Below, in pieces: positions 1 to 64,000 of a stretch of 64,000 bases of DNA. Source of the DNA: Bacteroidota bacterium (GTDB lineage Bacteria; Bacteroidota; Bacteroidia; Chitinophagales; Chitinophagaceae); contig JAKQKY010000362.1 of the NCBI GenBank assembly GCA_029560415.1, positions 27,703-91,702 of the forward strand, in the 5' to 3' direction. The notes beneath the pieces are model-generated. The model was not told the origin of the DNA. It searched no databases and saw only the letters and a program-made list of their open reading frames with translations. Each line of letters opens with the position of its first letter. The first letter of the stretch is position 1. Made by a program: the position numbers and the translations under genes.

Positions 1-35
1 AGTTATACATATTCGTACACCTTAAACCAACTCTT

Positions 36-482
36 ATGGATTCAATTACCCGTGATCATTTATCAAACCTCGACCTGCAGGCTGATAATGAAGTGAAGCA
101 GCAATTATTTGATGCAAGTAAATGGACGAAGTTTATCTCCATATCTGCATTTGTAGCTTGTGCCTTCCTGGTCTTAGTTGCCATTATGGGCGGTGAAGTG
201 TTGGCAGAAATGGCAGGGCGCATGATGCCAAATGAGATGTTCCGGGGCGTTAAAGTTGGATTTTTCCTCGGTATCCTGGTATTTTTAATTGCAGTGATCA
301 CTTTTGTATATTATTTATTATTCAATTTTTCATCAAAAGTCAAAAGGGCTTTGCTGAGTGAAAACACAGATTTACTCAACGGTGGATTGAGGTCGCTCAA
401 AATATTTTTCATCATAAGTGGTGTATTTTCCATACTTACCCTGCTAAACTCACTTTATAAATTGTTTTTGACAAATTCTTAA
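36..482 (+). CDS. Small multi-pass membrane protein (DUF5362-like)
   Basis: ORF of 148 aa with several hydrophobic segments; similar in layout to the next ORF. Confidence 0.6.
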   Translation: MDSITRDHLSNLDLQADNEVKQQLFDASKWTKFISISAFVACAFLVLVAIMGGEVLAEMAGRMMPNEMFRGVKVGFFLGILVFLIAVITFVYYLLFNFSSKVKRALLSENTDLLNGGLRSLKIFFIISGVFSILTLLNSLYKLFLTNS

Positions 483-491
483 AACAACTTT

Positions 492-926
492 ATGGAACAA
501 ACTCCAACAAACAGCATATTCGAACTTGAAATAAACGAAGAAGGTAAATCACAATTACGTGGAATTGCTCAATGGGGATACGTGAACGCTTTAGTAAGCA
601 TCATCTCACTTGGCATCAGCATCGTGACCAGTGTAATGTTAGTATCCAGGTTGGGTGAGAATGATACCAGTTTATTGGCTTCTACGGTTATTAGCACATT
701 GCTTATTGTTATAGTTTCACTTCTACTCAATTTAACATTAATGGCAGCTGCCAATAATATAAAAAAGGGACTTGCCGGAAGCGACCAGGGCACATTTAAT
801 GTAGGACTTGGTAAACTCACAACCTACTTCCGCATTTTAGGAATTCTCACCATCATCGGTCTGGTTATCTTATTCCTGGCCATCGTAATCGGGTTGCTGG
901 CGGGCGCTTCACAAGGATTCAAATAA
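492..926 (+). CDS. Small multi-pass membrane protein (DUF5362-like), tandem paralog of the previous ORF
   Basis: ORF of 144 aa, 10 nt after the preceding ORF, same topology pattern. Confidence 0.6.
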   Translation: MEQTPTNSIFELEINEEGKSQLRGIAQWGYVNALVSIISLGISIVTSVMLVSRLGENDTSLLASTVISTLLIVIVSLLLNLTLMAAANNIKKGLAGSDQGTFNVGLGKLTTYFRILGILTIIGLVILFLAIVIGLLAGASQGFK

Positions 927-928
927 GG

Positions 929-1738
929 TCATTCTTTTGTGGCCAGGTAATTATAATCTTCCAGAAGTTTTTCCAGGAAGGCCGATGGGCTTAGGGTTGA
1001 CTGTATGTTCAACACTTCCTTCACCTTGGCTTCTACGCGGTAACACAAATCTTCATTTTTTCTTTTCTGCGATTGGGTTAGTACCGATTTGATGGTATTA
1101 ATATCGCCATCGCTTAAACGCATTACTTCGGGGAACATTACTTTGTAATCCTGGTCGCGGATGTCCATAAAAACGGTATCGGCTATACTAAGTTCCGATT
1201 TACTGTCTACGATCACTGTACCAGCTGCTATGTCGCCGAGCCGTTGTCCCTTCTTAGTAACAAGGATGCAGATGATCACGCCGATTCCAAGGAACCCGGT
1301 GATGATAACGTAAGCGTATAGGGCGCTTTCCGAAAAAACCATGTAGCCGAATAAAAAGGGCCATTCAAAAAACTTGGTGATCCATCGAAGTACATATTGC
1401 CCCATGGTGGCTTCTCCGCCATCGAGGCTGATCACACGTATAGACATGAGCTTTTTGCCAATGGTTTGCCCGTTCATCCATAATTCGGTGAGCAGCGAAT
1501 AGAATAACATGGGAAGGGAAATAACCAATATGTCGAGACCGATATTATCGTGCAACGTGATGGAAAAGCCATTGTATAGCACATATTTCATAGATACCAG
1601 GTAGGCAATGAGCAGGATAAAATCGATCATATAAGCCAGCAATCTTTTGTGAAAGGATGCAAGCTCAAATTCGAGGTCGATGTTAAAAGCCGTTGATATC
1701 TGTATAATAGACATGTACTGCAATTTACAAACTGCCAT
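929..1738 (-). CDS. RDD family membrane protein
   Basis: FHKRLLAYMIDFILL...GQTIGKKLMSIRVISLDGG...KKGQRLGDIAAGTVIV matches the RDD pattern. Confidence 0.85.
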   Translation of the reverse strand: MAVCKLQYMSIIQISTAFNIDLEFELASFHKRLLAYMIDFILLIAYLVSMKYVLYNGFSITLHDNIGLDILVISLPMLFYSLLTELWMNGQTIGKKLMSIRVISLDGGEATMGQYVLRWITKFFEWPFLFGYMVFSESALYAYVIITGFLGIGVIICILVTKKGQRLGDIAAGTVIVDSKSELSIADTVFMDIRDQDYKVMFPEVMRLSDGDINTIKSVLTQSQKRKNEDLCYRVEAKVKEVLNIQSTLSPSAFLEKLLEDYNYLATKE

Positions 1739-1819
1739 TATAAAAGGATATTTTTTTATTTATCAAAAATGAAGCAAATTGTATAGATAATCTGCATCCC
1801 GAAACAAAAATCGTATAGC

Positions 1820-2842
1820 GTGAGAGAAGCGATGTTTATAAAGAAACATGCTGAGAAGTGGAAAACTTACCAGCACCAGGAAACGAAAAATCCGGATGAA
1901 ACCGCTGAGCGCTTCATTACCCTGATCGATGATCTTTCTTATGCCAAAACATTTTATCCACGGAGTAAGGTAACCCGCTGGATCAATGGCATTGCTGCCG
2001 GCATTTACCAGGGCATTTACCAGAACCGTAAAGAAAAATACAGCCGCATCTTCCAGTTCTGGAAATATGAACTTCCGATGTTGTTCAAAAAATATCACCG
2101 CATCTTTTTATTTACGACGTTGATCTTCGTGTTGTTTGTAACCATCGGGTATCTTTCATCTGCACACAATCCTTCCTTTGTACGTGGCGTACTGGGCGAC
2201 CAATACGTAAATATGACCGAAGACAATATTGCCAATGGAGATCCATTTGGGGTGTATAAAGACGCAAATCCTTTTACAATGTTTATTCGCATTGCCTTTA
2301 ATAATATCCGGGTAGCGTTTCTAACCTTCATTGGCGGTTTCACGCTTGGTTTTTTTACGCTCTCGTTATTGTGGAGCAATGGGATCATGCTCGGTAGTTT
2401 TCAATACCTGTTCTTTGCAAACGGGTTGGGCATGAAATCGATCATGGTGATCTGGATCCATGGCACTATTGAAATATCTTCCATTATCATTGCTGCATCT
2501 GCAGGCTTCATACTTGCAAATGGTCTTTTATTTCCCGGCACGTATACCCGGCTCGAATCCTTTAAGAAGGGAGTGAAGGATGCAGCCAAAGTATTGATCA
2601 GCCTCATTCCTTTTTTTATTATGGCGGCATTTCTCGAAAGTTATATTACCCATCTCATGAGCCAGACTTTTGATAAATCGGCCAATGTGGGCATGCCGGT
2701 GTGGATGAGCATTGTGATACTGGCAGGATCCTTTTTCCTGATTGCCTGGTATTTTGTGATCTGGCCAATGCGGCTCAGCAAACGTGGCGGCATTATTCAA
2801 TCGGATGGAATCATAGCCAGGTTAAATAATGCGGATGCGTAA
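1820..2842 (+). CDS. Stage II sporulation protein M-like (SpoIIM/DUF95) membrane protein
   Basis: Multi-TM protein with ...NNIRVAFLTFIGGFTLG...IWIHGTIEISSIIIAASAGF; divergent from the RDD gene and upstream of DUF4129/DUF4350/MoxR/DUF58. Confidence 0.85.
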   Translation: MREAMFIKKHAEKWKTYQHQETKNPDETAERFITLIDDLSYAKTFYPRSKVTRWINGIAAGIYQGIYQNRKEKYSRIFQFWKYELPMLFKKYHRIFLFTTLIFVLFVTIGYLSSAHNPSFVRGVLGDQYVNMTEDNIANGDPFGVYKDANPFTMFIRIAFNNIRVAFLTFIGGFTLGFFTLSLLWSNGIMLGSFQYLFFANGLGMKSIMVIWIHGTIEISSIIIAASAGFILANGLLFPGTYTRLESFKKGVKDAAKVLISLIPFFIMAAFLESYITHLMSQTFDKSANVGMPVWMSIVILAGSFFLIAWYFVIWPMRLSKRGGIIQSDGIIARLNNADA

Positions 2843-3623
2843 ACTTTTCCTGATATGTTTATTGTGTTGTTGCGGGTGCTTCCAAAGCATGGCGCAAGTA
2901 GAGCGTTTTGAGTATGTTGATTCGAGCCTGATGGAGGACCCGACTGAAACAAAGGAGTATGTAATGGAAGGCGAAAAGTCCACAGAGCCGGATACCATGC
3001 TTTACTCGCGGGTGATCAATATTCCCTCCGATAGCCTGCGTGCCTGGAAGACCAATCCATCATTTAAGTATATGCGTAACCTGGATAGCCTGTTAAAAGC
3101 ATACCAGGAATCGTTGAAGAAGAAAGATCCTGCTGACTACGGAGGTTCGTCTAGTGTACCCCGTTATAACCCGTTTGGTTCTGTGTTTGTACAGGTTATT
3201 TTATGGATCCTGGCAGGGGCTGCGGTATTGTTTATTTTATACCGGTTATTCTTAAGCAATGGTTTATTTATCCGGAACCGCGAAGCAAAGGCGGTGCAGG
3301 AGATTTCAGAAGAACAGCATGTTGCCGATGTGCAGGATTTTGATACTTTGGTAAAACAAGCCTATCGCCAGTCGGATTACAGGATGGCAGTGCGCTGGCT
3401 TTTCCTGAAAACGATCCGGCAGTTGGGTGACAAGGGGCATTTACAACCTTCGCCTGATAAAACCAATTTTCAATATGTGCAGCAAATCGATGCAAATAAG
3501 AAGAATGAATTTGCCTCGCTGGTATTGCGTTATGAGTATGTGTGGTATGGACATATAAACATTAGCCGGGAACAGTACGAACAGGTGGAGCTGCGGTTCC
3601 AGTCATTTTTTAATAAAATTTAA
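2829..3623 (+). CDS. DUF4129 domain-containing protein
   Basis: Signal peptide, one TM, C-terminal ...YRMAVRWLFLKTIRQL...F.YVWYG; overlaps the end of the SpoIIM-like gene. Confidence 0.75.
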   Translation: MRMRKLFLICLLCCCGCFQSMAQVERFEYVDSSLMEDPTETKEYVMEGEKSTEPDTMLYSRVINIPSDSLRAWKTNPSFKYMRNLDSLLKAYQESLKKKDPADYGGSSSVPRYNPFGSVFVQVILWILAGAAVLFILYRLFLSNGLFIRNREAKAVQEISEEQHVADVQDFDTLVKQAYRQSDYRMAVRWLFLKTIRQLGDKGHLQPSPDKTNFQYVQQIDANKKNEFASLVLRYEYVWYGHINISREQYEQVELRFQSFFNKI

Positions 3624-3634
3624 GGCAAAGGCAT

Positions 3635-4834
3635 TTGAATAGGAGGATCATATACGGGATACTGTTTTGTTTACTGCTTGGCGGCCTGGGCTGTTCGAGA
3701 AAATCGGCCATGCCCGACTTAAAGGAAACATATTCTGCAAAAGATACAAGGCCCTTTGGTGCATGGGTTGCATTCCGGATACTTAGCAATAGTTTTCCTG
3801 GTAATTTTATTCATCGTACCAACCAACCACTATCTGCTTCGGGAGCCTTTGCATACAATAATCATTCTTTGTATGTGTGTATCACCCAAAATTTCTGGCC
3901 CGAACAGAAGGATGTGAATGCACTGCTGGATTATGTAAGCCAGGGTAATAGCTTTTTTCTTTCTGCAAGTAACATTGATTCTTTATTGCTCGATAAATTA
4001 TCGGCCGAGATACAGCAACCTTCCTACCTGGAGCATGTTTCCCCGTTATCTTATGAGAAGACTTCTGTGAGGCTGATCGACGAGGCCAATCGCCCGAAAG
4101 ATTCATTCAGCTATTTCTATAATCCTTTCGGCAGACACTTTTTAAAACTGAACGAATTCTCGAGCAGGATCGTTGGGTATAACGGTGACGGCAAGGTGAA
4201 CTGCATGGTATATTTCTGGGGCAAGGGAAAGATATTCCTGCACACGGAACCCAGGGCTTTCAGTAATTATTTCCTGCTTACCCGCAACAATGCCGGTTAT
4301 ATGCGCCAGATCCTCCAACTCATGAACAGCGATCCGCTGCATGTGTATTGGGATGATTATTATAACCGGCAAAACAGCCGAGCAGGGAAAGGCTCATTTT
4401 CTACTTTTAGCGAAATAATGAAATACCCGCCACTGGCTACGGCATTCTGGCTTGCTTTGTTGTTGCTGCTGTTTTATGTCAGTTTTGGCGGGAAGCGCAG
4501 GCAGCGGATCATTCCGCAGATTAAACCTGTTCAAAATAGTTCGGTTGCTTTTACAGAAGCCATTGCACGTTTGTATCTTCAACAAAAAGACAATAAGAAT
4601 ATTGCTGATAAGATGATCGCTTATTTCAATGAACATGTACGCACGCATTATTTCCTTTCGGGCATCCCGGGCAGTGCCGATTTCATGCTGGCGCTTAGCA
4701 GGAAGAGTGGAGTATCACTTGAAAAAACCACCTCGCTTTACAGGGCCATAGAACACGCCAGCCAAAGCGGGGAGATCGATGATTACCAACTGTTATCCTT
4801 AAACGAACAAATACAGTCATTCTATAAAAAATAA
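3635..4834 (+). CDS. DUF4350 domain-containing protein
   Basis: Lipoprotein-like start (LLGGLGCS), position in the MoxR/DUF58 locus; TTG start. Confidence 0.75.
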   Translation: MNRRIIYGILFCLLLGGLGCSRKSAMPDLKETYSAKDTRPFGAWVAFRILSNSFPGNFIHRTNQPLSASGAFAYNNHSLYVCITQNFWPEQKDVNALLDYVSQGNSFFLSASNIDSLLLDKLSAEIQQPSYLEHVSPLSYEKTSVRLIDEANRPKDSFSYFYNPFGRHFLKLNEFSSRIVGYNGDGKVNCMVYFWGKGKIFLHTEPRAFSNYFLLTRNNAGYMRQILQLMNSDPLHVYWDDYYNRQNSRAGKGSFSTFSEIMKYPPLATAFWLALLLLLFYVSFGGKRRQRIIPQIKPVQNSSVAFTEAIARLYLQQKDNKNIADKMIAYFNEHVRTHYFLSGIPGSADFMLALSRKSGVSLEKTTSLYRAIEHASQSGEIDDYQLLSLNEQIQSFYKK

Positions 4835-4838
4835 TATC

Positions 4839-5816
4839 ATGGAAGAAAATTTCTTTGAAGAGCGGAAAAGCATCACAGAGTTAAATGCAGCATTGGAAAA
4901 GATCCGTAGCGAAATTTCGCGGGTGATCGTCGGACAGCAACAGTTGGTGGACCTCCTGCTCATTGGCCTGCTTTGTGATGGACATATCCTCATCGAAGGG
5001 GTGCCGGGGGTGGCCAAAACACTTGCTGCCAAACTGATGGCGAAGATCATGGATATCCAGTTCTCCAGGTTGCAATTCACACCCGATATGATGCCCAGCG
5101 ATGTAATTGGTACGGCTGTGTTCAACCCCAAGGAAGGAAGCTTTAGTTTCAAGGCTGGCCCGGTATTCAGCAACATTGTACTTATAGATGAGATCAACAG
5201 GGCCCCTGCAAAAACGCAGGCGGCACTTTTTGAAGTTATGGAAGAACGACAGGTTACCGTTGACGGCTATACGCACCTGATGGGATATCCCTTCATCGTG
5301 CTGGCCACCCAGAACCCGGTTGAGCAGGAGGGAACGTACCGGCTGCCCGAAGCACAGCTTGATCGTTTCCTGTTTAAAGTAGATGTTCACTATCCCAGCC
5401 TGCAGGAAGAGATACAAATTCTTCAAATGCAGCAGGGGAAAAACCAGTATGAAATGCTGCAGGACGTGAACAAGATTTTAACGCCTGATGCTATACGCTA
5501 TTTCAGGAAGATCGTGCAGGATGTGAATATTGAATCAAGGCTGATCGAGTACATTGCCGCCATTGTAAATGAAACCCGCAATAACCCATCCCTGTTCCTG
5601 GGAGCATCTCCGCGGGCTTCCCTTGCCTTACTTAAATCGGCCAAAGCATCTGCGGCTATTCGTGGCCGTGATTTCGTGATCCCGGAAGATGTGGTGGAAA
5701 TGGCACCCCATGTGCTTCGTCACCGCATCATGCTCACGCCCGAAAAAGAGATGGAAGGTATCAGCCCGGATGAGCTGATCGACAGCATACTGAAATCGGT
5801 GGAAGTACCCCGTTAA
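4839..5816 (+). CDS. MoxR family AAA+ ATPase
   Basis: GVPGVAKTLAAKLMAKI Walker A; VLIDEINRAPAKTQAALFEVMEERQVTVDG; ATQNPVEQEGTYRLPEAQLDRF. Confidence 0.95.
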   Translation: MEENFFEERKSITELNAALEKIRSEISRVIVGQQQLVDLLLIGLLCDGHILIEGVPGVAKTLAAKLMAKIMDIQFSRLQFTPDMMPSDVIGTAVFNPKEGSFSFKAGPVFSNIVLIDEINRAPAKTQAALFEVMEERQVTVDGYTHLMGYPFIVLATQNPVEQEGTYRLPEAQLDRFLFKVDVHYPSLQEEIQILQMQQGKNQYEMLQDVNKILTPDAIRYFRKIVQDVNIESRLIEYIAAIVNETRNNPSLFLGASPRASLALLKSAKASAAIRGRDFVIPEDVVEMAPHVLRHRIMLTPEKEMEGISPDELIDSILKSVEVPR

Positions 5817-5868
5817 TTAAATATCCTTTGCGGGTCAAGGAACCTAAATCGTTTGTAACAATTCAATA

Positions 5869-7212
5869 ATGCGTTTTATCAGGAAATATATCGGCGATCT
5901 TTTTATTCCCATGCGGTTTTACCTGCTCACAGGCCTATGCGGACTACTGTTTGTGCTGGCATTTTTTGTGCCGGTTATTTACCCGTTTGTTCGCATCATT
6001 GGCTGGGTATATTTCATGTTGATTTGTATCGATTATATTTTCATGTTCTTCCTGGGTCGTTCACCCAGGGTGAAAAGAATGGTCGGCGACCGGTTGAGCA
6101 ATGGAGATCAAAACAGGATCATCTTACGCATCAGTAACCGGATGAATTTTGCCGTGCACATGACCATTATCGATGAATTGCCCGCACAATTCCAGGTAAG
6201 GGATTTTGAGCTCCATAAATCATTTGCAGCCCGCCAGGAGTTGCAGCTAGGGTATAGTGTAAAGCCAACTGAACGGGGTGTGTATGAATTCGGCAGGGTA
6301 TTGTTGTACACTACTTCGGGATTGGGTTTGCTTTCACGCAGGTTTGTGATTGATGCAGCCCAATCAGTTTCGGTATATCCATCATTTATGCAGCTCAGGA
6401 AATACCAGCTGATCTCGCACACAACACTTGCCAATGAACATGGCAGTAAAAAATACAGGAAGATCGGGCATAGCATGGAGTTTGAACAGATAAAGGATTA
6501 TGTAACGGGAGATGATATGCGCAGTATCAACTGGAAGGCCACTGCCCGTAAAGGCATGCTGATGGTGAATAATTATACCGATGAAAAATCGCAACAGGTA
6601 TTTTGCCTGGTTGATAAAGGAAGGCTGATGAAAATGCCGTTCAACGGACTTAGTTTGCTCGACTATGCCATCAACAGCAGCCTGGTGATGACCAATGTAT
6701 GCCTGCAGAAGCAGGATAAGATCGGGCTCATCACATTTGCCGATAAAATTGGATCGGTATTACCGGCTGAACGAAAGGCCACGCAAAGGGAAAATATTCT
6801 TCAGGTTTTATACAAGCAGCAAACCGCTTTCCTGGAATCAGATTTTGAAATGTTGTACCTGCAATTGCGTCAGAAAATAAAGCAACGCAGCCTCCTGGTT
6901 CTATATACAAATTTTGAATCCTTGAATGGCCTGCATCGCCAATTGCCCTACCTGCGTTCCATTGCCAGGCACCACCTGTTGCTGGTTGTATTTTTTGAAA
7001 ATACCGAACTTAGCCGTTTATCTCACGCCGAAGCTCATAACCTGGAGGATGTATATGTGAAAACCATCGCAGATAAATTTGTGTCGGAGAAGAAAATGAT
7101 CGTGAAAGAATTGTCTAAATATGGAATTCTGTCTATCCTCACTTCTCCCGAAAACCTCACTGTAAACAGCATCAACAAATACCTTGAACTAAAAGCCAGG
7201 CAGGCTATTTAA
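5869..7212 (+). CDS. DUF58 domain-containing protein
   Basis: FEQIKDYVTGDDMRSINWKATARKGMLMVNNYTDEKSQQ DUF58 core. Confidence 0.9.
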   Translation: MRFIRKYIGDLFIPMRFYLLTGLCGLLFVLAFFVPVIYPFVRIIGWVYFMLICIDYIFMFFLGRSPRVKRMVGDRLSNGDQNRIILRISNRMNFAVHMTIIDELPAQFQVRDFELHKSFAARQELQLGYSVKPTERGVYEFGRVLLYTTSGLGLLSRRFVIDAAQSVSVYPSFMQLRKYQLISHTTLANEHGSKKYRKIGHSMEFEQIKDYVTGDDMRSINWKATARKGMLMVNNYTDEKSQQVFCLVDKGRLMKMPFNGLSLLDYAINSSLVMTNVCLQKQDKIGLITFADKIGSVLPAERKATQRENILQVLYKQQTAFLESDFEMLYLQLRQKIKQRSLLVLYTNFESLNGLHRQLPYLRSIARHHLLLVVFFENTELSRLSHAEAHNLEDVYVKTIADKFVSEKKMIVKELSKYGILSILTSPENLTVNSINKYLELKARQAI

Positions 7213-7251
7213 CCAAGTGCTGCAGATATAGTACATTCGCAAAAAATCATT

Positions 7252-8031
7252 TTGGCAAATAAAGATTCTTATTGGCGCAAACACAAGGAGAAGATCGCCG
7301 GCGATATGCCTGAGTCGGTTGTGCGTAAAACATACAACCCTATCAGCGCTGAACAGAAAGCTCTTTATGAAGCCGGGAAAGTTTTATTGATTGATAAACC
7401 CATACATTGGACTTCCTTTGATGTGGTGCGTAAGATCCGCAACAGCATTGGCATCAAAAAAGTGGGCCATGCAGGCACCCTTGATCCATTGGCTACAGGG
7501 TTACTGATTGTGTGCACGGGGAAATTCACGAAGCAGATCAACGAATACATGGCGCAGGAGAAGGAGTATACCGGTAGTTTCACCCTGGGTGCGGTTACGC
7601 CAACTTATGACCTGGAAAGTACACCCGAGCAACAAAAGGATTATTCATCAATAACTGCAGAACAGGTAGAAATGGCGGCAAATACTTTTATTGGTGATAT
7701 ACAGCAATTACCCCCGATCTATTCAGCCATTAAAAAGCAGGGTACACCATTGTACGAGTTGGCCAGGAGAGGAGAAGAAGTAGAATTGAAACCAAGGGCC
7801 ATTCACATCGGCCAGTTCGAGATCGTGCGTATTGAAATGCCCGTAGTACATTTTCGCATTGTATGTTCAACGGGAACCTATATACGCAGTATTGCACATG
7901 ATATGGGAATCGCACTGGGATGTGGTGCTTACCTCAGTGCATTGCGCCGTACACGCATAGGGTCCTTTAGTACTGATGGTGCTATGAGCATGGAAGCATT
8001 CATGGAATCGCTGGGAAGCAGTACCAGCTGA
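7252..8031 (+). CDS. truB: tRNA pseudouridine(55) synthase TruB
   Basis: LLIDKPIHWTSFDVVRKIR...KVGHAGTLDPLATGLLIVCTGKFTK; TTG start. Confidence 0.95.
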   Translation: MANKDSYWRKHKEKIAGDMPESVVRKTYNPISAEQKALYEAGKVLLIDKPIHWTSFDVVRKIRNSIGIKKVGHAGTLDPLATGLLIVCTGKFTKQINEYMAQEKEYTGSFTLGAVTPTYDLESTPEQQKDYSSITAEQVEMAANTFIGDIQQLPPIYSAIKKQGTPLYELARRGEEVELKPRAIHIGQFEIVRIEMPVVHFRIVCSTGTYIRSIAHDMGIALGCGAYLSALRRTRIGSFSTDGAMSMEAFMESLGSSTS

Positions 8032-8050
8032 TCATTCCTACCGTCATTGA

Positions 8051-8099
8051 TATCTCTGTGAAACTCTGTGCAAAACTCTAATTCCTCTGTGGTTTAAAA
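8051..8099. repeat. Dispersed intergenic repeat, 'ctctgtgaaactctgtgcaaaactctaattcctctgtggt' type
   Basis: Similar wording recurs at 25375-25605 and, reverse-complemented, at 41761-42040. Confidence 0.6.
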
Positions 8100-8113
8100 A
8101 AGCTACTCCATTT

Positions 8114-10552
8114 TTAGAAAGGATAACTCACCCCAATCGTAAAATTGAAATTTTCATATCTCCATTTACGATACTCATCATTGGCGCCGCGGGAGAATAT
8201 CTTTTTGAAGATGTCATCAAATCCCAATGGAGGTGCCTGCCAGCCGTCATTGATATAAAAACGTTCGGGTCTTTTAAACCGGAACCCGAGATCAAGTCTT
8301 AATACAAAATAATTAAAATCGAGCCGGAAACCAGTGCCCGCAGAAATACCAAGCTGCTTGTATACATTTTTAATCTGAAATTGTGCACTGTCTTCCGATC
8401 CGTCTGCTTTGGTGTTTCGCAGGTTCCAGATATTTCCTGCATCAATGAACAGGGCACCTCTTAAGGTGAGGGTATTGGGTATGATTCGGGCAATATCATA
8501 ACGGTATTCAATATTCGCTTCCAGTTGCATATCACCAGTGCGATCGTTAAAGATCGTTTTGGTGGAATTAAAAGGTATAAGTTCCCTGCCGCCGGGACCA
8601 ATACCACGGATCGGCCATCCCCGCATACTGTTGCTACCGCCACCGAAATACTGTTTGAAGAACGGCAGCGTACGATTGGTATCACTTCCCAGCAAGGGTA
8701 CCCCAATGCCACCGAAAATCCGGAAGGTCAACGCCGTTTTCGGGTAACTGATACTGTATTTGTATTCAACATCTCCCTTAACAAAATTTCTTTTATATCT
8801 TTTTAAAATAGGAAAGCCCGAACCTTCGAGATTTATTTTAGTGGATGATTCCCGCGAAAGACTAAGCGGGTGATATGGATTGTTATACACCCGCGAAGCA
8901 CTCACACCCATGCCCAGTACAAACGCGGTATTATATGAATATCGTAAGAAAGGGTTATCGTTAAGGATCGTTTTGAAACTATCCGATTCATTGAAAAGGT
9001 AGCTAAATTCCACATTCGGAATTTTTACCGCAATGCGCCAGTTCTTCTTTAGTGAAGTGCCGGCCCATCCAAGGTTAAAATTTACTGATTGCAGGTTGAA
9101 AAGGTTGAGCCGGTTATTGTATGACAGGTTCAGGTTACCAAAAGTTTCCCCGCTGGCAGGTTTGATCCTTTTATTGATCCTGTCGGCCATATTCTTTGGT
9201 AGTACGATCCTCGACACAAAACCATTGAGCCCATAGCTGAGCTCATTTGAATTGATAAGCTTATTGCCTGAACCACGACTATTATTATTCAGCTCCACAC
9301 CTGCACGAATATTATGGGTTACCCGTATGGCTTCCTTTCCTACATTCCTGTTGAGCAAAGAGAGGTTGCCCGAAAGTCCGAACAGATTTCCTGATAAGGC
9401 ATTCAGTGAATTGCTGGAGGCAGAGTAACTGGCTTCGAGGGCCGCCTGGAAACTATATTTTTTATTTGGGATCAATTCGATGACGAGGTTTACACGATCG
9501 CTGCTGTCTGGTACTTCCTGCACCTGGATGTTCACACTCTGCCACACGCCTGTCTTGGTGAGACTGTTAAGCGTATTATAATATTCATTTTGTTTAAATA
9601 AATTTCCCCTGCGTAAGCTGATGTTCCTTCCCAGGAAACCTGTGCGGAATAATTTTTCGTGATAACGCAATACAAAATTGCGGGTAGCCCTTTCCGTGAT
9701 ATCCAGGCTGTCACTTAATTTGTCACCCTGCCGAAAATCGGGCAGGAGGTAGATGCGGTTGATATAGAATTTTTGTAGTTTGCTGGAATCGATTGGCGGA
9801 ATCAATACCACAGCCAGTTTTATCTTTGGAGAATCCCGTTGCTGCTGTGCTTCGGCCAATAGCCTGAGTTGTTCAAACGGATCATCTGTTACCGATGTAA
9901 GGGCTTCAATGGTTGTATCACCCCGCACCCTTAACTCGGCAGCAGTGAATTTGTAATAGCCATTGTTCCTGAAACTATCTACCAGCCGGCTTATCTCACC
10001 AAGCACGGCAACTTTTGTAATGGGTTTGTCTTTTTTCAGTAATGCATATTCGCGGTCCTGCAAGGCTTTCTCCTGCAAATCCGGTTTTACGAGTCGGTAA
10101 CTTACTGTATCTATCAAAGTAGGTTTGCCTGCTTCCACAACATACTTAACCTTCACCTTTTGATTTACCGTATCGGCCACGTAACTGATCTTTGCGTTGT
10201 AATACCCAAGGTGAAACATGGAAGCCTGCATATTCCTGGATGAAATTCCGGCATAAGCGCTGTCGTAAGCCGGCGGACTAATGATATACTTCAGGAAAAA
10301 GAATTTGTCCTTGGTTTTTACAGTAGCACTGTCATCAAGCTGTCCATTTAAGCGTTGATTTAATGTCTGTCTTTCAATTTTAGTAAAATTTCCTCCCTTA
10401 ACTTCGATACTGGTTCCAACCAAATAAGGTTTGTTGGCGGGCTTGTTTCGGATGAAAGTAAAGGTAGTGCAGGATGCTAATGACAGCAGGAAGACAAACA
10501 AATACCCGTAACGGATACCCGAATTTTTAATACTCGAAAAATATAACGGCAT
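8114..10552 (-). CDS. tamL: BamA/TamA-family outer membrane protein, TamL-like lipoprotein
   Basis: Lipobox LLSLASC; POTRA-like region; C-terminal ...GGSNSMRGWPIRGIGPG...LEANIEYRYDI...GTGFRLDFNYFVLRLDLGFRFKRPE. Start placed at the internal Met (MPLYFSS) rather than the 10633 ORF start. Confidence 0.88.
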   Translation of the reverse strand: MPLYFSSIKNSGIRYGYLFVFLLSLASCTTFTFIRNKPANKPYLVGTSIEVKGGNFTKIERQTLNQRLNGQLDDSATVKTKDKFFFLKYIISPPAYDSAYAGISSRNMQASMFHLGYYNAKISYVADTVNQKVKVKYVVEAGKPTLIDTVSYRLVKPDLQEKALQDREYALLKKDKPITKVAVLGEISRLVDSFRNNGYYKFTAAELRVRGDTTIEALTSVTDDPFEQLRLLAEAQQQRDSPKIKLAVVLIPPIDSSKLQKFYINRIYLLPDFRQGDKLSDSLDITERATRNFVLRYHEKLFRTGFLGRNISLRRGNLFKQNEYYNTLNSLTKTGVWQSVNIQVQEVPDSSDRVNLVIELIPNKKYSFQAALEASYSASSNSLNALSGNLFGLSGNLSLLNRNVGKEAIRVTHNIRAGVELNNNSRGSGNKLINSNELSYGLNGFVSRIVLPKNMADRINKRIKPASGETFGNLNLSYNNRLNLFNLQSVNFNLGWAGTSLKKNWRIAVKIPNVEFSYLFNESDSFKTILNDNPFLRYSYNTAFVLGMGVSASRVYNNPYHPLSLSRESSTKINLEGSGFPILKRYKRNFVKGDVEYKYSISYPKTALTFRIFGGIGVPLLGSDTNRTLPFFKQYFGGGSNSMRGWPIRGIGPGGRELIPFNSTKTIFNDRTGDMQLEANIEYRYDIARIIPNTLTLRGALFIDAGNIWNLRNTKADGSEDSAQFQIKNVYKQLGISAGTGFRLDFNYFVLRLDLGFRFKRPERFYINDGWQAPPLGFDDIFKKIFSRGANDEYRKWRYENFNFTIGVSYPF

Positions 10553-10565
10553 AAATTGTCTGACA

Positions 10566-11312
10566 ATGTTTAGCAAATCCACCATCAAATATATCCAAAG
10601 TTTACAGCACAAAAAATTCAGGGATGAACACAACTGTTTTGTGGCAGAAGGACCGAAGGTTGTTCAGGAGCTTTTAACCACCGGTGATTTCAACTGTAAA
10701 TCACTTTATGCGTTGCAATCCTGGGTAGATGCAATGGATCAGGAACTTCAGCAGTATCTGTCGGGCAGGATTTGGGTAGTGAAGGATTTTGAATTGGAAA
10801 AGATGGCTTCTTTTGCCACTGCCAACCAGGTGCTGGCTGTTTTTGAGAGAAAAGAATCCATTGCCCCGGTATCAGTTAAAAATGAGTTAACGTTGGCATT
10901 GGACGATATCCGTGATCCCGGCAACCTGGGTACGATCATCCGCACTGCAGATTGGTTTGGTATTAAAAATCTGATATGTTCAAACAACACCGTAGATCAA
11001 TATAATCCCAAAGTTGTACAGAGTACAATGGCAAGCCTGGGGAGGGTAAATCTTTACTACACTGATCTCGCAACCTGGTTACCGGCACAGAAACCTGTTC
11101 CTGTATTTGCCACTGCATTAGAAGGAAAATCCCTTCATTCATTTTCAGGAACGCGTGAAGCCATTGTCGTCATTGGCAATGAATCAAAAGGGATTTCTGC
11201 AGAGATATTGCAAATGGCCAACGGTTTGATAAACATTCCACGTTACGGGCAAGCTGAATCGCTCAATGCAGCGGTAGCAGCGGCCATTGTTTTGTATGCA
11301 CTTCGCAGTTAA
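10566..11312 (+). CDS. TrmH/SpoU family RNA methyltransferase
   Basis: LALDDIRDPGNLGTIIRTADWFGI; VVIGNESKGIS; IPRYGQAESLNAAVAAAIVLYAL. Confidence 0.92.
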   Translation: MFSKSTIKYIQSLQHKKFRDEHNCFVAEGPKVVQELLTTGDFNCKSLYALQSWVDAMDQELQQYLSGRIWVVKDFELEKMASFATANQVLAVFERKESIAPVSVKNELTLALDDIRDPGNLGTIIRTADWFGIKNLICSNNTVDQYNPKVVQSTMASLGRVNLYYTDLATWLPAQKPVPVFATALEGKSLHSFSGTREAIVVIGNESKGISAEILQMANGLINIPRYGQAESLNAAVAAAIVLYALRS

Positions 11313-11323
11313 AGCTGAATTTA

Positions 11324-12553
11324 CTACCTGAACTGGATGGCTTTTACCGGGTTTACTTTTTTAATGAGGAGGGTAGGTATGATGAGTGTTGCAATGCAAA
11401 TTAAAAAAGTCACCAGGTCAACCAGTAATACCTGCCACCAAATGATCTCGGCACTTGCGGTGCGCATAAAGTATGCCTCTTCATTTAATTTTATGAAACC
11501 CGTTTGTTGCTGAAGCCAGCAGATTCCCAATCCCAATATCGTGCCAATGAGTATGCCCGCCAATGCAATGAGGGTTGCATGATAGAGAAAGATCTTTTGA
11601 ATATTCCAGTCTGTTGCACCAACAGCTTTTAAGATGCCAGTCATTCGGGTTCGTTCCAGCACCAGTATGATGAGGCAGGTGATGAGGTTCACCATTGCTA
11701 CGATCACCATGATTGATAGCAGGATGTTTTTCAATTGTCCCTGCAGGTTTAGCCAATCAAAAATGTCGGGGTATATTTCCCGGATGCTGCGGCTGTACCA
11801 GCTTTGAGGAAGTTCATGATAGGCCAGGTTGGCCATGGTATCCGTCTTGGTATAATCGTTTAGAAATACTTCATAGCCACCGATCTGGTTTGGTTCCCAG
11901 TTATTAAGCCTGCGTATCAGGTTGATATCGCACAAAGCGAAATTTTTGTCGTACTGTTCGATACCGGTTTTGTATATACCGGCTACGCGTAACCGCCGGG
12001 CCGTTTTGCTGCCATCCTGCCTGAAAAAGAAAACCAGGAGGCTGTCGCCCGGGTCTATATTCAACTGGCGGGCTGTATAGGAGCTGATGTTGATCTCTTT
12101 GCTGTAGCCACTGTCGGTAAAGGAAAGCCAGTTGCCCGATTGCAGGAAGGGTTGCAGCCGGGCGAAACGAAAGCTGCTGTCGATCCCTTTGAGTAACACA
12201 CTTTCAATATCTGATTCATATTTTAGAATACCTGATTTGCTGGCATATCTTTCAACAGAAACTGTATAGGGTAATGAACGCAGGTATCTTTCAACAGTAT
12301 CGTTCTGGTAAATGGGATATTCTTCAGCAATGCTGAGTTTGTCGTCGAGGTCTTGTTGAACCCTGATATGTCCCCAGAAACTGAATACTTTATTGCTGAT
12401 GACCTGTTGAAATCCATTTACAAAACTCAGCGCCACGATCATTACGGCCACACTCAGGGCCGTAGCGCCTGTAGCAAGCCTGATGATAAACCTGGAAAAG
12501 GTTTTCTGGTTAACTGCGGCGATGCGCTTTGCAATGAATAAGGAAACATTCAA
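11324..12553 (-). CDS. FtsX-like ABC transporter permease (LolC/E-type)
   Basis: N-terminal FIAKRI....F......[20 protein letters not shown]-terminal [23 protein letters not shown]. Confidence 0.88.
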
Positions 12554-12601
12554 TCCGTAAAATTTTGCTATCTTTCAAAAGTAAATTAATTCAGGAATTA
12601 A

Positions 12602-13894
12602 ATGAACTTCATGCCGGTAATTCGTAAGCTTATTTTTATTTTAAGCATCTTACTATCTAATTCAGCACCGGCACAGGTTGTAGAAAAAGTATACAAGCCA
12701 TACATTCAAACCCCACAGTTATTTAAATATGGCAACCAGCAAGGGATTCCCATCTTTACATTGAACAGCGGCGACCGTATAGAGTTGGAATTTGATGATA
12801 TGGAAGGGAATATGAAAAGTTATTATTATACTTATGTATTGTGCGATTATAACTGGCAACCGGTGAACCTGAGTCCCTTCGATTATATTAAAGGCTTTAC
12901 ACAAAACCGCATTACAACATACCGGTATTCTTCGATTGCCTATACCCGTTATACACATTACCAGGCTATATTGCCCGAACGTAATTCAGAACCTACCAGG
13001 TCGGGGAACTATTTATTGAAAGTATTCCTGGATGGGGATACATCAAAACTTGTTTTTACCAAACAAATGCTGGTATTGGATTCAAAGTCTGCAGTAAGCG
13101 CAGCCGTTGTACAACCATTTACACCACAATTTTTTAATACCCATCAGAAAATAAAATTCACAGCCAATTTGCAAGGCATCAACACCTTTAGTGCAGCGCA
13201 GCAGGTAAGAGCGGTTGTATTGCAGAATAACCGTTGGGATATGGCGCAACGTGATATTGTTCCCACTTTTGTAAGGGGTAGTGTGCTGGATTTTTCTGCA
13301 GAAAATATTGCGGTATTTCCTGCGGGCAAAGAGTGGCGATGGCTCGATCTGCGGAGCTTCAGGTTGCAAAGCGACCGGGTAGACAGTGCCCATTATAATA
13401 AAAGTTCAACGGAGATTTATTTAAAAACTGATGTAGACCGTACGGGCCAGCGTTATGTGTATTTCCCCGATTATAACGGAAGTTATAATATCTCAACGTA
13501 TGAATCCATCAATCCATTCTGGCAGGGAGATTATGCCACGGTGCATTTCAATTTTGCCCAACCCGACGGTAACCCATACCCGAACAAGGATATTTACCTC
13601 GCCGGTTATTTTACGGGTTACGACCTTTCGGACAAATGGAAAATGCAGTTCAATGAAACAACCCGTAAGTATGAATGCACGGCATTCCTGAAACAAGGTT
13701 ATTACAATTATACCTATATCGCCCGTGACCAGGCTGAGCCGTTTATGGAAACAGAACTGGAAGGAAATTACTGGGAAACAGAAAATAGTTATACCATCCT
13801 GATCTATTATAAATCCTTCACCGACCGCAGTGATCAGTTGATTGGCGTTTCGAGCATCAATTCACGAACAGATAAACCCGGCTTTAGTTTTTGA
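12602..13894 (+). CDS. DUF5103 / type IX secretion system plug-like protein
   Basis: Signal peptide; YKPYIQTPQLFKYGNQQGIPIFTLNSGDRIELEFDDME...YYYTYVLCDYNWQP. Confidence 0.8.
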   Translation: MNFMPVIRKLIFILSILLSNSAPAQVVEKVYKPYIQTPQLFKYGNQQGIPIFTLNSGDRIELEFDDMEGNMKSYYYTYVLCDYNWQPVNLSPFDYIKGFTQNRITTYRYSSIAYTRYTHYQAILPERNSEPTRSGNYLLKVFLDGDTSKLVFTKQMLVLDSKSAVSAAVVQPFTPQFFNTHQKIKFTANLQGINTFSAAQQVRAVVLQNNRWDMAQRDIVPTFVRGSVLDFSAENIAVFPAGKEWRWLDLRSFRLQSDRVDSAHYNKSSTEIYLKTDVDRTGQRYVYFPDYNGSYNISTYESINPFWQGDYATVHFNFAQPDGNPYPNKDIYLAGYFTGYDLSDKWKMQFNETTRKYECTAFLKQGYYNYTYIARDQAEPFMETELEGNYWETENSYTILIYYKSFTDRSDQLIGVSSINSRTDKPGFSF

Positions 13895-14000
13895 TCATTA
13901 AAAAGAAGCAGCCTCCGCTAATCTTTTTGTTTATTCCAGCATAAATTTTTTTTTTGAAAACAAAATGGACAATTGTTCTGATAAATTGATCTCATCAACC

Positions 14001-14008
14001 TATATTTG
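14001..14008 (+). promoter_or_regulatory. Bacteroidota-type -7 element (TATATTTG) of the SRP RNA
   Basis: TATATTTG matches TAnnTTTG a few nt upstream of the SRP RNA 5' end. Confidence 0.6.
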
Positions 14009-14011
14009 CAT

Positions 14012-14107
14012 CGGCAAGTCTTATACGACCAGCTCCTATTGAACTCCCCCAGGACCGGAAGGTAGCAAGGGTAGATGGTTGAGCGGTGCGATGTAAGTAA
14101 CTTGCCA
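14012..14107 (+). ncRNA. ffs: Signal recognition particle RNA, small bacterial type
   Basis: ggcaagt...acttgcc terminal pairing; conserved 'aggaccggaaggtagcaagggta' apical motif; followed by a T-rich tract. Confidence 0.9.
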
Positions 14108-14146
14108 TTTTTTATTTAATATTGCCGATGTAATAGGGAATATTGT

Positions 14147-14503
14147 ATGAACTCCAAAGAATTAGAGAACCGGTTAAAATCTTTCGCCTATCGCATTGTG
14201 AATGTTTGCAATGCCCTTCCCAAAACAAAAATTTCAAAGGTCGTAGAGGATCAGCTATTACGATCTGCATTTTCATCCGCAGCCAATTACAGGGCGGCTT
14301 GTAAAGCAATCAGCAAAAAAGCTTTTGTATCAAAATTGAGCATCGCCTTTGAAGAGGCAGATGAAACATTATTTTGGGTTGAAGTGATCCAGGATCTTAA
14401 CTTGTTACCTGTTGAGAAATTGTCAGCAATAATTCAAGAAGCTACAGAATTGGCCAGTATCTTAGCAGCCGCAAGAAAAACAGCCCAGGCTAGTTTATCG
14501 TAA
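14147..14503 (+). CDS. Four-helix bundle protein (23S rRNA IVS-encoded protein family)
   Basis: LRSAFSSAANYRAACKAISKKAFVSKLSIAFEEADETLFWVEVI. Confidence 0.85.
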   Translation: MNSKELENRLKSFAYRIVNVCNALPKTKISKVVEDQLLRSAFSSAANYRAACKAISKKAFVSKLSIAFEEADETLFWVEVIQDLNLLPVEKLSAIIQEATELASILAAARKTAQASLS

Positions 14504-14537
14504 ATATTAACTATTCAATTTTAAATATTACCTATAT

Positions 14538-15191
14538 ATGAAATTTTTTATTGATACAGCAAATTTAGCCCAGATCAAGGAAGCCAATGAACTGGGTATT
14601 CTCGATGGTGTTACCACCAATCCGTCCCTGATGGCCAAAGAAGGTATCAAGGGTATTGATGCAGTGATGCAGCATTACAAAACGATCTGCGAAATGGTAG
14701 ATGGTGATATCAGTGCCGAAGTGATATCAACCGATTTCGATGGCATCATTGAAGAAGGTAAAAAACTGGTCGCTATTCACCGCAACATCGTGGTAAAAGT
14801 GCCGATGATCAAAGATGGCATCAAGGCCATTAAATGGTTTACGCAAAATGGTATCCGCACAAACTGCACCCTGGTGTTTTCGGCAGGTCAGGCGATACTG
14901 GCTGCAAAAGCTGGCGCATCCTATGTATCTCCATTCATCGGCCGCATCGACGATAGTGGCTGGGATGGCATGGAACTGATCCACCAACTCAGGCAGATAT
15001 TCACTATCCAGGGGTATAAAACTGAGATCCTGGCAGCTTCTATCAGAAATCCAAATCACATCATCAAATGTGCAGAGGCCGGTGCCGACGTTTGTACATG
15101 CCCGTTAGATTCAATCCTTGGTTTGCTCAAGCATCCGCTTACCGATATCGGCCTTGCCAAATTCCTGGAAGATGCCAAGAAAACGGCTTAA
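14538..15191 (+). CDS. fsa: Fructose-6-phosphate aldolase / transaldolase
   Basis: MKFFIDTANLAQIKEANELGILDGVTTNPSLMAKEG; VVKVPMIKDGIKAIKWF; AGASYVSPFIGRIDD. Confidence 0.95.
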   Translation: MKFFIDTANLAQIKEANELGILDGVTTNPSLMAKEGIKGIDAVMQHYKTICEMVDGDISAEVISTDFDGIIEEGKKLVAIHRNIVVKVPMIKDGIKAIKWFTQNGIRTNCTLVFSAGQAILAAKAGASYVSPFIGRIDDSGWDGMELIHQLRQIFTIQGYKTEILAASIRNPNHIIKCAEAGADVCTCPLDSILGLLKHPLTDIGLAKFLEDAKKTA

Positions 15192-15214
15192 TTAAAATAA
15201 CATATTCTTATATA

Positions 15215-15246
15215 AAAAAAGCTGAACCACGGGGTTCAGCTTTTTA
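15215..15246 (+). terminator. Rho-independent terminator after the transaldolase gene
   Basis: aaaaaagctgaaccacggggttcagcttttt hairpin. Confidence 0.85.
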
Positions 15247-15266
15247 CGTTGGATTATAAAGAGGGA

Positions 15267-15713
15267 TCAACTTTTTCTTTTTTGTTTCGGCTGATTGTTC
15301 ATGATCTCTTCCCTGGTTGGCAGATCAGGATCTTCCTTTTTCTTGATGTACATGAAAAAATCTTTGTGCATCCTGCCATCTTTCATAGACACTTTGATAT
15401 GAACTTTTTCGAGCTTGCAGTCCCGGTCGATGAATAAATTATTTCCATAAAAGGTTCCGTACGAACTGCTGAAACTAAGTTGGTTGCTGTCGAGCGGGAT
15501 ATACCTGCCATTGTGCATCAATCCATCAACATTAATATAATTATATGTTCCTTTCTTAAGGCTATCAGTGTACAGGTTAACAAACATACTGTCTACCTGC
15601 TGTGCATTCGCAACCTGTGTAAAGCCTGCCAATAATAACATGAACAGCATGTAACGTTTTTTCATCACTGTAAAATTGCTATATATTTTCTTGTTCTTCG
15701 TTAACATACTCAT
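15267..15713 (-). CDS. Small secreted hypothetical protein
   Basis: Signal peptide MLLLAGFTQVANAQQ; no family recognised. Confidence 0.65.
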   Translation of the reverse strand: MSMLTKNKKIYSNFTVMKKRYMLFMLLLAGFTQVANAQQVDSMFVNLYTDSLKKGTYNYINVDGLMHNGRYIPLDSNQLSFSSSYGTFYGNNLFIDRDCKLEKVHIKVSMKDGRMHKDFFMYIKKKEDPDLPTREEIMNNQPKQKRKS

Positions 15714-15722
15714 AAAATAGGA

Positions 15723-16358
15723 TCAGGCTTCCTGGCAGATACCTACGCGTAGCTTGCTGTATTCGTTTTTCTGTAATTCGTCGAGCATGAACAGGGCCAG
15801 GTCACCTGCATTGATACGGTTATTGGCGCAAAGTGGCGGTTGTTCTGCAGATGTGATAAAATGGCCTGTTGCATTGGCATCAATTATATCAGGCGGACAA
15901 ACGAAGGTCCAATCAAGTGCTGATGATTTCAATATTTCATAGGCTTTGTAATGTTCTTTACTAACCGGGAAAAATGTAACCGGGTAGTCTTTGCCATTCA
16001 TGATAAGGTCGCCGTCGGGTGCCAGCAACGAGCCCATTCCGCCTACGGCAATGATGCGTGAAACAGATGCCCTTGTCATTTGCTGCACAATATTTTTTAT
16101 GCCGAGTGAGCGGGTTTTATCGGTTCCATCCGTGCCGCCGCCCAGGGAAGAAAGTACAGCATCGCTTCCCATAACGGCATTGTATACCTGCTCTTCATCA
16201 AAGAGTGCGCCGGGTATCAATTGCAGGTTATCCTGTTCGGTGAATCCTGCAGTGAAAACATTGCGGCCAAATGCTTTTACCTGGTATCCTTTGAACAGGG
16301 CGAGTTTCACCAGTTGTTTGCCTACCATTCCTGAAGCCCCAAAGATCGTGATGGTCAT
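15723..16358 (-). CDS. NAD(P)H-binding atypical SDR family protein
   Basis: MTITIFGASGMVGKQLVKLALFKGYQVKAFGRN; DAVLSSLGGG. Confidence 0.9.
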   Translation of the reverse strand: MTITIFGASGMVGKQLVKLALFKGYQVKAFGRNVFTAGFTEQDNLQLIPGALFDEEQVYNAVMGSDAVLSSLGGGTDGTDKTRSLGIKNIVQQMTRASVSRIIAVGGMGSLLAPDGDLIMNGKDYPVTFFPVSKEHYKAYEILKSSALDWTFVCPPDIIDANATGHFITSAEQPPLCANNRINAGDLALFMLDELQKNEYSKLRVGICQEA

Positions 16359-16420
16359 ATGAATTGTTTAAAGATTGATAAAGGTTTAATAAAACCACTG
16401 CGAATTAACCAGTATAAAAA

Positions 16421-16723
16421 TTACTGTTTCAACACGTCTTTATAGGCTTCGGGATTTTTATCAAATACCGATTTCGCATAAGGGCAAAGTGGTATGATCT
16501 TAAGTGATTTTTCCCTGGCATATTCAATAGCATGATCAAAGAGTTGTTTGCCTACACTTTTACCTCTCAACGAATCATCTACTTCCGTATGATCAATGAT
16601 CATGATGCCTGGTGAAAGGGAATAAGTCATTTCTGCGAGGATACTATCAGCGGTGCCCACAAAAAACGCTCCTTTGTTTCCGGTTTCTTTATGTTCTATC
16701 TGCATAAATATAATTTTATTCAA
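16421..16723 (-). CDS. GNAT-like N-acetyltransferase (short YjdJ-type)
   Basis: MTYSLSPGIMIIDHTEVDDSLRGKSVGKQLFDHAIEYARE...IIPLCPYAKSVFDK. Confidence 0.9.
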   Translation of the reverse strand: MNKIIFMQIEHKETGNKGAFFVGTADSILAEMTYSLSPGIMIIDHTEVDDSLRGKSVGKQLFDHAIEYAREKSLKIIPLCPYAKSVFDKNPEAYKDVLKQ

Positions 16724-16890
16724 TTTACTTAAAAACGCTGAGTAGTTTTCAATTTCGGTTGGATGATCGAATCGATTTTCTGTGCGTTATAAAAATATTG
16801 TAACATTGCCTCCATCAGGTTTAATTTTGAATGTATGATCGGGTGATTGGAACCCTCATCAAATCATATTTATATCCTGTTTATAATAGT

Positions 16891-17466
16891 ATGGCAACCA
16901 AGATACTCGTGTTTGATAATTACGATTCCTTCACTTATAACCTGGTTCACCTGGTTGAGAAGATACTGCACACTAAAGTGGACGTGCGGTTGAATGATCA
17001 ATTAAATATGGAAGACGTGAAAAAGTATGATAAGATCATCTTGTCTCCTGGGCCAGGTTTGCCAAATGAAGCAGGAAGCTTGTTGCCCTTGATCCGCGAA
17101 TATGCAGCTTCAAAATCAATCCTGGGTGTTTGCCTGGGTATGCAGGCGATCGCGGAATCATTTGGTGCGAATTTGTTTAACCTCGATACGGTATATCATG
17201 GGATGTCAAGCCCATTAACCCTTACCGGTAAAGATGAGAATCTATTCAATGGCATTAAGTCGGGTGAACAGGTTGGTCGTTATCATAGCTGGATGGTAGC
17301 TGAAGAAGGGTTGCCCGATTGTTTCGATATTTCAGCCCGGGACGACCAGGGCAGGATCATGGCGCTCTGTCATAAAAGCCTCGATCTACGGGGCGTGCAA
17401 TTTCATCCCGAAAGTGTTTTAACTCCCAACGGGGAAATAATATTGCGAAACTGGCTTTGTCATTGA
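16891..17466 (+). CDS. trpG: Aminodeoxychorismate/anthranilate synthase component II (glutamine amidotransferase)
   Basis: KILVFDNYDSFTYNLVHLVEK; LSPGPGLPNEAG; GVCLGMQAIAESFG; GVQFHPESVLTPNG. Start moved to the internal ATG. Confidence 0.9.
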   Translation: MATKILVFDNYDSFTYNLVHLVEKILHTKVDVRLNDQLNMEDVKKYDKIILSPGPGLPNEAGSLLPLIREYAASKSILGVCLGMQAIAESFGANLFNLDTVYHGMSSPLTLTGKDENLFNGIKSGEQVGRYHSWMVAEEGLPDCFDISARDDQGRIMALCHKSLDLRGVQFHPESVLTPNGEIILRNWLCH

Positions 17467-17549
17467 TTTCGTATAATCATTCACGTAACTTGCAGTCCAT
17501 TAAAATCAAACGAAGTCTTCCTTACACGTAAACACCTAATAGAATCATC

Positions 17550-18179
17550 ATGAATATCAAAGTATGTGGCATTACCTCCCTGAAACAGTTGCAGCAGCTC
17601 GACGGGTTGAATGTGGATTTTGCCGGGCTGGTATTTTATAAGCAGTCTCCGCGGTACGCCGAAGGAAAGATCTCCGGAAAAGATATTAAGTCTGCCGACC
17701 TCGACATTAAAACTGTTGGAGAGTTCATGAATGCTTCCTTTGAAGAGATCATGAAAACGGTGAAGGCCTACAACCTTGATGTGGTGCAGCTTCATGGCGA
17801 TGAATCGCCTCATTTGTGTGAACAGGTGTCTAATGAAATTGAAGTGATCAAAACTTTTGCAATTGATGATAGTAGCCAGAAGTCGATCGATTATATGGTG
17901 AAAGAATATGACGAGGTATGTGACTATTACCTTTTTTACAAGGCCTCGGGTAAAGATAAAGACGTGAACGGTGGAAAATTTGACTGGCAGAAGATCGCTG
18001 TAGCGCAGATTGAAAAGCCCTTTTTCCTGAGTGGCGGTATTGGCCCGGCAGATGCAGGCCTGGTAAAAAAATTCAAACATCCTGATTTTTACGGGGTGAA
18101 CCTTAACAGCCGTTTTGAAAAAGAACCCGGTCAGAAAGACATGGCATTGCTGCTCCAATTTATGCATGCTTTGAAATAA
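17550..18179 (+). CDS. trpF: Phosphoribosylanthranilate isomerase
   Basis: MNIKVCGITSLKQLQQL; DVVQLHGDESP; FFLSGGIGPADA; GVNLNSRFEKEPGQKD. Confidence 0.92.
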   Translation: MNIKVCGITSLKQLQQLDGLNVDFAGLVFYKQSPRYAEGKISGKDIKSADLDIKTVGEFMNASFEEIMKTVKAYNLDVVQLHGDESPHLCEQVSNEIEVIKTFAIDDSSQKSIDYMVKEYDEVCDYYLFYKASGKDKDVNGGKFDWQKIAVAQIEKPFFLSGGIGPADAGLVKKFKHPDFYGVNLNSRFEKEPGQKDMALLLQFMHALK

Positions 18180-18320
18180 TTCGGTCAAAATCAACAATAA
18201 GCTAGGATTTTGGGATTATTTTACCGTTTTTGGCTGTTAAATATGTTTTAAATGGTTAGGTAAAAATCATGAAACTGGTTAAATTGCAACGGACTGCCCA
18301 TGCAGGATTAATTACATACC

Positions 18321-19409
18321 ATGAAGAAATATCTCATTCTCTGCTTTTTTCTACCCCTGGCGGTAACGGCTCAGCAAAAATCTAAACCCGTTGCCAGCAG
18401 CAAAACGGCGGTAAAGGAAAACTTAAAACCTGTTGATGGATATATGATCGAAGGAACGGTAACCGGCTATCCCGATGGAACGGTTGTTGACCTCTTGAAT
18501 GGCAACGGCGGACCAGAAATGAGTACCAGTATCGCCAACGGAAGCTTCCGGTTTAGCGGCAAAATGGAGTTTCCCGATTTTAAACTGATCGCTTTCAATA
18601 AATCGCAGCCTTACATCACCATGTTGCTGGATAATAGTTCTGTTAGCATCACCGCCACGAAAGATGCCCTCGACCAGGCCATTGTCAAAGGCTCAAAATC
18701 AAATGACGATTTTATTGCTTATAATAAGCTTACAAAACCTTTTGAAAAGTTGTTTTCTGCAGAAGCAGGAGGGGCTGATTCTGCAGAAATTAAGAAAGCT
18801 GCGGCAGCTTTAGACGCATTTTCCCGCAAATACAGCCAATCCTATATTGCGCCATTGGCCATTTACAGAACACACCAACTGACCGGAAACGGAGCCCAGC
18901 TCGAAGATTTGTTCAACAGGATGTCTGATCCCGTAAAAACCTCACCAATGGGTAATTACATTGCGCAGCAGGTTGCGGAAGTGAAGAAAAATCCTATGGG
19001 AAAACCATTGCCCGATTTTTCACAGGAAGATATCGATGGTGTTCCTGTTAGTCTTTCTTCATTCAGGGGTAAATATGTGTTGATCGATTTCTGGGCAAGC
19101 TGGTGTGGTCCTTGCCGCCAGGAAAATCCAAATGTTGTGAATGCATTTCAGAAATATAAGAACAAGAATTTTACCGTGCTAGGTATATCGCTGGATAAAA
19201 CCAAACAGCCATGGCTAGACGCTATTAAGAATGATGGTCTTACCTGGACGCAACTTAGTGACCTGAAGGGCTGGGCTAATGCAGTAGCACAAAAATTCCA
19301 GATCACCAGTATTCCACAGAATTTCCTGGTAGATCCTTCCGGTGTTGTGATCGCTAAAAATTTACGTGGAGCAGCATTGGATGCTAAACTGGCCAGTTTG
19401 CTTAAATAA
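18321..19409 (+). CDS. TlpA-family thioredoxin-like protein with N-terminal DUF4369-like domain
   Basis: Signal peptide; LIDFWASWCGPCRQENPNVVNAFQKYKNKNFTVLGISLD. Confidence 0.93.
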   Translation: MKKYLILCFFLPLAVTAQQKSKPVASSKTAVKENLKPVDGYMIEGTVTGYPDGTVVDLLNGNGGPEMSTSIANGSFRFSGKMEFPDFKLIAFNKSQPYITMLLDNSSVSITATKDALDQAIVKGSKSNDDFIAYNKLTKPFEKLFSAEAGGADSAEIKKAAAALDAFSRKYSQSYIAPLAIYRTHQLTGNGAQLEDLFNRMSDPVKTSPMGNYIAQQVAEVKKNPMGKPLPDFSQEDIDGVPVSLSSFRGKYVLIDFWASWCGPCRQENPNVVNAFQKYKNKNFTVLGISLDKTKQPWLDAIKNDGLTWTQLSDLKGWANAVAQKFQITSIPQNFLVDPSGVVIAKNLRGAALDAKLASLLK

Positions 19410-19435
19410 GATTTACCTGTTTTTTTCTTCCTGTT

Positions 19436-20158
19436 TTATTTTTTCAATTGCCTTTTGTACAATTGAACAGTATTTTCCAATCCAAGGTAAATAGCGTCGC
19501 AGATGAGTGCATGCCCTATGGATACTTCTTTCAGTCCAGGAATTTTTTCGGCAAAAAAAGCAAGATTATGCAGGTCAAGATCATGGCCGGCATTGATACC
19601 AATTCCCAATTCATTGGCTTTTAGAGCTGCAGCAATATAATCAGCAATTGCTTCTTCTTTTTTACCTGCGGCATACTGGCTTGCATAAGATTCCGTGTAT
19701 AACTCAATGCGATCGGTACCGGTAGCCACGGCTGCTTCTACCATTTCTATTACGGGATCAACAAAGATAGACACCCGGATACCTGCATTTTTAAATACCG
19801 AAATGATGTTTTGTAAATAGGCAGCATGTTCTACGGTGTTCCATCCATGATTGCTTGTGATCTGCCCGATGGCATCGGGTACCAGCGTAACCTGGGTAGG
19901 TTTATTGGCCAACACCAATTCTACAAAAGAAGATTCAGTTGGGTTTCCTTCAATATTAAATTCAGTGGTTACGATTTTTTTAAGATCATACACATCCTGG
20001 TAACGGATATGACGTTCATCGGGTCTTGGATGAACCGTAATGCCATCGGCACCAAATCTTTCAATATCCTTTGCGGCCTGCAGGATATCTGGATTGTTAT
20101 GTCCTCTTGCATTGCGCAGCGTTGCCAGTTTATTGATATTTACCGAAAGTTTCGTCAT
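19436..20158 (-). CDS. pdxJ: Pyridoxine 5'-phosphate synthase
   Basis: MTKLSVNINKLATLRNARGHNNPDILQAAKDIERFGADGITVHPRPDERHI; GINAGHDLDLHNL. Start moved to the internal Met. Confidence 0.95.
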   Translation of the reverse strand: MTKLSVNINKLATLRNARGHNNPDILQAAKDIERFGADGITVHPRPDERHIRYQDVYDLKKIVTTEFNIEGNPTESSFVELVLANKPTQVTLVPDAIGQITSNHGWNTVEHAAYLQNIISVFKNAGIRVSIFVDPVIEMVEAAVATGTDRIELYTESYASQYAAGKKEEAIADYIAAALKANELGIGINAGHDLDLHNLAFFAEKIPGLKEVSIGHALICDAIYLGLENTVQLYKRQLKK

Positions 20159-20258
20159 GAACAGATCGTGTTTTTTTTCAAAGTTACTGTGTTTTGTAAA
20201 GAACAACGCGTAAGCAAATCAATCTTTACTTACGCGTTGAAGCTGGCCGGTAGATTAA

Positions 20259-20657
20259 TTAATTAGTCTTTTCAACATCCTTGCTGTCGCGGATATTTTT
20301 CTGAACAGCTACGGCACCAAAAAGTGCCAGCAGGAAAGAGAATGCATAGAATCCTTTTTCGCTTGACAGCAGATCGGCGTTCCATAAACCGATGACGAGG
20401 AGCAGGATCGACAAAATACTGGCAAACCACGACAGGCCGTAATAGATATCAGTTACGGGTATGCCTTCCAGTTTGTCCCTGACTGCCTTTTGCACCGATA
20501 TCACCGCAAATAGTCCAAACATCAGTACTGTAAAATAATAGCCTTTTTCATTGAGCAACATATCTGCCCTGGATAATCCCACTAAAAATCCGGTCATGCC
20601 GGTTCCCAACGCAACCCATGAGGCGGCGATGAAAGCATTAGAAGGTTTTTGTAACAT
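20259..20657 (-). CDS. YiaA/YiaB-family inner membrane protein
   Basis: Two similar 2-TM halves: [34 protein letters not shown] and [34 protein letters not shown]. Confidence 0.85.
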
Positions 20658-20787
20658 ATATTAGGTTTTGTTTGTATAAAAGTAGCGGGCCATTCGTTAA
20701 GGAATGTCTAAAGCCACCCAAAAGCATGTTAAGATTGAACATCTGCCTGAAACATTTCTTTTGTACAGCTTCCCTTATTTTTGCCGC

Positions 20788-21834
20788 ATGACAGGTATCG
20801 AATCGGTTCGCATCAAACAAGCCATTGTACATAAGGTAGGAAATCCAACCAGGGGAGAGGAACTCCGTTTATCTGAAAATCCATTGACACTGAATGATGA
20901 TGTCGTTCAGCAATTACTCATTAAATATTTACTTGGCGCCGTGAATGAGCACGACCTGCACCAGTTTACCCACCTGCACGATCTTCAGCAGAATGAAGTG
21001 TATGGTTATGTAACAGACTTATTCAGCGACGTAGATGAATTTGTTGCAAACAGTTATAAGCTGGCCCAGTTTTTATACAGCAAATCCACACATGTAAAAG
21101 TGAAGGAAGGGGAGTTGTATGTTGTGCGGCTCGATCATGTACCTTTTGAGGATGGTGTAGTACAGGCGATCGGCATCTTTAAATCGGAACAAAAAGAAAC
21201 TTTTTTAAAAGTGTTTGAACATGGTAAAAGTCTTGAACTGATCCAGGAAGATGGGATCAGTATTCACAAGCCAGACAAGGGTTGCCTGGTATTTAAATCG
21301 CACGCCAAGGAAGGCTACCGGTTATGCGTAGTGGATCATACGAATAAGCAGCAGGATGCACAGTATTGGGTGAATAATTTTCTTCAGGTAGAACCCGTGG
21401 CCGATAGTTATCATCATACCGACAAATACCTGGCCCTCTGCAAGCAATTTGTGACGAATGAATATCCCGATCAGTTTGTGGTCAGTAAATCAGATCAGCT
21501 TGAATTATTGAACCGCAGCATGGATTATTTTAAAACCCGGGATCATTTCAGCATGGAAGAATTTGCAGGCGAAGTGATCATTCAGCCCGATGTAGTGGAT
21601 AGTTTTAAAGAATATAAAAAGAATTTTGAAACGGCCCGTAACTACGAGATCGAAGATGAATTTGACATCAACCTTACGGCTGTAAAGAAGCAACAGAAAT
21701 CTTTTAAGTCGGTACTAAAACTAGATAAAAATTTTCACATCTATATTCATGGTCGCCGCGACCTTATCGAAAAAGGGGTTGATGAACGCACTGGTAAGAA
21801 GTTCTATAAGATCTATTTTGAAGAAGAACATTGA
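20788..21834 (+). CDS. Nucleoid-associated protein (NdpA/37-kDa family)
   Basis: IKQAIVHKVGNPTRGEELRLSENPLTLNDDVVQQLLIKYLLG. Start placed at the internal ATG of ORF 20704, just after a TATTTTTG motif. Confidence 0.8.
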   Translation: MTGIESVRIKQAIVHKVGNPTRGEELRLSENPLTLNDDVVQQLLIKYLLGAVNEHDLHQFTHLHDLQQNEVYGYVTDLFSDVDEFVANSYKLAQFLYSKSTHVKVKEGELYVVRLDHVPFEDGVVQAIGIFKSEQKETFLKVFEHGKSLELIQEDGISIHKPDKGCLVFKSHAKEGYRLCVVDHTNKQQDAQYWVNNFLQVEPVADSYHHTDKYLALCKQFVTNEYPDQFVVSKSDQLELLNRSMDYFKTRDHFSMEEFAGEVIIQPDVVDSFKEYKKNFETARNYEIEDEFDINLTAVKKQQKSFKSVLKLDKNFHIYIHGRRDLIEKGVDERTGKKFYKIYFEEEH

Positions 21835-21843
21835 TCGGTTTAC

Positions 21844-22572
21844 TCATGCAAGGTCCAGCAGATCACGAATTACTACCGAGGACAGTACAGCGCCGAATGT
21901 GGCCGGTAGGTATGAAATGGTTCCATAGGCCGATTTCTTATAATTCCTTCCATCGGTGAGCATCAGGCTTTCCTTGATGGGTTCTTCGGGAGAGAACACC
22001 ACTTTAATTCCTTTGTAAATGCCGTCTTTCTTGAGTGTTTTGCGTATCTGTTGCGCAAATGGACAGTTGTATGTTTTGGAGATGTCGGTTACCTGCAGTT
22101 TGGTAGGATCGAGTTTGGCGCCGGCGCCCATGCTGCTGACGACGCGGCATTTTTTTTCATATGCTTTTCGTAATAGGGTAAGCTTTGGCGTTATGCTATC
22201 AATGGCATCAATGATATAATCGTGTTTGGTTTCAAATAAAGTATCCACCATTTCGGGATTGATGAATTCTTTGATCACGGTCAATGACAATTCGGGGTTT
22301 ATGGCCAATAATCTTTCGGCCATGATATCCGCTTTGGAAACACCATGGTTAATGGCCAATGCAGGCAGTTGCCGGTTGCGGTTGGTTGGGTCTACTACAT
22401 CGCCATCAATGATCGTCATGTGCCCGATACCGCTTCTGCAAATAAATTCGGCAGCAAAAGAGCCCACGCCACCCATGCCCAGGATGAGTACATGCGCTTC
22501 GTTTAACCTGCGCAGTTTTTCTTCTCCAATGAGTAAGGTGGTACGGGATAACCAGGAAATATCATTCATCAT
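21844..22572 (-). CDS. tcdA: tRNA threonylcarbamoyladenosine dehydratase
   Basis: VLILGMGGVGSFAAEFICRSGIGHMTIIDGDVVDPTNRNRQLPA; YIIDAIDSITPKLTLL. Confidence 0.92.
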   Translation of the reverse strand: MMNDISWLSRTTLLIGEEKLRRLNEAHVLILGMGGVGSFAAEFICRSGIGHMTIIDGDVVDPTNRNRQLPALAINHGVSKADIMAERLLAINPELSLTVIKEFINPEMVDTLFETKHDYIIDAIDSITPKLTLLRKAYEKKCRVVSSMGAGAKLDPTKLQVTDISKTYNCPFAQQIRKTLKKDGIYKGIKVVFSPEEPIKESLMLTDGRNYKKSAYGTISYLPATFGAVLSSVVIRDLLDLA

Positions 22573-22576
22573 ATGA

Positions 22577-23245
22577 TCAGGAGAACGCTGATGGAAAAAC
22601 GGTCAGCGTATTTTTTTTAAGTTGATTTTGTAAAGATTCTACCGGCATGTCCAGGGCTGTGGCTGCAAATGTATAAACCAATTCAATTGATAATTCTTTT
22701 GCATCGGTTTCAAGGAATAATTTTTCAAAGGGTATCGAGCGTACCACCGATTGCATGGACTCATTTTGTAATTGAGTGCCAAAGCTTAGATAATAACCCT
22801 TTTCAATGATTTTTGCCGCCAGTAGGGCATTCCTATTGAAGCCATGAAAGATAACAGGCACGGTGTTTTTTTCCTTATCGAGTATATTCAGTACTTCATC
22901 AAAAGCACGAACGCAGTGGATTATGAGTGGTTTGCGGGTATTGTTTGCCCATTGAACTTGTGCAGTAAATACGTCAACCTGTAGCTCCATATTTGTCTGG
23001 CAAACCTTGTCGAGCCCGCATTCACCAATGGCCACTACCTGTTTGTGTACACTTTGTTCCTTCAAAACACTTAATTGTGCTTTCCAATTTTGTATGTCAA
23101 TATACCAGGGATGTAACCCGATAGAGTAGACGCCCGGCTCCGTTGCCCTGCCGAAATCTTCATACAGGCTTTGGATGGCCCATTCATTTGCCTGCGATGG
23201 ATAATGACTATGTATATTGATGAACAACGAATTGTTTTTTTGCAA
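22577..23245 (-). CDS. TatD-family hydrolase
   Basis: INIHSHYP; AIGECGLDK; PLIIHCVRAFDEVLNIL; LFLETDAKE. Confidence 0.85.
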   Translation of the reverse strand: MQKNNSLFINIHSHYPSQANEWAIQSLYEDFGRATEPGVYSIGLHPWYIDIQNWKAQLSVLKEQSVHKQVVAIGECGLDKVCQTNMELQVDVFTAQVQWANNTRKPLIIHCVRAFDEVLNILDKEKNTVPVIFHGFNRNALLAAKIIEKGYYLSFGTQLQNESMQSVVRSIPFEKLFLETDAKELSIELVYTFAATALDMPVESLQNQLKKNTLTVFPSAFS

Positions 23246-23300
23246 ACTACAACTATGTTCGAAAATATTCTACTCCAAATGGAATCTTGCGCACAAAAAA

Positions 23301-23323
23301 GCCCGCTCCAAAAAGAGCGGGCC
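23301..23323 (-). terminator. Rho-independent terminator of ahcY
   Basis: On the minus strand: ggcccgctctttttggagcgggc followed by tttttt. Confidence 0.85.
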
Positions 23324-23359
23324 ATTATTAATTCTTAATTTCTAATGCTTAATTAGCAA

Positions 23360-24685
23360 TTAGTACCTGTACATTTCTGCTTTGAAAGGACCTTCTTTAG
23401 GAATACCTAAGTATTCAGATTGAGCACTTGTCAGTTCTTCCAATACCACACCGATTTTAGCGAGGTGTAAACGGGCAACTTTTTCATCAAGGTGTTTTGG
23501 TAATACATACACTTTGTTTTCGTAGTTGCTGCTGTTTGTCCACAATTCAAGCTGGGCAAGTGTTTGGTTGGTGAATGAGTTGCTCATTACGAAGCTTGGG
23601 TGACCGGTAGCACAACCCAGGTTTACCAGGCGGCCTTCAGCTAGCACGATGATGTCTTTACCTTCGATGGTATACAGATCAACCTGTGGCTTGATGGTAT
23701 TTTTTGTGTTGCCATAGTTTTGATTCAACCAGGCCATATCAATTTCAATATCAAAGTGACCGATGTTACAAACGATCGCTTTGTCTTTCATCGAACGGAA
23801 ATGAGCTTCGGTGATCAGGTCGCGGCAACCACTGGCTGTTACGATGATATCAGCTTCTTTTACTGCATCGATCATTTTCTTTACTTCAAATCCGTCCATT
23901 GCTGCCTGTAAAGCACAGATTGGATCGATCTCGGTAACGATTACACGAGCACCTGCACCGCGTAAGCTTTCTGCAGATCCTTTACCTACGTCTCCGTATC
24001 CACCAACAACAGCAACTTTACCTGCCATCATTACATCGGTAGCACGACGGATAGAATCAACCAAAGATTCTTTACAACCGTATTTGTTATCGAATTTAGA
24101 TTTGGTAACTGAATCGTTCACATTGATCGCTGGGATCGGCAAAGTACCTTTGGCCATGCGCTCGTATAAACGATGTACGCCGGTTGTGGTTTCTTCGCTA
24201 AGGCCTTTGATGTTGGCGATCAGTTCAGGATATTTATCAAAAACGATGTTGGTCAGATCACCACCATCATCCAGGATCATGTTCAATGGTTTGTCGGCGC
24301 TTCCGAAGAACAAAGTTTGTTCGATGCACCAATCAGCTTCTTCCTGCGTTTGTCCTTTCCAGGCATATACACCGATTCCGGCAGCAGCGATGGCCGCAGC
24401 AGCCTGGTCCTGTGTAGAGAAGATGTTACAGCTGCTCCATTTAACCTCAGCGCCCAGGGCGATCAGGGTTTCAATTAACACGGCCGTTTGAATGGTCATG
24501 TGAAGGCAACCGGCGATGCGGGCACCTTTTAATGGCTGGCTTGCGCCATATTCAGCCCTCAGGCTCATCAGGCCCGGCATTTCTGCTTCGGCTAACCTGA
24601 TTTCTTTACGACCCCATTCTGCCAGGGACATATCTTTTACCTTGTAGGCAAGATTGAAATCAATTCCTTTTGTGATTGTTGACAT
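23360..24685 (-). CDS. ahcY: Adenosylhomocysteinase
   Basis: [72 protein letters not shown]-terminal KAEMYRY. Confidence 0.97.
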
Positions 24686-24794
24686 GGTATATTAATTTAG
24701 AATGCAAATCTACTTTTAATAGTGTAAAATTCTAAGTATTATTAAAAATTCAGGATAAATTAATATTTAAGCATTATTTTGTAGCATAAAACAG

Positions 24795-25304
24795 ATGTTT
24801 GCTATGAAAAAGAACGAACAAAAAGAAGAATCCGCTATGACCATTCCCAACCTGGATAAAAATGACCTGGCCATACTGCGGCTTTTGCAGCAAAATGCCC
24901 GCATTACCGTAAAGGAGATATCAGAAAAAATACACCTGAGTACTACGCCGGTTCATGAACGTATTAAAAGACTGGAACAATCGGGTGTGATTAAACAATA
25001 TGCGACCCTGTTAGATCATGCCAAGGTGAGAAAAGGATTGATGGTGATCTGTTATGTTTCATTAAAAGAACACAGTAAGAATGCCGGTGTAAAATTTATC
25101 AAGACCATCAATGAGTTGAATGAAGTAGTGGAATGCTATAATATTTCAGGTGAATTTGATTTTATGCTGAAAGTGGTTGAAGAGAACATGGACAGTTATT
25201 ATGACTTTCACGTGAACCGCCTCAGCCAGATCGAGAACATGGGAAATGTACAGAGTGTTTTTGTGATGGGAATTATTAAGCAAACGCACCAGTTGGTGTG
25301 GTAG
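24795..25304 (+). CDS. Lrp/AsnC family transcriptional regulator
   Basis: NLDKNDLAILRLLQQNARITVKEISEKIHLSTTPVHERIKRLEQSGVIKQYATLLD. Confidence 0.95.
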   Translation: MFAMKKNEQKEESAMTIPNLDKNDLAILRLLQQNARITVKEISEKIHLSTTPVHERIKRLEQSGVIKQYATLLDHAKVRKGLMVICYVSLKEHSKNAGVKFIKTINELNEVVECYNISGEFDFMLKVVEENMDSYYDFHVNRLSQIENMGNVQSVFVMGIIKQTHQLVW

Positions 25305-25374
25305 GAGGAAGTAATTAATAATTAATAATTAATAAGGAAGTTTAAGAGTGTGCACTGATTTCAATATCATTTTA

Positions 25375-25605
25375 ACTGTAGATACCGATGACTCTGTGCA
25401 AAGCTCATTTACCTCAGTTGTCAAAAATATCGAGTAAGGAACAAGGAATGTATAACATGGAAGTATAAATACAAATATTCAATACTCAACAATCAATTTT
25501 CAATATTCACTCCCAAACCTCTGTGCAAGATTTCTTTACCTCTGTGGTTATCTTTCTTCGTGCCCTTTGTTAAAAAATTAGTGCCCTTTGTGGTAAAAAC
25601 AAAAT
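25375..25605. repeat. Dispersed intergenic repeat block ('ctctgtgcaaag... cctctgtggt... ccctttgtggt')
   Basis: Resembles the reverse complement of 41761-42040 (e.g. aatatcgagtaaggaacaaggaatg vs ttccttgttccttgttcgatatt). Confidence 0.65.
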
Positions 25606-25610
25606 CGTCT

Positions 25611-26087
25611 TTATTTAACCATGATCTTTAACGTTGACGCATACATGACACGTCCCTGTGCATCCTTGGCGATCACATCAAAAAAGTAAAGATATTCACC
25701 CGATTTCAATTGTTCCCTCACCTGGTTAACCCATAATTGAGGAAGGGGCGTGCTGGTAAACCTGGATGAAGCGATGCTGCTCGTTGGGGTTACTTTGCCC
25801 GACATTTCATCTTCTGTAACAACCCTTCGGTTATATAAAAATTGGTAAGATGTAACGCTGTATACATTCTTTTTGTCATCAACAACTTTCAATGGCAATG
25901 CGATGATGTTTTCAGCTTCAGCTTCGGTTAATGTAACAATAGAATCTATTGCATTGCCCAGGTGTGTGTAGAGCTTGGGCGCCTTGAATTTTTGTGTTTT
26001 TGCAGTAGCTGGTGTTTTTTGTGCGATAACATGGGTTGCTCCAAACAGCAAGCCTATAGATATGAAAAGGAATTTGTTGATGCGCAT
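25611..26087 (-). CDS. Secreted hypothetical protein (GldM C-terminal-like / gliding-associated fragment possible)
   Basis: Signal peptide; ...LNAIDSIVTLTEAEAENIIALPLKVVDDKKN...GEYLYFFDVIAKDAQGRVMYASTLKIMVK; family assignment tentative. Confidence 0.55.
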   Translation of the reverse strand: MRINKFLFISIGLLFGATHVIAQKTPATAKTQKFKAPKLYTHLGNAIDSIVTLTEAEAENIIALPLKVVDDKKNVYSVTSYQFLYNRRVVTEDEMSGKVTPTSSIASSRFTSTPLPQLWVNQVREQLKSGEYLYFFDVIAKDAQGRVMYASTLKIMVK

Positions 26088-26183
26088 GATGATTTGTTTA
26101 TTGTATTGAATAACGAATCTACAAAAGAACGGACTTCAGCCCGAACATTTAACAGTTTATATACGAACTCTTCCTTCAAAAAA

Positions 26184-28808
26184 TTATAGGGTTGCCAGGC
26201 TCTCTTCTATCGCTTTGATCTTTGTTTCAGCATCAGCTTTTTTCTTTTGTTCCAGTTCCAGCACTTCCGGCCTTGCATTGGAAACAAATTTCTCATTGCC
26301 AAGTTTCTTTTCAACCGTTTGCAGAAATCCTTTAAGATGTGTAAGCTCTTTTTCCAGGTCGCTGCGCTGGTGACCGGTATCGATCGGTTGTTCTGTTTCA
26401 ATATAAAATTTATCCTTGCCGATCACCGTGGTGATACATCCCGCAACCGGTTCATTGGTATACTCAATTGATTTGGCATTGACCTGTTTGGCCAGGATAT
26501 TCTCAATATCGCGGTAAGTTGATTCAGTCTCCGTTTGAATATGGAGGCTGATCGTTTCCTTCGGCTTTATCTGTTGTTTATTGCGAACATCCCTAAGGCT
26601 GCTGATTACATCTTTTAAGAGATCTCCTTTTTGCAGGATGGATAGATTCGCCATACCAGCCTGGCTGTATGGTTTCACACAAAGATCATCCTGGCGTTCT
26701 TCCAGCAGATGATAAATCTCTTCTGAGATGAACGGCATGAAAGGGTGGAGGAGCTGCATGAGTTCAGTATAAAAAACAATTGTTTTTTGATAGGTGCCGG
26801 CTTCCATCGGTTGTTCAAATCCCGGTTTCACCCATTCGAGGTACCAGCTGCAGAAATCATCCCAGATCAGCGAATAGATCGTTTTCAAAGCTTCATTCAG
26901 CCTGAACTGTTGCATCATCGCAGCTACATCAACTTTTACCTGGTTGAGCCTGTTCCGGAACCATTCCGTGGCAAAGTCATTTGTCTTCGTATCTGCATCA
27001 CCGGTAGCAACCCTTGCTTCCCACATTTTTACCAGCTTCAGGGCATTCCACATTTTGTTATTAAAATTCCTTCCTTGTTCCAATGCACTTTCATCGAACA
27101 GGATGTCATTTCCTGCCGGTGAAGCGATCATAATACCAAAACGGGTTGCATCTGCACCATATTGGTCTATTAGTCCGAGCAGGTCGGGCGAATTGCCCAA
27201 ACTCTTACTCATTTTCCTGCCTTGTTTATCCCTTACAATGCCCGTGAAATAAACCGCATTGAATGGCTTTTCCTCCATGTATTCAAACCCTGCCATGATC
27301 ATACGGGCTACCCAGAAGAAAATGATCTCCGGGGCGGTCACCAGGGTATTGGTTGGATAGTAATATTTAATGTCTTTATTCCCAGGATCGCTATAGCCTT
27401 TGAATACTTCAAAAGGCCAGAGCCAGGAGGAGAACCAGGTATCCAGGCAATCTTCATCCTGTTTCAGCTGAAGGTTTTTTGTTTCGGGTTGCGCTTCATG
27501 AAGGGCCTCCAGGCTTTCCGACACGTACACGTTGCCGTTATCATCGTACCACGCAGGTATGCGATGGCCCCACCACAGTTGGCGGCTGATGCACCAGTCT
27601 TTGATGTTTTCCATCCAATGACGGTACAGGTTTTTGAATTTGGGCGGATAGAATTGTATCTCTTCATCCATCACCGACTTCAGTGCAGGCGAAGCAATGT
27701 CTTTCATGCTTACCCACCATTGCAGGCTGAGCCTGGGTTCTACAACGGCATCGGTGCGTTCGCTATATCCAACTTCACTGGTATAATCTTCTGTTTTTAG
27801 CAGGTAACCTTTCTCTTCAAGTTCTACAGCAATTTTTTTCCGGGCATCAAATCGGTCAAGTCCAACATAGATCTGCGCTTCCTCATTCAGGGTACCATCT
27901 TCATTAAAAATATCCACTACTTCCAGTCCGTGTTTTTGTCCAAGCTGGTTATCATTCATGTCATGGGCCGGGGTCACTTTCAGGGCACCGGTTCCAAACT
28001 CCATGGTCACGTATTCATCGGTAATGATGGGAATGCGTCTATTGATTAACGGTACCAGGGCAAATTTTCCATGCAGGTGTTTATATCGTTCATCATCGGG
28101 ATGCACGCAGATGGCTGTATCACCCATGATCGTCTCGGGGCGAACAGTTGCAATGGTCACATAACTTTCATTAGCGGTGCCTTCTGTGCCGTCAGCTATC
28201 GCATATTTCAGGAAATAGAGTTTTTGTTTGGTTTCTTTCCTGATCACTTCTTCATCACTCAGCGCAGTTAATGCCTTTACATCCCAGTTGATCATCCGCT
28301 TACCACGATAGATCACCCCTTTTTTATGCAGTTCTACAAAAACTTTTATTACGGAATCATAATAATCCTTGTCCATGGTGAAGCTCGTGCGGTTCCAGTC
28401 GAGGCTGAAGCCAAGCTTTTTCAATTGCTGCAGGATGATGCCACCATATTTTTCTTTCCATTCCCAGGCATACCCTAAAAATTCATCACGGGTAAGAGAC
28501 GATTTGGTGATGCCTCTTTCCCGGAGCATGGCAACCACCTTTGCTTCGGTGGCAATGGAAGCATGATCGGTACCAGGCACCCAGCATGCATTCTTACCCC
28601 TCATCCGGGCGTCGCGTATGAGGATATCCTGGATAGTATTGTTCAGGCAATGCCCCATGTGTAATACGCCCGTTACATTTGGTGGGGGCATTACAATCGT
28701 GTAAGGTTCCCGGTTATCGGGGGTACTGGAAAAATAATTTTTCTCCAACCAATGAGGATACCATTTATTTTCTATGGCCTGGGGCTCGAAATTTTTTGAA
28801 AGTTCCAT
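26184..28808 (-). CDS. valS: Valine--tRNA ligase
   Basis: MPPPNVTGVLHMGHCLNNTIQDILIRDARMRGKNACWVPGTDHASIATEAKV; GRKMSKSLGNSPDLLGLIDQYGADATRFG. Confidence 0.97.
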   Translation of the reverse strand: MELSKNFEPQAIENKWYPHWLEKNYFSSTPDNREPYTIVMPPPNVTGVLHMGHCLNNTIQDILIRDARMRGKNACWVPGTDHASIATEAKVVAMLRERGITKSSLTRDEFLGYAWEWKEKYGGIILQQLKKLGFSLDWNRTSFTMDKDYYDSVIKVFVELHKKGVIYRGKRMINWDVKALTALSDEEVIRKETKQKLYFLKYAIADGTEGTANESYVTIATVRPETIMGDTAICVHPDDERYKHLHGKFALVPLINRRIPIITDEYVTMEFGTGALKVTPAHDMNDNQLGQKHGLEVVDIFNEDGTLNEEAQIYVGLDRFDARKKIAVELEEKGYLLKTEDYTSEVGYSERTDAVVEPRLSLQWWVSMKDIASPALKSVMDEEIQFYPPKFKNLYRHWMENIKDWCISRQLWWGHRIPAWYDDNGNVYVSESLEALHEAQPETKNLQLKQDEDCLDTWFSSWLWPFEVFKGYSDPGNKDIKYYYPTNTLVTAPEIIFFWVARMIMAGFEYMEEKPFNAVYFTGIVRDKQGRKMSKSLGNSPDLLGLIDQYGADATRFGIMIASPAGNDILFDESALEQGRNFNNKMWNALKLVKMWEARVATGDADTKTNDFATEWFRNRLNQVKVDVAAMMQQFRLNEALKTIYSLIWDDFCSWYLEWVKPGFEQPMEAGTYQKTIVFYTELMQLLHPFMPFISEEIYHLLEERQDDLCVKPYSQAGMANLSILQKGDLLKDVISSLRDVRNKQQIKPKETISLHIQTETESTYRDIENILAKQVNAKSIEYTNEPVAGCITTVIGKDKFYIETEQPIDTGHQRSDLEKELTHLKGFLQTVEKKLGNEKFVSNARPEVLELEQKKKADAETKIKAIEESLATL

Positions 28809-29022
28809 TCGCTAAAAGCTTTTTACAAGTTTGCGAAGGTACAAAAATGCAGTTACTAACGGCCATGAGGGCCTTTTACCTTTAATTTTTAACTTGTTCA
28901 GGCTGAATGCTTTTGACGCATGCCCTGAACGGTTGGAAAATATCGTTAATAAAACTAATATTGCAGGGCTCTTTTGGGTTTCCCATATCATCAAGCCTGG
29001 ATACCCTGAGCGATATTGTCAG

Positions 29023-30228
29023 ATGAAATTGATTAAGCCTATCCCATTGTTGAATTGGAAAAACTGGTTGCAGCTTATGTTGCTGACCCTACTGCTTTTT
29101 TTTGCATTCCTTTTTTACAATAATGGCAATTTTGTTTTAGACGGAGAAGAAAGTCTGCTGACCAGGATGGATATCGGCCGGGAAATGCTCCTGCCCAAAA
29201 CCTACAAAGCGCCTTATCGTTTCATATTCATCAATGTGGGTAAAGATCTTCAACTTACAAAAGATGATTACGGAGCGGATAATGTGATTACCGACCGTGA
29301 AAAACTGGCGTCCTTTTTTCAACTGCTCAACAATCACAATAAGCATAAGTATCTGTTAGCAGACCTGGTGTTCGATCTGCCTGCAGACAATGACAGCCTG
29401 TTGGAAAAAGAATTGCCCCGGTTGCAAAAGGTTATTTTTCCGAAACACCTGGGCGATTCGGGACTTTTGCCTTCTGTCTTTTCAGTTCCTTCTGCCATCG
29501 CCGATTATAATACCAGCAATAAGAAATTCAGCAAGTTCAGGCTGATGTATGGTGATTCGCTGAAAACGTTGCCGGTGGCCATTCACGAAGCACTGGAGGG
29601 TGTAACATATAAGGTTAAACGCGGATCGTTGTATTGCAATGGTAAATATAACCTGCATACCATACCTCCCCGGTATTTTATCAGGCCCTACCAATTGCAG
29701 ACCGCAAAGCAGTATCCTTATTTCAACCTGGGTGATCTGCTGGTACTCGCCAACGATAGTACTTTTTATGACCAGTTCCTGGAAGACAGGTTCATTGTGC
29801 TTGGTAATTTTGATACTGATATTCATATAACTCCGATCGGGAAAATGCCAGGAGTGCTCATCCTGCTCAATACCTATCTTTCTTTGAAGGATGGCAGGGC
29901 TCAGCCCTCTATCGCCTGGTTCACCATGATTTTTGTAATTTTCTTTATCATAAACCTGTATGTATTTTTTGGTAAGAAACCTGAACCTAAAAAGACGGAT
30001 CATAAAACCTGGTGGCAATTGTTCATATATAACCTGTTGAATGGGATCCTTGCCAATTTTGTATCCATCGCCGGGTTATGCCTGATGATCACGATTCTTT
30101 CAGATTTTATTTTCCATATTAAGCCATATACATTTATTATATTTATGTATATTATAATATGGCAAGGCATTTTAAAATATTACCAGGTATGGAAAAAGCA
30201 ACAACAACCAGCGCAAAAGTCAGCCTGA
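29023..30228 (+). CDS. CHASE2-like membrane sensor protein without a recognisable cytoplasmic output domain
   Basis: N-terminal TM, extracytoplasmic FIFINVGKDL...LLADLVFDLPADNDSLLEKEL...FIVLGNFDTDIHITPIGKMPGVLILLNTYLSL, then 2-3 TM helices at the C-terminus. Start placed at the internal ATG. Confidence 0.7.
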   Translation: MKLIKPIPLLNWKNWLQLMLLTLLLFFAFLFYNNGNFVLDGEESLLTRMDIGREMLLPKTYKAPYRFIFINVGKDLQLTKDDYGADNVITDREKLASFFQLLNNHNKHKYLLADLVFDLPADNDSLLEKELPRLQKVIFPKHLGDSGLLPSVFSVPSAIADYNTSNKKFSKFRLMYGDSLKTLPVAIHEALEGVTYKVKRGSLYCNGKYNLHTIPPRYFIRPYQLQTAKQYPYFNLGDLLVLANDSTFYDQFLEDRFIVLGNFDTDIHITPIGKMPGVLILLNTYLSLKDGRAQPSIAWFTMIFVIFFIINLYVFFGKKPEPKKTDHKTWWQLFIYNLLNGILANFVSIAGLCLMITILSDFIFHIKPYTFIIFMYIIIWQGILKYYQVWKKQQQPAQKSA

Positions 30229-31016
30229 TCCTTTTTGTTGGTCTTTTTATCTGTTTCAGTTCCCTGGCCCAGGAGATCTATTTTGTAACACTGGTCAAAG
30301 GCGACATAAAGAAAAATAATGCAACAGCAGTTAAAGTGGGCGATAAGATTCCGTTCCAGGAAAAGCTTGTTTTTGCCAATAAGAACTGCAAAATGATCCT
30401 GCTTCATCCTCAAAAAGGACGTTTTGTGGTAGAGCCTGGAACCATTACACCCCAGGCGACCGGCGAATACTTTGTTTACCTGAAAAGCAGTCTCCATCTC
30501 AGCAATGAAAAATTAAAACTCAGTTCACGTGGGGACGCCGACCTGGATGAATTCTTTATCACTAATCCTTCTGTTAATAAGAACCTATTGTTTGTAGGTG
30601 ATACCAAGATCGCCCTGGATAATTCGAAGTACTTGATCAAAGACCCGGTAAATGATTTCTTTTTTCTTCAATACACACCGGCGAATGGCAAACCGATGAA
30701 TAAGAAACTCACGGTAACGCATGATAGCCTGTTGATCAGCCGGTCAGATTTTATGTTCAACGGCGCAGAACCTGCAGAAAATAGCGAAGTGAAAATAGGT
30801 TTCATGCAATACTATTCAACCGAGAAAAAGATGACCAGGATCGCTTCCTTTTCACCGGTATTCATGAGCATAGCAGATTGTAAAGCCATCATCGCAGCCA
30901 TTCAGCAAACCATTTCCGATAAGGATAAAGCTTTCGAAGAGGTGCTCACGCAGTTGTATTATAACTACGGCAAGCCAGATAAAGCGAGCATGAAATTGCT
31001 AAGCGAACAGCGTTGA
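30189..31016 (+). CDS. Secreted hypothetical protein, start overlaps the CHASE2-like gene
   Basis: Signal peptide LILFVGLFICFSSLAQE; overlaps the 3' end of the upstream gene by 40 nt. Confidence 0.7.
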   Translation: MEKATTTSAKVSLILFVGLFICFSSLAQEIYFVTLVKGDIKKNNATAVKVGDKIPFQEKLVFANKNCKMILLHPQKGRFVVEPGTITPQATGEYFVYLKSSLHLSNEKLKLSSRGDADLDEFFITNPSVNKNLLFVGDTKIALDNSKYLIKDPVNDFFFLQYTPANGKPMNKKLTVTHDSLLISRSDFMFNGAEPAENSEVKIGFMQYYSTEKKMTRIASFSPVFMSIADCKAIIAAIQQTISDKDKAFEEVLTQLYYNYGKPDKASMKLLSEQR

Positions 31017-31051
31017 CAGGATACCTGAATATTCTTCTAAAACATTTCCCC

Positions 31052-33250
31052 ATGCGAAAGTTTATTATCCTGATTCTCCTTTCTGGTTGTGTGATTCAAT
31101 ATGGCCAGGCTCAATCCAGGTTTACGGGTAATCTTCAAAAGGTTGTCAAAATCCAATTTCATAAAGGATCAAATTTTAAAGGCAGCTTTACCCAAACAGG
31201 CCAAACTGAATGGACACAAACCAATAACCTTGGCACAACTATTTTCCAGGAAACCAGTCGCAGCAATGGTAAAATATTTCTAAAGATCTCCGGCGTAGAA
31301 TATTATTTTGATTTAAATGAAATGCGGTGGTTCAAGATAATGGGTAACAGGTTGACCAGTTTCATTGCATACATCGACGGGATAGAAGAGGGCTCTATTG
31401 CCAACAATGCTAACATAGCCAATACATTTATCAAAGTGCCCGATAAAAATCCTGTAACGGTAAAAGACTTTACAGATCGGGCTAAATTATATGAAGAGCG
31501 GAGTGAACTTTCGTTGGCCATAAGGGATTACACTTCTGCCATCCAGATGTCTTCCGGTTGGGAATTGTTGATCAAAAGAGCTGGCCTGTATGAAAAAGCC
31601 GGTCAGATAGAGGATGCAAAGGAAGATTATGAAACAGCGGTGGATTTATACCCCAATGAGTTCACGTATACGAACCGTGGTATTTTTCGTTCAAACAATG
31701 GAATGCCGGAAGAAGCACTATCAGATTTTAAAAAAGCCCTTGAAATAATGCCCGGTGATTATTGGGCGATGGGTTATATCGTAATCCCTTATATACAACT
31801 TGGTGAATTTAATCTGGCAGCTGAATCTTTAACAAATTATAAAGCTAAGTTTGGAAGATCCATGTGGGGATCAGATTTTTATCGTTTTTTTACGATATAT
31901 CTCGAGGCTGTAGAATTTATTGCGATGAATAACTTTTATGCTGCAGAATTTAAAATTAAAGAAGCTGAGAAAACATACTTTGAACAACGTAATGCGGGTG
32001 GTTTCAAAGAAATCAGGGATGCACAAAAAATGCGGTATGCCGATATCCTTTCATTAAAAGGTTATATCTGTGAGCAGATGAAAAAACCTGATGAAGCCAA
32101 AAAATACTATACTCAATCACTGATCATCAATCCAACACAAACTAGCGTGAAGGCAGGTTTGAGCCGACTTGTAGATCTGCGAAAAAATCTGTCTGCAAAT
32201 GATCAAACTGCCCCCGAGATCAATATCCTGGAACCGGCAACAGAAAAAACGGTTAGCATTGAATCTGCCAATAAAGCCGGTTTTTTGCTTATAAGAGGCA
32301 AAGCGATAGACCAGGCAGGCATTAAAAAGATACTGATCAATAATATTCCTGTAAACGTAGAAGAGAATGGATATTTTGAGAAAAAAGTTGAATTAAAAAT
32401 CGGCAGCAACGACTTTTCGGTACTGGCAGAAGATAATAAGGGCAATAAGTCTTCGCAAAAAATAAACATCCAGGCAGTTGCAGCAAAAGTAAAACCTGAA
32501 GTGAAAGAAGATATTTCTCTGGATATACCTGAATTGGAACAAGATGCTGTTTTTCATGCTGTACTGATTGCAGAAAATGATTACCGGGATGATGAAATAC
32601 CCGATCTTAATGGCCCGGCAAAAGATATGCGCAGAATATATGCATTGCTAACGGAGACGTATACCTTTGATCCTAAGAATGTAGACACCTTTGTGAATGC
32701 TTCCCGCCAACAGATCCTGGAGAAGCTTATTATAAAAACAAACCAGTTGAAAGAGAAAGACAATCTCTTTATTTTTTACGCAGGGCATGGACAGCTTAAG
32801 AAAAAAGCTGATGCACCTGAATCAGGATTTTTGGTTCCCAGTGATGCAAAGTTTAATAAATTGGAAACCTATATCAGCAGTGAAGACCTTGTAAATACGA
32901 TTAAGAATTGCGATGCACAACATATCCTGTTTACAGCAGATGCCTGTTTTGCAGGAGCATTATTCCGAAGCCTGCCTTCTGATGCGCCAGACCAGGTGCA
33001 GGAAGCATACCGTGATAAAAGCCGCAAACTTCTGACCAGTGGTAACCGACAATCGGTACCCGATGAAAGTGATTTTATGAAATATTTCAGCAATGCACTT
33101 CATGGAAACCAAAAGCACTATGTTACGGCTGAGCAATTGGTTGATTCTTTTAAAAATGAATACAATTCTTCATCGCATCAACGCCTGCAATATAAACCGA
33201 TCCTGGGGTCTGATGAAGGTGGCGCTTTTGTATTTATTAAAAGAAAGTAA
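31052..33250 (+). CDS. Secreted TPR-repeat and caspase-fold (peptidase C14-like) protein
   Basis: Signal peptide; TPR-like region ~31480-32170; caspase core HAVLIAENDYRDDEIPDLNGPAKDMRRIY...FIFYAGHG (His codon 32786)...LFTADACFAG (Cys codon 32945). Confidence 0.88.
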   Translation: MRKFIILILLSGCVIQYGQAQSRFTGNLQKVVKIQFHKGSNFKGSFTQTGQTEWTQTNNLGTTIFQETSRSNGKIFLKISGVEYYFDLNEMRWFKIMGNRLTSFIAYIDGIEEGSIANNANIANTFIKVPDKNPVTVKDFTDRAKLYEERSELSLAIRDYTSAIQMSSGWELLIKRAGLYEKAGQIEDAKEDYETAVDLYPNEFTYTNRGIFRSNNGMPEEALSDFKKALEIMPGDYWAMGYIVIPYIQLGEFNLAAESLTNYKAKFGRSMWGSDFYRFFTIYLEAVEFIAMNNFYAAEFKIKEAEKTYFEQRNAGGFKEIRDAQKMRYADILSLKGYICEQMKKPDEAKKYYTQSLIINPTQTSVKAGLSRLVDLRKNLSANDQTAPEINILEPATEKTVSIESANKAGFLLIRGKAIDQAGIKKILINNIPVNVEENGYFEKKVELKIGSNDFSVLAEDNKGNKSSQKINIQAVAAKVKPEVKEDISLDIPELEQDAVFHAVLIAENDYRDDEIPDLNGPAKDMRRIYALLTETYTFDPKNVDTFVNASRQQILEKLIIKTNQLKEKDNLFIFYAGHGQLKKKADAPESGFLVPSDAKFNKLETYISSEDLVNTIKNCDAQHILFTADACFAGALFRSLPSDAPDQVQEAYRDKSRKLLTSGNRQSVPDESDFMKYFSNALHGNQKHYVTAEQLVDSFKNEYNSSSHQRLQYKPILGSDEGGAFVFIKRK

Positions 33251-33381
33251 AACTTGCTGATTCTGTAAATTATAGTTATCTTTTCTCTAATATGAAATGG
33301 GCTCTTGGCCTCTCTGCATATTTTATTTAAACAGAATACCGGGATCTCCTGAGAACTTATATAAAACATAAGTAGATCATT

Positions 33382-34641
33382 ATGCTTAAGAAAAGTATCG
33401 GCTGGCATTCAAGACTTATTTTAGTAATGCTGGCTACCATTTCCCTCCATGTATCGTATGCCCAGTTTACCATGCAGCAAAAAAAGCCACCGCCAACGTA
33501 TAAAGGCAACCTGGATGCGGTGGTTAGTGTTAAATATGGAGCCATTATGTTATCAAAGAAAGTAAAGGGGCAATTTTTGATGACCGGTGATCACGAATGG
33601 ACACAATATGGTGGAGACAGCAATGTTATCTGGCGGGAACTGGTTCGCAAAGACAATGGAATTTTACTGGTAGATAATACTGGCGAAAAACAGGTTGAAT
33701 TGGACCTGGCAGAGATGCAGGTGAACAAGGTCGGAAAAGGAAGTGGAACTTCCATCATGCACGGGATCAAGGAAGTGAAGGAAGGTGTTTTGCCGGGAGA
33801 GCAACCGAATACAGAAATGGCCAACCAACCAGGGACGGATATCAATAATCCTACTTCACCATCGTTCACACAAAGCCCGGTAAAAGAAGCAGAGATCATA
33901 CCGGATATCCCTGAGATGAAAGAAACCCCGGTATTTCATGCCATCCTCATTGCAGAAAATAATTATGCTGATAAAGGATTCAATAGCTTACCCGGTACGG
34001 TGAGGGATATGCGAAAATTGTATAACCTGCTTACCACGTCATATTCCTTTTTACCCGGGAATACCGATACACTGGTAAATGCCAGCCGGGAAAAGATTCT
34101 GAGCACGCTCAATGCCAAGACCAAGAAGTTGACTGAAAATGATAATCTCTTTATCTTTTATGCAGGGCATGGTTGGGTGAAGCCTATTGCGGATGCAGGC
34201 AGCAAGGAGGAAGGATTCCTGATTCCCTGTGATGCGGTAAAAGATGATGAGATCACCTTCATCAACAGCGATGACATTGTACGTATTCTTAACAGGGGAA
34301 GCAAGGCAAAACATATTTTATTTACTGCAGATGCCTGTTTTGCAGGTAGCCTTTTCCGTGATGTAACATCTGATGCGCCACTTACTGTAAAAGATGCCTA
34401 TAAGGATAAAAGCCGCCGTTTATTGTCGAGTGGTAACCGGCAAACCGTTCCCGATGAAAGTGAATTTGTAGCTAACCTGGAACGGGCCCTTCAACAAAAT
34501 CAATCAAAATACATCACTGCCGAACAGCTTGTAGATGGCTTTAAACAAAAGTATATGGAGAAAACAAATATGAGGTTACAGTATTATCCGATCCAGGGGG
34601 TTGGCGATATGGGTGGCCAGTTTGTATTTATTCATCAATAA
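33382..34641 (+). CDS. Secreted caspase-fold (peptidase C14-like) protein, paralog 2
   Basis: Signal peptide; HAILIAENNYADKGFNSLPGTVRDMRKLY; FIFYAGHGW (His codon 34168); LFTADACFAG (Cys codon 34336). Confidence 0.9.
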   Translation: MLKKSIGWHSRLILVMLATISLHVSYAQFTMQQKKPPPTYKGNLDAVVSVKYGAIMLSKKVKGQFLMTGDHEWTQYGGDSNVIWRELVRKDNGILLVDNTGEKQVELDLAEMQVNKVGKGSGTSIMHGIKEVKEGVLPGEQPNTEMANQPGTDINNPTSPSFTQSPVKEAEIIPDIPEMKETPVFHAILIAENNYADKGFNSLPGTVRDMRKLYNLLTTSYSFLPGNTDTLVNASREKILSTLNAKTKKLTENDNLFIFYAGHGWVKPIADAGSKEEGFLIPCDAVKDDEITFINSDDIVRILNRGSKAKHILFTADACFAGSLFRDVTSDAPLTVKDAYKDKSRRLLSSGNRQTVPDESEFVANLERALQQNQSKYITAEQLVDGFKQKYMEKTNMRLQYYPIQGVGDMGGQFVFIHQ

Positions 34642-34673
34642 TTCAATTCCAGGTATTCAATAAATATATTGTT

Positions 34674-35963
34674 ATGAGATCTCATTTATCATCCTTCATA
34701 AGTTTATTACTGTTGATCATTACTATCAACTACGGTTATGCGCAAACAGACCAGGAGCAACTTGATCAAAAGATGAAAGAATTTCAGGCAGCATTCGCAA
34801 ATGCCGGGAAATATACGGGTGTACAGGCAAGTGAAGTGATCAAGGTTACCTATACTTCCCGCAAGTTCAATGGAAACTTTACAAAAACAGGGCCCGGTAC
34901 CTGGATTGAAACCAACCCTGAAGGAGTTTTTAATCTCTATGAAACCAAACGCCAGGCAAGGGGTGAGATTTGCCTGGAAGATACGGCCCGAAATAAGAGA
35001 TATTATATTGATCTGAATAAACGGGAGATCAGCAGGAGCAAGATCGGGAAATTCGTTTCTCTTTCACTTGATTATTATATCAGCAAGATCCATAAAAGCA
35101 GCGACCAGGCAAATCCGGTAAATCCCGATACCAGGAACCTGGCACAGGATCCAAAACAGGCTACTCAAACAGCACCCGTGACATCGAAGCAGGATATGAT
35201 CAAAACAGGTAGCAATGAAACATTTGATATACCCGAACTGAATAAAGCTCCTGTGTATCATGCCATATTGATAGCTGAGAACAAGTATTCGGATAAGGCC
35301 TTCAATTCTTTGCCGGGCACCCTCCGGGATGTACGTAAATTATACAGCCTCCTTACAACACGCTATACATTTGAACCCAATAATACAGATACCCTGGTAA
35401 ATGCTTCGAGGGAAACGATCCTGAGTATACTCAATGCAAAAGCAAAATCCATGACTGAGAATGATAACCTGTTTATATTTTACGCGGGACATGGATGGGT
35501 AAAGCCTTATAATGACGGAAGCGGAAAAGAAGAAGGATTCCTGATTCCCTGCGATGCGGTAAAAGATGATGAAGTAACTTTTATCAACAGCGATGATATC
35601 ACCCGCATTTTTAACCGCGGTAGCAAGGCCCGGCATATTTTGTTTACGGCAGACGCCTGCTTTGCGGGTAGCCTTTTCCGTGATATTGCTGCGGATGCAC
35701 CTCTCACTGTGAAGGATGCATATAAGGAAAAAAGCCGCAAGCTGTTATCAAGTGGTAACCGGCAGGCTGTTTCTGATGAAAGTGATTTTGTAGAATACTT
35801 CAGGCTGGCCCTGCAGGAAAACAGGTCTAAATACATTACTGCGGAACAATTGGTCGATGGATTTAAAAAAGGTTATATGGAGAAGTCGAATATGTCATTG
35901 CAATATTATCCGATCCAGGGAGTGGGAGATATGGGCGGTCAGTTTGTATTCACCAGGCGATAA
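34674..35963 (+). CDS. Secreted caspase-fold (peptidase C14-like) protein, paralog 3
   Basis: Signal peptide; HAILIAENKYSDKAFNSLPGTLRDVRKLY; FIFYAGHGW (His codon 35490); LFTADACFAG (Cys codon 35658). Confidence 0.9.
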   Translation: MRSHLSSFISLLLLIITINYGYAQTDQEQLDQKMKEFQAAFANAGKYTGVQASEVIKVTYTSRKFNGNFTKTGPGTWIETNPEGVFNLYETKRQARGEICLEDTARNKRYYIDLNKREISRSKIGKFVSLSLDYYISKIHKSSDQANPVNPDTRNLAQDPKQATQTAPVTSKQDMIKTGSNETFDIPELNKAPVYHAILIAENKYSDKAFNSLPGTLRDVRKLYSLLTTRYTFEPNNTDTLVNASRETILSILNAKAKSMTENDNLFIFYAGHGWVKPYNDGSGKEEGFLIPCDAVKDDEVTFINSDDITRIFNRGSKARHILFTADACFAGSLFRDIAADAPLTVKDAYKEKSRKLLSSGNRQAVSDESDFVEYFRLALQENRSKYITAEQLVDGFKKGYMEKSNMSLQYYPIQGVGDMGGQFVFTRR

Positions 35964-35982
35964 AATATAGATTTATACAAAT

Positions 35983-36016
35983 AAAAAAATCCCCGTTAGA
36001 AGCGGGGATTTTTTTA
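35983..36016. terminator. Bidirectional terminator between the convergent caspase and tectonin genes
   Basis: aaaaaaatccccgttagaagcggggattttttt: A-tract, hairpin, T-tract. Confidence 0.9.
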
Positions 36017-36032
36017 TGTCAGCATTTATTCT

Positions 36033-37157
36033 TTAATTTTTTCCTGCAAAAATTTTTCCGGCTTCATTTACCACCCAGGCGTTCCCGTTAGGCGCTACGG
36101 AGATGTGGTTTGCCCCGCCGGGGACCTTATTCCAATCGCGGCCATTGAACTTGTAAATGCCATAACCGCCGCCTTCTTTATTGGTACCGATCACCCAGGC
36201 ACTGCCATCTGCTCCAACGCCAATATCCCTGGCGCCTCCAGGTAAATTGTGCCATTGCCCGGTATTTGTTCTTCTGAAAATACCACCCCCGTCATTCACT
36301 ACCCATGCCAGGCCATTGTTGTCAACGGCAATCCTGATGGCACCTCCATCGGTTTTTTGCCATCCGTTACCATTATACCTGAAAATTTCAAAGCCTCCAC
36401 CAACAGGGGTTGTTCCAATCACCCAAACGGTTCCATCGCTGCCGATGCCAATATCCCTTGCCAGGCCGCCAACTTCTTTCCATCCGTTTCCTTCCCTCCG
36501 GAATATCTGTCGTTTATCATTCAGCACCCATGGTGTACCGTTAGGATCAACCGCAATGCGAACGGCACCACCATCCACTGCATCCCAATTAGAACCGTTC
36601 CAGTGAAAAATGCCATATCCGCCATTAACCGAGTTGGTGCCGATAATCCAGACAGATCCATTAGCGCCGATTCCTATATCGGATGCAGCACCAGAAAGTT
36701 GACTCCATTGGAAGCCTGAAGATGATTGCTGCTGTTGGCCTTGGTCCTGGATGACTGGCTTTATCACCTGGTTATGTGGTTGCTCTGGCTCTTTTGCATA
36801 GTCAACAATATAAGCTTCTCTTCTGCCCCGGGAGTCTGTAGCGTAAATCTTTTTTTGGAATAAGTCAATCTGTACATTTACCTGCCTGGAATCATCTCTC
36901 AAATAGATACTCCATTCATCCCTGCTTTGTTCTGTATAATAATTTCTACCCTGGACTTTTGAGCTCACTATTGTATACATTTCTTTCCATTTATTCCCCC
37001 CAACCTGCATAAACAATCCTTCAATTTGTCTTCCAGGTGTATAACACCATACATTGGTGGCCCGGTAAGCTTTGATCTGTTCCTGGGCCATGCCCGATTG
37101 AATAATGCAGGTGATAAATACTATCACAAGCATAAGCCTGTTAATGTTTTTTTTCAT
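36033..37157 (-). CDS. Secreted tectonin-type beta-propeller protein
   Basis: Signal peptide; repeats such as GAASDIGIGANGSVWIIGTNSVNGGYGIFHWNGSNWDAVDGGAVRIAVDPNGTPWVLNDKRQIFRREGNGWKEV. Confidence 0.88.
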   Translation of the reverse strand: MKKNINRLMLVIVFITCIIQSGMAQEQIKAYRATNVWCYTPGRQIEGLFMQVGGNKWKEMYTIVSSKVQGRNYYTEQSRDEWSIYLRDDSRQVNVQIDLFQKKIYATDSRGRREAYIVDYAKEPEQPHNQVIKPVIQDQGQQQQSSSGFQWSQLSGAASDIGIGANGSVWIIGTNSVNGGYGIFHWNGSNWDAVDGGAVRIAVDPNGTPWVLNDKRQIFRREGNGWKEVGGLARDIGIGSDGTVWVIGTTPVGGGFEIFRYNGNGWQKTDGGAIRIAVDNNGLAWVVNDGGGIFRRTNTGQWHNLPGGARDIGVGADGSAWVIGTNKEGGGYGIYKFNGRDWNKVPGGANHISVAPNGNAWVVNEAGKIFAGKN

Positions 37158-37385
37158 ACAATGTTTTTAGTAAATGAATAATGTAGTTATTCATGGTGGG
37201 ATCGTTCGGCAATAAATATATTGTATTTTATATATACAAAAAATATTTATCTATTATTTAGTTTAATGCAAAAGGTCATCTATATTTTAAAAAAATAAAG
37301 ACTTATTGCTTTTAAACTAAATTAATTAGTAATTTTATCCAATGTTTTCTTCCAATACTCATTCAACTCATTAATTCATCTTTTC

Positions 37386-38738
37386 TTGTACGCCATAGTA
37401 GATATTGAAACAACAGGAGGCCATGCGGCCGGGAATGGGATCACCGAGATCGCCATATATGTGCATGATGGCACGAGGATTACCCGGCAATATAAAAGCC
37501 TGGTCAATCCAGGGCGAAGTATACCGCTTTACATTACGGCACTAACGGGAATTAATAACGCAATGGTGGCAAGCGCACCTGGGTTTGATGAAATTGCTCC
37601 GGAGATTCATGAGATACTCAGCAGCAATATATTCGTGGCACATAACGTGAACTTCGATTTTTCCTTTGTAAAACATTTCTTAAAGAATAGTGGCTTCGAT
37701 CTGAATGTAAAAAAACTTTGCACGGTCAGGCTTAGCCGAAAAGTTTTTCCGGGACTGCCTTCTTATAGTCTCGGCAACCTTTGCCGTAACCTGCAAATTG
37801 AAAATGAAAGCAGGCACAGGGCCGATGGGGATGCTAAAGCAACTGTTGCGTTGTTTGAAAAGATCCTGCAGCAAGGAGGAAACGAACACATTGATGCCAT
37901 GTTGAAAAAATCATCGGCAGAGCAATGGCTGCCACTGCACCTCGAGAAAAAGGAAATACAGAAATTGCCTCAAACACCTGGAGTATACTATTTTCATAAT
38001 GCAAGGGGACAGATCATCTATGTTGGAAAAGCGATCAACATAAGGAAGCGGGTAAGCAGCCACTTTACACATAATGATGCAGAGAAAAAACGGCAGCATT
38101 TTGTAAGACTGATACATAAGGTTACATATACAGTTTGTGCCAACGAATTACAGGCACTTGTATTGGAAAGCACGGAGATCAAAAGACTCTGGCCTAAATA
38201 CAATTACAGCCAGAAGCAACCGGCTCAAAAATTTGCCCTCTATTGTTTTGAAGACAACAGGGGTTACCTGCGCCTGGCCATTGATAAGAAGAAAAAAAAC
38301 ATCCCGGTACTTTACCAGTTTAATTTATTGCATGAAGGCATGGTGATGTTGCGTAAGATCATCGAGGAATTTGAACTTGATAATAAACTCTGTTATCTCG
38401 ATAAAACACCTATTACTGAAAAGGATCTTTCATTTTTGGATGCGCCACTTTATTATAATGGGAAAGTAAAAACGGCCCTGGAAGCACTCGAGCGTCAACT
38501 TCCTACTTTTGCCATTGTAGATGAGGGATTGACAAAAGATGAAAAATTATTCCTGTTAATTGAACGCGGGAGTTTTTGGGGCATGGGTTATTTGAATCAA
38601 CACGAAACCACCAACGATCTACATCAATTAAAGGATAAACTTCAACCTTTTGCAGATAATGATTTCATCCGCAACAGTATTTATTCTTTTGCCGAAACCT
38701 ATCCACATAAAAAAATGGAACTTGTTACTTCTAAGTAA
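37386..38738 (+). CDS. DnaQ-like exonuclease fused to a GIY-YIG (UvrC N-terminal/Cho-like) nuclease
   Basis: YAIVDIETTGG...FVAHNVNFDFSFVKHF...HRADGDAKATVALF, then LPQTPGVYYFHNARGQIIYVGKAINIRKRVSSHF; TTG start. Confidence 0.9.
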   Translation: MYAIVDIETTGGHAAGNGITEIAIYVHDGTRITRQYKSLVNPGRSIPLYITALTGINNAMVASAPGFDEIAPEIHEILSSNIFVAHNVNFDFSFVKHFLKNSGFDLNVKKLCTVRLSRKVFPGLPSYSLGNLCRNLQIENESRHRADGDAKATVALFEKILQQGGNEHIDAMLKKSSAEQWLPLHLEKKEIQKLPQTPGVYYFHNARGQIIYVGKAINIRKRVSSHFTHNDAEKKRQHFVRLIHKVTYTVCANELQALVLESTEIKRLWPKYNYSQKQPAQKFALYCFEDNRGYLRLAIDKKKKNIPVLYQFNLLHEGMVMLRKIIEEFELDNKLCYLDKTPITEKDLSFLDAPLYYNGKVKTALEALERQLPTFAIVDEGLTKDEKLFLLIERGSFWGMGYLNQHETTNDLHQLKDKLQPFADNDFIRNSIYSFAETYPHKKMELVTSK

Positions 38739-38740
38739 TA

Positions 38741-38850
38741 GGCTGTATCCTTAATCTTGTATACTGCATCCAGTATCCTGTATCCTGCATCCAGTATCCA
38801 GTATCCAGCATCCAGTTTTATCCTGCATCCCGTATCCTGCATCCTTCTTC
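38741..38850. repeat. Short-unit intergenic repeat (ctgcatccagtatcctgtatc type)
   Basis: Many imperfect repeats of gcatcc/gtatcc between the exonuclease gene and tex. Confidence 0.8.
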
Positions 38851-38890
38851 CACCATTTTCCCCTAATTTCGCAACCCCAAAAAGACAATC

Positions 38891-41113
38891 ATGTTTACTC
38901 AACAGATAGCGCAAAAACTACATATTAAATCATCCCAGGTTGAAACCGTACTTGAATTACTGGCAGCAGGTTCCACCATTCCATTTATAGCCCGTTACCG
39001 GAAAGATATGACCGGTGCATTGGATGAAGTTCAGATCCAGCAAGTGCAGGATGAACATAAAGCCATGAATGAATTTGCAGAACGCAAAGCTTTCATTGAA
39101 AAAACGATCATAGAACAAGGCAAGATGACGGATGCCTTACAGGAAAAGATCAACAAGGCCATTACCATCAGTGAACTGGAAGATCTTTACCTGCCTTATA
39201 AACAAAAAAGGAAAACAAAAGCGGTGGTAGCCAGGGAAAATGGATTGCAACCGCTTGCGGATATGATTTTGAAACAGGAGGATATTGACCTGGAAACAGC
39301 AGCAGCTGGCTTTTTAAATGAAAAGATCACCAGTACAGAAATGGCCTTGCAGGGTGCCAGGGATATCATTGCTGAACAGATCAATGAGGATATAACGGTG
39401 AGGAATAAACTAAGAATGCTTTTTGAGAGAGAAGCTTCATTGATCAGCACAGTGATTACCGATAAGGAAAAAGAAGCGGTGAAGTATACCGATTATTTCA
39501 ATTTTTCAGAACGAATTTCAAACATTCCTTCGCATCGTACCCTTGCTGTTTTGCGGGGTTTCCTGGAAGGATACCTTCGCATCAGCATTGAGCCTGCTGA
39601 AGAAATGGCCCTTGAGATCATCGAAAGCCTGGTCATAACCCGCATGAGTACCTGCAGTGAACAGCTGAGGAAAGCTGCAAGGGACAGTTACAAGCGACTG
39701 CTGCAACCCGCCCTTGAAACAGAATTTCGTACGGCGCTCAAAACTGCGGCAGATGAAGAAGCGATCAATGTATTTGCGGAAAACTTACGCCAGTTACTGT
39801 TAAGTTCACCCCTTGGCAGCAAACGTATACTGGCCATTGATCCTGGCTATCGCACCGGTTGCAAGATAGTTTGCCTCGATGAAAAAGGGGAGTTGCTGAA
39901 AACGGGTTTGATCTTTGTGCATGAAAAGAACCGGCAGGCAGAAGCTACGCAACTAATACAATCCCTTGTTTCAACATATGCCATACAGGCTTTTGCCATC
40001 GGCGACGGAACTGCCGGCAGAGAAACCGAGCAATTCATTAAAGGAATTGGCACCGGTTTGCCGGTTTACCTGGTGAATGAAGATGGAGCCAGTATTTATT
40101 CTGCATCAGAAGTAGCCCGGCTCGAGTTTCCCGAGCAGGACATTACTATAAGAGGGGCTGTTAGCATTGGCAGGCGCCTGATGGACCCTTTGGCCGAACT
40201 GGTAAAGATCGATGCAAAAAGCATTGGGGTAGGGCAATACCAGCATGATGTAAATCAGCCAAGGCTGAAAGAGCGTTTAGATCAAACCGTTATGAGCTGT
40301 GTGAACAGTGTTGGCGTGAATGTGAACACCGCCAGTAAACAACTATTAAGTTATGTAAGCGGCATTGGCGGGGTGCTTGCAGAAAATATCATTCAATTCC
40401 GCAAACAACAGGGGATGTTTAAAAGCAGGAAGCAACTATTGCAGGTGCCGAGGCTTGGAGAAAAAGCTTTTGAACAATGCGCAGGCTTTTTGCGCATACC
40501 CGGCGCCGATGATATCCTCGACAGCAGCGCTGTGCACCCCGAAGCTTATGATCTTGTTCACGAGATGGCCAATGGATTGGGTATAGAAGTGGATAAACTG
40601 ATCGGGAATGAGACTATCTTAAAAACCATTCCGGTGAATAAATATATAAATGACCGGTTTGGTGAACATACGGTGAAGGACATCATCAAGGAACTTAAAA
40701 AGCCTGGTATCGATCCAAGGGCAGAATTACAGCAATTTGAATTTGCCCAGATCTTTTCGATTGAAGATGTGAAAGCTGGCATGGAAGTTCCCGGGCTTGT
40801 AACCAACCTCACCAGGTTTGGAGCCTTTGTAGATATTGGGGTAAAACAGGATGGATTGGTGCATGTTTCAGAGATTGCCAATAAATATGTACAGGATCCT
40901 GGTGAAGTATTAAAACTCAATCAAAAGGTCACAGTTAAGGTACTGGAAGTAGATGTCAATCGTAAGAGGATCGTATTGTCGATTAAGCAGGTTGGTCAGG
41001 AAAGAAAAGTAGTAAAGCCAGCAATAAAACCAACAGCTCAGGCCATCAAAGAAGAAAAGCCATTGGTAATGGAAGATGCTTTGGCCTCATTAAAACAAAA
41101 ATTCCGGCGATAA
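38891..41113 (+). CDS. tex: Tex-family RNA-binding transcriptional accessory protein
   Basis: GSTIPFIARYRKDMTGALDEVQIQQ; ILAIDPGYRTGCKIVCLD; VNTASKQLLSYVSGIG; C-terminal S1 domain. Confidence 0.96.
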   Translation: MFTQQIAQKLHIKSSQVETVLELLAAGSTIPFIARYRKDMTGALDEVQIQQVQDEHKAMNEFAERKAFIEKTIIEQGKMTDALQEKINKAITISELEDLYLPYKQKRKTKAVVARENGLQPLADMILKQEDIDLETAAAGFLNEKITSTEMALQGARDIIAEQINEDITVRNKLRMLFEREASLISTVITDKEKEAVKYTDYFNFSERISNIPSHRTLAVLRGFLEGYLRISIEPAEEMALEIIESLVITRMSTCSEQLRKAARDSYKRLLQPALETEFRTALKTAADEEAINVFAENLRQLLLSSPLGSKRILAIDPGYRTGCKIVCLDEKGELLKTGLIFVHEKNRQAEATQLIQSLVSTYAIQAFAIGDGTAGRETEQFIKGIGTGLPVYLVNEDGASIYSASEVARLEFPEQDITIRGAVSIGRRLMDPLAELVKIDAKSIGVGQYQHDVNQPRLKERLDQTVMSCVNSVGVNVNTASKQLLSYVSGIGGVLAENIIQFRKQQGMFKSRKQLLQVPRLGEKAFEQCAGFLRIPGADDILDSSAVHPEAYDLVHEMANGLGIEVDKLIGNETILKTIPVNKYINDRFGEHTVKDIIKELKKPGIDPRAELQQFEFAQIFSIEDVKAGMEVPGLVTNLTRFGAFVDIGVKQDGLVHVSEIANKYVQDPGEVLKLNQKVTVKVLEVDVNRKRIVLSIKQVGQERKVVKPAIKPTAQAIKEEKPLVMEDALASLKQKFRR

Positions 41114-41146
41114 AAATTTTGATTAAGTTTCGGGAGCCATTTTATT

Positions 41147-41479
41147 TCAGGCCAGTTCTTCCAGGGTTGCGTTGATCTGTCGGTCTGTAATGGCTTCGCA
41201 TTTGGGTTTCAGGAAATGATAGCTGCCATTTTTTACGGCATACTTACCACGTGTATGAATAAAGAGGGCGCATTGTTCGGCTTGTTCAGGGGTATGGCTG
41301 CAAACCTCGATCAGTGTTTCGATCACCCATTCAAATGTATTCACATCATCATTCCATACCACCAGGCTATAAGAATTGCCCGATGCTGTAAGTACATCGT
41401 CATCTTCTTCTCTTAATATCGCCGGGTTATATGATGGTTTATTAGACATGGCTGAAACAAAAATAAAATATTTTTTCAA
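41147..41479 (-). CDS. clpS: ATP-dependent Clp protease adaptor ClpS
   Basis: SLVVWNDDVNTFEWVIETLIEVCSHTPEQAEQCALFIHTRGKYAVKNG. Confidence 0.93.
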   Translation of the reverse strand: MKKYFIFVSAMSNKPSYNPAILREEDDDVLTASGNSYSLVVWNDDVNTFEWVIETLIEVCSHTPEQAEQCALFIHTRGKYAVKNGSYHFLKPKCEAITDRQINATLEELA

Positions 41480-41537
41480 CTGTTTTCGGGCTCTTTTCCA
41501 TGTTTTTGTATTTTTTTAAATAATATAGGTCTAAAAA

Positions 41538-41568
41538 TTTTGCAGAATATATTTTACCCTTATCTTTG
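41538..41568 (+). promoter_or_regulatory. Bacteroidota-type promoter of tRNA-Val
   Basis: TTTTG at 41538-41542, 18-nt spacer, TATCTTTG at 41561-41568. Confidence 0.65.
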
Positions 41569-41581
41569 CCGTCCGAAAAAC

Positions 41582-41656
41582 GGGAGTTTAGCTCAGTTGG
41601 TTTAGAGCATCTGCCTTACAAGCAGAGGGTCGGCGGTTCGACCCCGTCAACTCCCA
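41582..41656 (+). tRNA. tRNA-Val, anticodon TAC
   Basis: Cloverleaf: acceptor gggagtt/aactccc, D-arm gctcagttggtttagagc, anticodon arm tctgc-cttacaa-gcaga, T-arm ggttcgacccc. Confidence 0.95.
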
Positions 41657-41660
41657 CAAG

Positions 41661-41687
41661 GCCTCACAAATTAGTGAGGCTTTTTTT
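41661..41687 (+). terminator. Terminator downstream of tRNA-Val
   Basis: gcctcacaaattagtgaggc followed by ttttttt. Confidence 0.85.
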
Positions 41688-41760
41688 ATTTTAATGAATC
41701 AATTGATTGAATATTGAATATTGATTATTGAGTATTTGCCCTCTCGTTCCTGGTTATAAA

Positions 41761-42040
41761 TTCCTTGTTCCTTGTTCGATATTCTTTACCACAAAGACCA
41801 CAAAGTTCATTACTAAGGACACAAAGAAAGATTTACCACAGAGTTAAAGGAGTTTTTCACAGAGGAATGGGAGTGAGCATTGATAATTAAGTATTTTTCT
41901 TCTCCTTCCTTGTTTTTCCTTCCTTGTTCCTTGTTCGATATTCTTTACCACAAAGAACACAAGGTTCATTACTAAGGACTCAAAGAAAGGTTTACCACAG
42001 AGATAAAGGAGTTTTGCACAGAGTTATAGGAGAGGACATT
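41761..42040. repeat. Imperfect tandem duplication, period about 159 bp, of the dispersed intergenic repeat
   Basis: ttccttgttccttgttcgatattctttaccacaaaga... begins at 41761 and again at 41920. Confidence 0.75.
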
Positions 42041-42133
42041 GATGAATGAATATTGTTTTATATTATTTCCAGGATTTCATCATGCTAGAGGGGTATTTTC
42101 ATTTAATTGTCTTGATCTGCGTCATCCGCGTCA

Positions 42134-42290
42134 TCCGTGTATCAATATCCATTGCTTATTTTCTCTCATTAACTACTATCTGATTCAATCTCTCCATCAG
42201 CATTAATCCGTGTATCAATATCCGTTGCTTATTTTTTCTGATTAGCTACTATCCGATTCAACCTCTCGATCAGTATTAATCCGTGTATCA
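42134..42290. repeat. 73-bp tandem repeat (two copies plus a partial third)
   Basis: tccgtgtatca starts at 42134, 42207 and 42280. Confidence 0.85.
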
Positions 42291-42437
42291 TTAACAATTT
42301 CTGGTTTCTAAAATGAAATCGTAAAAAAACTACATATTAATCATAACACATCTATACCTGTAATGATGATTTGTTTTCATATTTGTGCTGTCTAAACTAT
42401 TACCCCAAAATGCTCCGGCATATTAAAATCCTCCCTT

Positions 42438-43535
42438 ATGAAAAACAAATACCTATTCAAGGTAATGCTAAAATGTAGCGGCCTTTTCCTACTGCTTCTC
42501 TTTGTACAACTTTCAGTGAAATCACAATTATCCCAGAACATGCGGGTAAACCTGTATCGAATCAACGGAGCCGGTGTTACTACATTGATGGATGGAAACC
42601 TGACTGATTATGATGATTCATACAGCAATGAAGTAGACATGATGGACGCCTGGAAAATGAATAATTTCGGCGAAAATTTTGGTATAAGAAGATCGGAAAT
42701 AAATCTCGTTGTTGAACGCAGGCAGAAAATATCATATACCGATACAACTTTCCTGCGTATGTGGAATATGCAGAAAACAACTTACCAATTAAGGATCGTT
42801 ACAAAAAATTTAAACAGCCCCGGATTAACAGGATACATTGAAGACAGTTACCTGAACCATTCAATGGCAATAGGCTTAAATGATACGAGTTTTTATCCCT
42901 TCACGGTAAATTATGATGCAGGCTCATTTGCATTGAACCGCTTCAGGGTCATCTTTCTGAATAATGTTATCGCAGCAGCCTTACCGGTTCGTTTTACGGG
43001 TATAAGTCTCTTCGGGAATAATAATGATATACGCGTGAATTGGAAAGTTGAGAATGAACTGTCGATACATTCTTATCATATTGAACACAGTGTAAATGGC
43101 CGCGATTTTGAAGTCTTGAAAAATACAACACCGGTGGGTACAGAAACTTCTAAAATGTATTCCGACAAGATACCTGGTATGAAACCCGGGAAACATTTTT
43201 TTCGGATCAGCGCAGAAAGCCTCAATGGCAAGTTTGATTACAGCAGTGTAGCAATTATAAACACCACAATAAAAAATACCGGCATCAGCGTATATCCTAA
43301 CCCGGTACTCAACAAGACCATGCAGATGCATTCCGCTAACCTGAAACCCGGTACTTACGCTTTGGAAATGATCAATAACCTTGGCCAGCGTTATGAACTA
43401 GATCCGATATTGATTTCTAACATTCAAAGTGTCCAGGAGATCAGGTTGCCCGATATAATCAGGCCAGGCATTTACAGGTTGCGTATTACAGGAGCCGATC
43501 AATACCTTTTTGTGCAAACGATCAGTGTGTATTAG
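42438..43535 (+). CDS. T9SS type A sorting-domain protein, stand-alone C-terminal module
   Basis: Signal peptide; DGNLTDYDDSYSNEVDMMDAWKMNNFGENFGIRR; C-terminal [16 protein letters not shown]...PGIYRLRITGADQYLFVQTISVY. Confidence 0.85.
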   Translation: MKNKYLFKVMLKCSGLFLLLLFVQLSVKSQLSQNMRVNLYRINGAGVTTLMDGNLTDYDDSYSNEVDMMDAWKMNNFGENFGIRRSEINLVVERRQKISYTDTTFLRMWNMQKTTYQLRIVTKNLNSPGLTGYIEDSYLNHSMAIGLNDTSFYPFTVNYDAGSFALNRFRVIFLNNVIAAALPVRFTGISLFGNNNDIRVNWKVENELSIHSYHIEHSVNGRDFEVLKNTTPVGTETSKMYSDKIPGMKPGKHFFRISAESLNGKFDYSSVAIINTTIKNTGISVYPNPVLNKTMQMHSANLKPGTYALEMINNLGQRYELDPILISNIQSVQEIRLPDIIRPGIYRLRITGADQYLFVQTISVY

Positions 43536-43542
43536 TGATAAC

Positions 43543-43578
43543 AAGCGGGTAGCCATTTCGGTTACCTGCTTTGTTTTT
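43543..43578 (+). terminator. Terminator after the first T9SS module gene
   Basis: aagcgggtagcc-atttc-ggttacctgctt with G-T pairs, then ttgttttt. Confidence 0.6.
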
Positions 43579-43735
43579 AATCGCTTCACTGAGTTACAGA
43601 TTGTAAGATTTTTACGGTAGAACTGCATTGATACATATATTTTATTTATCAATGTATTTCTGTGTGAGCACAATACTCCGATTCATTCCGGCGTTAATAT
43701 GCCGTATTCAATCCAAAATCTGTAAAAACAACACC

Positions 43736-44848
43736 GTGAAAAATCAAAACACCCTGAAAAGAAAGGGTTTGACCCTTTTCTTAAGCACAATCCTAACAAT
43801 GGCAGGTTTCCATGCCTGGAGTGAACCATTGAATCCTCCACCAACGCTTGAATCAATGAAAGTATCATTGTTCGCAGTACCTGCTTCTGGTGCAGCCACA
43901 ATGGTGGACGGAAACCTAACCAATTACGATGATGCATTTGACAATGCTGCCGGCCTGGACGACGCCCTCAAAATGAATAATTTCGGCGAAAACTTTGGTA
44001 TCATACGCGATGGGCTGAGTCTTTCTATCGAGCAAAGAAAAAAGATCACCGTGAATGACACAACTTTTTTTGTAATGTGGAATATGGTACGGCAGAACTA
44101 TCGATTACGGCTGATCGCCAAAAACCTGGATCATCCCGGGGTAGAGGGGTTCCTTGAAGATAGCTTCACCGGCAATCGTACTTCACTCGATCTGAATGAT
44201 ACAACCATGGTGGATTTTACCGTAACCACTGATCCGGCTTCTTATGCTCACGATCGATTCAGGATTGTATATGTTTATCCCCCGGCTATTGCTTTGCCAT
44301 TGGTGTTTACCGATTTACAATTATCAGTAAATGCATTTTCTGTGCAGGTTGCATGGAAAGTAGAGAATGAAAATGCCATACAAGACTACAGCATTGAGCA
44401 TGCTACAGATGCAACCAACTTTACTTCGTTGAAATCTGTTCCTGCATTAAATTCTGCAAGCATCCAGTCGTATCAATTTAAAGATCCGGTGAACCGCACA
44501 GGTGAACATTTTTACCGCGTAAAAGCAATAAGCAGGTCTGGTAGCACTGTGTATAGCCAGGTTGCAAAAACCACTATCGAAATTCCGGAAGCCGATATTA
44601 GCGTATATCCTAACCCGGTAGTAAATAAAACACTCCAGATTTCATTCCGGAGCCAGGCGCCTGGTAAGTATCACTTACAACTCATTGCAAGCAATGGCAC
44701 CGTTCAAATGCTTCCTTCCATCCAGGTGTCTGGAATGCATGTGATCACGCCTGTTGTTTTACCCCGTCAAACCGCTGCTGGCATTTATCGAATTAAAATA
44801 ACCAGTCCCGATAATACTATGATCGTGAAAACGATTAATGTTTTATAA
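43736..44848 (+). CDS. T9SS type A sorting-domain protein, stand-alone C-terminal module (paralog)
   Basis: [59 protein letters not shown] start preferred because it places a signal peptide at the N-terminus. Confidence 0.85.
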   Translation: MKNQNTLKRKGLTLFLSTILTMAGFHAWSEPLNPPPTLESMKVSLFAVPASGAATMVDGNLTNYDDAFDNAAGLDDALKMNNFGENFGIIRDGLSLSIEQRKKITVNDTTFFVMWNMVRQNYRLRLIAKNLDHPGVEGFLEDSFTGNRTSLDLNDTTMVDFTVTTDPASYAHDRFRIVYVYPPAIALPLVFTDLQLSVNAFSVQVAWKVENENAIQDYSIEHATDATNFTSLKSVPALNSASIQSYQFKDPVNRTGEHFYRVKAISRSGSTVYSQVAKTTIEIPEADISVYPNPVVNKTLQISFRSQAPGKYHLQLIASNGTVQMLPSIQVSGMHVITPVVLPRQTAAGIYRIKITSPDNTMIVKTINVL

Positions 44849-44881
44849 CCAGGTCTCCCGACCCGTTTTTAATCCCAACCC

Positions 44882-44911
44882 GATGGCATTGTATAATGCC
44901 ATCTTTTTTTT
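44882..44911 (+). terminator. Terminator after the second T9SS module gene
   Basis: gatggcatt-gtat-aatgccatc followed by tttttttt. Confidence 0.85.
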
Positions 44912-45011
44912 GCCTTTTTTTGAGTGTTCATTTTAAGGTCTCAAACAGATTACAAACAATAGATTATATATAATTCCTGGTGTGTCCGGGAATTTTTTTT
45001 TGCAGCAAGGC

Positions 45012-45043
45012 TTGCATTTCTGCATATTTTTTATCTATATTTG
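45012..45043 (+). promoter_or_regulatory. Putative Bacteroidota promoter upstream of ORF 45254
   Basis: TTG at 45012, TATATTTG at 45036-45043; implies a leader of about 200 nt. Confidence 0.45.
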
Positions 45044-45253
45044 TCTCCAGCTTATTACCTCTGCCCATCATCTCTATAAAATTCCACCATTTTACATCCA
45101 TTTCTTACGTAGGCCCGCTGTTTTGGGAAACAGGGTTTTAAATCGTCTGCCCCATTGATGATTTGCAATGAATTTTATTAAATGCGATCATGTACAGCGC
45201 CGGAATCCACAGGTTTTCGGGAAAGTTTTACAGAAACCATTTAATACAAGGTT

Positions 45254-46249
45254 ATGAAAACAAGCTTACTTATTTCACAAACTACAAGAACACTTTCCGG
45301 CCAGGTTTCGATGCTGCTGGTATGGTTTACCGTTATGTTTTGTTCTCCGGCATTAGCCGGAAATAGATCCGGTGTGATTTTACCTTGTACCAGCATTTCT
45401 GCCGATAAAGCTTCAAACAGTGCTACGCCGGCGTTTACAGCATTAGACAATATTATTATCAAAGAACAGGCAGCCGCAGATTTTGGGGTTACCGGAAAAT
45501 ATAGCCGTACCTGCATTATTTCAGCCCCTCAAGGCTGGGTATTCAAAGCAGGGAAAGGGAGCCTTTCTTATAAATTGAATAAAGATATCCGCCTGGCAAA
45601 ACTTACCGTTGAGTATAATACCATTCAAATTGAAATGACCGTGTCCGGAACATCTTCTCTTGATCACATCAGCATATCTGGGATCCAGGTGCAGGCATTA
45701 GATGGATCGGATATAGATTCAGAGTACCAACTATTCCGTTCTGCGGTAAATCCAGGTACTGCAACAATGAGAAATATCAAATGCACAACTCAGCCAAATG
45801 GCTCTGGAGGAACATCATTTTACAGCATCAGGCAGTCGGCCGGTGTGGTGGCAAAATTGGTATTTACGTCAAAACCATCGATTGCGGTAGCAGGTTCCGA
45901 ATTTGAAGAACAACCCTCTGTAATCACTACCGACCAGTTTGGCAATTTTACCAGGGAAGGTATACCCCCTGTTTTGCATGTTTATATAAAATTATCTTCT
46001 GGTGCAGGTACCCTTTCGGGAAATACCCAAATGAATATTGGATCTGCGGGTGGAAATGGTGCAATAACCTTTTCGGGGTTGTCAGTAAGTGAAAAGGGCA
46101 AAAAGAAACTTATGGTCACGGCAGCTCCTTTGAGTTTTGCAATCACCAATAATTTTGATGTAGAATCCGGGTTATCAGTCTCTTACGATAGCGAAAACAT
46201 GTGTGTAGCCTGGCCTTTAAATAATCTTTTTTCAAAAAAGATTATTTAA
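45254..46249 (+). CDS. Secreted Ig-like protein, apparently C-terminally truncated adhesin
   Basis: MKTSLLISQ start, signal-peptide-like segment, Ig-like text (VVAKLVFTSKPSIAVAGSEFEEQPSVITTDQFGN); no T9SS sorting domain; ends inside a perfect inverted repeat. Confidence 0.65.
   Translation: MKTSLLISQTTRTLSGQVSMLLVWFTVMFCSPALAGNRSGVILPCTSISADKASNSATPAFTALDNIIIKEQAAADFGVTGKYSRTCIISAPQGWVFKAGKGSLSYKLNKDIRLAKLTVEYNTIQIEMTVSGTSSLDHISISGIQVQALDGSDIDSEYQLFRSAVNPGTATMRNIKCTTQPNGSGGTSFYSIRQSAGVVAKLVFTSKPSIAVAGSEFEEQPSVITTDQFGNFTREGIPPVLHVYIKLSSGAGTLSGNTQMNIGSAGGNGAITFSGLSVSEKGKKKLMVTAAPLSFAITNNFDVESGLSVSYDSENMCVAWPLNNLFSKKII
46215..46249. repeat. Perfect 17-bp inverted repeat with 1-nt loop, containing the stop codon of ORF 45254
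   Basis: tttaaataatctttttt-c-aaaaaagattatttaaa. Confidence 0.9.
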
Positions 46250-46284
46250 ATGTTGCAAATTCGATTTTAATTGTCTTACTTTGC

Positions 46285-46308
46285 ATTTGTAGTACTTATA
46301 CTACAAAT
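46285..46308. repeat. 10-bp inverted repeat with 4-nt loop
   Basis: atttgtagta-ctta-tactacaaat. Confidence 0.8.
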
Positions 46309-46544
46309 TGCTAGCCATAATCTCTATAGAAAATCCCCCCATTTACTCCATTTATTACTATCGGAACCCTGTTTTCTGACAAACCCTAATTTGTTCTGAA
46401 CAGCATCATTTAGATCCGAATTCGCTGGCTTTTATCATTTCATTGATTATTTAGTTCAGCTTCTTTATCCCGTTGATTATACCCCTTACACATTTGTCTA
46501 TTTAATTGAATTGTGGCTTTAGCCTATCATTTAAAACTAAGGGT

Positions 46545-49500
46545 ATGAAAACAAGTTTACCACTTTTAAAACTTCAAGGAGTCATTAACGGTAAAAATGT
46601 AGTGAAGAATGTTCTTGAAATAAAGAGAACATTACTGATGCAAACACGGCAGATCAAATTTATTTTGGTCATGTTGATTTTATTGACTGGTATGGGTAAC
46701 CAGGCAGAAGCCCAGTTAGGGAATCTTTGTTTTTCTGCAACTACGGGAACCTATACTTACCTCGGTGTTGGATCTACCGCCGTGAACGGTATTGAGCAGG
46801 ATGATAATAATGTAATCAACATTCCGATCGGGTTTACTTTTAATTATCTCGGTACCAATTTCACGACCGGGTCAGTAAGTTCAAACGGATGGTTTTCTTT
46901 TGCCAATACGGATCCTTCAAATGCAAATTCTAATTCGAACAATATTGCTGTAACCACTCCCAGTACTTTGCTCAGGACATTGTTCCCATTGTGGGACGAC
47001 CTGGATGGTGCCGGTGGAATCGCCAGTTACCAAACAACGGGCGCTGCCGGTAGTCGTGTATTTACCATGGAATGGAGAAACTGGCAGTGGAATTATAACT
47101 CCAGTGCTGCAATATCTTTCCAGGTAAAATTGTATGAAACTTCTAATATAATTGAATTCAGGTACAGGCAGGAAGCTGGTGCAGTAAATACATCCGGATC
47201 AGGATATTCTGTGGGAGCTTCTATCGGGTTAAACGACGCAACCGGTGGCAGTACCCATTTTCTTTCTTTAAATAATTCAGGTGCAGGCCCAACAGCCAGT
47301 ACTACAGTGGCTACGAATAATATCACCTCTAAACCTGCGACTAATCAAATATATCAGTTCACTCCGCAGGTAGCACCTACCATCTCTTTATCATCGGGTG
47401 CAGGAACAAATGTTCAAACTTTTTGTATTACAAATGCCCTCGGCAGCATTACCTATTCTGTAGGTGGCGGCGCAACAGGTGCTTCTGTTTCCGGCCTGCC
47501 GGCAGGAGTTACGGGTACTTACTCTGCGGGGGTGTTTACCATCAGTGGTACACCTACTGCTACAGGTATATTTAATTATACCGTAACAACTACGGGTACA
47601 TGTAATGCGGTGACAGCTACAGGTACCATTACGGTACAGGCTAATTCAACCATCAGCCTTAGTTCTGCTGCCGGTACAGCCAACCAAACAAAGTGTATCA
47701 ATACTGCGATCACAAACATCACATATTCTTTAGGTGGTGGTGCTACCGGCGCCACCGTAACTGGTTTGCCGACCGGCGTTAGCGGATCATATGCAGCGGG
47801 TGTTTATACAATCAGCGGGTCTGCTACACAAACCGGTGTATTCTCTTATACGGTTACCACAACAGGGCCTTGTACGAATACGTCAGCAAGTGGCAGTCTT
47901 ACAATTGATGAAGCTTCAACCATTTCGCTATCATCGGCTCCTGGTACTAATGTTCAGTCGTTTTGTATAGGAAGTACCTTAACTGATATTACTTATTCAA
48001 TCGGTGGAACAGCCACAGGTGCTTCTATTACTGCCGGTAGTTTGCCAACAGGTGTTACCGGTTCATACGACGGTATAGGAACCTTTACAATTAGCGGAAC
48101 TGCAACTTCAGCAGGTACATATAATTTTACGGTAACTGCAACGGGTACCTGCCCGGTATCTTTAACCGGAACAATAACGGTTACAAGTAACGCTACTCTT
48201 AATTTTACATCTGCAGTAGGTACAAATGCACAATCACGTTGTGTTAATACTGCCATTACCAATATTACATACCTTGTAGGTGGAAGCGGTACCGGCGCAA
48301 ACGTTTCTGGTTTGCCTGCTGGTGTTACCGGCTCTTACAATGGTGGTACAAAAGTGTTTACCATCAGTGGAACACCGACGGTTACAGGTCCATTTAGTTA
48401 TACGGTTACCACAACAGGACCTTGTGTTAATGCTTCATTGGGCGGAACCATCACAGTCAATCCTTTACCAGCTGTGTTTTCAGTAACAGGTGGTGGAGCT
48501 TATTGCTCAGGTGGTGTTGGTGTTCCGGTTGGTTTATCGGGCTCTGCAAGCGGTATTAATTACCAGTTGAAACTGGGTGCAGGAAATGTTGGTGCTCCTG
48601 TAGCAGGAACGGGTTCTGCAATCAGTTTTGGAAACCAAACTACTGCTGGTACATACACAGTGGTAGCTACAAATACTGTTACAACTTGTACCAGTACCAT
48701 GAGTGGAAGTGCAGTTGTTAGTATACATAGTTTGCCGCTTGCAAATGCCGGTGCAAACCAGGTGATCTGTGCAGCAGGTTCAACTATATTGGGAGCATTC
48801 CCGCCGGCTTCAGGTGGGGCAGGGTCTTATACTTATGTTTGGACAGGTTCTGGACTGAGTTCAACTAGTGCTGCCAACCCGGTTGCAACGCCAGCTTCAT
48901 TTCCTGCCAGTTATAGCCTGGTAGTTTCAGATGCAAATGGATGTAGCTCAGCTGCGTCTACTGCTACCGTTAGTGTAGGAACAGCAACCAAGAACTGGAT
49001 CGGAGATGGTACTGGTGGTGCTGGTCCGAACGCTGATTTTAATAATCCACAGAACTGGTCACCAGCCGGTGTTCCGGGAAGCTGTAATGATGTAAATATG
49101 AATTTAGACATCTCAAGTATTTTTGATTTTGGTGGAAGTACTGTGGTATCATCGCTTAGTGCTAATACTACAATCAAATCATTGAATATACAGATTAGTG
49201 GTTTCCTGTTCTTAAGTGGTGGATCAAATTTCAGGCTTGATGCAGGTACAAGAACATTGACTGTTTTAAACAATACAATTCTGAATGCAGATGCAACTTC
49301 ATTTTTTGCAGTACCTGCCCGTGCATATATCAGCGTTGGCAATGGAGGTACAGTAGTTTACGGAGGTAATCTTACAACTACAGTCAGCAATGGCTGTACG
49401 GTGTATCCTTTTTATGCAACCACCAACAATACGGGTAAATTTTATGTAAATGCAAATGCAACGCTGGGTGGGGTAGGTAACGATTTTGGAAATAAACCTG

Positions 49501-52500
49501 CACAGGTTATCTTCAACGGAACCGGTACACAAACCCTTACTCAGAATTCTGGTACACAAACCATCTTCCTTGGAGTAACGTCAACCGATATAGGTGAAAC
49601 CAATTCACCTACGGTTGTAATGACCGGTGCAGGAACAGGTGGTTTCAGGAACCAGGGTAACCTAAACGTATATACGAACGCTACTTTGGATATCGGCAGC
49701 CAGGTTTTCAACAGGAATAACGCTGGTGGTAGTCTTAACCTGAGTGCAGGTTCATTCATGAAACTGGGTAAGATCAGCGGAGGTGTAGCAGCAAGTAATT
49801 TCCCGTTGAACTATACAACATATAATTTCAATGCTACCAGTACGGTAGAATATAACGCAACAGCGCCAAACCAAACAGTGGTTTCAACACCTCTTTACGG
49901 TCATTTAACGCTTAGCAATGCAGGAAACAAGAATGCCAATGGTAATATTAATGTACAGAAAAACATTACCATTCAAAGTTCGGCCATCTTCACCGGAAGT
50001 ACTTATACTATTTCATTGGGTGGAAACTGGACAAACTACGGCCAGCTCGGTTTCCTTGAACAAACCAGCTCAGTTGATTTTACCGGAGCTACTGCTCAGT
50101 CAATCAATACCACCGGTGGCGAAATTTTTTACAACCTGAGAAAATCAGGTGCGGGAACAACAACGTTATTATCTGACGCAGCTGTTCAGGGTGCAGGAAC
50201 ACCTTCTTTTACTTTGTCTGCAGGTACATTTGATGCGGGTACACGTACTTTTAACAGTACAACAGGAGCCTTAAATATTTCGGCAGGATTACTTAAACTG
50301 GCAAAATTAAATGCCGTACTTCCTGAGTTTGCCATTGCTACTTATAATATCACTGGCGGATCAATTGAATTATACGGAAATGGTAACCAGCAATTCCGTG
50401 GTGGACGTGCTTACAGGGATTTGTTTTTCAGCAATACAGGTAATAAAACGGTAACAGCTGATGTGCCTTCTATTACAGGTACCATTACCATTTCAAATAC
50501 GGCTGTTTTAGATGCGGATGTTTATACGGTTGGTGGTGCAGGAACAAATCTCACCATGACAGATTTGTCAACTTATAAAACGGCAGGTACCGGTACAAGG
50601 CCGGATGTGTTGGGTGTGTATACTTTGGGAACAGGAACTACCCTGGAATTCAGTAACAACTCACCACTATTCACACAAGATGTCCGCTTAGGATTACCAC
50701 AATTTTATCATATTGCTGTTTCAGGATCTAATGTGGCTAATCCCGATCCTGCTGTTGGTATTCAAATTCAGGCAGGTGGAAGTTTCACTGTTAAGAACGG
50801 TGGTATTTTCAAAGTTGGAAATGCAGATGGTTTTGCAGGATCAACTACAACCGCAATTGACAACTCAACCAATCCATCCATCATATTGGAAGATGGTTCT
50901 ACCATTGAGTATTTTGGCGGAGCGGCTGGTACAACTCCACAAACAATTTCAAATACAATGCCTTATAAAGGGTTTGCCCTTTCTGGTTCTTCTGTTAAAA
51001 CAGCACCTTCCGGCACACTCAGCATTCAAGGTGATTTTACAAATCATAGCAGTGTGTTTGCACACAATAACGGAACAGTATTGCTTAATGGAACTAGCCT
51101 GCAGCATTATATTTCAACAGGTACTCCATTACAGTTTTACAAGTTAACTGCCGATAACCCTGTGAATGTGCAGGTAGACAATGACCTGGTTGTACTTAAG
51201 GAATTTTCTTTGGGCACAGCAGGTAAAGTAAACATGGCAACTGGCCACATAACCCTGAAATCTGATGTTAACAGCACCGCCAGGGTTGCTACGATCAATA
51301 CAACAGATGCACTTACTTATGGTACTGGTGGATTTATCATCGAAAGATATATTGCTGCCGGAACTACCGTTGGACATCATTCAAAATCATGGCAGTTACT
51401 ATCGGTACCGGTTAATGGCACACAAACTATTAAAGCAGCATGGCAGGAAAGTGCGGCTTCACCAAATGCCAACCCGGTTCCAGGATATGGTACACAGATC
51501 ACCAGTAACGCTGGTGGAAATGCAGCTGCTTCTGCTGCGCTTGGTTTTGATGTGTATACGCCTGCCGGACCAACTGTAAAAACATACAATGCTTCAACCA
51601 ATAATTGGGATGGAATAGGCAGCACCAATTCAACCAGCATTGCTAACCCTAAGGGATACATGGTGTTTGTGAGGGGCGACAGGGGTGTTACTGCATTTAA
51701 CCAGTTACCTCAGCCTACAACATTACGCACAACAGGTAAGCTTTATGCACCAAGTTCTTTGGCTGCAATTGCGCCCCCGGTGATCAATGTGTTGCCAGGT
51801 AAATTTGAAACGATTGGTAATCCTTATGCTTCTGCGATTGATTTTACCATGATCAATAAACCCGCTGCACCAGCAGTTGATGATAAGTTTTATGTATGGG
51901 ATCCGTTACTTACAGCTAATTACAACGGACTCGGCGGATATCAAACAATCAGTGCTGTGAATGGATGGAAGCCTATCCCGGGCGGTACTGCAAACTATGA
52001 TGCGAATGTAGCCAGTACGATCATTCAATCAGGCCAGGCATTCTTCGTGTATGCGTCTGGTGCAGGTGGTGCAGTGACTTTTACGGAAGCAGCCAAAGTA
52101 ACAAATGATGCAATGGTTTTCCGCCAGAACAATTTGAATGGTAATAACAGTTACCTGCGGTTGAATCTTTTCAATGCGGCTTCTGATTCAGCTAAATTAT
52201 CTGATGGTAATGTTGTTGCTTTCGGAGAAGGGTATAGCAATACCGTAGATGCAGATGACGCTCTAAAAATTGCGAATACAAATGAAAACTTCGGCATCGG
52301 AAGGTCGGGTAAATACCTGGCACTTGAAGCTAAAAGCCCGGTGATGTCTACAGATACAGTTTTTTACCAGTTTTATAATTTGAAAAAACAAACATATCGT
52401 TTACAGTTTAAACCGGAAAATATGCATGCCACAGGTATGACAGCATTCCTGGTTGATAAGTTCGCGGGAACCTCTACAGTGCTGAGCCTGGAAACGGTAT

Positions 52501-53144
52501 CTAATGTTAATTTTACCATTACAACTGATGTTGCGTCTTCCATGGCAGACAGGTTCTATGTTGTTTTCAAAGCATTGGCACCAGTACCGGTTACATTCAC
52601 CGGAATTACCGCAAACCGCCAGGATGATCAATCGATCCGTGTAAACTGGAAAGTTGATAATGAAATCAGCATGCAGCAATTTGAAGTGGAAAGAAGTGCA
52701 GATGGAAGGAATTTTACCAAACTGCATACAGCTCAGCCCTTAAACAATAACGGGGGATCTGCTACTTATACTCATGTTGATGTGAAACCAATTTCAGGAG
52801 ATAATTTTTACAGGATCAAAGCTTTGAGCATCGGTGGACGTATCCAATATAGCTCTATTGCTAAAGTTAGCGCTGTAAAAACGGGAAAAGATATCAGCGT
52901 ATACCCTAACCCGGTAGTTGACAAATCAGTTCATGTTTATTTCCGTAACCAGGAAGAAGGAACTTACGCTGTTCAACTTACCAACAAACTGGGCCAGGTT
53001 GTTTACAATGGCCAGGTGCAGGTTAGCGGAACCCTGGTGCATAAGGTTATCGCATTAGGAAAAGCCGTGAGCAGTGGTCAGTATCAACTTACCATTACTG
53101 CACAAAATGGTGCCAGGACCATTCAAAAACTGGTCATTGAATAA
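46545..53144 (+). CDS. Large T9SS-secreted surface protein/adhesin with Ig-like repeats
   Basis: About 2,200 aa; signal peptide [17 protein letters not shown]; four Ig-like repeats 47379-48470; C-terminal [37 protein letters not shown]. Start placed at the internal ATG. Confidence 0.88.
47379..48470 (+). repeat. Four coding tandem Ig-like repeats (about 90-92 aa)
   Basis: Unit starts at 47379, 47649, 47919 and 48195; consensus TISLSSAxGTNxQxxCINTAITxITYSxGGGATGAxVxGLPxGVTGSY. Confidence 0.85.
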
Positions 53145-53182
53145 GCCCTAACATCCCTGACATACACACGAGTTCATTACTG

Positions 53183-53213
53183 AAACTGGCACGATATCGT
53201 GCCAGTTTTTTTT
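53183..53213 (+). terminator. Terminator after the 2.2k-aa adhesin gene
   Basis: Perfect 26-bp palindrome aaactggcacgatatcgtgccagttt followed by T-tract. Confidence 0.85.
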
Positions 53214-53679
53214 GTAGCAAAAACAATGGTCAGATCTTTCCACGGAATTAGTTGTAATATATTGAAAATCATATCGTTAAAAAATCATATAATTAATGCT
53301 TCGAAAAGTTGCATAACTGGAATCTGGAAAGTATATTTACAGCATATGTTTTTGAGGGAAATTAATCCCTGAAAGCTAACCTGCTCCCATATCTTAGAAA
53401 ACGCCACTCCAATTCAATTATCTTTTTTTATCCTTTTAATTCTTTATATAATAAAGAATATCTCCAATATCTTTTAGGAATTTCCGTAACCTGTCCATCC
53501 ACTTCTTAAGAAACGCTGCTGTTTTGATAACCCTAATCATTCAAAACGCTATTCCTTTTCAAGTCCGATACTGCAGATCACTTTTTGATCTGATTACAAG
53601 CATGAGGCCAAATTTACAGTTACATGAATCTGTTTCTGAATTATTACGTAACAGCATTTGACAACATTAATTGAAAGGT

Positions 53680-56600
53680 ATGAACAGCGATTTACATTAT
53701 TTTACTCCAACCACAATCAGGATTAAATTCAAAAAGAAAAATGGGGATTCGGTTGAGGCAAAAAGGGGTGGCATAAACTTTTTACATTCTTCAGGAATGG
53801 GAAAGCATATAAGCTTATTGCTGATCATGCTGTTTAGTATATCGTTTACGCTTACTGCACAAACCAATACATGGGATGGTAGCAGCAGTGCCAACTGGAA
53901 CACTGCTACCAACTGGTCGCTGAACCAGGTGCCAACAGCTGCCCATGATGTAGTGATTCCGAACGGTATTACCGCAAATATTACAGTGAATACGGCTGCC
54001 GTATGTAAAACCCTTACCATGAACGGGGGTACAACGGCGAATACACTTACCATTAATAATCCCAATAGTCTTTCAGTTACCGGAGCCATTGCAATAGGTG
54101 CGGGTACTGGTGCGGGTGATAATAAGATCATTGCAGTAGGTACAGGCACCCTTTCCTGTGCTTCGGTGAATATAACGGCTACGGGTAGTGGTACCAGGAC
54201 ATCAGAGATTAGTATTGCAACCGGAACGGTAAATGTTACCGGAAATATTTCCATGAATGATGCCAACGATTATATCCGTTTTACCGGAGCAGGGCTTCTC
54301 AATGTAGGCGGTAATATTACCGGAGGAAACCTTATCCCATCTACCGGAACGGTGAACTGCAACGGAAGTACTGCTCAAACAATTACCGGTGCTACCACTT
54401 CTTCATTTTATAATCTCATCATCAATAAATCAGCTGCTGCCAACACGGTTACAAGTACCGGTAATGCGATGACAGTAGCCAACAACCTTACCATCACACA
54501 GGGAAACCTGCTGCTGCAAGCCACCAATGCCAATTATACGATCAGCAACGACCTGGTTATACCGGTAGGGGGTACCTTAACCCATAGTGTAAACTGGGAT
54601 GTCGCCGGCAGGTCGTTAAACATTGGCGGAAATGTGATCATCGATGGATTGTTCACGTACACTGTACGCTCACATGTGCAAATGTCGGGAACCAACAAAA
54701 CCATTCGCACAGGTCCTTTGCCTTCAGGTTTTAGTATTCTCACACTTGTGAATACAGCCGGTACGATAAGTGCCAACGGCCTGGTAACAGTGAATGATAA
54801 TTTCTGGGCGGCTTTTAATGTAAATGGCGGAACATTTAGTACCAACGGGCAAACGGTTAATGCCAATGCTTCGTTGTTAAATTCGGGTGGAACAATATTA
54901 GTGAATGGTGGAAATTTAAATATTACGGGTGGTCTACAGGTTGGTACCGGAAGCCTGAATGGAACCATGACGATCAGTTCGGGAACCGTAACCACAGATG
55001 GATTTACGATCGGGAACGGCACCCGCACAGGTGTGGTTAATCAAACCGGTGGCACCACAAATATCAATGGAAACCTGTTGATCAATAGTGCCTGCACTTA
55101 TAATTGTACCAATGCGCCTGCGATCAATATTTCCGGAAACTGGACGATCAATAATACAGGAGTTTTTGCCCCGGCAATTTCAACAGTGACATTTAATAAC
55201 GCCGCTGCTTCGCAGGATATTAACGGTACTGCCACCACGAAGGAATTCTATAACGTAACCATTAACAAGCCAGGGCAGACTTTAATGGCATCTGGTTCTA
55301 CCAACAGCTTGCATCTTGATGGTTCATTACAGTTAAATACGGGAACCTTCAATGCCGGTACGGCAACCAGCATAAGTATTGAGGGAGATTGGATAAATAA
55401 CGACAGCTTTATTGCGGGCCCGGGAAATGTAACTTTTAATGGTTCCGCTATTCAACAAATTTCCGGTAGCACGGCAACACATTTCAATAACCTTACCATC
55501 AACAATAACAATAATGTTCAATTGAATGCAGTAGATGCTTATGTTGATGGATCTACCGGGGCATTGCATTTTGACCAGGGAAAACTAGTGACAGGTTCAC
55601 AAACCCTGGTATTGGGAAATGCAGCAAGTATCACAGGTGCGGCAAATGGAAAATATGTCTTTGGTAACCTGCAAATGGGCGTGGCCCTGGGTGACCAGGT
55701 AAAGTTTTTTGCGATCGGCGACGGATTGTATTTTGCTCCGGTAACTTTAACGATCAACCAGGCCATCAATGCTGGTTCTATTACTGCATTCACTTTGGGA
55801 GCAGAACATCCTTCCATCGCGACTTCCTCTATTGATGAGAGCCAGGATGCAAACCGATATTGGACGCTGGTAAACAATGCAGTGATTTTCACAAATTATG
55901 ATGCGACTTTTCAGTATCATTTATCTGATGTAGATGCAGGCGCTAACACGGCAAATTTCATCCTTGGTCAATACAATGGTTCCTGGAATTATCCGGCGGT
56001 AGGGATCATCGGTGTTTCTGATATCACCAGCATCGGGTTAACAGATTTTGGAGAATTTTGCGTTGGCGAGGGTGGTGCTTCAGCACCTACGATTGCAACA
56101 GACCCTGCCGACCAAACATTTTGCAGCAACAGTGTGGCCAGTTTCACGGCAACGGCTAATAGCAGGCCGGTTTCTATTGTGCAATGGGAGATAAGTACCG
56201 ATGGCGGAGGAATCTTTACCCCGCTTAGTATGGTAGCTCCTTATTCAATGACTACATCTTCTGCGGCGGGAATTACCAGTTCTACCTTGTCAATCAATCA
56301 ACCTCTAACAGGGTTTAATGGGCATCAATTTAGAGCAGTATTTACCAATAACCGTGGAAACATAACTTCTGCAGCGGCTATTCTTACCGTTAGTACGGCT
56401 GCAACAGCAGATGCAGGGATTCCGCAAACGATATGTGTGGGATCGGATGTCACCCTGGCCGGAAACATAGGGGGAACGGCTACCATGTCTACATGGTCTG
56501 CCGCTTCAGGATCTTTTTCAGATCCTGCTTCACTAACGTCTACGTATACACCGGTTATTGGCCCGGGTAATATAATGTTAACGCTTACTACAGATGATCC

Positions 56601-59600
56601 GGATGGCGTAGGGCCCTGTATTGAAGCAGTGAGTACCGTTTTGATCAGTATAGATCCGCCAGCGACCATTACGGCTGGTCCGGATAATGTGATCTGTTCA
56701 AATGCAACTGCTACCATGGCGGGTTCTTTCGGAGGTGGAGCAGGCAGTGCCACCTGGTCAACCAGTGGAACAGGTAGTTTCAATAATAATACGCCTACAG
56801 CAGTGTATACGCCTTCAGTTGCGGACATCGCTGCGGGTTCGGTAATATTAACCTATACAACCAATGATCCTGCAGGTCCATGTAATGCAGTAAATGCTTC
56901 CATGACACTTACCATAAATCAAGCGCCTACGGTGAATGCCGGCGGACCTCAAACAATTTGTTCGGGATCAACCATTGCTTTATCCGGAAGCATTGGTGGG
57001 GGAGCTACCAGTTCTACCTGGAGTGCACCGAGTGGTTTATTTTCTGATGCCGGTTCACCCGTATCGGATTATTCTCCATCCATCAGTTCAGGTTCAGTAA
57101 CGTTAACGCTTACCAGCGATGATCCGGATGGGCCCTCGGGACCTTGTTCATCCTCTGTAAGTACAGCTTTATTCACTGTTAATACTTCGCCAACAGCTTT
57201 AACGGTAACGCCTGCCAGCGCAAATGTTTGCCAGGAGAATATCATTAATTTGTCGGCAAGCGGAGGCAATACGATCATAACATCAAATGCTTCATTTTCT
57301 TCTGGTGTTGTTAATGTGGCCATACCAGATAACAATGCTGGCGGGGCAACTTCGATTTTGGCAGCTTCGGGTATTCCTGCAGGTGCTACCATCAACAGCA
57401 TCAGTGTTAACTTTAATATTCTTCACAATAATGTTGGTGACCTGGTCCTGAATATAAAAGCACCGAATGGAAATGTATTGAACCTCGTAAACCGTAAGGG
57501 TAATACCGGAAATAATTTTACAAACAGTACAGCTGCAAGCAATGGGGTCACCTTATTCAGTGCCGGTACAGCTCCCTTTAACGGCACGTTTGCTGCCGAC
57601 GCCGTTAATGGAGTAGGGGCTACAGGTCAGGTGTCTAATGTGATCTTGTTTTCGGGATTATATAGTGTGCCTAATGGCAACTGGACATTCAGCGCAAGGG
57701 ATGCATCCGGTGGAACATCAGGAACCATCAGTTCATGGTCAATCGTTATCAATTGGACGGCCCCGGTACAGGATCCTGTAACCTGGACACCCGTGACGGA
57801 TCTTTATACAAATGCGGCTGCAACAGTTCCATACCTGGCGGGCCAAAATTTTGCTTCGGTATTTGTTAAGCCTTCTTCAAACGGCAATATTATTTATACT
57901 GCATCAGCAACATCTGCCAATGGTTGTACAGCTTCCGGCACGGCAGATCTTACAGTGATCCCGGCGCCTTTGATCAGTGCATTACCTGCAACACAAAGTA
58001 TATGTTCTCAATCGTCTATTACGCAGATTGATATCACTAACCCGAATAACTTACCTGGTACCACATTTAGCTGGACAAGAAATAATACCATAAACTTAAC
58101 AGGTATCGCTTCCAGCGGAACAGGCAATGCCATTTCCGGAACGCTGACCAATAGCACAAATAATGCACAGACAACCATATTCACCATCACAGCGGATGAT
58201 GGAACCTGTACTACAACGCAAACTGTTTCGGTGACCGTTAATCCAAAGCCAACGGTTAATGCTACACCGGCGACTCAAACGGTTTGTTCAGCTATCGCCA
58301 TCGGTACCATAACCATCACCAATCCAAATGCAGTAGCGGGTACAACATTCAGCTGGACACGCGACAATACGGTTAATCTTACCGGTATCGCGGGCAGCGG
58401 CAGCGGTGCAAGCATAACAGGAACGCTTACCAATACGAGCAATATTCAGCAGGTAACTACTTTTACGATCACGGCCACAGCAGGTACCTGTTCGTCAGTG
58501 ACTTCGGTAACGGTTACGGTTAACCCAAAACCAACCGTGAGTGCTACACCATTAACTCAAACACTTTGTTCGGCAGTTGCTTTTGGCCAAATAGATATAG
58601 CCAACCCGAATTCGGTAGCTGGAACCTTATTTACGTGGACAAGGGATAATACAGTAAACCTCACCGGTGTTGCTGCCAGTGGAAGCGGGGCCGCAATCAA
58701 TGGTACGTTTGCTAACGCAACCAATGTGCAACAAACAACGAATTTTACGATCACGGCAACAGCGGGTGCCTGTACGTCTACAACCACTGTAAATGTAAAA
58801 GTGAACCCGGTTCCAGGCGTGAACAGTATACCCAATGCTTCTTTTTGTAACAATGGAAATGGCTCCGCCATAAATTTTGGCAGTAATGTGCCCGGGGCAA
58901 CATTTGCCTGGACAAGTACCGCCAATGTTGGTTTTGGAACCAGCGGCAATGGCAATATTCCAGCCTATGTTGCAGCCAATGCACCCGTAACCGCCACCGT
59001 GAGTGTAACGGCAACGGCTAATGGCTGTTCGGGCCCTGTAAGAACATTTACCATCACCATCAACCCATTGCCAACGGTAACGGTTAGCGCCGATTATTGT
59101 ATCGTGCCGGGAAAAGTAAGGCTCACCGCCAATCCATTGCCTGCAGGATCATATACTTATTTATGGTCAACCGGAGCTACCACGCAGGTGATTGATGTGG
59201 ATATTGCAGGAAGTTACACAGTGACAGTAACGAATACAAATGGTTGTAAAGCGACAAACAGTATTTCTATCGCAACTGAACTCGCCGTAAATGGTAATTT
59301 TGAAGCCGGGAATGTTGGTTTCACATCGGGATATACTTATGACCCTTCGGCAAATGGACTTTTTGCACCAGAAGGCAAGTATGCTGTTAATAATAGTCCG
59401 AATTTTAACCACAATAATTTCTGGGGAACCGATCATACTACAGCTTCGGGCAGAATGATGATCGTGAATGGTATCGTAGGACCAACCGTTTGGCAACAAA
59501 CCGTTGCCGTTCTGCCTAACACTACTTATTATTTTTCCGCATGGGCATTAAGTATGAATAATGCTGCACCATTCGCACAATTACAATTTAGTGTGAATGG

Positions 59601-62600
59601 CTCACCGATAGGGGTAAGCGCAGTTTTGATCGCAGGGGTGAATAACAATGCGAGCAATACAAACTGGCAAAGGTTTTATGGCACCTGGAATTCAGGCGCA
59701 TTAACATCTGCGACCTGTTCCATTCTTGATTTGCAGGGAGCTTTGGGCGGGAACGATTTTGCGTTGGATGATATTTCCATCAGTACATTATCTCCTGCAG
59801 TATTTTCGGCGATCCCATCTGTTTTGGGTGGCGGAACCGTTGTTTGTGAAGGCAGTAATCTGCAGTTGTCAGCAAACCTGCAGGGAGGTTCAAGTCCATA
59901 TACATTTACCTGGACTGGTCCCGGCGGTTTTACATCAAATGTGCAAAACCCGGTAATTCCGAATGCAACGGTTGCGAACAGTGGAACCTATTCGTTAAGC
60001 GTCATCGATTTTTATGGTTGCGTTATTAACTCAAGCCGGAATATTACAGTTTCAGCTCCACCGTCAGCACCTTCACCTGTTACCGCGACCCCTGCCACGA
60101 TATGCCTGGGAAATTCAACTAACTTAAACGGCACCACGATAAATGGTACTCAATCCGATTTTACCGGTGCATATGCCCCTGCAAACTGGGTAATTTCCAA
60201 TAATCCTGCTCTCACTGGCGGAAGTGTGAATACCTCGGGTGCTCCTAATTTAATTTCAATCACGTCGGGTAACAATGGCACAGCCGGCAATACCGATTTC
60301 ACCATAACCAACGGACCATTGGCTGGCAATTATATTTTTAACTGGAGCTATACTACAACTGATGCGGCCAGCAGGGATATCCCTCAATACTCGGTGAATG
60401 GGGGAGCGGCAGTGAATCTGCCAGGTTTTAATACAGCAGGCGGAAATACCCAGAATGGAACGGCTTCTATAGCGGTACCTGCCAACCAGACATTTGCTTT
60501 ACGTATGCGCACCACTAATGGAACCGGTGGAAATGGTACCGTTACCTTTACAATTTTCAATGCGCCGCAAGCCGCGTCGATCAGGTGGTATACTGTAGCT
60601 ACAGCTGGTACCAATATTGGAACTTCAGTGAATGCCGCTAATTTTTCGGTTATCCCTGTTTCAGTTGGAAGCAATGCTTATTACGCTGAAGCCATCAGTG
60701 CGGCAGGTTGTGTAAGCACAACCCGCACGCTGGTAAACGTTACCGTTAACCAGCCTTCAGTGGCACCAACTTCTCTCGTGGCAACTCCAAATACAATATG
60801 TAACGGCCAGAGTGTAACGCTTACCCAATTGGGTGGTAGTCTTGGAACAGGCGCCAGTTGGAAATGGTATTCCAATAATACTTACACTACACTGGTAGGA
60901 ACCGGAACGGGTGCCAATGCCAGCCTTACCCTTACACCAGCCATCACAACAACTTATTATTTACGCATAGAAGGTACATCTTCACCTTGTACGGCAAATG
61001 TTAACGGCCCGGGATCGGGGGTAACCGTTACCGTTAGACAACCTTCTGTTGCTCCGACTACCCTGAATGCTTCAGTAAATCCGATTTGCAGGGGAAACAG
61101 TACAACTTTAACACAAACCGGCGGAAGCCTGGGAACCGGTGCAACATGGAGATGGTACAGTGATGCAGCATATACCGTGTTTGTAGCAAATGGTACCGGT
61201 GCTTCAGCGAGCTTATCTGTAAGCCCGATTGTAACGACTACTTATTATCTTAGGGCAGAAGGAACCTCATCACCCTGTACTTCTAATGTATCCGGCCCTG
61301 CGGCTGGCATTACGGTAACTGTGCAACAACCTTCTGTTGCTCCAACGGGATTGGTTGCTTCACCGTCAACTATTTGTAACGGTAACAGTACAACGCTTAC
61401 CCAAACTGGTGGAAGCCTGGGAACCGGAGCTTCCTGGAAATGGTATTCCAATAATACTTATACAACGTTAGTAGGAACCGGAACCGGTGCAAATGCCAGC
61501 TTATCGGTGAGTCCAATTGTTACAACTACTTATTACCTGAGGATAGAGGGTACAGCAGCTCCTTGTACCGGAAATATCAATGGACCAGGTGCCGGGGTAA
61601 CCGTAACCGTTAACCAGCCAAGTATTGCTCCCGTTTCATTAAATGCTTCAGCCAATCCAATATGCAATGGAAACAGTGCCACCCTCACTCAAACGGGTGG
61701 AAGCCTTGGAACAGGCGCCAGTTGGAAATGGTATTCCAATAATACATATACAACCCTGGTGGGTACAGGCACTGGTGCCACAGCCAGTTTAACCGTTAGC
61801 CCAACTGTTACAACTACCTACTACCTGCGTGCCGAAGGTGGAACGGCGCCATGTGCATCCAATGTTGCCGGACCGGCAGCAGGTATCACAATAGTAGTGA
61901 ATCAAAAATCGGCCAACCCGGTTTCTGCAAGTGCATCGGAAACAACTATTTGCAGTGGAAGCAGTGTAACAATTACCCTCAATGGTGGAGGAGGTGGAAC
62001 AGGTGAAGTGATCGCCTGGTATTCGGGTTCATGTGGAGGAACACTGGTTGGTACCGGCAATAACCTGTTGGTTAGCCCGGCAGTGACCACCACTTACTTT
62101 GGCCGTTACGAAAATGCATCACCATGTAATTTTAATACAACGTGTGTGCAGGTAACCATCAACGTTACAGCATCAGGTACCTGGCTTGGTTTGTCAGCCG
62201 ATTGGAATGATCCGGCCAACTGGTGTGGTGGTGTTCCAACCGTTAATACAGATGTGACCATCCCTTCCGGTAAACCGAATGATCCGGTCATTGCCGCTGC
62301 CATTGCAGAAGCCAAAAACATGGTGATCTTAGCTGGAGCATCGGTTACCATCGACGGCCATACACTTAAACTGGCCGGCACACTAACCAGTCCTGCAGCA
62401 TTGAATGCCATCAACGGTTCGGTAGAACTTGCAGGCACCACGGGAGCACAGGTGATAGCAGGCAGTATGTTTGCGGGTAAAACCATCATGGATCTGAAGA
62501 TCAGCAATGCAGGAGGCGTGAGTTTATCGGGTGTAAATGACACTTTAAAAATTTCAAGTTTACTTCATTTCGGTACCAGCAATGCGATACTGAATACCAA

Positions 62601-64000
62601 TAATAATTTAACCCTGTTATCAACTGCCGGAGGAACGGCAAGTGTGGGAGATCTGACAGGCGGTGGATTATACAATGGAAATAACATCATCGGAAATGCA
62701 ACGGTTGAACGGTTTGTGCCAAATCATAGCAAGGCATGGCAATTTCTTTCAGCGCCAACATCCGGACAAACGGTGAATGCCGCCTGGCAGGAAGGGAATG
62801 CACCTCTTGCAAATACTACGAACCCCGGATATGGTACTATAATAACCAGCAACCTGGGAGGAAATGCGGCAGGTTCAGCTGCGCTTGGCTTTGATATATA
62901 TACTCCTGCAGGGCCAACGATGAAAACCTATGATCCTTTAACGGATAACTGGGTTGGTATTTCGGCAACAAATATCCCGATTGCTAACAGCAAAGGATAC
63001 ATGCTGTTTGTACGTGGCGATCGTTCGGTGAATGCTTTTAATCAGCCGGCTACCGAAGTTAAATTAAGAACAACTGGAAAATTATATACAACCGGCCCTG
63101 ATGCGCCCCCGGTTACCAATGTGCTGGCCAATAAGTTTGAGTCGATCGGAAATCCATATGCTTCGGCCATCGATTTTTCAAAACTCACCAGGACAGGTGG
63201 GGTTCAGGATGTTTTCTACGTTTGGGATCCCAAGCTAACTACCGGGCCCAATACTGCGTATGGACTGGGGGGATATCAAAGCTTTGTGGGAACCGGAACC
63301 GATTATATTGTTATTCCGGGTGGGGGTAGTTATGCAGGCGGTAACACGAAAATTGAATCTGGACTTGCATTTTTTGTTCACACGGTAGGATCGGCAGGTA
63401 CTGTATCTTTTGCGGAAAATTGCAAAGTAAATGGCAGTAACCTGGTGACCAGGGGGCCGCTCACCAATGCAAAGCAATTGCGTACAAACCTCTCCGTTAT
63501 GTCAACCGGGAACAGTATAGTGTTGCTTGATGGCGCTTTGTCGCAGTTTGATGCTGCTTACTCAAATGAAATTGATGTGATGGATGCACTGAAGATCATC
63601 AATAGTGGTGGTGAGAACATTTCTATAAGGAGGTCTGATAAAATATTTGTTGCTGAAAGAAGGTCCGATATACTGAGGACTGATACGATCTTTTATCAAA
63701 TGGGCCAGTTGAAAAGGCAAAACTACCAGTTCGCATTTATTGCCGATAACCTGAACCTGACCGGATTGACTGCTTACCTGGAAGATGCATACCTGCAAAC
63801 AAGTACCCCGTTGAACCTTTCGGGTACAACGTTGGTAAACTTTACAGTGGATGTAAATGTGGCTTCAGCAGCTTCTAACCGATTCAGGGTAGTATTCAAA
63901 CAACTGGCACCGGTTCCGGTAAGCATTACTTCTATTAAGGCCAAACGGGTAAATGAGAACCAGGTTGAAGTAGCGTGGAATGTGGAAAATGAAACAAGTA
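53680..64000 (+). CDS. Giant T9SS-type multidomain surface protein, 3' end outside the window
   Basis: ATG at 53680, signal-peptide-like HISLLLIMLFSISFTLTAQTNTWDGSSSANWNTATNWS; frame verified at 55318, 57979, 60751, 61903 and 63997; ends in VEVAWNVENETS, matching the start of the paralogs' last module. Absent from the supplied ORF track because no stop occurs in the window. Confidence 0.92.
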   Translation, partial: MNSDLHYFTPTTIRIKFKKKNGDSVEAKRGGINFLHSSGMGKHISLLLIMLFSISFTLTAQTNTWDGSSSANWNTATNWSLNQVPTAAHDVVIPNGITANITVNTAAVCKTLTMNGGTTANTLTINNPNSLSVTGAIAIGAGTGAGDNKIIAVGTGTLSCASVNITATGSGTRTSEISIATGTVNVTGNISMNDANDYIRFTGAGLLNVGGNITGGNLIPSTGTVNCNGSTAQTITGATTSSFYNLIINKSAAANTVTSTGNAMTVANNLTITQGNLLLQATNANYTISNDLVIPVGGTLTHSVNWDVAGRSLNIGGNVIIDGLFTYTVRSHVQMSGTNKTIRTGPLPSGFSILTLVNTAGTISANGLVTVNDNFWAAFNVNGGTFSTNGQTVNANASLLNSGGTILVNGGNLNITGGLQVGTGSLNGTMTISSGTVTTDGFTIGNGTRTGVVNQTGGTTNINGNLLINSACTYNCTNAPAINISGNWTINNTGVFAPAISTVTFNNAAASQDINGTATTKEFYNVTINKPGQTLMASGSTNSLHLDGSLQLNTGTFNAGTATSISIEGDWINNDSFIAGPGNVTFNGSAIQQISGSTATHFNNLTINNNNNVQLNAVDAYVDGSTGALHFDQGKLVTGSQTLVLGNAASITGAANGKYVFGNLQMGVALGDQVKFFAIGDGLYFAPVTLTINQAINAGSITAFTLGAEHPSIATSSIDESQDANRYWTLVNNAVIFTNYDATFQYHLSDVDAGANTANFILGQYNGSWNYPAVGIIGVSDITSIGLTDFGEFCVGEGGASAPTIATDPADQTFCSNSVASFTATANSRPVSIVQWEISTDGGGIFTPLSMVAPYSMTTSSAAGITSSTLSINQPLTGFNGHQFRAVFTNNRGNITSAAAILTVSTAATADAGIPQTICVGSDVTLAGNIGGTATMSTWSAASGSFSDPASLTSTYTPVIGPGNIMLTLTTDDPDGVGPCIEAVSTVLISIDPPATITAGPDNVICSNATATMAGSFGGGAGSATWSTSGTGSFNNNTPTAVYTPSVADIAAGSVILTYTTNDPAGPCNAVNASMTLTINQAPTVNAGGPQTICSGSTIALSGSIGGGATSSTWSAPSGLFSDAGSPVSDYSPSISSGSVTLTLTSDDPDGPSGPCSSSVSTALFTVNTSPTALTVTPASANVCQENIINLSASGGNTIITSNASFSSGVVNVAIPDNNAGGATSILAASGIPAGATINSISVNFNILHNNVGDLVLNIKAPNGNVLNLVNRKGNTGNNFTNSTAASNGVTLFSAGTAPFNGTFAADAVNGVGATGQVSNVILFSGLYSVPNGNWTFSARDASGGTSGTISSWSIVINWTAPVQDPVTWTPVTDLYTNAAATVPYLAGQNFASVFVKPSSNGNIIYTASATSANGCTASGTADLTVIPAPLISALPATQSICSQSSITQIDITNPNNLPGTTFSWTRNNTINLTGIASSGTGNAISGTLTNSTNNAQTTIFTITADDGTCTTTQTVSVTVNPKPTVNATPATQTVCSAIAIGTITITNPNAVAGTTFSWTRDNTVNLTGIAGSGSGASITGTLTNTSNIQQVTTFTITATAGTCSSVTSVTVTVNPKPTVSATPLTQTLCSAVAFGQIDIANPNSVAGTLFTWTRDNTVNLTGVAASGSGAAINGTFANATNVQQTTNFTITATAGACTSTTTVNVKVNPVPGVNSIPNASFCNNGNGSAINFGSNVPGATFAWTSTANVGFGTSGNGNIPAYVAANAPVTATVSVTATANGCSGPVRTFTITINPLPTVTVSADYCIVPGKVRLTANPLPAGSYTYLWSTGATTQVIDVDIAGSYTVTVTNTNGCKATNSISIATELAVNGNFEAGNVGFTSGYTYDPSANGLFAPEGKYAVNNSPNFNHNNFWGTDHTTASGRMMIVNGIVGPTVWQQTVAVLPNTTYYFSAWALSMNNAAPFAQLQFSVNGSPIGVSAVLIAGVNNNASNTNWQRFYGTWNSGALTSATCSILDLQGALGGNDFALDDISISTLSPAVFSAIPSVLGGGTVVCEGSNLQLSANLQGGSSPYTFTWTGPGGFTSNVQNPVIPNATVANSGTYSLSVIDFYGCVINSSRNITVSAPPSAPSPVTATPATICLGNSTNLNGTTINGTQSDFTGAYAPANWVISNNPALTGGSVNTSGAPNLISITSGNNGTAGNTDFTITNGPLAGNYIFNWSYTTTDAASRDIPQYSVNGGAAVNLPGFNTAGGNTQNGTASIAVPANQTFALRMRTTNGTGGNGTVTFTIFNAPQAASIRWYTVATAGTNIGTSVNAANFSVIPVSVGSNAYYAEAISAAGCVSTTRTLVNVTVNQPSVAPTSLVATPNTICNGQSVTLTQLGGSLGTGASWKWYSNNTYTTLVGTGTGANASLTLTPAITTTYYLRIEGTSSPCTANVNGPGSGVTVTVRQPSVAPTTLNASVNPICRGNSTTLTQTGGSLGTGATWRWYSDAAYTVFVANGTGASASLSVSPIVTTTYYLRAEGTSSPCTSNVSGPAAGITVTVQQPSVAPTGLVASPSTICNGNSTTLTQTGGSLGTGASWKWYSNNTYTTLVGTGTGANASLSVSPIVTTTYYLRIEGTAAPCTGNINGPGAGVTVTVNQPSIAPVSLNASANPICNGNSATLTQTGGSLGTGASWKWYSNNTYTTLVGTGTGATASLTVSPTVTTTYYLRAEGGTAPCASNVAGPAAGITIVVNQKSANPVSASASETTICSGSSVTITLNGGGGGTGEVIAWYSGSCGGTLVGTGNNLLVSPAVTTTYFGRYENASPCNFNTTCVQVTINVTASGTWLGLSADWNDPANWCGGVPTVNTDVTIPSGKPNDPVIAAAIAEAKNMVILAGASVTIDGHTLKLAGTLTSPAALNAINGSVELAGTTGAQVIAGSMFAGKTIMDLKISNAGGVSLSGVNDTLKISSLLHFGTSNAILNTNNNLTLLSTAGGTASVGDLTGGGLYNGNNIIGNATVERFVPNHSKAWQFLSAPTSGQTVNAAWQEGNAPLANTTNPGYGTIITSNLGGNAAGSAALGFDIYTPAGPTMKTYDPLTDNWVGISATNIPIANSKGYMLFVRGDRSVNAFNQPATEVKLRTTGKLYTTGPDAPPVTNVLANKFESIGNPYASAIDFSKLTRTGGVQDVFYVWDPKLTTGPNTAYGLGGYQSFVGTGTDYIVIPGGGSYAGGNTKIESGLAFFVHTVGSAGTVSFAENCKVNGSNLVTRGPLTNAKQLRTNLSVMSTGNSIVLLDGALSQFDAAYSNEIDVMDALKIINSGGENISIRRSDKIFVAERRSDILRTDTIFYQMGQLKRQNYQFAFIADNLNLTGLTAYLEDAYLQTSTPLNLSGTTLVNFTVDVNVASAASNRFRVVFKQLAPVPVSITSIKAKRVNENQVEVAWNVENETS
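57280..57765 (+). other. Proprotein-convertase P-domain-like segment inside the giant protein
   Basis: AIPDNNAGGATSILAASGIPAGATINSISVNFNILHNNVGDLVLNIKAPNGNVLNLVNRKG...NGNWTFSARDASGGTSGTISSWSIVI. Confidence 0.7.
57979..58824 (+). repeat. Three coding tandem repeats, exact 282-bp period (94 aa), PKD/Ig-like
   Basis: Unit starts 57979, 58261 and 58543; ATPATQTVCSxxxIGxIxITNPNxVAGTTFSWTRDNTVNLTGIAxSGSGxxIxGTLTN. Confidence 0.9.
60751..61902 (+). repeat. Four coding tandem repeats, exact 288-bp period (96 aa), Ig-like
   Basis: Unit starts 60751, 61039, 61327 and 61615, ending before 61903; QPSVAPTxLxASxxxICNGNSTTLTQTGGSLGTGASWKWYSNNTYTTLVGTGTGAxASLxVSPxVTTTYYLRxEG. Confidence 0.95.

Follow-up and report, generated by a model that had tools for sequence, protein, structure and literature searches.

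Organisation of the cassette and its insertion site

Six consecutive genes (P0001 to P0006) lie between positions 29023 and 37157 of the window, i.e., the whole stretch of 64,000 nucleotides that was analysed. They encode a CHASE2-type membrane protein, a small secreted protein, three exported caspases and, on the opposite strand, an exported tectonin-type protein. A preliminary description of this DNA had placed the same six genes around a two-way terminator facing the tectonin gene, and this arrangement was recovered at every position. The features are the following:

26184–28808, minus strand: valS (identity read from sequence)
28809–37385, no strand: whole cassette between valS and the exonuclease gene (empty site in relatives)
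29023–30228, plus strand: P0001, CHASE2-type membrane protein (below the Pfam threshold itself, homologue above cut-off; hydropathy)
30189–31016, plus strand: P0002, small secreted protein of an unnamed family (no credible profile match; homologues beside CHASE2 elsewhere)
31052–33250, plus strand: P0003, export signal, shared N-terminal domain, TPR, Glucodextran_B-like domain and C-terminal caspase (profiles, motifs)
31112–31420, plus strand: shared N-terminal domain, P0003 copy (alignments)
33382–34641, plus strand: P0004, export signal, shared N-terminal domain and caspase domain, PF00656 (profiles, motifs)
33457–33780, plus strand: shared N-terminal domain, P0004 copy (alignments)
34674–35963, plus strand: P0005, export signal, shared N-terminal domain and caspase domain, PF00656 (profiles, motifs)
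34740–35100, plus strand: shared N-terminal domain, P0005 copy (alignments, AlphaFold model)
about 35981–36017, no strand: two-way intrinsic terminator (hairpin) separating P0005 from the tectonin gene (folding energy)
36033–37157, minus strand: P0006, export signal, shared N-terminal domain and Tectonin propeller (PF19193, 5fsb, six repeats by eye)
36780–37085, minus strand: shared N-terminal domain, tectonin copy (profile of the three caspase copies)
37386–38738, plus strand: exonuclease/GIY-YIG-type gene (identity read from sequence)

The P0001 and P0002 genes overlap by 40 bp, and the next three genes follow after gaps of 35 bp (P0002–P0003), 131 bp (P0003–P0004) and 32 bp (P0004–P0005). 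The hairpin behind P0005 is perfect (-21.4 kcal/mol, z -5.8) and parts two convergent transcription units. Of the flanking genes, valS and the exonuclease/GIY-YIG-type gene were identified by reading their sequences, not by profile matches; here they stand 8.6 kb apart. The same two genes are direct, divergent neighbours in two genomes of the same genus (138 bp apart in G410, 111 bp in G414) and in a genome of the same family (130 bp in G180). Since no more than 111–138 bp separate them in these relatives, the six genes occupy one insertion site. All six genes form one cassette, whose boundaries were absent from the preliminary description. In G375 (locus L149), the same position is taken by a gene of the CotH family, in which a type IX sorting tail is weakly recognised, so the valS–exonuclease spot may be an insertion hotspot.

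No integrase or transposase was found among the six genes. The ends of the cassette show no direct repeats longer than 8 bp, and its GC content does not shift; plasmid matches were not obtained for P0001 or for the tectonin N-terminal domain. A Bacteroidota promoter pattern matches the window twice, at chance level and both times outside the cassette. The cassette is absent from 8 other genomes of the genus and from nearly all of the family (4–5 of 198 genomes have it). The source assembly consists of 515 contigs with an estimated contamination of 7.3%, which calls for caution with genome-wide statements. Further along the window, a short degenerate tandem repeat (ATCCTGCATCCAGT-like, 38752–38850) lies ahead of a 740-aa gene at 38891, and an open reading frame of 2212 aa spans 46506–53144.

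The CHASE2-type protein and its small secreted partner

P0001 scores 20.4 bits against the Pfam CHASE2 model (PF05226), below the cut-off of 26.3, while its homologue in locus L033 reaches 41.3 bits against the same model, and five of the eight members of the P0001 alignment match CHASE2 at E ≤ 0.01 (best E 1.8e-10). The hydropathy profile of P0001 has peaks at residues 13–34, 292–320, 337–367, and 362–380, from which we predict an extracytoplasmic CHASE2 region preceded by one membrane helix and followed by about three; this arrangement, with peaks before and after the domain, fits CHASE2 receptor proteins. No cytoplasmic output domain (kinase, cyclase or similar) was recognised with Pfam or NCBIfam, and the tail past the last helix is short. 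Therefore, any signal handled by P0001 must either be confined to the envelope or be passed on through contact between proteins.

P0002 has no credible match in Pfam or NCBIfam. It is predicted to be beta-rich with a helical C-terminus, and comparison of its AlphaFold model (pLDDT 78.8) with the PDB gave no convincing match. Homologues of P0002 adjoin CHASE2 genes in other genera. By eye the protein looked FecR-like (PF04773); this reading was rejected, as none of 13 family members matches FecR, a six-frame FecR search of the genome returns a different gene only, and profile comparison of P0002 with the one FecR sequence of the genome yields a probability of 0.1%.

Three exported caspases and a tectonin protein with a common N-terminal domain

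The caspase domains of P0004 and P0005 match PF00656 above cut-off (E 4e-13 and 3e-13, respectively). P0003 has no listed match to this model; it is recognised by the caspase models of NCBIfam (1e-18) and PADLOC (1e-10) and, in the caspase alignment, shares 42% identity with P0005. A profile built from the cassette caspases retrieves solved metacaspases with an E of 3e-12, in agreement with the caspase fold (C14) on which the preliminary description depended. That description had also ascribed signal peptides and intact FIFYAGHG and TADACFAG motifs to the caspases, and both were confirmed: each of the three proteins begins with a hydrophobic export signal, as called by hydropathy and by eye, and each retains the two motifs and hence the His-Cys dyad. 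Metacaspases are expected to keep an Asp two residues before the Cys, and this residue (DAC) is kept in the cassette caspases. Judged by profile and dyad, the assignment of P0003–P0005 to peptidase C14/orthocaspases is sound. Against the EACC1-associated caspase model NF047832 they score 57–68 bits, well under the cut-off of 140. P0003 contains a possible lipobox (LSGC) and may therefore be a lipoprotein; its Glucodextran_B-like domain had escaped the preliminary description. Profile searches for the type IX Por_Secre_tail gave no match in P0003–P0006.

P0006 matches PF19193 with an E of 1.7e-23 (83.7 bits, cut-off 30) and the solved structure of Tectonin 2 (5fsb) with an E of 2.5e-17; six propeller repeats can be read by eye. 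Behind the signal peptide, the sequences of the three caspases and of the tectonin protein have in common an all-beta domain of ~90 residues, which the preliminary description had missed. Indeed, the top non-self match of a profile made from the three caspase N-termini is the tectonin protein (E 0.008), whose score of 15.9 bits compares with at most 10.7 bits in 2000 shuffles. The AlphaFold model of the P0005 copy is all-beta, with nine strands (pLDDT 75), and a fold search with it found no convincing match, the best being a periplasmic lysozyme inhibitor (E 0.17). The domain occurs in three other genomes of the family, in one case at the C-terminus of a TIR-domain protein (L138:961–1764). A secreted protein of locus L137 (G166) bears about three copies. 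Neither this domain nor the tectonin gene was found in other CHASE2 loci.

Recurrence of the CHASE2–protease neighbourhood

The recurrence of the neighbourhood was probed with the CHASE2 protein or its alignments as query, that is, blind to the caspases. These searches led to 14 further genomes, in 10 of which an exported caspase or CHAT gene adjoins the CHASE2 gene. In eight of these the protease is a Pfam match within 5 kb of CHASE2, where gene density predicts 0.19 (P about 7e-13); of the remaining two, the protease of G570 was recognised with the caspase profile built in this work and that of G478 from its motifs. Some of the linked proteases are CHAT proteins; the caspases among them begin with WD40, propeller, TPR or other regions. 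Export signals are present throughout and, by simple patterns, active-site motifs in nearly all: the search detected no Cys pattern in L082 and no His pattern in the CHAT proteins of L033 and L055. P0002 homologues stand beside CHASE2 in 8 of the 14 genomes. In four others (L052–L055) this position is taken by a small secreted protein for which homology to P0002 could not be shown. In two genomes (G041 and G340, loci L018 and L035) the CHASE2/P0002 pair has no protease close by. CHASE2 stands by itself in G603, and its frame is interrupted by a stop in G370.

Named genomes were scanned with the caspase alignment, the eight-member CHASE2 alignment being too diverse. All three core genes were also found in L065 and L082, and L063 (Flavihumibacter soli R14) has homologues of CHASE2 and P0002 behind a row of six caspase genes. 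Overall, the recurrence in distant genera of the linkage between CHASE2 and protease genes, which the preliminary description had needed for its proposal, is borne out, and the gene association of CHASE2, P0002 and protease is well supported at the level of sequence.

Seen from the caspase side, a CHASE2 gene is present in only 4 of 80 caspase loci, all of them in Bacteroidota. The nearest caspases (L056 and L057, about 60% identical) adjoin a papain-type protease, not CHASE2, and in many Bacteroidota relatives the caspase is paired with such a protease instead of CHASE2. An exported papain-type protease accompanies the same type of caspase in L056, L057, L058, L062, L064, L065, L066, L075, L077, and L078; the one scanned, in L065, consists of C1 plus DUF4384. 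In L019 (L019/L105 fusion), one polypeptide combines a related protease with a P0002-like domain. In L016, a Tle1-like phospholipase gene (L016:13610–14725) comes after the CHASE2, caspase and P0002 genes. Finally, related caspases of Gammaproteobacteria and others (L088–L135) are often near apparent Ser/Thr kinases, lipoprotein hydrolases and large surface proteins, in neighbourhoods that do not contain this type of CHASE2.

A possible mechanism and its alternatives

The cassette points to an undescribed protease system working outside the cytoplasm, and related sets of genes recur in distant bacteria. The preliminary description had interpreted the genes as a single envelope module in which the CHASE2 protein senses a signal and controls the caspases. 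The one cassette, the recurring CHASE2–protease linkage and the export signals and mostly recognisable active sites of the proteases support the single module; the CHASE2 protein may sense a signal and control the caspases. From the anatomy of the locus and the gene association we infer signal, contacts, substrates and outcome as follows. P0001 would be anchored in the inner membrane, exposing its CHASE2 region to the outside and offering no enzymatic output to the cytoplasm, and would pair with P0002 to sense or restrain. The caspases would stand ready in the periplasm or on the surface of the envelope. Through the shared beta domain, they and the tectonin lectin may be docked to one and the same partner or glycan. 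Upon an envelope signal, such as damage or a foreign or modified glycan, the caspases would be released or activated and would cut proteins of the envelope; by analogy with other orthocaspases, the cuts would probably follow Arg or Lys. In this simplest scheme, sensing and proteolysis would both be kept at the outer face of the inner membrane.

Our preferred reading, to which we assign a probability of about 45%, sees in the cassette a transferable caspase system outside the cytoplasm, with the CHASE2/P0002 unit sensing or restraining the proteases, possibly in conflict or self-destruction, which the accessory and scattered distribution favours over housekeeping. It is consistent with the empty sites, the CHASE2–protease linkage, the row of six caspases in L063, the export signals, the catalytic motifs kept by nearly all the proteases, the shared domain and the CHASE2–caspase fusion of Trichodesmium described below. 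Against it count the loose link seen from the caspase side, the CHASE2/P0002 pairs of L018 and L035, the failure to find the tectonin gene and the shared domain in the other CHASE2 loci, and the predicted cytoplasmic location of the Trichodesmium caspase. A bolder version, which we consider unlikely, makes the cassette an immune or self-destruction system wholly outside the cytoplasm, in which the output-less CHASE2 protein gates the exported caspases and the domain-sharing lectin recognises glycans, as a periplasmic counterpart of sensor–caspase immunity.

Alternatively, the CHASE2/P0002 unit could monitor the cell's own envelope, whose proteins the caspases would trim or degrade in ordinary stress response or quality control, with no role in conflict or death. 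A CHASE2 protein with a periplasmic FecR/LysM protein is indeed known from a Burkholderia operon linked with the control of biofilms (PMC5192318), and TPR and propeller scaffolds would suit regulated proteolysis; however, the absence of the cassette from 8 other genomes of its genus and from nearly all of its family, together with an array of paralogous caspases and a lectin that are unusual for housekeeping, makes this possible but on balance doubtful. It is also conceivable, if rather improbable, that both proteases and lectin are released from the cell and act on neighbouring microbes or matrix, guided by the tectonin protein to O-methylated or other glycans. The propeller is close to fungal Tectonin 2, whose described targets are O-methylated mannose and fucose (PMC4539729), lectin and proteases have the N-terminal domain in common, and locus L016 adds the Tle1-like lipase gene; yet no type IX secretion tail is listed on any of the six proteins, and the membrane-bound CHASE2 partner would be left with no clear task. 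Finally, unrelated genes might have gathered at a hotspot between valS and the exonuclease gene, as the CotH gene of G375 and the convergent tectonin gene, not seen in related loci, could suggest. Such a chance gathering is very improbable given that CHASE2, P0002 and caspase-fold genes are linked at other genomic sites as well, far beyond expectation, and that the tectonin protein has a domain in common with the caspases.

Bacterial caspases have been studied mainly as cytoplasmic effectors, and we know of no reported ligand for CHASE2. If the preferred reading of an extracytoplasmic caspase system is true, a module of exported caspase or CHAT proteins and an output-less CHASE2 protein places caspase signalling in the envelope; CHASE2 gains a testable partner, and its signal becomes reachable from outside the cell.

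Relation to known systems

No precedent for an output-less CHASE2 protein with exported caspases emerged from the literature searched, which covers few subscription journals, so that an earlier description may exist; searches for CHASE2 with caspase and FecR, for CHASE2 with CHAT and for Chitinophagaceae metacaspases found none either. In its catalytic fold, His and Cys motifs and TPR or WD40 partners the cassette resembles bacterial orthocaspases and metacaspases (C14); unlike others, its caspases are exported, arrayed and accompanied by a shared N-terminal beta domain and the CHASE2/P0002 pair. A caspase-type protease is likewise linked to a CHASE2 receptor in Trichodesmium erythraeum, there in one chain, with the caspase predicted to be cytoplasmic and CHASE2 outside (PMC3501461), whereas the cassette caspases are separate and exported and the CHASE2 protein has no attached effector. 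TPR-CHAT of Craspase (PMC9935389) also combines TPR with a caspase fold, and such a protein replaces the caspase in L033 and L034, as a CHAT protein does in L055; unlike in Craspase, these proteins are exported, and their loci showed no link to CRISPR.

The 'BiofilmReg' operon of Burkholderia and Pseudomonas, which joins FecR/LysM to a CHASE2 histidine kinase (PMC5192318), likewise encodes an exported small protein beside a CHASE2 membrane protein. There, however, CHASE2 drives a kinase and response regulator, neither of which is among the six cassette genes, and P0002 is not detectably FecR. In the EACC/TRADD-N conflict systems, a constant component is joined to one of several sensor domains, CHASE2 among them (PMC8195603). 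The use of caspase effectors and of CHASE2 as a sensor option is similar, but those systems operate with adaptor domains and NTPases inside the cell, and profile searches revealed no such adaptor domain, EACC1 partner or intracellular NTPase among the six genes. Since the cassette lacks the defining features of BiofilmReg and of EACC/TRADD-N, and none of the systems in the literature searched joins an output-less CHASE2 protein to exported caspases, we regard it as a variant of caspase-linked signalling rather than a member of either.
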